31,477 nucleotides of DNA from a virus: positions 1 to 31,477 of the IMG/VR virus record IMGVR_UViG_3300033998_000459; one strand, written 5' to 3'. Every line of letters begins with the position of its first letter. Positions within the stretch are counted from its first letter, which is position 1. The notes beneath the pieces were generated by a model, which saw only the letters and a list, made by a program, of their open reading frames with translations, had not been told where the DNA came from and did no database searches. This document shows, piece by piece, positions 1-31,477 of the stretch. A program made the position numbers and the translations under genes.

Positions 1-1002
1 TTATTGTGTTTTTAGCTGTTTTTTCATGTCTATCGCAAGCCTTAAACTTTTAAGCAATATTCTTTCAACAGCTTGATGACTTGCGGTATCAGCTGAATGG
101 CCAATCCAAGACCCAAGCGAAGAAAGATATCGCTCATCACTTATTTTTCCATGTCGCCAAGCCATCGCTTTCTTTCGCATACGTGATAGAGACTGTTTTT
201 TTATTAATTTATTTCTATTCCAGATCCGATAGCCAACGAATTCAATCCCATCGGATGTTTTTGCAATTTTGGTTTTATCGTTTAACTCTAGAGCTAGCTG
301 ATTTTTTAAAAAATATTTAATTTCATCTAGAAGGCCTCGAAGATAAGCCTTGTTATTATGTAGAATAACAAAATCATCCATGTAACGAACATAAAACTTT
401 ACGCCACAAACATTCTTTATGTGATGGTCAAGCTCATGCAGATAAACATTCGCAAAAAGTTGACTCATTAGATTACCTATTGGCAACCCAGGCCCAGGCG
501 TACTGTTTAATATTTCATCTATAAGCCACAGGATGTCTTTGTCGTTTATTTTTCTGGCTATAATTGATTGAAGAATTGTTCGGTTTATTGATGCGAAATA
601 CATTTTAATATCGGCTTTTAGATAATAATAATTACCTGGTTTACCTAAAAAATAAGCCATTCGACGAGCAGCTTGATGAGTACCCTTTCCTCGCCTACAT
701 GCGTAAGAATCATAAATCATATAATGTTCAAAAATCGGATCAATAACAGTATTAAGGGCATGCTGCACAACCCTATCGCGGAAAGGAAGTGCTACGATTT
801 GCCTTTTCTTTGGCTCGTAGATTGCGAAGGAGCGATAAGTGCCGACCTTGTATGTCTTCCATATTAGTTCGTTCTGTAACGCGATGAGATTTTCTTCAAG
901 AGTATATGAGAACTGCAGAATCTCGTCACGGTAGCGCTTTTGTTTCTTCGCTTTAATGTACGCTTCATAGAGATTGCGATAGTCGTATACCCGCTCGAAC
1001 AC
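1..1002 (-). CDS. DGR reverse transcriptase
   Basis: Reverse transcriptase of a diversity-generating retroelement; it should copy the template-repeat RNA into adenine-mutagenised cDNA that replaces the variable repeat. The 333-residue protein has the RT palm: motif A with Asp131 (LKADIKMYFASI), the sequence IGNLMSQ at about 175-181, and the catalytic YMDD at 207-210. The (I/V/L)GxxxSQ form of motif 4 is typical of DGR RTs, where group II intron RTs usually have QGxxxSP. There is no maturase or endonuclease domain, and the length is normal for a DGR RT. The start is GTG at 1002-1000 with AAGGAGG about 8 nt upstream. It is the last gene of a leftward block after variable protein, avd and template repeat, the standard DGR order. 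The stop codon is the first three bases of the window, so the gene is complete. Confidence 0.96.
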   Translation of the reverse strand: MFERVYDYRNLYEAYIKAKKQKRYRDEILQFSYTLEENLIALQNELIWKTYKVGTYRSFAIYEPKKRQIVALPFRDRVVQHALNTVIDPIFEHYMIYDSYACRRGKGTHQAARRMAYFLGKPGNYYYLKADIKMYFASINRTILQSIIARKINDKDILWLIDEILNSTPGPGLPIGNLMSQLFANVYLHELDHHIKNVCGVKFYVRYMDDFVILHNNKAYLRGLLDEIKYFLKNQLALELNDKTKIAKTSDGIEFVGYRIWNRNKLIKKQSLSRMRKKAMAWRHGKISDERYLSSLGSWIGHSADTASHQAVERILLKSLRLAIDMKKQLKTQ

Positions 1003-1148
1003 GAAAAACGCCTCCTTAATAAAAAAGAGTGCCCAACCCGCAGGCGGAGCACCAACCTAGTTTTGCCTTACGGCAAGGAGTAATGATCTGACAATCTGTC
1101 ACTGCGATCGGCACCGTAATGCCGCATCGTCTGGGGTTTAATCGATTC

Positions 1149-1256
1149 TCACAGGCCAGGCGCGACCCAATGTTCGTGTTCACGTTCCACGGATAGTTGT
1201 TCACGTTCACCGTCCGAGCCCCCGCACGGACGCCATTGTCCCAGTTCGCGCCAGCT
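1149..1256 (-). repeat. DGR template repeat (TR)
   Basis: This 108-bp non-coding repeat lies between avd and the RT gene and aligns without gaps to 1631-1738 at the end of the variable protein. Read on the minus strand it has 23 adenines. The two copies differ at 11 positions, and in every case the template base is A. That is the signature of DGR adenine mutagenesis. Most template adenines are in AAC or AAT codons, which can be randomised without giving stop codons. The repeat begins 5 bp after the avd stop. The rest of 1003-1260 should be transcribed as the structured template RNA, and I see no gene in it. Confidence 0.96.
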
Positions 1257-1260
1257 TGCA

Positions 1261-1599
1261 TCACACTCCTTTTAATAGGCCGCCGACAATACGGCCCAGC
1301 TCATCCACCATTTTCGCAGCTGTTTCATAGCTTTGGTGGCTGAGATATTTCCTTCGGAAGCTGTGCCGAATCAACCACCGCAGCATTTCCAGCTGGGTGT
1401 CGATTTCGTACAATCCCGGAGCTTTTTGTCTCAACTTGTTCGTACGAATGATCAGCCTCATTATCTCGTAGCACGTGTTTTTGATCTGACTGCATAGAGC
1501 AAATTTCTCATGCTTCGGGAATCGGTCGATTATTGGGAACAGATATTCGGTAAAATCCTCGGCCTTTTGCCACAAGACAAATCCACGTGTACCAGACAA
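1261..1599 (-). CDS. avd: DGR accessory variability determinant (Avd)
   Basis: Accessory protein that binds the DGR reverse transcriptase and template RNA and is needed for mutagenic homing. The 112-residue, basic, mostly helical protein fits the four-helix-bundle Avd family (S23/bAvd-like). The N-terminal segment FVLWQKAEDFTEYLFPII, followed by a Pro-Lys helix start, is characteristic. The start is TTG at 1599-1597, with GGAG about 7 nt upstream; that Shine-Dalgarno falls inside the heptad repeats between this gene and the variable protein. The gene ends 5 bp before the template repeat. Family assignment rests on sequence pattern and on its place between variable protein and template. Confidence 0.9.
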   Translation of the reverse strand: MSGTRGFVLWQKAEDFTEYLFPIIDRFPKHEKFALCSQIKNTCYEIMRLIIRTNKLRQKAPGLYEIDTQLEMLRWLIRHSFRRKYLSHQSYETAAKMVDELGRIVGGLLKGV

Positions 1600-1601
1600 A
1601 A

Positions 1602-1630
1602 CAGATCTCCAGACTACAGATTACAGACTG
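1602..1630 (-). repeat. Heptad tandem repeats abutting the variable repeat
   Basis: On the plus strand the unit CAGAYTR occurs three times in tandem (1610-1616, 1617-1623, 1624-1630), preceded by a diverged 8-nt copy at 1602-1609. The array starts exactly where homology to the template ends, contains the stop codon of the variable protein (1621-1623), and carries the GGAG used by avd. Many DGRs have an inverted-repeat structure downstream of the variable repeat that helps homing; this array is direct, not inverted, so any similar role is a guess. Confidence 0.55.
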
Positions 1631-2811
1631 TCACAGGCCAGGCGCGACCCAATGTGCGCGCTCACGTTCCACGGAAAGTTGTTCACGGCCACCGCCCGAG
1701 CCCCCGCACGGACGCCACTGCCCCAGAGCGCGCCAGCTATGTAAGCAACTACTCCATAACTGTTTGGCAGGTACGCCTGCCCCTTCCCTGACCCGAGCAC
1801 ATTCTGCCAGGCCCAAGATGTAGAGTCTTGCCGGATGGACATTTCGTCCAGCCACTCCCATAGGTTTCCCACGCAGTCCACGCAGTTGTACGCGCTGATT
1901 GCTGCAGGCTTTACTCCGCCCGATGGGTCGTAATCTCCTGTAGAGGTGTTTACCTGACAACCAGTTCTGGTTCGATTACTATCAGATGTTTTTGTCCATC
2001 CATATGTATCCGCTCCATCGAGCCCCTGCGGATTGCCAAACGCGGCCTGTATCCACTCTCCATAAGTCAAGAGTCTTTTCCCTGCACGACTAGCAAGTTC
2101 CTGAAAACAGTACCAATTCACCCCTTCAGTTCCAGATACAGGGACTTGCCCATATTTTGATTGCAATCGGCCAGATGTAATATGCAGTCCAGAAGTTCCG
2201 CTTTCCAGAGCGATTGGTTCTGCGGCGCTTGACAGATAGATGTCTACCCATATACGGCCAACTTTTACCATGCCTTCGGGACTACAAACCGGCCGGTTCT
2301 TTAGGTCCCAAACACTGTTCGGCACAATCCCGACAGTAACATTATCTTTCCAATCAGGCGTACCAGATCCAAATTTTACTCCTGATCCATCAATAGGAAC
2401 CAAGAGCTCGTCGCTCGACACTTTGCGAATATGCCCGTAGTGGAAACCACCGATCTTTCGGGACGAGGAGGCATTGTATCCGGACGGATACGTTGCATTA
2501 GCGCTAATCAGGAAAACGCCATCCCCTCCATTGTCACAAAGATACACATAATAATCCACCCCAACCTGAAAAGATCCTACATCAAGGTCAGATTCACTTA
2601 ATTCGACGTCTTGCTTTACGGTGAAAATTTTCCATTCATCGTTAAGCAACGATATAACCGTATCCTTTTTAACGATGATTTTATTCTCTGTATATGAAAA
2701 CGGATTCTTCTTTTCAAGATAGTTTTTTGCTGGAGACTTAACATCGTGAAACAGTGCAAACCACGATACCGAGACATCATCGACATAATCCTTAACACGG
2801 TATAGCGACAT
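1621..2811 (-). CDS. DGR variable protein, C-type-lectin/FGE-like putative receptor-binding protein
   Basis: Target protein of the DGR, 396 residues, and probably the host-recognition tip of the tail. The C-terminal half follows the formylglycine-generating-enzyme type of C-type lectin fold seen in the Treponema protein TvpA: a segment starting PEGMVKVGRIWVD near 178, then RLLTYGEWIQAAFG, and VGNLWEWLDE, a variant of the family's GN(V/L)WEW. The last 36 or so residues are encoded by the variable repeat. Nine codons differ from the template, giving L362, G364, S365, A373, A375, F379, S384, A385 and H386. The N-terminal 150 residues resemble nothing I recognise and presumably attach the protein to the tail. 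The gene starts at ATG 2811 directly after the 93-residue gene. Confidence 0.92.
   Translation of the reverse strand: MSLYRVKDYVDDVSVSWFALFHDVKSPAKNYLEKKNPFSYTENKIIVKKDTVISLLNDEWKIFTVKQDVELSESDLDVGSFQVGVDYYVYLCDNGGDGVFLISANATYPSGYNASSSRKIGGFHYGHIRKVSSDELLVPIDGSGVKFGSGTPDWKDNVTVGIVPNSVWDLKNRPVCSPEGMVKVGRIWVDIYLSSAAEPIALESGTSGLHITSGRLQSKYGQVPVSGTEGVNWYCFQELASRAGKRLLTYGEWIQAAFGNPQGLDGADTYGWTKTSDSNRTRTGCQVNTSTGDYDPSGGVKPAAISAYNCVDCVGNLWEWLDEMSIRQDSTSWAWQNVLGSGKGQAYLPNSYGVVAYIAGALWGSGVRAGARAVAVNNFPWNVSAHIGSRLACDSL
1631..1738 (-). repeat. DGR variable repeat (VR)
   Basis: The 3' end of the variable protein gene, 108 bp, the copy that receives mutagenised cDNA. It matches the template at 97 of 108 positions; the 11 mismatches are all at template adenines (A to G 6 times, A to C 3 times, A to T twice, read on the minus strand). 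The last 21-22 bp before homology ends are identical and GC-rich, as expected for the initiation-of-mutagenic-homing site. After the shared CTGTGA the two copies diverge abruptly. Confidence 0.96.
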
Positions 2812-3093
2812 TTATTCCCCCTTTAGTTTCGTGATCATCGTGTCGATCTCTTGTTCTGAAAATCCAGCTTGAAAAAATGGAGATGCTGGATCTGGCACAT
2901 CCTCAAAATCATCAGCAGCCAATTCTTCTGCCGGTTTTGATACACCGTGTTTTAGCATCTTCATGTTTTTTGATGCTTTGAGAGCAGTAAGACGTGCAAT
3001 AAACGCACCTCTAACCTCTGGACGCTTCAAAGCATACTCATACGCATGTTCCCAGTCAGCCCTGGTTTGCAGAAAATAAGGTATTCCTATCAT
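2812..3093 (-). CDS. Hypothetical protein upstream of the variable protein
   Basis: A 93-residue acidic protein that I do not recognise. It has no signal peptide or membrane segment. The N-terminal half is predicted helical (EHAYEYALKRPEVRGAFIAR), the middle is acidic and Pro-rich (DDFEDVPDP), and the end is a short helix. It ends directly against the start of the variable protein, so the two are probably translationally coupled. From position alone it could be a chaperone or connector for the tail-tip protein. Confidence 0.75.
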   Translation of the reverse strand: MIGIPYFLQTRADWEHAYEYALKRPEVRGAFIARLTALKASKNMKMLKHGVSKPAEELAADDFEDVPDPASPFFQAGFSEQEIDTMITKLKGE

Positions 3094-3154
3094 AGTTAAC
3101 TCCTTTCAATGCGTTAATTCTGGAGGACACTCACACTGTTTGCTTGAATACAGG

Positions 3155-3553
3155 CTATGGCAGGTGATTTAGGAGAGATTTAATTTCATCAATCCGGGTG
3201 CGAGCTCGCTCTCTTTCATTGGCAATGTCTTCTGGCACAGGCTTTCCATTGTCAAGTGATCTAACGACGTACCAGTCGGTATCGGCTAAAAAAGCGTTCA
3301 ATTTTACTACTTCTCGTCTAAGCACTACTTTTTCTGGGGTAGGAAGAGGCGACTTCATCAGAGAGCCAGAATCGATTACGTAAAGGGGCTGAAGATTATC
3401 ATCATACAAATCACGCGGCATTTCACCAATAAAGATATCACTTCCAGATGGCGCAGGCTGACTCTCATCTGTTTCTCCAATAAATTGATAGCCGCATAGA
3501 TATAGTTTATCATTGATAAGTTTAGTTTGGATTGTATACACAGGCTTTTTCAT
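3155..3553 (-). CDS. Putative tail fibre assembly-like protein
   Basis: A 132-residue soluble protein. The C-terminal 60 residues (FLADTDWYVVRSLDNGKPVP followed by EDI and an Arg/Glu-rich helix) follow a pattern common at the ends of phage tail-fibre-assembly and XkdW-like proteins: a short strand with a D-W-Y core, an E/D-x-G-x-P turn, then a terminal helix. The N-terminal part has no assignment. The ATG at 3553 overlaps the end of the NlpC/P60 gene. The assignment is by pattern and by neighbourhood, just before the receptor-binding protein; confidence in the function is low. Confidence 0.7.
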   Translation of the reverse strand: MKKPVYTIQTKLINDKLYLCGYQFIGETDESQPAPSGSDIFIGEMPRDLYDDNLQPLYVIDSGSLMKSPLPTPEKVVLRREVVKLNAFLADTDWYVVRSLDNGKPVPEDIANERERARTRIDEIKSLLNHLP

Positions 3554-4068
3554 AGCTTTAAAACCAACATTCTTCCGAATGCAATAAAACGAGGGTCAGC
3601 GTTGCTATAGAATCGTTCCGAAACCCCATCTATTCCTTCTTCGGGTTTATATGTTGAATCTATAAAATAGATATTTCCGTTCTCAGACCTTACAAACAAC
3701 GCTATATGGGATATAATGCCATCATCACCCATAAAGATCAGATCGCCTGGCTGTAAGTCCTGTATATCAAGAGGAATAGAATATTCCCGCAAGCCTACAG
3801 CGGTAGCATCAGCAAAAAGCAATGAATATCCAAAATCTGCCGCAGCATATTCATAACATCGAATTACTAATCCTGAGCAATCGACAACAATTCTCCGCGG
3901 CAAAGGATCTTGGCCTCCCCACTCGTACCCTGCGCCGATCTCAATATATTTGTTAGCATAATATATAGCCTGTAATCGGACCATCTCTGGAGCTAATACA
4001 GGCACAGGCGCGGGGGGATTACTGCATGCGATGCATAAAAACGACAAAAGAAAGATTACTCCTCTCAT
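3550..4068 (-). CDS. NlpC/P60-family peptidase, possible lipoprotein
   Basis: A 172-residue cell-wall peptidase of the NlpC/P60 fold, which cuts peptide stems of peptidoglycan. The catalytic Cys is C64 in VVDCSGLVIRCYEY and the catalytic His is H121 in GIISHIALFV; the PGDLIFMG segment between them is typical of the family. The N-terminus (MRGVIFLLSFLCIACS) is a short hydrophobic signal ending in a cysteine at residue 15, a weak lipobox. Its place after the tail-tip gene is that of a tail-associated wall hydrolase such as lambda K, but those normally lack a signal sequence. The start overlaps the stop of the upstream tail protein (ATGA). Confidence 0.9.
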   Translation of the reverse strand: MRGVIFLLSFLCIACSNPPAPVPVLAPEMVRLQAIYYANKYIEIGAGYEWGGQDPLPRRIVVDCSGLVIRCYEYAAADFGYSLLFADATAVGLREYSIPLDIQDLQPGDLIFMGDDGIISHIALFVRSENGNIYFIDSTYKPEEGIDGVSERFYSNADPRFIAFGRMLVLKL

Positions 4069-6413
4069 ATCAATATTCCACGCTGGCCGATATATAATAA
4101 TCCAAGTGCTATCCCAGGATAAAATTGAAACGACAGATTACCTAAATTATATCCCACCGGGATAATAATCATCATGCTCGACCTTAAATAGTCAATATAA
4201 TTGCCATTAAGATTAATTGAAACATAAGGCGTAAAACAATCATCAATGCCTAGATTTGAACCGTAAGGTCTAAAAGCAACTCTTGTAGAGGCATACGAGA
4301 CGAGAGCGTCCGGATTATAAGACCCATACACATCTAATATAACACCTTTAATATTAGTATACGAACGCTTTGCTATATTTACAGTATACCATTGATCCGC
4401 CTGGACAGCGCCATTAAACAAGGTCACGCCTGGATCTTGCCACCAGACCAAGTGGCCCATGTAATATTCACCTTCCGCGATCTGCTGATCGGGAATGTCA
4501 TGTATAATTTTGCCTTGTGCGTCTAACACTAACAGCCCTTTTTGCGGATTTACCGCGACAGTCCTGTTTAATACATCTTTAAATTCAAGTTTATCGATTG
4601 GTGCGACTTTGGTAAAATTCACTGCTTTATATAGGCGATATGGTTTATAAAACTTTCCTTCGCCAAATTTCCCTTCTCCGAATCGTTTATAGAATGGAGA
4701 CAGCGTGTTTGTGTATTTATATTGCGCTATGATTTCAATTTTTCCGACAAATTCGGTCAATGCGGTTACAACAACTTTTTTTTCTATCAGATCAAATAAA
4801 ATCCCAGAACTTAAGACCGACAAATCCCAATTTTGCGTATCGTCTGCATTATTAACCTTTACATAAAAAGTAAATTCAAGGTCATTCCATTCCTGGACGT
4901 TACCATTCCAGTCACTAAACACCGAAAACGATTCTTTTGAAACCTCAATCTTTGCGCTGCTTATTGCGGTTTCTTCATTCTGTGTATAGGATGGCGGCTC
5001 TTGTGTTTGATTTGCACTCTCAGTAATGGTTCCAATAATTGGCACTGATAGCGCGATGCATTTGTAAGAATACTCCTCGGTTACTGCATTGAATGTCTTC
5101 TCGGTGAGTAGTAAAACAGGGTAGATTCCTGAAAAGGGGTCGTTTATTTCTATAATTGCCCCTACCGGGTAATTATAATCAGACTTAAATTTAAACCGCC
5201 AGCATTGTGCTTTTAGTTTTGTTTTTATAAACGCAAAAAAATCGCGGGCTATTTGACTATCATGGACATATTCTGCATCATATTTATACGTCTTCAGACC
5301 TGAATCTGAATCGGATATGGTTATTTTCGCTCCACGATACACAACGTTTCCGTACACATTGCAATAATAAATATTTTTTGAGTAGTCCGAATTGTTTCTA
5401 TACGCCAAACGACACCGTTTGTTTTCGAATAACTGTAGAACCTTTTGAACGCCAGGATCGGTTTTTTCCTCTACCGCATGATTCTTTGTCATCACGATCG
5501 AAGTAAAGTCTTTGTTGACGACTACGTTGCCCTTAAGGTCGAGTTTGCTGCCGATGGCTTTGTCGGTGTATTCGAACCAGGTTTCCTGAACGTTTGCTTC
5601 TTCTGGCCAGAGGTAGCCGGGTTGAATCGGCCAACCAGAGCGAAGACCATTGTCCCCAAAGGGGAGATCTGCCATGTAGAGGAGTACCTGTTCTTTATAT
5701 TTAAGCGGATAATATGAAACCTCTACACTATCGTATTCAGAATAGAGTTTTTCAATCTCCAGAGGTGCTTTGATATTTTGTTCAGTAAGCGTTAGTTCCG
5801 GAACCGGGTCGTCGTGTATGATTTTGATTATTTTAACCCGTCCATACGGGTCGAAGGTAAAGGTATAGCCATATTCATAAAGGAGCGTATCGAGGATTTC
5901 AAGGATTGTTTGTCCGGGATCCGGGGCGAAGGCAAGCAAGATCGTCGAAATGGAAGGAGGGTTTATTATCTCAAGGCCAGTAAGGTTTAAAAGGCGGTGC
6001 ACGCAGCTTTTTCCTGGTTGGGATACATCGCACACAACAGCATTTTCTATCACAAGGCCATCAGCGCGGGTCAGCTGACGTTCAAGCAGATAGGTTTTGT
6101 CTTCAAACTCAACCGAGATATCCTCGACATCAGCGCCACTCAAGGCTGCGCCATATGACCTGGTTTGCAATGAGGATGGAGCCAGCCGGCCGGTGAAGTC
6201 ACGTTGTCCATTTACGTCGATTTCTGCCAGGACATTGCCCTGGCTCAGAATGGATAGGAGTTGGGGAGTATATACCAGGGTGAGCGATCTGGTGCTCACC
6301 GCATGCCGAAAGTCTTCGCTGCATGCCCGATCAAAGGACTCGTAGGTCCGGACAAGGTCTGAAAAATCGTAAGTTTGACCGTTGACTATTAGCTTGAGTG
6401 TTACGGTGGTCAT
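4065..6413 (-). CDS. Large tail-tip / baseplate hub-like protein
   Basis: A 782-residue tail protein directly after the tape measure, the usual place for distal-tail/baseplate hub proteins that form the tip and bind fibres. The N-terminal 350 residues are strand-rich with a short-domain pattern seen in gp27-like hub proteins. Residues in the 460-560 range look like an Ig-like or fibronectin-like segment, and the C-terminal 150 residues are Gly/Tyr/Asn-rich beta structure. I chose ATG at 6413 over an in-frame start 22 codons upstream, because it has AGGAG 7 nt ahead and begins just beyond the tape-measure stop at 6415-6417. The plus-strand base composition becomes AT-richer beyond about residue 250. 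Confidence 0.82.
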   Translation of the reverse strand: MTTVTLKLIVNGQTYDFSDLVRTYESFDRACSEDFRHAVSTRSLTLVYTPQLLSILSQGNVLAEIDVNGQRDFTGRLAPSSLQTRSYGAALSGADVEDISVEFEDKTYLLERQLTRADGLVIENAVVCDVSQPGKSCVHRLLNLTGLEIINPPSISTILLAFAPDPGQTILEILDTLLYEYGYTFTFDPYGRVKIIKIIHDDPVPELTLTEQNIKAPLEIEKLYSEYDSVEVSYYPLKYKEQVLLYMADLPFGDNGLRSGWPIQPGYLWPEEANVQETWFEYTDKAIGSKLDLKGNVVVNKDFTSIVMTKNHAVEEKTDPGVQKVLQLFENKRCRLAYRNNSDYSKNIYYCNVYGNVVYRGAKITISDSDSGLKTYKYDAEYVHDSQIARDFFAFIKTKLKAQCWRFKFKSDYNYPVGAIIEINDPFSGIYPVLLLTEKTFNAVTEEYSYKCIALSVPIIGTITESANQTQEPPSYTQNEETAISSAKIEVSKESFSVFSDWNGNVQEWNDLEFTFYVKVNNADDTQNWDLSVLSSGILFDLIEKKVVVTALTEFVGKIEIIAQYKYTNTLSPFYKRFGEGKFGEGKFYKPYRLYKAVNFTKVAPIDKLEFKDVLNRTVAVNPQKGLLVLDAQGKIIHDIPDQQIAEGEYYMGHLVWWQDPGVTLFNGAVQADQWYTVNIAKRSYTNIKGVILDVYGSYNPDALVSYASTRVAFRPYGSNLGIDDCFTPYVSINLNGNYIDYLRSSMMIIIPVGYNLGNLSFQFYPGIALGLLYIGQRGILI

Positions 6414-6414
6414 A

Positions 6415-9400
6415 TTAGGCTCCTGCGGGTAGTAAGTTGCGAGATCGCTTTTTAGCCAGGGCAAGGGCGATAGAGTCAACGAGGTCGGACTCGGTCTTTA
6501 CCGAGCCTTCTACGTTGACGGTGATGTTGTAGACTTCGGTCTTTCCAGAGGATGCCCCGGAACCGAGCGTGAGTTTTCCCGAACGGATGCCCTCGGCGAA
6601 GGTTGCGGGGACTATCATCTCGCCCTTATGCACCACGCCGGGCATATCATGGGGGAGTTCTACAGCTCCAACATCCCACCAGCCAAATGAATTTCCAATT
6701 GCCCCGCCGATGGCCCCAACTGCGCCGCCGATTGCAGCGCCTACCGCAGTACCGATGCCCGGCACAATCGATCCAATACCAGCTCCAACGGCGGCACCGG
6801 CCAGGGCTCCTGTCGCAGCATCCTGCAACCCATTAGTCGATGGTGCAGATGGCGCAGACGATGCAGATGGCGCAGACCCAGCCTGAGTGTACACATTTAT
6901 ACCTTTCGAGAGTTGGTCGTAAATTTTTTGCAGCTGAGACAGCTGGTCCTTTTCAAGCTGATTCAGCGCGGACAGCGCTGTTTCTTTCTGAGCGTTCAAT
7001 TCTCGGACTCTGCGATCATACTCCGCTTCTCCCAAGGCGCCAATTTCGAGCAGTTTTCGCAAGCTCTGGATATTTTTTTGGTACACATCATTTATTTCCT
7101 GACGGCGCTTTTCAAAGTCATCGCGGATTGCTTGCATCTGATCCGAGACCGCTTCCATCTTCTTTTTAATTTCAACTTCTTCGTTGGCGATTTCTGCTGT
7201 CGTTTTAAGCCTGTCGAGGTATCGCAAGTTTACTCCGGCCCAGCCGAGGGCATTGTTGATAGCTTGGATAACCCCATTTATAAGATCGATGATCGCATTG
7301 CCAACCGGCACGATTACTTTATCATTCAGCCAAACAAGTGCCTGGGTAAAAGCTTTGATAGGGATCTGTGCTACCTGCAAGACCGATGATAGGACCCGGA
7401 CAACAGTTGCAACAACCGATATTGCTGGCGCAAGTATCTCGCTGAGCATCTGGCCAACTTCGAGTAACAGGTCAACAAGGGGCTGTAGAGCGTCGTTAAT
7501 GAGGGGTTCAAGCAGGCTTCGAGCCCCTTCAAATATGGTTTTGAAGGGGTTTAGCACCTTCTGCACATTCTCTATGGAGAGGGCGAATTCGGCGGCCGCC
7601 TCGATCAGCATGACAATTGGGTTAACTGCTGCACCGCCAGCAAAGCCGCCCATTTTACCTACCTCGGTACTGGCGGCTTGCTCCTGGGCAACCGATGACG
7701 CATACTGCACCCAATCGCCTTGCTGGGCCGCCATCTGTTTCTGCTGTTCAAAGGCTTTTCTCATGGCGGTCACCCGGGCCTGGGCAGCCTTTTCTGCTTC
7801 GTCGGTCTCGGTCTGGCGAATTTTTTCTGCATACCAAGCGGCAAGGCGGGCCTTTTGCTCTTCGGCGCCTTCAAAGAGGGCAAGTTCCTTATCCATTAGG
7901 ACTTTTAGGTCATCAACCTGGCTTTCGGTGAGCCGCGCCTCAAACTCCTGTGCTTTCAGGGCCGCATCCATAGCTGCCTGGGCAGTTTTCTTGGCCTCAT
8001 CTTCCTTGGTTTTACTAATAAGGCTTTCATAATACGCGGCAATTTGCGCACGAGCGGCCTCAGTCCCTTGAAAACTTGCAAGGGTCTTGTCTCGCTCGAG
8101 CTCGAGATCATCAATGCGGGTTTCGGTAATTTTTGCAAGCTGTTCTCGTTCCGCAAGGGCGATGGATTCGGCTACTTTTTTACGTTCGGTATTATAATAG
8201 GCATTTATCTGGTCGATTACTGCCTTATTAGCCTCTCCGATATACGCGGCGGCCGCTTCTTCGAGCTTCTTCTTGCGCTCAAGCTCTATGGCAGCGTAGG
8301 GGTCTGATGAATTTTTTGACTGGTACTCTTCCCAGGCTTTTGCCCAATCAGTCTTAAATTTGCTTGCAATTTCATCTTTCTTTTGTTTGATGAGGGCTTC
8401 TACTACCGCCGCCTGTTTGTAGGTCTCCGCAAGCGCTTCTGCATAATATCTTGATCCTGCAGCCTTTGCTCGATAGTCTGCGAGCTGGCCCTGCAGAGAC
8501 GCCATGACCGACTGCAACTCTGCAATGGTTTTGTCTTTCAGGCTGTCTTTATACGCATCCAACGCCGCCCTGGCGCGGTCTGCGGCGGCTGCGGTGGCGT
8601 CGTAGGATGATGCGGCGGCCGCGTTTGCCTCTGCACCGGAGGCGATAGCTTTCGCGGAGTCTCCCTGGGAAACCGCATAGGCAGTTACCGCTATAGCTGC
8701 CGCCGATGCGGCGGCTATACCCGCGATTAATAGGGGGTTCATTACTGCCATAGCAGCATTTACCGCCTGCAGGGCCGCAAAGTGGGTCCACTGCGCGGCA
8801 GCGGCTATACCTGCCTTAACAGCTAATGCCGCAAGGCCTGCGGCAAGTGCGGCTACCGCGGCCCCCATAACTACTTTTACTACAGGGCCCGCATTTGCAA
8901 GGGCCCCCGCAAGGGCAGTGACAGCGTTAGCGGCTATGGTAAAGGTTGGGGCAAGAGACTCCCCTACTGCCTCGGCAAGGTCGCCGACAGTCTCTTGCAT
9001 CCGCTTAAAGGCCACGGCGGAGGTAGCGCTCATCTGCTGGGCAGACCCGGCATAGAGTTTGCCTACCACTTCTATTGCCTTTCCGGCCTTGAGCTCTTCC
9101 TCGGTCAAGTCTTTTAACTGCGGTATGGTTCTTCCTAAATGCCCTACCATACCAGACATTGTCGTGTTTAGTTCCTGCACACTAGTAGCCAGGTCATCGC
9201 CGGTAACGGCTGATAGGTCTGCTGCAACGGTCAGGATCTGTTTTATCTGGGCTTCGCTCTTGCCCTGCATGGCGAGCTCTGCGGCAAGCTGTTTTACATA
9301 GTCGTCGCTGGCGCCGGTGAGCGCTTGCAACTCTGAGGCAAATTTGGTAAGCCGCTCTGCTCCGCCGCTATCACCCCGCATAGCCATAGCCATTTCAAGG

Positions 9401-9888
9401 CGCATCGCTGACTGTTCGGCCTGAGCAAAGGCGGCTACCGCATCGGACGCAAAGCTTGCGACCTGGTGTGCCATGGCTGCCAGCGCCCCGGACTCAGCAA
9501 GCTTCCCGAGTTTTGCTTCCAGCGTATTTGCCCCTTCGCCAAGAGAATTGAGTTTTTTACCAGCCTCTTCATACTGTTGTTTGAGCTGTTGCAGTTCATC
9601 TGACTGCGGGTCAAGGCCCTGATCGATGAGCTGGCGCATGGCGGTTTGTAGCGCCTGCTGCTGCTCTTTTAGGCCTTGCGATTCATTGCCCATAAGGCGG
9701 GCAAACTTTGCGGAGGACTGCAATTCATTATTGAGATTGGCAACAATCGCCTTCGTTTGGTCGGAGGAGGGGCCCAGGCTTTTAACGTCCTGGGCGAGTT
9801 TTTTAACATCGGTTTGAGTAGTCTTGAGGTTGGCCAGCGCCTTTCCAACTTCTATTTGTATTTCTAGCCGTAGTTTTTCTTCGGTCAT
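6415..9888 (-). CDS. Tail tape measure protein
   Basis: A 1157-residue protein that sets tail length and is ejected with the DNA. It has an N-terminal coiled-coil region (about 1-130), an Ala-rich hydrophobic stretch with several possible membrane segments near 335-410, a long charged coiled coil from about 430 to 720, further hydrophobic helices around 760-890, and a glycine-zipper segment near the C-terminus (GAAVGAGIGSIVPGIGTAVG). Within the charged coil a unit of about 55-60 residues recurs about three times, with a core like DDLELERDKTLA then AAYYESLI (coding span roughly 8300-7750). At about 0.15 nm per residue the tail would be near 170 nm. The start overlaps the end of the chaperone frame upstream. 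Confidence 0.95.
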   Translation of the reverse strand: MTEEKLRLEIQIEVGKALANLKTTQTDVKKLAQDVKSLGPSSDQTKAIVANLNNELQSSAKFARLMGNESQGLKEQQQALQTAMRQLIDQGLDPQSDELQQLKQQYEEAGKKLNSLGEGANTLEAKLGKLAESGALAAMAHQVASFASDAVAAFAQAEQSAMRLEMAMAMRGDSGGAERLTKFASELQALTGASDDYVKQLAAELAMQGKSEAQIKQILTVAADLSAVTGDDLATSVQELNTTMSGMVGHLGRTIPQLKDLTEEELKAGKAIEVVGKLYAGSAQQMSATSAVAFKRMQETVGDLAEAVGESLAPTFTIAANAVTALAGALANAGPVVKVVMGAAVAALAAGLAALAVKAGIAAAAQWTHFAALQAVNAAMAVMNPLLIAGIAAASAAAIAVTAYAVSQGDSAKAIASGAEANAAAASSYDATAAAADRARAALDAYKDSLKDKTIAELQSVMASLQGQLADYRAKAAGSRYYAEALAETYKQAAVVEALIKQKKDEIASKFKTDWAKAWEEYQSKNSSDPYAAIELERKKKLEEAAAAYIGEANKAVIDQINAYYNTERKKVAESIALAEREQLAKITETRIDDLELERDKTLASFQGTEAARAQIAAYYESLISKTKEDEAKKTAQAAMDAALKAQEFEARLTESQVDDLKVLMDKELALFEGAEEQKARLAAWYAEKIRQTETDEAEKAAQARVTAMRKAFEQQKQMAAQQGDWVQYASSVAQEQAASTEVGKMGGFAGGAAVNPIVMLIEAAAEFALSIENVQKVLNPFKTIFEGARSLLEPLINDALQPLVDLLLEVGQMLSEILAPAISVVATVVRVLSSVLQVAQIPIKAFTQALVWLNDKVIVPVGNAIIDLINGVIQAINNALGWAGVNLRYLDRLKTTAEIANEEVEIKKKMEAVSDQMQAIRDDFEKRRQEINDVYQKNIQSLRKLLEIGALGEAEYDRRVRELNAQKETALSALNQLEKDQLSQLQKIYDQLSKGINVYTQAGSAPSASSAPSAPSTNGLQDAATGALAGAAVGAGIGSIVPGIGTAVGAAIGGAVGAIGGAIGNSFGWWDVGAVELPHDMPGVVHKGEMIVPATFAEGIRSGKLTLGSGASSGKTEVYNITVNVEGSVKTESDLVDSIALALAKKRSRNLLPAGA

Positions 9889-10205
9889 GGCTTTTTCTCA
9901 AGTGTTTCCTGCTCAATAAGGTTTTGCTCATAGGTAAAGGCCGCGAGGACATCGACAGCGACGCTTGGCCAGTCCATCCATCCGCCAGGATAGGGCGGAT
10001 ATTCCAAGAGTTTTACCATGGCGTACCAACTGTATGCCTGGTAAAACGTCTCATCAACATAGATGGGGATGTCCCGGTAGGTAATAAATACCGGCTCCCC
10101 GGTAGCCGGATCGGCCACCCCTGTAGGCAGGAGCATGTCGAGCCGGTCCGGCCGCACTTTTGCCTTATGCTTACCATCCTTAAAAAGACGGTAAGCAATC
10201 CTCAG
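9885..10205 (-). CDS. Tail assembly chaperone, -1 frameshift extension
   Basis: The second half of the tail assembly chaperone, read only after a -1 shift near the end of the upstream gene. The frame is open from the slippery site (first new codon CTG at 10205-10203) to the stop at 9885, adding 106 residues to the 132 of the upstream product, 238 in total. A GTG at 10157 could give a free-standing 90-residue protein, but the 16 codons before it (LRIAYRLF, then KDGKHKAK) read like real protein and have no stop, which fits fusion better. In lambda-like tails the same G/G-T arrangement lies just upstream of the tape measure, as here. It overlaps the tape measure start (ATGA). Confidence 0.82.
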   Translation of the reverse strand: MRIAYRLFKDGKHKAKVRPDRLDMLLPTGVADPATGEPVFITYRDIPIYVDETFYQAYSWYAMVKLLEYPPYPGGWMDWPSVAVDVLAAFTYEQNLIEQETLEKKP

Positions 10206-10212
10206 TTTTTTT
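10169..10212 (-). other. Programmed -1 ribosomal frameshift signal
   Basis: Read on the minus strand, codons CAA AAA AAC are followed by the TGA stop, so the canonical heptamer A AAA AAC (10211-10205) is in the correct frame. After an 8-nt spacer (10204-10197) comes a 12-bp stem, GCUUACCGUCUU (10196-10185) pairing with AGGAUGGUAAGC (10180-10169) around a UUUA loop, with two G-U pairs. Spacer and stem are in the range known to stimulate -1 shifting. The new frame is open for 106 codons. Confidence 0.88.
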
Positions 10213-10600
10213 GGTCAATCTTCTTTTCCAGTTCAGCGCGGAAATGCTCCGCAAGCTCATCGATGAGCTCATCAAATATGATGGGCGCTTCCCAGAGGCT
10301 TTTTGCGTCCGTAATGTGTCGGGTCTCCCCATCGAGCTTGTATGAGAGCCCATCGATACGGATAAGCATGCCGTCGATGATTGCCTTCCTGTCCTGGGTG
10401 ATTACCGTTTCCCCTCCCTCTACACGACCATCAGAGTCGTACCTGAAGCGGAGCTCTGGTTTAGGGAGGAGGCGGCTCTTTAGCGCCGGGGTAGGATTTC
10501 GATATACCACGCTACAGCGGTCCGCCGCAGGGGCGTCCCGGTTGCCGTTAAATTTGGGGACATAGGTCAGTTTTGCGCTAAACTCAAGTTCCATACTCAC
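10202..10600 (-). CDS. Tail assembly chaperone, short (unshifted) form
   Basis: A 132-residue protein two genes upstream of the tape measure and directly after the tail tube gene, the position of lambda G. The C-terminal half is helical and acidic (FDELIDELAEHFRAELEKKI), as usual for proteins that coat the tape measure before tube polymerisation. The two forms of this protein probably occur in an unequal ratio set by the frameshift signal at its 3' end. The start is ambiguous: GTG at 10600 (AAAGGAG about 4 nt upstream) or ATG two codons later at 10594 (spacing about 10). Confidence 0.85.
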   Translation of the reverse strand: MSMELEFSAKLTYVPKFNGNRDAPAADRCSVVYRNPTPALKSRLLPKPELRFRYDSDGRVEGGETVITQDRKAIIDGMLIRIDGLSYKLDGETRHITDAKSLWEAPIIFDELIDELAEHFRAELEKKIDQKN

Positions 10601-10617
10601 AATGCTCCTTTAGCTGC

Positions 10618-11292
10618 TTAGATAGTCCGTTCATAGTAGACAGGGTCAGATACAAAGCGGAACTTACTGGTAAACTCCTGCTTGTTTCCGCTTTCTGCGC
10701 CAAGGTTCACACCGTACAGTTCGATCTGGGCAAAGAGGAAGGCGAGCACTTCCCCGCTTTTGTTGGTGTTGCGGATAACACCACGGATGTAAATTGGCGC
10801 GGAGCTGATCTCGCTCACTGTTACAGTAGTACCACTTTTCTTAATAACCTTGACAAATTGGTTTAAGAGGCCTCCGGTTTCTCCGGTAACTCCCAGGGTA
10901 AAGATTCCCTTCACCTGGCCTTCAGCATCGGCTTTACCTTTCCGATAGGTGTTCACCGTATTGATGAGCCGGGTCGTTTCCACTTCTTTTGCGGAGAAGC
11001 TTGCTGACCAGCTCGTAGCATCAAGGAAGGGGGTTGCGGTGACGAGTTTTGCCTTGTCTCCTACAGCAGGGATTTCCGTACCGTCGGCAGGGAAGAGGTC
11101 CCCTACTTTAAGAGACCCAAAGATGGAGCCAGTGGAGGCTTTGGCGGTGATGAGCCATTCACCCTTGCCCTTTCCAGTACCACCGGCCAGGTCGTCAAAA
11201 GTCTTGGTGCCATCGCCAATCTGCTCGGTACCAAACTCGACCTTTTCGATGGTCGCATCATCTCCAATAAGAGTTAACATTTCAGTAGCCAT
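10618..11292 (-). CDS. Major tail tube protein
   Basis: A 224-residue beta-rich protein with the layout of a siphophage tail tube subunit: an N-terminal strand pair (LTLIGDDATIEKVEFG), a Gly-rich loop, an Asp/Thr-rich middle, and a C-terminal QIELYGVNLGAES segment resembling tube-protein ends. It polymerises around the tape measure to form the tube. There is no sheath gene on either side, so the tail should be non-contractile. It is preceded by two minor tail genes and followed by the chaperone pair, the standard order. Identification is by order and composition rather than a unique motif. Confidence 0.82.
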   Translation of the reverse strand: MATEMLTLIGDDATIEKVEFGTEQIGDGTKTFDDLAGGTGKGKGEWLITAKASTGSIFGSLKVGDLFPADGTEIPAVGDKAKLVTATPFLDATSWSASFSAKEVETTRLINTVNTYRKGKADAEGQVKGIFTLGVTGETGGLLNQFVKVIKKSGTTVTVSEISSAPIYIRGVIRNTNKSGEVLAFLFAQIELYGVNLGAESGNKQEFTSKFRFVSDPVYYERTI

Positions 11293-11294
11293 GA

Positions 11295-11501
11295 TTACCT
11301 CCGTTTATGCTTCTCATCCGGGTCGGCGTTCTTTACACCATCCTCGGTATATAAGGATTCCGCTTGGGCATCCTGATTACTATGACGCTCCATGGTTGTG
11401 CCAAGACGGCTTCTGTACTCGGTAGCCACTAGACGGCCGCCCTCATAGTGATGTATCTTTACTACATCCGGGGCGCTTTTAATTGCATCCTGACTTGTCA
11501 T
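11295..11501 (-). CDS. Small hydrophilic tail-region protein
   Basis: A 68-residue, very polar protein of unknown function (MTSQDAIKSAPDVVKIHHYE then a basic end DEKHKRR). No membrane or known domain is visible. It lies 2 bp upstream of the tail tube gene and has a GAGGA-type ribosome site before its ATG, so it is very likely translated with the tail genes. Confidence 0.72.
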   Translation of the reverse strand: MTSQDAIKSAPDVVKIHHYEGGRLVATEYRSRLGTTMERHSNQDAQAESLYTEDGVKNADPDEKHKRR

Positions 11502-11514
11502 TACGAATTCCTCC

Positions 11515-11952
11515 TTACGGTATATACAGGGTTACCCGCCATTCATCCCGGAGCCACACAACCGCATCGTCTGCAGGGTCTTCATAGAGCGCATCATCCT
11601 GGCCGGTAGCCCATACAATCCGGCTGTCAGGGATTGCTTCAGCCGCCCGCATCAGACGGTTCATCTCGATGCTAGTATCGATGAGGAGGTCCGCCACATC
11701 CAGGTAGTGCTTGAGTGCCCTGTCGCTATCGACACGGGCTGATAGGAGGACGCTCACGGCTAAAGCCTTACGGGACAAACTCCGATCTGCCGGGCTTTTA
11801 CTGAGGGGATAGGGCTTCCGGGGCAGGATGCGGATAACAAGGCCTGGCTCCCGGATCGCGAAGGGGGAGCGCAATACTTTTACGCCAAGCCGCGATACAC
11901 TGGACCGGAGTTGGGATTCAAAAAGGTCTAAAGCTTCTGTAGTAGTCATCAC
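11515..11952 (-). CDS. Putative tail terminator / minor tail protein
   Basis: A 145-residue alpha/beta protein between the gpG-like gene and the tail tube. Size, position and pattern (N-terminal helix ALDLFESQL, then strands around VLRSPFAIREPGLVIRI, and a final strand WRVTLYIP) fit tail terminator proteins, which cap the tube and join it to the head. No catalytic residues are expected. An alternative is a neck protein of the Mu gp37 type. The assignment rests mainly on order. Confidence 0.72.
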   Translation of the reverse strand: MMTTTEALDLFESQLRSSVSRLGVKVLRSPFAIREPGLVIRILPRKPYPLSKSPADRSLSRKALAVSVLLSARVDSDRALKHYLDVADLLIDTSIEMNRLMRAAEAIPDSRIVWATGQDDALYEDPADDAVVWLRDEWRVTLYIP

Positions 11953-11983
11953 CGCCTCCGAAATTGGACATCGTGTCCACTTT

Positions 11984-12553
11984 TCATGACCTCAGCAATT
12001 TCTCTTGCAGGTACGTCTCTAGGTACGTTACCGACTCTGGAGGGAGCCGCATAAAAGGCCGCGCCGGGATAGTAACGGCAGTTCTCAGGATAAAAAGCGG
12101 TAGCGGGTTTTTACTCCCCTTCTCTTGGCCCATGATTACGTTTCCCTGCCTCCAGATTGACCAGCCTGAACCTTTAAGCTGGTCGAGCATTATGCGAGGG
12201 CTCAGATCGGCCCCACGCATAAGACTGCGTACCCAGGGCCCGGCGGGGATTGCCAGGGCCTTACTCCGCACCGGCCGGATCGTCCCGCCGTTATGCAGGA
12301 GCTCCGCCGCCGGGTGATTTGTGCCAACCACAACTTTGCCCGTTTCGGCGCGATAGGTAATTGAGGACAGGAGCTGTCCCCGATCACGCAATGGTTTATT
12401 GCCCTGCTTAACAGACGCCGTAAGTGGCGTATTCTGAGCCCAGGGGCCATTTTCGATATTTTTCTGCACCAGAGAGACCGCCCTATTTCCAATTGCATCC
12501 AGGATGCTAGGGTCTTTTAATCGATCGGCGAGTACATCCAGTATCATGGCCAA
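11984..12553 (-). CDS. Phage virion morphogenesis protein, Mu gpG-like
   Basis: A 189-residue protein of the gpG/HK97-gp10-like morphogenesis family (PF05069 in Mu-type phages), a head-tail joining or tail-completion factor. The motifs are an N-terminal helix pair, PLTASVKQGNKPLRDRGQLL, the strand SITYRAETGKVVVGTNHPAA, and HNGGTIRP. The K-P-L-x-D-x-G-x-L and N-x-x-A-x-x-H-x-G pair is the family hallmark. Its ATG overlaps the end of the gp36-like gene. Confidence 0.88.
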   Translation of the reverse strand: MAMILDVLADRLKDPSILDAIGNRAVSLVQKNIENGPWAQNTPLTASVKQGNKPLRDRGQLLSSITYRAETGKVVVGTNHPAAELLHNGGTIRPVRSKALAIPAGPWVRSLMRGADLSPRIMLDQLKGSGWSIWRQGNVIMGQEKGSKNPLPLFILRTAVTIPARPFMRLPPESVTYLETYLQEKLLRS

Positions 12554-13002
12554 TTCCTCCTGGCAGGCACAGTAAGGGCCCCAAGTGCCGGGCTTTCAGT
12601 GGTAGGTTTTTCTGCTTCCGGATATTCACCATAGGCCGCAATAATAAGATCCTTTGCTTTAAGCCGGTACTCACGGCCCGCCTCTTCATTCCCCAGTGCC
12701 AGATGGAGCTCGTAGATGGTAAAGAGGGTGGTAACCTCGCGGCTCACCGGATCATCAATGTTAAGCGCAAGCCCAAGCCGGCTATAAATGGCGGACACAT
12801 GCAAAACCGCTCGCTCGCTGGCACGGACCACCGTATCGGGCGATCCTTCAGAGAGCTGGTCATACAGGCGCGGTGATAGTCGCGCCTGCACCTCTTCCGC
12901 GGTGATGGGGCTTCCGGTTATGACCGGGCTTTGTGCATAGGCTTTTGTGCCCGCAGTACCCCTGCTTTGCAGTAAGTCATCAAAGTCAGTCAACTCCATC
13001 AC
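12544..13002 (-). CDS. gp36-like head completion protein (DUF1320)
   Basis: A 152-residue, mainly helical protein that fits the DUF1320/Mu gp36 family, thought to complete the head-tail connector. It has the typical N-terminal ITAEEVQARLSPRLYDQLSE, a central helix ASERAVLHVSAIYSRLGLAL, and EVTTLFTIYELHLALG ahead of an E-x-G-R-E-Y-R helix. It follows the capsid gene and overlaps the gpG-like gene, the same neighbours as in Mu-type phages. Confidence 0.84.
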   Translation of the reverse strand: MMELTDFDDLLQSRGTAGTKAYAQSPVITGSPITAEEVQARLSPRLYDQLSEGSPDTVVRASERAVLHVSAIYSRLGLALNIDDPVSREVTTLFTIYELHLALGNEEAGREYRLKAKDLIIAAYGEYPEAEKPTTESPALGALTVPARRNWP

Positions 13003-13017
13003 CGGCCTCGCTCATCC

Positions 13018-13989
13018 TTAGATCAACACCTCAGCCTTCACAATGCCCTTTACATTGGGCACCGGTAAGGGCTTGGATTCTGCGATAATCTTTACGCCCG
13101 AGGGGTCCTGAGTGGTTACAGGCTGGGCGTAGAAGGGCAAGGCCACAAGGCCCGCGTCCATCTGGTCCAGGGCTGCGTAGAGGAGCTTAAAGCCGCTCGA
13201 CCGGTCTACCGCCAGAATAGTTTTTGCAGGGATGGCGCTCACCGCAGTGCCGGTGGTGAGGTCAATGTAATTCGCAGCCAGAAGCTGGATCTTTGCCACA
13301 CCGCCAATACTGATGAAATCGGCTCCAACCTGGGCGATGGAGCTATTGGGCAGGGCGCCGATTTTGTCAACCAGGGCCGCATAGACATCAAAGCCACAAA
13401 GGAACCGCACATCCATGGCAGGGGCAGTTTTCCTCAGGGTGTCGATAATCTGGCCCAGGCTTTTTACAATATCCGCCACCTTGGTGGCTGCGTCGTCCCA
13501 TTTTTTGGTAACGGTCACTGATGCGGGGGTGCCAAAATCGACCTCATAGGTGAGGTACGCGCCAGCATCGGCCCGGAGCGGGTAGGCGATTTTGCCAGTC
13601 AAACTCTGGGCAGAGAGAGCCTCCGCAGTAGCACGGCAGGCCCGGCGGAGATCATCGATCTGATTATCGATGTATGCCTGCTGACCCTGAGGATCGAGTA
13701 GCTTCAGATTGTTAAGGTCTGCGGCACTCAGATAAACACTGGGGTTTACTGGCTGGACTTCGATCATCGAAATCTTACCGCCGGCAGGATTCAGGGGATA
13801 GCTCTGGCTTCCCCGACGAACCACGGGGATATTCCCCGCAGGGAGGTTCAGATCCCGGTACCCTACCACAGGGAAGGGGTGGTTCCGCCGGTCGGTGTAC
13901 AGAAGGTCCATGACCGGAGTCTTGAGCTCAGGCAGCCGCTGAAGGGTGTCAACAATCGACTCACGGGTAAAGAATTTTTTAAGGTCCAT
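13018..13989 (-). CDS. Major capsid protein (lambda gpE-like)
   Basis: A 323-residue capsid subunit with the pattern of the lambda gpE family: an N-terminal arm (MDLKKFFTRESIVDTLQRLP), then VPVVRRG-like strands, QPVNPSVYLSAADLNNLK, and a long helix DPQGQQAYIDNQIDDLRRAC. It has a glycine-poor E-loop region and a C-terminal P-domain strand set with DPSGVKIIAESKPLPVP. It comes straight after a decoration protein and a gpI-like protease, which confirms the head module. Start ATG 13989, preceded by AAAGGAG. Confidence 0.92.
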   Translation of the reverse strand: MDLKKFFTRESIVDTLQRLPELKTPVMDLLYTDRRNHPFPVVGYRDLNLPAGNIPVVRRGSQSYPLNPAGGKISMIEVQPVNPSVYLSAADLNNLKLLDPQGQQAYIDNQIDDLRRACRATAEALSAQSLTGKIAYPLRADAGAYLTYEVDFGTPASVTVTKKWDDAATKVADIVKSLGQIIDTLRKTAPAMDVRFLCGFDVYAALVDKIGALPNSSIAQVGADFISIGGVAKIQLLAANYIDLTTGTAVSAIPAKTILAVDRSSGFKLLYAALDQMDAGLVALPFYAQPVTTQDPSGVKIIAESKPLPVPNVKGIVKAEVLI

Positions 13990-14004
13990 TATAGTCTCCT
14001 TTGT

Positions 14005-14412
14005 TTACGGTACTAGGGAAGGAATTTCACTGGCGGGGGGGGCGTTCACATTGAGGGCGCCGTCAATGGCAAATATGCCCAGTGCTTCCAGGGCATCCAG
14101 GTCGCTCGATGCAGGGGCGCCAATTCCAACTTTGAGCTTGCCGAGGACAACCGTACCATGGCGCAAAACCAGGGCCGCATCATCGGTGCTGGTGTCGCAA
14201 TCCTGAACAAGGACGCCGACCGCTGCGTTAAGTGGCGCATCCCCTAAAGGCTCATACGCTACAAGATCGCCGATGCTATCTTTGGCAACCACAAGCCCTG
14301 CAGCGAGGGTTCCGTTGTCCGTCTTTGCTTTCATGGTTTTTATGACCGGGGGGTGGATGGCGCTAATAACAGAGCTTGCGCCATAATCAATAGTTCCTAA
14401 TACTGCATTCAT
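14005..14412 (-). CDS. Head decoration protein (lambda gpD-like)
   Basis: A 135-residue protein that should bind the outside of the expanded capsid as trimers. It shows the gpD-like pattern of an N-terminal arm, KAKTDNGTLAAGLVVAKDS, a Gly-turn-rich beta core with VGVLVQDCDTSTDDAALVLR, and GTVVLGKLKVG. It lies between the protease and the capsid gene. Near the C-terminus the coding strand has a run of eight C (plus-strand 14035-14042, codons for Ala-Pro-Pro-Ala), a possible slippage spot only a few codons before the stop. Confidence 0.86.
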   Translation of the reverse strand: MNAVLGTIDYGASSVISAIHPPVIKTMKAKTDNGTLAAGLVVAKDSIGDLVAYEPLGDAPLNAAVGVLVQDCDTSTDDAALVLRHGTVVLGKLKVGIGAPASSDLDALEALGIFAIDGALNVNAPPASEIPSLVP

Positions 14413-14429
14413 GTTCTCCTCCTACACTC

Positions 14430-15281
14430 CTACACATGAAGGGTTTTCATGTTGATGGGTTTAATCGGCTCTGGGTCCGAAAGCTGGAGCCGGCCTTCTG
14501 CTACCGGCTGAGGCAGGCTTGCAAGCAGATCCGCCAAGAGGTCAATGGCTGAAACCATTCGCTTAAGTCCGGTATCGTCGGAAAGCTCCAAAGACTCCCG
14601 CACATCCAGGCTGTCTGCCAGAGCCAGCAGGATAGGTTCCTTTGCCTTAGGGATACGCCCCTGAGCCGCCTTAAGGACTGCATCCTTTTTGAGGGCCCGC
14701 AGTTGTGCTTCCAGGGCGACTGCATCAGCCTGCACTGGGTCTTGAGCACTGCCGTCAGCAAGGGCGAGCCCCTCATCCGCCGTAGGGGATTGTACGGACG
14801 TGAAATCTGCTTGTGGTATGGGGGCTGTCTTGGGATCAGGGAGCGACACGGCACCATCAAAATCGCTGGCGGCTATGTCAGGCATGAGCTCCTTATTGAT
14901 AGCGGATACCAGGTCTTTTATAGCCGGAGGTTCTTCGCCCAGATATGCCAGATGATGCAGGTACATCTTGCCGTCTACAGCCCGTCGCTTTGCGCCGATA
15001 GAAACATCTGGGTAGTACCCTTCATCGACCGCTTTAGCAAGCTCGTACTGCTCTTCGATGGTGCCTGATAAGACTTTCGCGACAGGGTCCCAGGTAACCG
15101 ATATGACATTCCCCAGCCTTGGCCGGGCGGGGTCTGGCCAGTGTCCAAAGGTGACTGGCGCCTTACCTATCTCCGGGAAGGTCTCGGCAATCTCCTGCAG
15201 GTCCTTTTCAGTCACAATTTGCGGGTTGTCTGCCGAGCCAAAGATGCCTGGCCTAGCCAGTTCTCGCACTCGTGTTTTCAT
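14430..15281 (-). CDS. Head maturation protease/scaffold, Mu gpI-like
   Basis: A protease with a fused scaffold, as in Mu gpI/Z. The N-terminal 130 residues carry the enzymatic region: VTFGHWPDPARPRLGNVISV with a candidate His, then YYPDVSIGAKRR with a candidate nucleophile Ser and HHLAYLGEEPPAIKDL, resembling the conserved H...S...LG-x-x-P-A pattern of phage prohead proteases. The rest is a charged, helical scaffold (QAEALEAQLRALKKD-type) ending in polar repeats. An in-frame TTG at 15380 would add 33 residues of unlikely composition inside a folded leader, so I prefer ATG 15281 (283 residues), although its ribosome site is weak. Confidence 0.84.
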   Translation of the reverse strand: MKTRVRELARPGIFGSADNPQIVTEKDLQEIAETFPEIGKAPVTFGHWPDPARPRLGNVISVTWDPVAKVLSGTIEEQYELAKAVDEGYYPDVSIGAKRRAVDGKMYLHHLAYLGEEPPAIKDLVSAINKELMPDIAASDFDGAVSLPDPKTAPIPQADFTSVQSPTADEGLALADGSAQDPVQADAVALEAQLRALKKDAVLKAAQGRIPKAKEPILLALADSLDVRESLELSDDTGLKRMVSAIDLLADLLASLPQPVAEGRLQLSDPEPIKPINMKTLHV

Positions 15282-15340
15282 ACTTTGCAGGATACGGTCA
15301 TAGCGGCGGTGATGCTTGAATGTAGCATAAGGGGAGGGCG

Positions 15341-15422
15341 AAAAAACTGAAGCCCCTGCCGGAATTGCACCGGCGAGCAACTGCCCGCTTTTGAGAGCTC
15401 ACACAGGGCTTGCGGAGGCTTC
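15341..15422 (-). ncRNA. Folded leader element ending in a U-tract
   Basis: On the minus strand GAAGCCUC (from 15422) can pair with GGGGCUUC (to 15349), eight pairs with one G-U, enclosing two hairpins: CAAGCCC with GGGCAGUUG (2-nt bulge) and GCCGG-UGCAAUU-CCGGC. The closing stem is followed by AG and six U (15346-15341), like an intrinsic terminator. It lies 60 nt ahead of the protease ATG. I do not recognise it as a named riboswitch; the 17-nt hairpin looks like a tRNA T-arm, but there is no convincing anticodon arm. It could be an attenuator or a small RNA. Confidence 0.42.
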
Positions 15423-15514
15423 TGTTTGAGCATGCCAAATTATCGTCCGGTTTGCTTAAACAGAGCACAACGCAAAAACGGCAAAATTTAGGGGGTTTTT
15501 ATGCGGGAGGTGAA

Positions 15515-15523
15515 ATTATACCA
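15515..15523 (-). promoter_or_regulatory. Candidate extended -10 promoter for head genes
   Basis: The minus strand reads TGGTATAAT, a perfect TGn extended -10 element. There is no good -35 at the right distance. It lies in an inverted repeat AGGTG...CACCT (15508-15526) that could be an operator. A transcript from here would run through the folded leader into the protease, decoration and capsid genes. Confidence 0.4.
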
Positions 15524-15761
15524 CCTAGGCCTATCCGATTGATTTTAGCTGTTAGAATTTCGTTCGAATGGGGGTATTTTTAAGGGGTCTGGGAGGTTAA
15601 TACTGTGATTTTGCAGGTAGTGTTGACAAATGAGGAAATATGGACGATATTTTAGATGGGTGTGATATCCTGCCATATCATATCAAGGTTCACTTGGGAA
15701 AGTGCCTGTAAGAGTTTTCGGCAGGGAAGTATATCTTATAGGACCCAGCGAACCCCTTCAT

Positions 15762-17150
15762 TTACTGGCGCGCTATTATTTCACTGAAATCAGGCAGAAT
15801 ATACCACACCTTTTTAATGTTTACTCTTCGCTTTAAAGACTTTTTGATTTCATCGAATATCCAATTTCGATCTTTTTTCTCTTTAATAGCCAGTATAATG
15901 TTTTCCGATTGCTTATTTCGTAAAGCATTATCAATGCTTGTTGATGTCCCAATTATATTTTTAAGTTCCCATATTTCACCATCAACTATAAAATCTGGGC
16001 TTGTTAAATGATTACTGCGAGGTAGTAATTTTACTTCTCGTCCTTCTTTTGCTAGACGTTTTGCGATATCTTCCTCGGGTAGTTTTTTGCCTTTATGACT
16101 TTCATGTTTATACACTTTCCCTCCAGATGGATACTCTTGGATAAGGTTAAAACCATCGAGCGAATCGGGGGCAAAGAGTCTAGCACTTCTAAAACCAGCA
16201 TTCTCAGCAAAGAACTTTAGGTCATTCATGATGCCATAGTGTAAAGCCCGATGCTGCATGGCATCAGTAATATCGTAAAACGTACCCTTTTTAATTGGGT
16301 TCTCCCCAAACCCACTTTGCGGATGGAACTCCTTGCGCAGGCGCTTCATGGGGACGTTCTGCACCGGTACATGGCCCACTTCGTAGTCATAAATTCCCCG
16401 TACGGTGGTGCGGCAGTTAAAGTGAAAGGGGGGCCAGTGGTCTTCCCAGAAGGGGTGATTGTAGGGGAGGACAAGCCCTGCAAGGGGGCGGCAGATGGCG
16501 CTGGTCCGCTCATCCTCCAGCACCATGAGCGCCAGGGCTGACGGCGGGTCCCGGTCAAATTGCATCCTGCGGCCCGCATTGTAGGCGGTCTGCACATTGG
16601 TGCGGTATACCGTCTCCCAATAGCCGGGTTTAACAGTGGAGCCATCGGATTCGGCTATAGCCTTTACATCGCCCCAGAGCTGGTCAAAGCCTTCGCCTGT
16701 TTCGAGGGCGCTTACCAGACGGCCCCGGACGGCTTCTATGTAGTCGCACTGGGTGAGCTTTGCCATAGTGAAGGCGCGGAACGCCAGCTTTGGCTCCAAA
16801 GCCGCCCATTCTGCTTTGGTGAGACTCACTCGCGCTTTCAAAAACTTAATCGCCTCATCGAAGGGGAGCGGGGTGTAGTCGCTGTCTGCAAGGGTGGTGT
16901 CGGGGCTTGCGTGGTCCATGCCAAGGAGCAGCGACCCTGCAAGAAGCTTTTCTGTGTTGGTTAAGAGATCAGATGATACGTCTGGGAAAGCAGCTGTGCG
17001 TACAGTTTCCAAAGTTGGCGGCGCCCCATCAGGCGACAGGGAACGGATCCACGCCGCCATGGCTTTCCCTATAGAGATCAGGGTCCCGTCCTGAAACCTG
17101 CCGACAAGCCGGTCAAGCTCAGAAAGTTTTTTGTGTTCATCATCTTCCAA
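15762..17150 (-). CDS. MuF-type head protein with C-terminal nuclease-toxin-like domain
   Basis: A 462-residue protein with two parts. Residues about 100-290 are a MuF/SPP1-gp7 minor head domain: YRTNVQTAYNAGRRMQ at about 182, then CRPLAGLVLPYNHPFWEDHW and FHFNCRTTVRGI ending near 253. It is packaged in the head with the portal. Residues about 330-462 are different. They hold AKRLAKEGREVKLLP, PDF at 385-387 and ELK at 395-397, a PD-(D/E)xK-type active site, followed by SIDNALRNKQSENIILAI. This matches CdiA C-terminal tRNase-like toxins. The DNA for this part is clearly AT-richer than the MuF part. The start is TTG with no close ribosome site; see the A9 tract in the portal gene. Confidence 0.9.
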   Translation of the reverse strand: MEDDEHKKLSELDRLVGRFQDGTLISIGKAMAAWIRSLSPDGAPPTLETVRTAAFPDVSSDLLTNTEKLLAGSLLLGMDHASPDTTLADSDYTPLPFDEAIKFLKARVSLTKAEWAALEPKLAFRAFTMAKLTQCDYIEAVRGRLVSALETGEGFDQLWGDVKAIAESDGSTVKPGYWETVYRTNVQTAYNAGRRMQFDRDPPSALALMVLEDERTSAICRPLAGLVLPYNHPFWEDHWPPFHFNCRTTVRGIYDYEVGHVPVQNVPMKRLRKEFHPQSGFGENPIKKGTFYDITDAMQHRALHYGIMNDLKFFAENAGFRSARLFAPDSLDGFNLIQEYPSGGKVYKHESHKGKKLPEEDIAKRLAKEGREVKLLPRSNHLTSPDFIVDGEIWELKNIIGTSTSIDNALRNKQSENIILAIKEKKDRNWIFDEIKKSLKRRVNIKKVWYILPDFSEIIARQ

Positions 17151-17152
17151 AG

Positions 17153-18400
17153 CTAGAAGAGCGGCCTCCGGGCTTTTTTTTTACTCTCATCGGCCATAGC
17201 AAGGGCAAGCGGGTCCATGCCAGTCTGGGACGACCGTATAAAAGCGTCATCGTCTCCTGTAGGCTCTGGTACACCGTACCTTGTATAGAGGGATTGTTTC
17301 GATATGGGTATTCCACGATCTATGGCCTGCATGAGCTCATCCCAGGTGGTATGTTCTTCAAGGTCAAACCGGATTTGCGGTTCCGCCTCATCAGGGCCAT
17401 AGTTAAGCTCTACCACATAGGACACCAGGCGCTGGAGTACCTCGGTCATGTCCCGGCATACACCTTTTGCAAGCAAGGTGAGTACATCTTTATGCACCGA
17501 TGCCTGAGCGCGGCTTCCAAACTCCGCCTCCTGGGTCGCAAGGCTCTGCCCGGTGATACCGTAGCTTATTTGCTGATCGCACCACTCCATAAGAGAGCGG
17601 AACTCACTTACTTTCTCGGGACTCGTGAGGAGCTTCACATCCTTAATGTTTGCCAGGGCGGCACCTGACCCGCTTTGTACCGTCGCCAGCATCTCTGACA
17701 AATCGAGAGCTCTGGCTTTTATCTTGTCCTCCGGCTCGGTTGTATCAAAGAGGGCAAGGATGCTTGGTACGGAAAACTTCTCGGCCGCCATAATCCAGAA
17801 CTGGCTCCCGGCTTTCTTAAACTTCCATGCCCAGTAACAGGATTTTAAGGCGCTCGTCCCATAGGGATTCTCTGCATCCTTATCATGGCGGAATACAAGC
17901 CACTTATACGATTGGTTATAAAGATCAAGCAATTCTGCATTGTTCGGGTCTTTATATTTAAGCCTGCCTTCTGCATCAAAAGCAAAGCGCTCAGGCTTCC
18001 GAAGCACCACATCGGCGACTTTCCACCAGCCTTGGCTGTTTTCCCAGACAACTTCCACGACACTATAGCCATAATCGATGGCCGATAAAAGCCGTTTCTC
18101 AAGCCCATAGAGTAAGCTTTGAGGCATAAACTCTGATACAGTTTTATATACCTGCGGCTTCGAGCCGCCCTGCTCAATACGGGGAGCGAACTCCAGGATG
18201 GTACTTTTTACCAGAGCAAGGAGGCTTTTTATCCGCGGGTCGGTGCGCATTTCCCGATATACCGAAATTCGCTCTCCCGTATCCCGGAGTACTTCATCTG
18301 GATTGGGCATATACCCCATAAAGGACGACAAAGCGGAGTCAAGGGCAATAACCCGCGCAGAGAGCGTCCTGGCATCAATCTTTTGAGCTTCCTTTTTCAT
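17153..18400 (-). CDS. Portal protein, Mu gp29-like (DUF935)
   Basis: A 415-residue portal of the DUF935 family, the dodecameric ring through which DNA enters and leaves the head. Typical segments are the N-terminal VYREMRTDPRIKSLLALVKS, YGYSVVEVVWENSQGWWKVA, KWLVFRHDKDAENPYGTSAL, and QQISYGITGQSLATQEAEFG. It overlaps the terminase (ATGA). The coding strand has nine consecutive A (plus-strand T9 at 17174-17182) just before the end, encoding part of SKKKARR; slipping there by -1 enters the MuF frame. Confidence 0.94.
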   Translation of the reverse strand: MKKEAQKIDARTLSARVIALDSALSSFMGYMPNPDEVLRDTGERISVYREMRTDPRIKSLLALVKSTILEFAPRIEQGGSKPQVYKTVSEFMPQSLLYGLEKRLLSAIDYGYSVVEVVWENSQGWWKVADVVLRKPERFAFDAEGRLKYKDPNNAELLDLYNQSYKWLVFRHDKDAENPYGTSALKSCYWAWKFKKAGSQFWIMAAEKFSVPSILALFDTTEPEDKIKARALDLSEMLATVQSGSGAALANIKDVKLLTSPEKVSEFRSLMEWCDQQISYGITGQSLATQEAEFGSRAQASVHKDVLTLLAKGVCRDMTEVLQRLVSYVVELNYGPDEAEPQIRFDLEEHTTWDELMQAIDRGIPISKQSLYTRYGVPEPTGDDDAFIRSSQTGMDPLALAMADESKKKARRPLF

Positions 18401-19941
18401 CGTCTATACCCTCGTAGTGTTTGCTGGGCTATAGTCGGCGCCATGCGCCGGATGGGAACCACCTGGGGAGTATCCGCCGATCGGGTGATGATATGTACGG
18501 CATAGGCCAGGGCATCCGGGAGGTCGTCGAAGCGGCCTTTTGGGAAGCTTGTCAGCTCTTCGATAAGCTCCCGGTTGCCCCGGTCCCGCAGGCGGATAAG
18601 TCCGTTTTCGATAAGGGGCGATAGGGAACGCACCCGCAGAACCTTGCTTTCAGTTCCAGCCTTCACGGTCTTTATAGGTAGATACACATTCTCCGCCGCC
18701 GCCATGCGCATGACGTAGCGGGCGTAAATGTTCGTAAAGGATACCTCTTCCCAGGCAATAAGAGCGTACTTAAACCGCTTATGCTTCGTAATGAGCTGGG
18801 TTACGGTCTCGTCCTCCGAGCAGGTCGCGGCCCATGAGTCTACCTCCCAGATAATACCAGCCCGATCCACCCCTACGGACACAATGGCCGTGTGGTCATG
18901 CTTCCCCGCCGCCGGGTCTACCCCGGCAAAGTAGCGGAGCCCCGCAGGGAGCTCTGCCGGCACATAGATATGGGCCCGTATCCACTCATGTTTGATGATC
19001 CTTTCCTCATCCGATAGCGGTTCGTTCTCATACTCGGTGCTGAATACATCGCTCCCCAAGGTCTGGCGCTTTTCTTCCAAGAGCTCTGCACTCCAGTTTT
19101 CCGGCCAGAGGGGCGTTCCGTCGGGCTTATAAACTGAAAGTCGCACCGCAGCCCAGCGCTTCAGGGTGCCCTCTTCGAGCTCGTGGAGGAGGCGGCTCGC
19201 CGGGTCGTCGGAATGGAATATGGTGTTTACCCAAACAATGAAGGCGGTTTTTCCCAGGTTAAAGACAACCCGCTTAAGCCACCGGTGAATCTTTGCCCTG
19301 GTAGTCGGGGATTCTACGGCGTCGTCTTTAAGGATATCATCCAGAATGATAAGGTCAGGCCGATATTGCCTAAATCGGGTACCCCGCATACTCGCCCCGG
19401 AGCCCTTTGCCTGGATACAACTGCCATTTACAAGCTCAATCCGGGCATCGCTCCACCGGTCGCCCCGGAGGTCCCCAAAGTCGGCCAAAATCTGCTCATT
19501 CTCTTCCAGTTCCGTACGGATGTTGATCAGGTTCTCCTGCGCCGCAGTCTGGCTGGAACCAATCAGAAGCACATACCGACTCTTTCCCGTAAGCACCTGC
19601 CAAAGGGGGTATGCAAAGCTCCAGCGGACTGTCTTCCCGTGCTCCCGGGGCTCGATAAAGAGCGCCCCAGCAAGGTGTTCTGTTGGCCGTAAAAGCGGCC
19701 AGTATTTTTCGCGGACAAAGAGCTTAATGCGTTCTACGAGGCTTTGGGAGAGACTGCGAGTATCGGCCACATCGTACAAGATCCGCTGGTACTCGGCGGG
19801 GTCTGTGTAAAAGTAGTCAGATAGATAAGTACGACAGAAAAAACCAAAATCTTTGCCAGCCCGCTCAATACGGCGGGCTCGTTCCCGTTCGAGTTTGATA
19901 TCCTCTGTCTTGCCTACCAGGCTGTCTACAACTCGGCTCAT
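18397..19941 (-). CDS. Terminase large subunit, Mu gp28-like
   Basis: A 514-residue packaging motor and nuclease. The ATPase half has a Walker A-like EPREHGKT at 97-104, motif II-like LIILDD at about 197-202, and the coupling motif region just after. The C-terminal RNase H-like nuclease begins with FAGVDPAAGKHDHTAIVSVG, whose Asp binds metal, and ends with FDDLPDALAYAVHI, a second metal-binding Asp. The motor cuts packaged DNA at headful, as in Mu. It starts at ATG 19941, overlapping the small gene upstream by ATGA, and lies directly before the portal. Confidence 0.95.
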   Translation of the reverse strand: MSRVVDSLVGKTEDIKLERERARRIERAGKDFGFFCRTYLSDYFYTDPAEYQRILYDVADTRSLSQSLVERIKLFVREKYWPLLRPTEHLAGALFIEPREHGKTVRWSFAYPLWQVLTGKSRYVLLIGSSQTAAQENLINIRTELEENEQILADFGDLRGDRWSDARIELVNGSCIQAKGSGASMRGTRFRQYRPDLIILDDILKDDAVESPTTRAKIHRWLKRVVFNLGKTAFIVWVNTIFHSDDPASRLLHELEEGTLKRWAAVRLSVYKPDGTPLWPENWSAELLEEKRQTLGSDVFSTEYENEPLSDEERIIKHEWIRAHIYVPAELPAGLRYFAGVDPAAGKHDHTAIVSVGVDRAGIIWEVDSWAATCSEDETVTQLITKHKRFKYALIAWEEVSFTNIYARYVMRMAAAENVYLPIKTVKAGTESKVLRVRSLSPLIENGLIRLRDRGNRELIEELTSFPKGRFDDLPDALAYAVHIITRSADTPQVVPIRRMAPTIAQQTLRGYRR

Positions 19942-20459
19942 GCGGCAGGGGCCTCCAAACCAGTTACAATCGTTTCAAGGCGCTCAAGAATGTCGGGATG
20001 GTTCTTAAGCTCTGCTCGCAGTGCCTCTAGTACCGCCTGCTTGGCGGCTTCAAAGCCGTTCTGGTACTTCATGCGGACCGTCCCCAACTTTGCCTGGGCA
20101 TTGGCAACTTTACTGATGGCATCGATGTATGCCATGGGGTCGTCGGACCCCAGCTCTTCTATGGCGCTCGACTCCTGGAGCAAGAGGCTTGCAAAGCGGG
20201 TCAGAACTGCCTCGGCAAGATCTGTGTTTGGGCTAGAGCGCACCGCATCCATCATAACACGGGCTTCTTCGGTTGCTCGTTTCAGGTCTACCGCCAGGTC
20301 CTTTGCAGACCGCACCGCACGGCGCACCCCTTCCCGGCTTGTGTCATACCCTTCGGTCTTAAGGATATCGGCGATCTGTATTATGGTTTTTCCTTCCTGG
20401 TAGAGCCGTACCACACGCTCGGTCAGGTTTTGCAGTTCAATTTTGCTCCGCCGGCCCAT
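19938..20459 (-). CDS. Mu gp27-like packaging protein (DUF3486)
   Basis: A 173-residue helical protein with a DNA-binding start: MGRRSKIELQNLTERVVRLY followed by IIQIADILKTEGYDTSREGV, a helix-turn-helix with the layout of small terminase subunits. It matches the DUF3486 (Mu gp27) family by its opening G-R-x-S-K-I and by its place directly ahead of the large terminase. It probably recognises the packaging site near the end of the integrated genome. The C-terminal two thirds are a helical bundle. Confidence 0.87.
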   Translation of the reverse strand: MGRRSKIELQNLTERVVRLYQEGKTIIQIADILKTEGYDTSREGVRRAVRSAKDLAVDLKRATEEARVMMDAVRSSPNTDLAEAVLTRFASLLLQESSAIEELGSDDPMAYIDAISKVANAQAKLGTVRMKYQNGFEAAKQAVLEALRAELKNHPDILERLETIVTGLEAPAA

Positions 20460-20759
20460 CTAATCCTCCCGCGGTACAAGGATCGCAGGGTCGCTGATAA
20501 TGCCATCCACAAGGTCGATCCCCTTGGTAGTGATGCGGTAAATGCTTATCGTGTCTCCTGCCCGGTACGGGTGGGGGACGTCTTTACGGGCGGCGTACTC
20601 CTTATCCACGAGATAGCCCAGGGCAGGATCTATCGTCTCATAGGTGTGGTACTGATAGAATACCGAAACAATCGTTCTCCGTTCTGCCCCTTCGGGGTAG
20701 ATGTCGCGCAAGAACTGCAAAATGGCCCCGCGCAGGGGCGTATCTTTTAGTTGCTTCAT
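20460..20759 (-). CDS. Small winged-helix-like packaging-region protein
   Basis: A 99-residue protein with a likely winged-helix layout: PLRGAILQFLRDIYPEGAER, then IVSVFYQYHTYETIDPALGYLVDK as recognition helix and wing, and ISIYRITTKGIDLVDGII as the last wing strand. Such wHTH proteins sit beside gp27-like genes in Mu-type phages. The stop is at 20460, next to the start of the gp27-like gene. The DNA or protein it binds is unknown. Confidence 0.82.
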   Translation of the reverse strand: MKQLKDTPLRGAILQFLRDIYPEGAERRTIVSVFYQYHTYETIDPALGYLVDKEYAARKDVPHPYRAGDTISIYRITTKGIDLVDGIISDPAILVPRED

Positions 20760-21109
20760 TTTTTCATCTCCAATTGCCGGATAATCACATCGAAGATCCG
20801 GTTCAGTTCTGCCCGCCAGCCAGCGGTATCTTTATAATGGTCCTCCCGGGGGAGATAATCCCGCTCTACGCAGGAGATGCGGTTGTTGAGCTCATCAATC
20901 CGCTTAGCATGGGATACAAAGCGTTCTTCGAACTTCTCTTCCATGGCTTGGAGCCCCTTGGATAGCTCCGACCTAAGCAAGGATGCGCGCTCGTCGTCTT
21001 TTTTGGCATTCTCCTCGAGCTTCTTCACCAGGAGCCCTACCACAAAGGCAAGCACAATGAGTGATGGAGTAGTGCCGTACTGTAACAGGGCCGCAAACAG
21101 ACTATCCAT
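20756..21109 (-). CDS. DUF2730-like membrane-anchored coiled-coil protein
   Basis: A 117-residue protein with one N-terminal membrane segment (ALLQYGTTPSLIVLAFVVGL) and then a charged coiled coil. I start it at ATG 21109, which overlaps the TGA of the preceding gene (TGATG); a longer in-frame start 24 codons upstream reads like unrelated sequence. It fits the Mu gp25 (DUF2730) family in position and shape. The function is unknown, possibly linked to lysis because it follows the spanin-like genes. Confidence 0.82.
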   Translation of the reverse strand: MDSLFAALLQYGTTPSLIVLAFVVGLLVKKLEENAKKDDERASLLRSELSKGLQAMEEKFEERFVSHAKRIDELNNRISCVERDYLPREDHYKDTAGWRAELNRIFDVIIRQLEMKK

Positions 21110-21480
21110 CACCGTACCACCATGCCAGCTATAAGGCCCACACCAAAAGCTCCAGCGCTCACGCTTAGTACAGTAAGCCATCCGGGGCGATGGGACACCA
21201 TCGAATAGTCCGTCTGCAACTTACGATACTCATCCCCCCAAATCGCGGCCCCATCAATCCGGCCGGCTTTATAGCCCTCTGCGTATGCGTTTTTTACGGC
21301 AACTGCCGCTTCATCTTCAGCTATTGCCAGGAGTTCCAGCACCAGACTGCCCGGATACAGCTTGCCTAGTTCTATCCCGTATGCGTTGTCTGACGGCGTT
21401 GGCAAGCTCGTCGGATTGGCGCTCAAGCTCGTCAGCGCGAGGGCTGCCAGCAATAAGGTCAGCAGGGTTCGCAGATTCAA
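21109..21480 (-). CDS. Signal-peptide protein with C-terminal membrane segment (spanin-like)
   Basis: A 123-residue protein starting at TTG 21480, with AGGAGG 7 nt upstream. The first 20 residues (MNLRTLLTLLLAALALTSLS) are a signal peptide without a lipobox cysteine. The last 25 (LTVLSVSAGAFGVGLIAGMVV) are a membrane segment. The middle is polar and Glu/Lys-rich, like the periplasmic part of spanins. The first 164 bp lie inside the previous gene in another frame, an arrangement also found for Rz/Rz1 pairs. It could be a unimolecular spanin that lost its lipid anchor, or an unrelated envelope protein. Confidence 0.72.
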   Translation of the reverse strand: MNLRTLLTLLLAALALTSLSANPTSLPTPSDNAYGIELGKLYPGSLVLELLAIAEDEAAVAVKNAYAEGYKAGRIDGAAIWGDEYRKLQTDYSMVSHRPGWLTVLSVSAGAFGVGLIAGMVVR

Positions 21481-21628
21481 GGTGTTCCTCCTTTTGCAAA
21501 ATTTCGGGGTCCGCTGGGGATGGCGATTTCTTAATGGTATATAGATTGATGAATAGGGCCCCCACGCCAAACACCATGATGAGCAGTACAAAAAGACTGG
21601 CCACGGCGGCGGCGATAAATTCCATCAT
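21317..21628 (-). CDS. Inner-membrane spanin-like lysis protein
   Basis: A 103-residue protein with one N-terminal membrane segment (FIAAAVASLFVLLIMVFGVG) and a basic, Pro-rich link followed by a charged helical tail (RADELERQSDELANAVRQRI). This is the layout of an inner-membrane spanin, which with an outer partner joins inner and outer membranes at the last step of lysis in Gram-negative-type envelopes. It is nested with 21109-21480, which would be the partner. Start ATG 21628 overlaps the holin-like gene by 4 bp. Confidence 0.78.
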   Translation of the reverse strand: MMEFIAAAVASLFVLLIMVFGVGALFINLYTIKKSPSPADPEILQKEEHLESANPADLIAGSPRADELERQSDELANAVRQRIRDRTRQAVSGQSGAGTPGNS

Positions 21629-21828
21629 CGCTTGCCTCCAAAAATGTTAGTCGCGATGAGTGACAGGTCGATGGGAGCAAAGACCAAGGCTACAAAGGTG
21701 GCGGTTTTGATAACCGCATCGATATCCAGCGCCGGAGACCAGAAGGCCTTTAGTGCAAGGCCGCCGATAGCGAGGCCGGCCGCAACAATTTTCGCCCCTA
21801 AGGTTAAGGGTTTGCCTTTTAATTCCAT
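21625..21828 (-). CDS. Putative holin
   Basis: A 67-residue protein with two membrane segments (LGAKIVAAGLAIGGLALKAF and AVIKTATFVALVFAPIDLSL) and a basic C-terminus (GGKR). The length, two-segment hairpin and location between endolysin and spanin-like genes fit a class II-like holin that opens the inner membrane. Residue chemistry does not prove this. A GGAGG ribosome site precedes its ATG. Confidence 0.78.
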   Translation of the reverse strand: MELKGKPLTLGAKIVAAGLAIGGLALKAFWSPALDIDAVIKTATFVALVFAPIDLSLIATNIFGGKR

Positions 21829-21837
21829 AATATCCTC

Positions 21838-22479
21838 CTAAAATTGTCCGTCCCTGCTAAACAGGTGGGCCCATTTCACATCCAGGCTGCCATACACCCG
21901 GGTAAGGCGGGCAAACTCTTGCAGGGTATAGATAACATCATCGCCATTGGTGTCCCGGTAGCCGGTCTTGCTGTTACCCCAGGGGTCATCGACTATGATG
22001 CTCTGTATGTTATCCAGGTCTACTTGTCCGGGGCTTCCCAGGTCTTCGATGCGGTCCTGTTTTGATTCAAACCCAACAACGGTTACGACGTGGCCATAGC
22101 TGGTGAATCGGCCGGATACTACCGATGCACACCGGTGCCGGGCTATGCGATGCAAAATTTCTTGCATGGATACGCGGGTACTGAATTGGGTTACCCGTCG
22201 CTTAACGAGCTTTTCGTTTACCGCCCAGGAGAGAATGGCATGGACTTCCCGGGGCGGCCTGCCCGCCAAATCTGGATACTCCCGTCGCAGTTTTTCATGG
22301 GCATCGGGTTCATCCAGGATCCGGGCCAGGTAATCCTCGGGCTGTTCTGATTCCGGACAGTCGAAGGGTATGCCGCTTGCCTTAAGGCCCATGATCATAC
22401 TGGTAACCTGGCAGGTCTGGGTTGGATCTATGCGGTTGTTTCGCTGGGTATGGTATGGGTTAGTAAGCTTGTACAGCAC
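21838..22479 (-). CDS. C39-like peptidase endolysin
   Basis: A 213-residue papain-like peptidase of the C39-type fold, probably the endolysin that cuts peptide stems in peptidoglycan. Catalytic residues can be placed as Cys23 (TQTCQVTSMIM), His130 (SYGHVVTVVGF) and Asp164/165 (IIVDDPWGNS); the C...H...D order and the DPWGN motif are typical. It has no signal peptide, so it needs the holin to reach the wall. The start is GTG 22479 with AGGAGG 5 nt upstream. It heads the late leftward block. Confidence 0.88.
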   Translation of the reverse strand: MLYKLTNPYHTQRNNRIDPTQTCQVTSMIMGLKASGIPFDCPESEQPEDYLARILDEPDAHEKLRREYPDLAGRPPREVHAILSWAVNEKLVKRRVTQFSTRVSMQEILHRIARHRCASVVSGRFTSYGHVVTVVGFESKQDRIEDLGSPGQVDLDNIQSIIVDDPWGNSKTGYRDTNGDDVIYTLQEFARLTRVYGSLDVKWAHLFSRDGQF

Positions 22480-22488
22480 CTGCGCCTC

Positions 22489-22508
22489 CTTGCTACTAGA
22501 CTAGCAAG
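22489..22508 (-). promoter_or_regulatory. Inverted repeat next to the endolysin ribosome site
   Basis: CTTGCTA and TAGCAAG flank a 6-bp loop. On the minus strand the right arm runs straight into the AGGAGG of the endolysin gene, so a hairpin here would place the ribosome site at its base. It may instead be a late-activator site. I found no clear -10/-35 pair in 22480-22546. Confidence 0.4.
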
Positions 22509-22546
22509 AGTCGCTAACGAGTGCTTGAATGGGGAATAAGAGAGGG

Positions 22547-23002
22547 CTATTGTTCTTTTTCTCTTTCTTTTCTAACTGCGTCTAATATTTCATCTTTTAG
22601 ATGCAGAAGGCCTCGGTAATTTATTATAAAATAGATTAGACAAAAAATCTGCAAGGTACCCAAAAATGTATCTGGTATAATTTTAATTACCCCTACATGC
22701 ATAGGGACTTCACACTTTCCAGCCAGCATAAAAGAAAGGGCGGCTATAGCGAGATAGATGGCAAAATAAATACCTATTTTTTTGAGATTTATTCTTATTT
22801 TTTTCAAGATTGCTTGGTTAGTAACAGAAGTCAGATCAAAGCTAATGATCACACTATAGCCGATAGAGCAAAATATACCGTTAACAGAAAACATGGTGTT
22901 AAAAAATTCCTGGCCTGGCACAAATCCGATCCAGGATAGAAAGACTGAGAATAATAATACCGCCAAAGCCCTAACTATGTGAATCATAATGATCCAGCCC
23001 AT
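22547..23002 (-). CDS. RexB-like four-segment membrane protein
   Basis: A 151-residue protein with four membrane segments (about 6-24, 34-54, 72-92, 112-132) and a charged C-terminal tail ending KEREKEQ. By comparison with lambda RexB as I remember it (144 residues, four segments, a basic cytosolic loop after segment 2, a charged end), size, topology and loop pattern (AILKKIRINLKKIG here) agree. The gene follows the RexA-like gene, overlapping its end, and both lie behind the repressor, as rexA and rexB lie behind cI. In lambda RexB depolarises the membrane when RexA triggers it. The similarity is structural rather than strong in sequence. The start may be five codons further in (22987). Confidence 0.7.
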   Translation of the reverse strand: MGWIIMIHIVRALAVLLFSVFLSWIGFVPGQEFFNTMFSVNGIFCSIGYSVIISFDLTSVTNQAILKKIRINLKKIGIYFAIYLAIAALSFMLAGKCEVPMHVGVIKIIPDTFLGTLQIFCLIYFIINYRGLLHLKDEILDAVRKEREKEQ

Positions 23003-23897
23003 TTAAGAATTTACGCATTTCTGTTTCCAATTGTGATTCATGAAGAAATCCTGTTTCAGTAGCTTCAATTGAAACTTTCGTTTTCAACTCAAACATCCCT
23101 CCTTTTATACTATTTCCAGATTTTGTCTTTATTACAACATCTTCACTATCCACAGATTTGAGCAGAACTGACAATAGATCCTTATTCTGCTCCGTTTTAT
23201 TTTTGCCTTTGCTTTTTATTCTTAATTTTACTTCGGCATATAGTATATCTTCAAACGCTATATCCTTCAATGACCTTGTATCATTCAATAGTTCATGTAA
23301 AAGTTCATTCTTGAATATATTAATGCTCTTTGAAAGCGTTTTATATTCTGGTTTTTGACTAAAATAAGCCTCAGAAATAGAAATTGATCGGATATCAGAA
23401 ATCGGCGTCTCGGAATAGCTTTCTATCATAGGTTTCAAGGAACAGATCGGCGGCCCGCTTTCTGGAAGATTTAATAACCAATTAAAATACGTCTGGATAG
23501 CTTTTCTTGAGATATGCCCCGCCGTTAGAACCGCGTACTTTTTATTCATACAGAAATAGCCATAGTCTTTGATTATCCCTGCTACATTTTCTTCCGATTG
23601 CTTTGCAATATCTTCCAGCCTTATTTTGGGGCTGTCTAACTGCTGAAGTAATACGCTATTCGCTTCGCCACGCTTGATCCTTAACATGGTACCAAAAAGC
23701 ACCTTTTTATCGCCCTTATAATCACCAATAAAATCTCCTTCGTCTAATGTGTCAAGATCGCTATGTCGCAAATAACGGCTATTTACGGTGTTATACCCTG
23801 ACAGGCTTTTTAGAAGCATTTCTGGGAGCACTAACTCCAGCATTTTTGTCTCTGCGGGGACAATCTCATACGCTTTTAGAACAACTTTCTTTTCCAT
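22971..23897 (-). CDS. RexA-like protein (putative phage-exclusion sensor)
   Basis: A 308-residue soluble protein. I do not see a catalytic motif. Its place directly behind the repressor and before a four-segment membrane protein is that of lambda rexA. A weak colinear match to lambda RexA as remembered is visible around RLEDIAKQ (lambda SVEDIKNS), then a hydrophobic pair of strands, RKAIQTYFNWLL, and LKPMIESYSE (lambda IEPLM). The DNA is AT-richer than in the head genes. Lambda RexA (279 residues) senses another infecting phage and activates RexB. A different abortive-infection protein is the alternative; the match is at the edge of what can be claimed by eye. Confidence 0.72.
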   Translation of the reverse strand: MEKKVVLKAYEIVPAETKMLELVLPEMLLKSLSGYNTVNSRYLRHSDLDTLDEGDFIGDYKGDKKVLFGTMLRIKRGEANSVLLQQLDSPKIRLEDIAKQSEENVAGIIKDYGYFCMNKKYAVLTAGHISRKAIQTYFNWLLNLPESGPPICSLKPMIESYSETPISDIRSISISEAYFSQKPEYKTLSKSINIFKNELLHELLNDTRSLKDIAFEDILYAEVKLRIKSKGKNKTEQNKDLLSVLLKSVDSEDVVIKTKSGNSIKGGMFELKTKVSIEATETGFLHESQLETEMRKFLNGLDHYDSHS

Positions 23898-23924
23898 CTC
23901 TTTAATTCCTCCAAAATTTCAAGA

Positions 23925-24491
23925 TTATGCAATTCCCGCTGCTGCGGCGCCCCCTTGGCTGGTATCAGCTTCGGCGGATTCTTCGCCCTGAGCGTACTTT
24001 ACCTTTTGCAAGAGGTCGTCTACATAGGCGGTGGTTTTTGCAAGGTCTTCATCATCGAGGCGGGCAACACGGCGAACGAGGGGTTTGAGGCGGGCTGGCA
24101 CAGGTCCGCCTACGTCCAGTTCATCTGCCAGACCCTGTAACTCCATACTAATGCGGCGGATCCTCTTAGGCGGCTCAGGCCCTGCCGGAAGCGGTACTGC
24201 CGCCTGCCTGGGAGCTTCCGGGGCGGCGGTGTCCAAAAGTGACACTGTGTCACTTTTCTGGCGGGGGTCTTTCCCCGGCAGAAACATCTCACCCTCGCCG
24301 GTGAGGAGCCAGGTAGGGTTTATGCTAATAGTCTTTACAAGTTTCTTTATAAATTCAGTTTTAGGGTTTCTCGACTTACCGTTTTTAATCGCATGCAAAT
24401 ATTTATAATCAACATTTAATAAATCCGATAAATACGACAATTGCCAACCAGTATTTTCTAATATATTAGATATAATTTCCTGCCATTCCAT
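23925..24491 (-). CDS. Phage repressor (CI-like HTH, no peptidase domain)
   Basis: A 188-residue lysogeny repressor. The N-terminal 60 residues are a helix-turn-helix (LSYLSDLLNVDYKYLHAIKN) followed by the NPTWLLTGEGEMFL segment common to phage CI-type repressors. The C-terminal part is helical with no S24 self-cleavage residues, so it probably is not inactivated by RecA; the Bro-N protein might do this. I start at ATG 24491, with GAGG 5 nt upstream, rather than 12 codons earlier. It is divergent from the Ner-like gene, and two operator-like palindromes lie between them. A 23-bp palindrome lies in the linker-coding region. Confidence 0.9.
   Translation of the reverse strand: MEWQEIISNILENTGWQLSYLSDLLNVDYKYLHAIKNGKSRNPKTEFIKKLVKTISINPTWLLTGEGEMFLPGKDPRQKSDTVSLLDTAAPEAPRQAAVPLPAGPEPPKRIRRISMELQGLADELDVGGPVPARLKPLVRRVARLDDEDLAKTTAYVDDLLQKVKYAQGEESAEADTSQGGAAAAGIA
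24235..24257. repeat. 23-bp perfect palindrome inside the repressor gene
   Basis: AAAAGTGACAC and GTGTCACTTTT flank one central T, with all 11 pairs matching. It encodes the linker KSDTVSLL between the DNA-binding and C-terminal parts of the repressor. Because it is symmetric, the complementary strand also encodes KSDTVSL. The sequence is unlike the 14-bp operators at 24499-24542. Confidence 0.85.
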
Positions 24492-24498
24492 AAATACC

Positions 24499-24512
24499 TC
24501 ATAAATATACGA
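24499..24512. promoter_or_regulatory. Repressor operator O1 (candidate)
   Basis: TCATAAATATACGA fits the 14-bp consensus TCRTAAATATRCGA, an imperfect palindrome, shared with 24529-24542. The site is next to the repressor start and overlaps its GAGG ribosome site, so binding would limit the repressor's own expression. Confidence 0.62.
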
Positions 24513-24520
24513 ATTTCCTC

Positions 24521-24549
24521 TTGACAAATCGTAAATATGCGACGATAAT
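24521..24549 (+). promoter_or_regulatory. Early rightward promoter
   Basis: TTGACA at 24521-24526 and GATAAT at 24544-24549 are separated by 17 bp. The pair matches the sigma-70 consensus at 11 of 12 positions. Transcription should start near 24556 and run into the Ner-like gene at 24660. The operator at 24529-24542 lies between the two boxes. Confidence 0.82.
24529..24542. promoter_or_regulatory. Repressor operator O2 (candidate)
   Basis: TCGTAAATATGCGA, second copy of TCRTAAATATRCGA, 30 bp from the first (about three helical turns). It lies between the -35 and -10 boxes of the rightward promoter, where a bound repressor would block RNA polymerase. Confidence 0.66.
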
Positions 24550-24577
24550 CAAACCATCGTCGGTTGTACTAACAACC
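24540..24577. promoter_or_regulatory. Two inverted repeats at the early transcription start
   Basis: CGACGAT (24540-24546) is inverted as ATCGTCG (24556-24562), and GGTTGT (24562-24567) as ACAACC (24572-24577). Both lie around the expected start of the early transcript. They differ from the repressor operators and may be sites for the Ner-like protein, which in Mu binds just downstream of its own promoter. Confidence 0.5.
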
Positions 24578-24586
24578 TTTAGATCT

Positions 24587-24620
24587 AAAAAGAAAGGAGC
24601 CGTTGCGCCGGCCCCTTTCT
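24587..24620 (-). terminator. Possible leftward terminator hairpin
   Basis: AGAAAGGAGCCG (24591-24602) pairs with CGGCCCCTTTCT (24609-24620) around a 6-nt loop, with one mismatch on the plus strand that is a G-U pair on the minus strand. On the minus strand the stem is followed by four T, so it could stop leftward transcripts entering the immunity region. On the plus strand it would only fold the early leader. Confidence 0.45.
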
Positions 24621-24659
24621 AAATTAAACCGCCCAGAAAGGGCAGGAGGTACAATTATT

Positions 24660-24923
24660 ATGATCCATTTTTCCAAGATCCGCAAGGATTCCCGTCGCAT
24701 TACTCCCAATATGGAGCAGGGAGCCTGGATTTGCTACCGGCTAAAATTAGCCGGGAGCAGTCAAAAAGAGCTGGCTGGCCGAATTGGCGTTACTCAACAG
24801 ATGGTCCAGCAGGTGGCATACGGCCTAAAAACCAGCCAACGGGTCCAAAAAGCTATAGCAGAATCGCTGGGGTACAGCACCTGGGCTGAACTTATTGCAA
24901 ACAGCCGGAGGGTAGCCGCATGA
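24660..24923 (+). CDS. Ner-like transcription regulator
   Basis: An 87-residue basic DNA-binding protein of the Ner type. The helix-turn-helix is visible as SSQKELAGRIGVTQQMVQQV followed by a K-T-S-Q-R-V helix. In Mu, Ner turns down both the repressor and early promoters. I start at ATG 24660 with AGGAGG at 24644-24649 (spacing 10); a longer in-frame reading begins within the leader hairpin and is unlikely. It is the first gene of the rightward operon and overlaps the Bro-N gene (ATGA). Confidence 0.88.
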   Translation: MIHFSKIRKDSRRITPNMEQGAWICYRLKLAGSSQKELAGRIGVTQQMVQQVAYGLKTSQRVQKAIAESLGYSTWAELIANSRRVAA

Positions 24924-25582
24924 ACGAGATGATACAATTTACCTACAACGCCATGGAGTGTCCGATTATGCTTGATGATCAAAAAAATCCCTGGTGGATT
25001 GCCAAAAACGTATGCGACATTCTTGGATTAACAAACATAACAATGGCATTGAGCCGCATCGACGATGATGAGAAGCTGACTTCAAAAATTTTTATATCAG
25101 GTCAGCGCCGCGAGGTTTGGCTTATCAACGAGCCAGGGCTTTACAGCTTGGTGCTCACCAGTAACAAGCCAGAGGCTAAAACCTTTAAGCGCTGGATCAC
25201 CCACGAAGTGCTGCCAGCTATCCGCAAAACCGGATCCTACGCCGCCGGGGAACCGAAGCCTGTAAAACCCTCCTTAAAAGAGGCGGCAGATTTTATGCGA
25301 GAGGCCCGCCTCTCGCTCGGCGTCCGTTCCGCTCGCAGGGCAATAAAGCACTACCTTGGCCCGGAAAACTTTGAACCACTCTCTCGGCGATCTCGGAACT
25401 CTTCAGCAAAAGAACCGACAGTTCCCCTCTCTGAATATAAAAAGGTGTGGCCCTGGGGCGTAACACCAGATGAAGAGAAATGGTTCATGGACAACTGGGG
25501 CAAACTCAGCGAAGCAGAACGGGACGCCTTTATTGCTCGAGCCGCACAACGGCGGGATCAAGAGCAAGGAGGTGAAAAATGA
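24920..25582 (+). CDS. Bro-N domain protein, candidate antirepressor
   Basis: A 220-residue protein with an N-terminal Bro-N domain: PWWIAKNVCDILGLTNITMA, then EVWLINEPGLYSLVLTSNKP and FKRWITHEVLPAIRKTGSYA, all close to the domain consensus. These proteins bind DNA or repressors, and several phage versions release prophages from repression. The C-terminal 110 residues are unlike known antirepressor tails; the end (MDNWGKLSEAERDAFIARAA) is helical. Early position next to the Ner-like gene fits a role in switching. Whether this one acts on the repressor is inference. Confidence 0.86.
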   Translation: MNEMIQFTYNAMECPIMLDDQKNPWWIAKNVCDILGLTNITMALSRIDDDEKLTSKIFISGQRREVWLINEPGLYSLVLTSNKPEAKTFKRWITHEVLPAIRKTGSYAAGEPKPVKPSLKEAADFMREARLSLGVRSARRAIKHYLGPENFEPLSRRSRNSSAKEPTVPLSEYKKVWPWGVTPDEEKWFMDNWGKLSEAERDAFIARAAQRRDQEQGGEK

Positions 25583-25908
25583 GTGCCTATTTCCATCGCA
25601 CTAACGAAAAAGCAGAGATTGTATGGATAGACCATACTGGAAAACTCGAGGACCTGGAGCTCAACTTCTTTGCCTACGATATCGATTTTTGTAGCTCCTT
25701 ATACAAAAACCGCATAGGTATCCCGTACAAAAACCTCACCAAGGAGGAGCTGGCTGTTTTCCAGGATGCGGCGGTAACCGTGGTGGACATGCTCTCAAAG
25801 AGCGGCGCCATCACAGAACGCGATCAGGAGCGTTTTATAAAAGCGCGGGCTGTCGTGCAGGATGGACAGCGAGTGGCGGAAACCGAAGATGCAGGGGGCG
25901 CCTTATGA
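25579..25908 (+). CDS. Hypothetical early protein
   Basis: A 109-residue acidic protein that I do not recognise. It starts AYFHRTNEKAEIVWIDHTGK, followed by EDLELNFFAYDIDF and a helical C-terminus with AVVQDGQRVAETEDAGG. It has a strong AGGAGGTG ribosome site and overlaps the Bro-N stop (ATGA), so it belongs to the early operon. Confidence 0.8.
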   Translation: MSAYFHRTNEKAEIVWIDHTGKLEDLELNFFAYDIDFCSSLYKNRIGIPYKNLTKEELAVFQDAAVTVVDMLSKSGAITERDQERFIKARAVVQDGQRVAETEDAGGAL

Positions 25909-26072
25909 AAGGGGTTTTACGCGCCTTACGTCTTCTTTCGCGCTGTGCTCGAATATTTATAGGCAATAAAAAATACTCAATAAATAGTAAATACATCTCT
26001 GCAAATAATAATTGCAACACCGCCGAAGCAGCGAGGGCATACTTCAAGGATTTGCAAAGGAGGAAGCCATGA
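25905..26072 (+). CDS. Short early protein, related start to the gene at 26461
   Basis: A 55-residue protein overlapping the previous stop (TTATGA). It begins MKGVLRALRLL, and the first 14 bp after the ATG copy those of the gene at 26461 (MKGVLRRFAYV). It ends AYFKDLQRRKP. The rest is unlike the 26461 protein. It could be a duplicated, partly replaced gene. The stop sits where an AGGAGG-preceded ATG (26069) begins a frame that only mirrors the antisense gene. Confidence 0.6.
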   Translation: MKGVLRALRLLSRCARIFIGNKKYSINSKYISANNNCNTAEAARAYFKDLQRRKP

Positions 26073-26382
26073 AACTTTGCCCGAGCTCTAAATCATTAGC
26101 CCTTGCAATAATAAAATGCAATGCATTATCCAGATTGGCATTTTTAAATTCTTCAAGCCCTCGAAGCTTCCAGAAATCAAATTCGCCAATCGAGCGAATA
26201 AGGGCGCTGCTCCGATTAACGGTAGGATTAACCAATATAAATTCTGTAAAAACTTGCAAGGCTTTTGCGGTTTCGTGCTCCCATTGTTTATACGACTGTG
26301 GAGTAAGGCCATCCATATACATTCGCTCGATTAAGCTATATGCCAATGTAGTTGCTATCATCCCAGCTTCTTTTCTGGTCAT
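26044..26382 (-). CDS. Antisense gene inside the early operon
   Basis: A 112-residue protein on the minus strand, against all its neighbours. I start it at ATG 26382 with GGAGG 6 nt upstream; 14 further in-frame codons lie upstream and are unlikely. It reads like a normal protein: a helical start (KEAGMIATTLAYSLIERMYM), a middle with YKQWEHETAKALQVFTEFIL, and a polar end. No domain is recognised. A possible promoter is TTGTGA, 17 bp, TACAAT just upstream (about 26405-26433). Having its own promoter and opposite direction suggests an acquired cargo gene expressed in the lysogen. Confidence 0.72.
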   Translation of the reverse strand: MTRKEAGMIATTLAYSLIERMYMDGLTPQSYKQWEHETAKALQVFTEFILVNPTVNRSSALIRSIGEFDFWKLRGLEEFKNANLDNALHFIIARANDLELGQSFMASSFANP

Positions 26383-26460
26383 ACGGAACCTCCAAGATTT
26401 CATTATTGTAAGGTGTTTTTTCAATTTTCACAAACAAAATATATTGTCTGGAGGTGGCCT

Positions 26461-26649
26461 ATGAAAGGGGTTTTGCGGAGATTTGCCTACGTCCGATCTC
26501 TGGAGGAGCGCATTGCAGAGCTTGAAAAGGAAGCGGCCCGCAAAGACGCCGCCATGGCATCCATGAACCGCTACATCGAACAACTGGAAACCCTTAAGGG
26601 ATATCTTGAGCAACAAATCGCTGAGATGAAGCGGGGGTATCGGCCATGA
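26461..26649 (+). CDS. Small coiled-coil early protein
   Basis: A 62-residue protein, nearly all a coiled coil (SLEERIAELEKEAARKDAAM then YIEQLETLKGYLEQQIAEMK). Start ATG 26461 has GGAGG 5 nt upstream, and the stop overlaps the transposase start (ATGA). It probably works with, or is coupled to, the transposase, but no function is known. Confidence 0.78.
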   Translation: MKGVLRRFAYVRSLEERIAELEKEAARKDAAMASMNRYIEQLETLKGYLEQQIAEMKRGYRP

Positions 26650-28475
26650 CCATCACCACGAAGGATATAGCAACTGCGTTGGCTATGAGCGAGCGGCAGG
26701 TCTTGCGACGGGCTGCCGAGGAAGGCTGGCGATATCTTAAGGCCGGTAAATCTCGGGCCTGGGATGTTACAAGCCTATCCGCAGACGTCCAGGTAGCCCT
26801 GGCGCCGAAACTGCGTCCAACAGCAGGCACTGCCAGCCCCACCCAAGACGCTATACACCGGGCGAGCGAAAAAGCCCGTGAACTTGGGCGCCTCAGGCTT
26901 GCTCTGCTAGCGCTGTACGACAGTTCAGGACTTAAGGCGGGCGACTTTGTAGCAACCTACAATGCGGGGTCCATCAATCAAGCTTTACTCTCCAAGCTGG
27001 GAAAGATAAGCCAGGCAACCCTGTACCGCTGGGACGCTCAGCGGAAGCAGGCGGGTTCAACCGGTGTCATTCCGCGCTGGGGTGAGAAAAAGAAGACAAC
27101 AACGCTCACCGATGTAGAGCGGCAAATCCTCGAAAAGTTCTACCTCGCCCCGGAGCGGCGGACCATCCAACATTGCTACCAACTGTTACGACTGAATTTA
27201 CCATCCACTACGGCGACATACCAAACATGCCGGCGCTATCTGCAAAGTTTGCCCAAGCCTCTTGTGGCCTATCATCGCCTGGGACAAAGCAAGTTCGAAG
27301 CGCTGTACCAGCCATTCATCGACAGAGACCCCGGCATCTTCCTGCCGATGCAGCAGGTGGTATCGGATCACCACCGCTTCGACAGCCTCGTCGTTAAAGA
27401 TGAGCGGATTTTCCGGCCCTGGATTACCGCCTGGCAGGACTACCGGTCCAGCAAGATACTTGGCTGGGCGCCTTCTGTGTACCCGTCATCACTTACCATC
27501 CTACAAGCTTTTTACATGATGGTGATACGCTACGGCCTCCCGGAGATGTGCCACATGGACAACGGCAAGGACTACCGGTGCAAAGTGTTGATGGGTTCCA
27601 GCCAGCGGGTAAGCACAATAACTGCCCAGGGTGTTACCGATGAGGAGCTGCTCAATATGCAGGGCACCTTTGCAATGCTGGGGGTACAGACTACCTATGC
27701 CAGAGCCTATCACGGCCAGAGCAAGGGGAGGCTTGAGCGTACCTTTGGCACCTTTGCGGAGTATATCGCCAAGGATACGGGCTACTACATTGGCTCCAAT
27801 ACGGTCACCCGCCCCGAGGATAGCACCCTGTATTTCCGGGCCATCAATAAGAAGGCAAAAAAGCAGGTCCTGCTGAGTTGGGAGGAGTTCTGCGAAAAAC
27901 TCGACGCCTTTATTGCCTTCTGGAACGCAAATTGGCACGGAGAGGGAAAGGGGATGGGTGGGCTTAGTCCTGACGAGGTCTTTGCCCGCTATGCGCCGGA
28001 ACCCCGGAAAGCAGACCCTAAAACCCTGGCACTGGCTCTCACGAGGCCGGAGGTGCGCAAGGTTACCCGCAATGGCGTCAGCGTCATGGGCATCCAGTAC
28101 TGGGCAAAGGAGCTTTTGGAATACGCTGGCCAGGATGTGGTGGTCCGAATCCCTATCGTAAAGCCGGATACAGCGCTTATCCAGACCATCCAGGGGCAGA
28201 CCATCTGTACCGCCTGGGCGGACTACTTTGTTGCTACTGGTGACGTTGCTATAGACAATGAAAAGGTAAACGCCGCCCGGAAGGCTAGCCTGGAGCTGGT
28301 CCGCACCCGGTCAACATCGCTCAGTAAGAACCAGGGGCTTAAAACATTCCTCGATCTGCCTGCTCCGCCCAGGCAAGAGTTGCCCGATCTGGACACGTTG
28401 CCCCTGGCCGCAGGAGCAGAACCACCTTATCGGCCCGACCCAAAACCGGCACTTAAAAGCCCCCTCGATATCTAA
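26646..28475 (+). CDS. MuA-like DDE transposase
   Basis: A 609-residue transposase that cuts and joins phage ends to target DNA. The N-terminus (TTKDIATALAMSERQVLRRA then SRAWDVTSLSADVQ) is a Mu-type DNA-binding winged helix. The rve-type catalytic core has Asp241 (VVSDHHRFD), Asp305 (HMDNGKDYR) and Glu364 (GRLERTF); the spacing D-64-D-59-E resembles MuA (269, 336, 392). The C-terminal domain after about 460 includes a beta-barrel-like region and a Pro-rich tail that could contact MuB. It lies directly before the MuB-like gene, as in Mu. Confidence 0.97.
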   Translation: MTITTKDIATALAMSERQVLRRAAEEGWRYLKAGKSRAWDVTSLSADVQVALAPKLRPTAGTASPTQDAIHRASEKARELGRLRLALLALYDSSGLKAGDFVATYNAGSINQALLSKLGKISQATLYRWDAQRKQAGSTGVIPRWGEKKKTTTLTDVERQILEKFYLAPERRTIQHCYQLLRLNLPSTTATYQTCRRYLQSLPKPLVAYHRLGQSKFEALYQPFIDRDPGIFLPMQQVVSDHHRFDSLVVKDERIFRPWITAWQDYRSSKILGWAPSVYPSSLTILQAFYMMVIRYGLPEMCHMDNGKDYRCKVLMGSSQRVSTITAQGVTDEELLNMQGTFAMLGVQTTYARAYHGQSKGRLERTFGTFAEYIAKDTGYYIGSNTVTRPEDSTLYFRAINKKAKKQVLLSWEEFCEKLDAFIAFWNANWHGEGKGMGGLSPDEVFARYAPEPRKADPKTLALALTRPEVRKVTRNGVSVMGIQYWAKELLEYAGQDVVVRIPIVKPDTALIQTIQGQTICTAWADYFVATGDVAIDNEKVNAARKASLELVRTRSTSLSKNQGLKTFLDLPAPPRQELPDLDTLPLAAGAEPPYRPDPKPALKSPLDI

Positions 28476-28489
28476 TCTAAGGAGTGTTT

Positions 28490-29380
28490 ATGACTTTTAA
28501 AGAAGAGTTTAAAGAATTTATCGATAAATACAAAATCAGTCAGAACAAGGCCGCCGAGGCGGCTGGCTATGCCGGCTCGGTTATCAGCCAGTGGCTGAAT
28601 GGCACTTATAAAGGCGATGCGGAGGCTGTCGAATCAGCCTTGCATACCTGGATGGAACGGGAGCGAAATCGCCGCTCCCGCCGTTCGGTCCCTCTGGTAG
28701 AGACTGAAAACCTGCGCCGTATCCTGAATGCCATCCAGATCGCTCATGAGGAGCGGGATATCGCGGTTATCGCCGGTCCTGCGGGGGTGGGGAAAACTAC
28801 CGCTCTGCGCAAGTATGTGGCGGAAAATCCCAATGGATCCATCCTTATCGAGGTAGATGAATCGATGGGGAAAATTGCTCTTATTCGCGAAATTGCGGAA
28901 AAACTCGGCATCGACCGCAATGGCTCCCATGTAGAGCTGGTCCGGCGGGTCGCCGCAACCCTGGCGGATCGGGACCTCATCGTCATTATCGATGAGGCTG
29001 ACTACCTGAACGATGGCGCTCTGGAGTTAGTGAGGCGTGTCGTTAACGACAAGGGACAGTCAGGACTTGTGCTCTGCGGGCTCCAGCGGCTTGTTTTCCG
29101 GATTAAGAACCTTAAAAACGACCATCAGCAGTTGGCAAGTCGTGTCGGCGTCCTGTTAGAGGTGAGTGACTTATCCCCTGGGGATGCGGAAAAGATGATC
29201 ACATCCGTCTGGCCCGACTTAAATAAGGAAACCATACAGGCCTTCGTTAAAACCGCCGCTGGCTCTGCCCGCGCCTTAGCAAAGCTTATCGATCGGGCTC
29301 ATCGGACCGCCATAGCAAACGACCTTGCTGAACCAACCCCAGAGGCCATCCGCGTTGCAGGGGCTTTAATACTCAAATAG
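28490..29380 (+). CDS. MuB-like target-selection ATPase
   Basis: A 296-residue AAA+ ATPase that coats target DNA and recruits the transposase. It has an N-terminal helix-turn-helix (KISQNKAAEAAGYAGSVISQ) as in MuB, Walker A GPAGVGKT at about 96-103, Walker B IVIIDEAD at about 164-171, and a small helical C-terminal domain. The ATG at 28490 (AAGGAG 6 nt upstream) is better placed than a GTG two codons earlier. It follows the transposase by 14 bp. Confidence 0.95.
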   Translation: MTFKEEFKEFIDKYKISQNKAAEAAGYAGSVISQWLNGTYKGDAEAVESALHTWMERERNRRSRRSVPLVETENLRRILNAIQIAHEERDIAVIAGPAGVGKTTALRKYVAENPNGSILIEVDESMGKIALIREIAEKLGIDRNGSHVELVRRVAATLADRDLIVIIDEADYLNDGALELVRRVVNDKGQSGLVLCGLQRLVFRIKNLKNDHQQLASRVGVLLEVSDLSPGDAEKMITSVWPDLNKETIQAFVKTAAGSARALAKLIDRAHRTAIANDLAEPTPEAIRVAGALILK

Positions 29381-29389
29381 GAGGAGTAA

Positions 29390-30070
29390 ATGGATCTGGT
29401 ACCACTAACAGAAACAGCACTGACCGAGCCATACGCAGGGCAATCCCTTGAGGTTGCAACCAAGGAAATATCCTGGCTGCTCGAAAGACTCGAAGACAAC
29501 TCAAAGCTAACGCTGAAGCTCATATTCGAGACGGGGAAGCGGCTTGTCGCTGTAAAAGAAATGCTTGACCATGGACAATTTAAGTCTTGGATAGCCCAGA
29601 ATTTTACACTGAGCTACCGTACAGCAAACCGGTATATACACGTATACGAGACGTACAAAGATGCACCGCTAGAGATCATCAAAAACACGTCCGTTAGGGA
29701 TGCTTATATAGAGGCTGGGATAAAAAAGGTGATCCCTGAAGATGTAGAGCAAACGCAAATTCAGCCACTACAAGGTCCAAGTATATCCGCCGAAAGAGAA
29801 CAGCTTGTCTGGTTGTTCCGCCAGCCAACCCGGTCCGGAGCAAAGCTTAAAAAGCATCGAGTGCAGGCAGTCAACGGGCAGGTATACATCTATCGAAAAG
29901 ACACGGGAACGGCTGCGCCTGCCCTGGACTTATATCTCCCCAAACCCGCAGGATTGCCTGAGCAGGCATGGCAGAAAGCGCTAGATACCTATGTTATTGC
30001 AACAGAATTGTACTTGGAAACCATCGAAAACTTTGAAGAACGCGGAATTATCGCTGAGGAGGCTGTATGA
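29390..30070 (+). CDS. DUF3102-type early protein
   Basis: A 226-residue protein with the DUF3102 pattern at 40-95: LIFETGKRLVAVKEMLDHGQ, then FTLSYRTANRYIHVYETYKD, a helical DNA-binding-like element found in many phage and plasmid proteins. The rest has a possible second small domain (GAKLKKHRVQAVNGQVYIYR). The role is unknown; it may regulate transcription or DNA processing. It follows MuB by 9 bp with GGAGGA as ribosome site. Confidence 0.86.
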   Translation: MDLVPLTETALTEPYAGQSLEVATKEISWLLERLEDNSKLTLKLIFETGKRLVAVKEMLDHGQFKSWIAQNFTLSYRTANRYIHVYETYKDAPLEIIKNTSVRDAYIEAGIKKVIPEDVEQTQIQPLQGPSISAEREQLVWLFRQPTRSGAKLKKHRVQAVNGQVYIYRKDTGTAAPALDLYLPKPAGLPEQAWQKALDTYVIATELYLETIENFEERGIIAEEAV

Positions 30071-30279
30071 GCTTGGCTCTCAAAGATGGCGCTTTAGATC
30101 GCCTCGACAGAAAACTGTCAGATATACAAGTAGCAATAGATCGCGGAATATTAAACCCAGAAACCGCGCTTCGGTATCTTAGAGAAGCGAGGGTAGAGTT
30201 ATTTGCGTTACGAACAATCCTTATGGAGGATGTACTAATAGACACCACATCGGGGCCAGACACCCCGGATGCGGCATAG
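30067..30279 (+). CDS. Small acidic early protein
   Basis: A 70-residue helical protein (ALDRLDRKLSDIQVAIDRGI then AREARVELFALRTILMEDVL) with an acidic end. No family is recognised. It overlaps the previous stop (ATGA) and precedes Gam by 9 bp. Confidence 0.78.
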   Translation: MSLALKDGALDRLDRKLSDIQVAIDRGILNPETALRYLREARVELFALRTILMEDVLIDTTSGPDTPDAA

Positions 30280-30288
30280 GAGGTAATT

Positions 30289-30798
30289 ATGGCACGGTAC
30301 AAACCAACCACGGGAGAACTAGGAAGCCTGGCGGATGTGGACAAAGCTCTTAAAGAACTTTGTGCTCTGGAAGCGGAAATTGAGCGGATTGACGCGGAGG
30401 CAGACAAGCAGATCGCTACTATCAAAGCTAAAGCCGCCGAGGCCGGAAAGGGATTGCGCGAGCGGGTAAAAGAAGTTAGCGCCACCATCAAAGCCTTTTG
30501 CGATTATCATAAGGGCGAGTACTTCAAGGATAAGAAAAGCCTGGACCTCGCCTTTGGGACGATTGGCTACCGGTTAACCCCGCCGTCTGTATCCATAACC
30601 AAACAAACCCTGCCGCTTATGAAACAACTTGGGCTGGTTGGTTATATACGGGTAAAAGAAGAGGTTGACAAAGAAGCACTGCTTAGTCTTGACGATGAGA
30701 CTTTAGCTCAAATTGAGGCAGTTAAAAAACAGAAAAATGAGTTCTTTATACAACCAAAACGGGAGCAGGTAAACAAGGATCTGCTCGCAAGCGCTTAA
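30289..30798 (+). CDS. gam: Gam-like host nuclease inhibitor
   Basis: A 169-residue protein of the Mu Gam family, a Ku-like protein that binds DNA ends and blocks host exonucleases. Segments that fit are ALCALEAEIERIDAEADKQI, the helix around RERVKEVSATIKAFCDYHKG, then DLAFGTIGYRLTPPSVSI and LGLVGYIRVKEEVDKEALL. The length is close to Mu Gam (174). A GGAGG ribosome site precedes it and a terminator follows, so it probably ends this part of the early operon. Confidence 0.95.
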   Translation: MARYKPTTGELGSLADVDKALKELCALEAEIERIDAEADKQIATIKAKAAEAGKGLRERVKEVSATIKAFCDYHKGEYFKDKKSLDLAFGTIGYRLTPPSVSITKQTLPLMKQLGLVGYIRVKEEVDKEALLSLDDETLAQIEAVKKQKNEFFIQPKREQVNKDLLASA

Positions 30799-30800
30799 CA

Positions 30801-30851
30801 ATCGCCGACCTGGACGTCCGGCGATGGCCCCGGAAAACCTCCGGGGCTTTT
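30801..30851 (+). terminator. Rho-independent terminator after gam
   Basis: GCCCCGG (30827-30833) pairs with CCGGGGC (30841-30847) around a 7-nt loop, followed by TTTT (30848-30851). Just upstream ATCGCCG/CGGCGAT (30801-30807/30819-30825) makes a second hairpin. With only four T the stop may be partial, letting transcription continue into gemA. Confidence 0.78.
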
Positions 30852-30859
30852 CGCGTATA

Positions 30860-30868
30860 GGGGGGGGG
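30860..30868 (+). repeat. Run of nine G in the gemA ribosome site
   Basis: Nine consecutive G, 4 nt before the ATG of the GemA-like gene, stand in the place of the Shine-Dalgarno sequence. Such runs change length by slippage; here that would alter the spacing to the start codon. Confidence 0.6.
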
Positions 30869-30872
30869 TAGC

Positions 30873-31310
30873 ATGGAAAGCCTTAATAAACAAACCTGGA
30901 TGAAACTGATACACACAGCTCGCCGTCAGCTCAATCTGGACGACGAGGCGTATCGTTCACTTCTACAAGGCGCGGCTGGCATCACCAGCTCAAAGGACCT
31001 GCAGACATCTACCCAGTTTGATGAAATTATGAGGGCTTTTAAAAATTTAGGCTTTCGTTATCACCAAAAACAAGAAGTCGTACTGCCAAACCGCGCATCA
31101 AAAGCCCAAATCGCTTACATAAAAAAGCTTTGGGACCTTGGAAGTCGGTCAAAAACCGAAGCTGGGCTCCGGCACTTTTTACAACGCATCGCCCATGTTG
31201 ATCATGTGAATTTTCTCACCAAGCAGCAGGCAAGCGCAGTAATTCTGGCTTTGCAAGATATGCTCAACAAAGCCCAAAAAGAAGAGCCAAACCAGGATGG
31301 TATAAAATGA
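30873..31310 (+). CDS. GemA / Mu gp16-like regulator (DUF1018)
   Basis: A 145-residue protein of the DUF1018/GemA family. The opening KLIHTARRQLNLDDEAYRSL is the family hallmark, followed by the C-terminal region SKAQIAYIKKLWDLGSRSKT and FLQRIAHVDHVNFLTKQQA. In Mu, GemA affects host gene expression and DNA topology. It comes after the terminator that follows gam and overlaps the last gene (ATGA). Confidence 0.94.
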   Translation: MESLNKQTWMKLIHTARRQLNLDDEAYRSLLQGAAGITSSKDLQTSTQFDEIMRAFKNLGFRYHQKQEVVLPNRASKAQIAYIKKLWDLGSRSKTEAGLRHFLQRIAHVDHVNFLTKQQASAVILALQDMLNKAQKEEPNQDGIK

Positions 31311-31477
31311 TTTTGACGGTAAAAGAGGCGGCTCGCGTGCTGGGCATATCACCCAAAAACGTTTATTACCTCATTTACATGGGCTATATCGAAGGTTGGA
31401 AAATTGCCAACACATGGCGGATATCGGGGCTATCGGTGGAGGATTATGCTCAGCGAGCAATCTCTAAATGCGCTTAA
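31307..31477 (+). CDS. Small MerR/excisionase-like HTH protein
   Basis: A 56-residue protein that ends exactly at the end of the window. It follows the excisionase/MerR-like helix-turn-helix pattern: LTVKEAARVLGISPKNVYYL, then a wing with NTWRISGLSVEDY. Such proteins bind DNA as small regulators. Overlap with GemA (ATGA) supports its start. It is too short to be more than the DNA-binding domain. Confidence 0.85.
   Translation: MILTVKEAARVLGISPKNVYYLIYMGYIEGWKIANTWRISGLSVEDYAQRAISKCA

Follow-up and report, generated by a model that had tools for sequence, protein, structure and literature searches.

The DNA analysed here (the window, an IMG/VR record of 31,477 bases that starts exactly on the stop codon of a reverse transcriptase gene) very probably carries an intact diversity-generating retroelement (DGR) of the BPP-1/Mtd kind, located at the far right end of a spirochaete prophage that is Mu-like and probably siphoviral. 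Its parts follow one another on the minus strand in the order target, avd, template repeat (TR) and reverse transcriptase (RT), confirming the gene order and positions proposed in a preliminary description of this sequence, and the reading frames of RT, avd and target are all open (Table 1). The same description had called the DGR complete, which agrees with the family matches of the three proteins and with the adenine-restricted pair of TR and variable repeat (VR) reported below.

Table 1. Features of the DGR and of the carrier phage in the window.
Feature	Position	Strand	Description
RT	1..1002	-	DGR reverse transcriptase, 333 aa, intact; RVT_1, phrog_1423, 8ub7, YMDD and GLPIGNLMSQ
TR-RT spacer	1003..1148	-	Four predicted stems (about 1018-1127), part of the TR RNA
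TR	1149..1256	-	108 bp; begins right behind the avd stop codon
avd	1261..1599	-	Accessory variability determinant, 112 aa; bAvd 9e-30 (Pfam), phrog_3206 2e-29 (PHROGs)
TCTG array	1593..1627	-	5 copies, spacing 7, 7, 8, 9; directly 3' of the VR
VR	1631..1738	-	108 bp; final coding portion of the target gene
Target	1621..2811	-	Putative Mtd-type receptor-binding tail protein, 396 aa; PF21916, phmmer, AlphaFold fold match
Tail module	2812..11292	-	Small ORFs, NlpC/P60 protein, 804-aa tail protein, tape measure, likely tube
MuA-type transposase	26646..28475	+	DDE_2 2e-11, Mu-transpos_C 5e-11
MuB-like ATPase	28484..29380	+	AAA_22 3e-20; adjoins MuA
Gam	30289-30798		Downstream of the MuB-like ATPase
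GemA	30873-31310		Downstream of Gam

The RT was matched to RVT_1 (2e-20, Pfam) and phrog_1423 (3e-121, PHROGs), and its best solved structure by score was 8ub7 (1.3e-57, covering nearly the whole protein), which we take to be the BPP-1 RT. Alignment with the bRT taken from the BPP-1 genome revealed conservation of YMDD and GLPIGNLMSQ, and the two motifs that define the DGR family of RTs, YxDD and (I/L)GxxxSQ, are represented as YMDD and LPIGNLMSQ. Avd belongs to the DGR accessory-protein families of both Pfam and PHROGs. The TR and the VR differ at 11 positions, all of them TR adenines (23 available), while the other 85 positions are identical; the repeat pattern described earlier was thus exact to the base, and the chance of 11 random mismatches all hitting the 23 adenines is 3.9e-9. 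Within the 31,477-nt window the TR matches only itself and the VR, with no third TR copy and no second VR.

The target protein matches Mtd-type tail families (mtd_2nd PF21916, 1e-27, Pfam; phrog_11262, 5e-65, PHROGs), and phmmer matched it to all Mtd variants (1.9e-18). The AlphaFold model of the target, built from 57 relatives, has a mean pLDDT of 91 and replaced a first model from 19 sequences that was poor in the lectin domain. Structure comparison aligned it with Mtd across residues 1-396 (Z 32, 318 residues aligned, 27% identity), whereas the match to Treponema TvpA (Z 17.7) covers only the lectin domain, residues 166-395. Taken together, the mtd_2nd and phmmer matches and the whole-length as opposed to lectin-only similarity indicate that the target, as modelled, is a Mtd homologue over its full length and not a TvpA-type lectin. 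The preliminary description had spoken of a spirochaete-type lectin; this has to be revised, since the architecture is that of BPP-1 Mtd throughout and only the C-type-lectin domain is TvpA-like. Its remark that the tail module ends with the target holds. The lectin domain also resembles formylglycine-generating-enzyme folds, and this, along with the TvpA match and a phage host that is a spirochaete MAG, might be read as pointing to another kind of lectin, surface-exposed or structural, such as has been suggested for TvpA, with the DGR serving the host cell. We consider such a role very improbable in view of the full-length Mtd architecture, the location of the gene where the tail genes end, the membership of the protein in a PHROG tail family and the position of its first cysteine at residue 92, which leaves it devoid of the lipobox cysteine and lipoprotein signal of the TvpA kind. 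As a full-length Mtd homologue encoded next to the tail genes, the target may bind a surface receptor at the tail tip, and the obvious reading is that a variant Mtd would change adsorption or the host receptor.

The Mu-type nature of the carrier, already suggested in the preliminary description, is manifested both by the MuA and MuB genes of the window and by two sibling prophages on contigs C13 and C74 of the MAG 'Gracilinema caldarium bin74'. These siblings start TGTAATTTATCA, end ...GTTACA and are flanked by the 5-bp duplications CCCAA and CCAGA, respectively; TG...CA ends together with 5-bp target duplications are those of Mu-type transposition. Both ends of the window coincide with stop codons, so the IMG/VR entry was probably cut at gene boundaries; the window itself ends short of both phage ends, and the end sequences were read from the siblings. 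According to these, the true right end lies ~60-90 bp past the RT stop, and this distance in C74 makes the DGR the last thing on the genome. DGR-type RTs are also found at the right end of the Mu-type phages BalMu-1, Vibrio ZX4290 and Chromohalobacter YPCBV-1. The early genes (HTH, Bro-N, MuA, MuB, Gam, GemA; 24587-31477) diverge from the repressor and late genes (1-24527), unlike those of phage Mu, in which early and late genes run in one direction. A MuF-like head protein (15762-17150, minus strand) has a C-terminal CdiA_C domain (PF18451, 3e-7), a fusion of the polymorphic-toxin type; this C-terminal part is conserved in the C74 sibling and did not align in the C13 sibling.

Judged by its genes, the phage is likely a siphophage. 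A tape measure is present, and no tail sheath or baseplate wedge was detected among the structural proteins scanned, several tail-region proteins having no family match; the siphophage assignment made earlier is hence plausible as far as the missing sheath goes and is weakened by these unassigned proteins. The view that the pairing of a DGR with a transposable siphophage is unusual does not stand, as this combination is already known in the hankyphage (PMC6199706, PMC12135933). The terminase of the window is 86% identical to those of the two bin74 prophages and 81-87% identical to fragments found in a MAG of an uncultured Spirochaeta, and these relatives place the host among the spirochaetes. 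Searches of viral contigs with RT or MuA alone returned no close relatives; these were found through target and terminase searches. A related Mu-type prophage (L030; terminase 66%, MuB 51%) was also observed in DYOB01000012.1, from a MAG labelled Borreliella garinii (isolate SulCav), a species label that looks doubtful.

The C74 prophage carries a complete DGR, whose RT and target are 85% and 83% identical to those of the window. Of 106 sites compared between the two TRs, 10 differ, and at the five sites where both have a base other than adenine each VR carries the base of its own TR (5/5 in the window, 5/5 in C74). Each VR therefore tracks the private substitutions of its own TR, which requires rewriting of the VR from the TR since the lineages split. 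In three further relatives (L105, L106 and L107) the TRs are identical over 106 bp and the VRs differ pairwise at 10-14 sites, with 34 of the 36 differences at TR adenines and the VR-to-TR interval 98-99% identical. Adenine bias was general among 69 DGRs with a TR/VR pair, window and C74 included, where 824 of 890 base mismatches fell at TR adenines. Comparison of relatives thus supports activity of the DGR since the lineage split. The preliminary description had suggested recent activity and proposed to compare the same locus in related prophages; the suggestion is borne out by this comparison (VRs tracking their TRs, and one TR accompanied by three different, adenine-biased VRs), not by reads.

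The C13 prophage (L084 in G001, near 17,768) has kept an open target gene (88%) and has cleanly lost avd, the TR and most of the RT, the sequence running from just upstream of avd straight to the last 34 bp of the RT. An assembly artefact is unlikely, because no more than 34 bp are shared across the junction and the phage, at its far end, runs into host DNA that carries the matching duplication. Compared with the window TR, the C13 VR shows 14 differences, 11 at adenines and 3 elsewhere, whereas in the window and in C74 every mismatch between VR and TR within the repeat is at an adenine of the TR. Such a pattern would be expected if rewriting had been lost and drift had followed, with the numbers being small and the comparison made with the TR of the window, not with C13's own. 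The idea that the C74 DGR writes the C13 target in trans was rejected, as the C13 VR differs from the C74 TR at 19 positions, 10 of them non-adenine. Two further loci (L164 and L176) have Mtd-like genes and 4 kb of downstream sequence in which RT, avd and TR were not found, and represent possible further cassette losses.

These observations also bear on whether the repeats could have another origin or the system another state. Two similar copies close together might result from ordinary duplication with biased decay; confinement of the mismatches to the adenines of one copy, which adjoins RT and avd, and recurrence of the same arrangement in dozens of relatives make this explanation extremely improbable. 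A DGR that is intact in sequence and now silent, its VR having been written earlier in a dormant or decaying prophage, is unlikely yet deserves more weight. It is favoured by the C13 sibling, whose loss of avd, TR and RT with retention of the target shows that phages of this group can do without the cassette, and by the missing BPP-1-type hairpin described below. Open RT, avd and target genes in the window speak against silence, as do the 85 non-adenine positions without a single mismatch, compared with the 3 non-adenine differences of the C13 VR from the window TR, and the different VRs found beside one identical TR in very close relatives.

Parts of the cassette have a history of their own. 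Four relatives from IMG/VR (L105-L108) are 92-93% identical to the window in avd DNA and 89-91% in the spacer and carry the same TCTG array, but their target proteins are only 65-67% identical; the C74 sibling, with 80% in avd and 75% in the spacer, falls below them. One of the phages concerned (L107, in G215) is of Mu type, has a tail sheath, i.e. is contractile, and encodes a transposase 34% identical to that of the window. The part comprising avd, TR and spacer seems to move between Mu-type phages, near-identical cassettes being found in otherwise distant members, one of them contractile-tailed. This same phage (L187 in G215, with L107) has a DNA methyltransferase after the RT.

The spacer between TR and RT is predicted to be structured, as in BPP-1-type phage DGRs. 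A consensus fold from 10 relatives comprises four stems with 26 pairs, of which 15 show compensatory double changes, and similar elements were recognized by eye in the BPP-1 spacer; no known RNA family was found in the window (Rfam). The BPP-1 spacer, once folded, attracts RT and Avd and serves to prime cDNA synthesis (PMC12875486).

In phage DGRs, that of BPP-1 among them, a GC-rich hairpin of 7-10 bp whose loop is GRNA lies 4-34 bp downstream of the VR and is required for efficient homing (PMC3240598). No such hairpin follows the VR of the window: no inverted repeat of at least 6 bp is present within 80 nt, the single-strand fold is no better than those of shuffled sequences, and the VR ends ...ATTGGGTCGCGCCTGGCCTGTGA, lacking the G/C-only 14-mer before the IMH. 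The VR is followed instead by CAGTCTGTAATCTGTAGTCTGGAGATCTGTTTTGTCTGG, with five TCTG words that overlap the target stop codon and the avd start, the first one lying in the last target codons. At least three TCTG words in the 45 nt after the VR occur in 26 of 69 DGRs, against 1 of 11,323 control tiles and none of 66 post-TR sites, these counts being descriptive as the test was devised after the pattern had been seen in the window. The spacings in non-identical arrays are 7 (24 times), 8 (20 times), 9 (twice) and 16 (once). Array and hairpin are nearly mutually exclusive across the 69 DGRs: a single one of the 26 array bearers (L016) also has a GRNA-type hairpin, and 22 others were classed by hairpin and have no array. 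The window falls, in the RT tree, into a branch of 29 members (support 100/99); 19 of these have an array and none has a GRNA hairpin, and among the remaining ten some show CTG words and a short stem whose loop is GTA or similar. Since other branches of the tree have arrays as well, near-copies are not a sufficient explanation. The conservation of the arrays could be due in part to translation, since the array overlaps the last codons of the target and the likely ribosome-binding region of avd. Pairing of the array with the spacer motif GTCAGAT was rejected for want of a strict link: the array-bearing L137, L138, L142 and L016 have GTCAGCG, GTCAGGT, GTCAGGC or GTCAGAA, and the array-poor L110 keeps GTCAGAT. 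It is less certain whether the phased TCTG array substitutes for the BPP-1 hairpin in marking the VR as recipient. Our broader proposal, that in a whole branch of phage DGRs such an array is recognised by the RT-Avd-RNA complex or a host factor and makes the VR and not the TR the recipient, is tentative and somewhat doubtful. The array seems to be undescribed, a narrow literature search limited to open papers having yielded no account of one.

Among known systems, that of BPP-1 (Rauchvirus) shares with the window the order mtd-avd-TR-RT, adenine-only differences between repeats, a homologous target and RT, Avd at the same place and a structured spacer. It differs in the GC-rich hairpin with a GAAA loop after the VR and in the absence of a TCTG array, and its Mtd has about 27% protein identity to the target. 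The hankyphage of Bacteroides is likewise transposable with 5-bp target repeats and a DGR; its flexible-tailed virions have been imaged (PMC6199706). The DGR of the hankyphage acts on a tail fibre and is active in culture (PMC12135933), but the host belongs to another phylum and the VR (residues 2188-2225) lies C-terminally in a very large protein, compared with a 396-aa Mtd homologue here. Chromohalobacter YPCBV-1 is of Mu type, and the right end of its genome has, in the order seen here, a Mtd-like target, avd and RT (PMC9769972); its target, whose Mtd homology comes from our sequence search, is 35% identical to that of the window. Contractile tail genes, a gammaproteobacterial host and a GC hairpin with a GGCA loop after the VR set YPCBV-1 apart. 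The TvpA DGR of Treponema denticola shares the spirochaete host group and a C-type-lectin variable domain, but its locus has no known phage genes (PMC4891356), its target is a lipoprotein and only the lectin domain matches. DGRs in transposable phages of Firmicutes were described in Toussaint 2013, as cited in PMC5883640. More than 30,000 DGRs have been catalogued from metagenomes (PMC8144416), quite possibly including that of the window. The type of system is already known; the host group, which is little studied, the cassette-less sibling and the TCTG array are new.

By analogy with BPP-1, from which we infer RNA priming, cDNA homing and receptor switching, transcription would span avd to the spacer, the folded spacer RNA would bring in RT and Avd, and the RT would copy the TR with misinsertion at template adenines. 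The TR would stay unchanged, making the rounds repeatable, and a variant Mtd may alter which surface receptor the phage binds. With the present findings, transposable phages of free-living spirochaetes join the known carriers of Mtd-type DGRs, and the prophages of C74 and C13 provide a natural pair of siblings with and without the cassette in one MAG. If the TCTG array is indeed the target mark, it would tell which DNA feature replaces the hairpin in hairpin-less DGRs and would be relevant to the way the cDNA locates the VR, a homing step that is still poorly understood.
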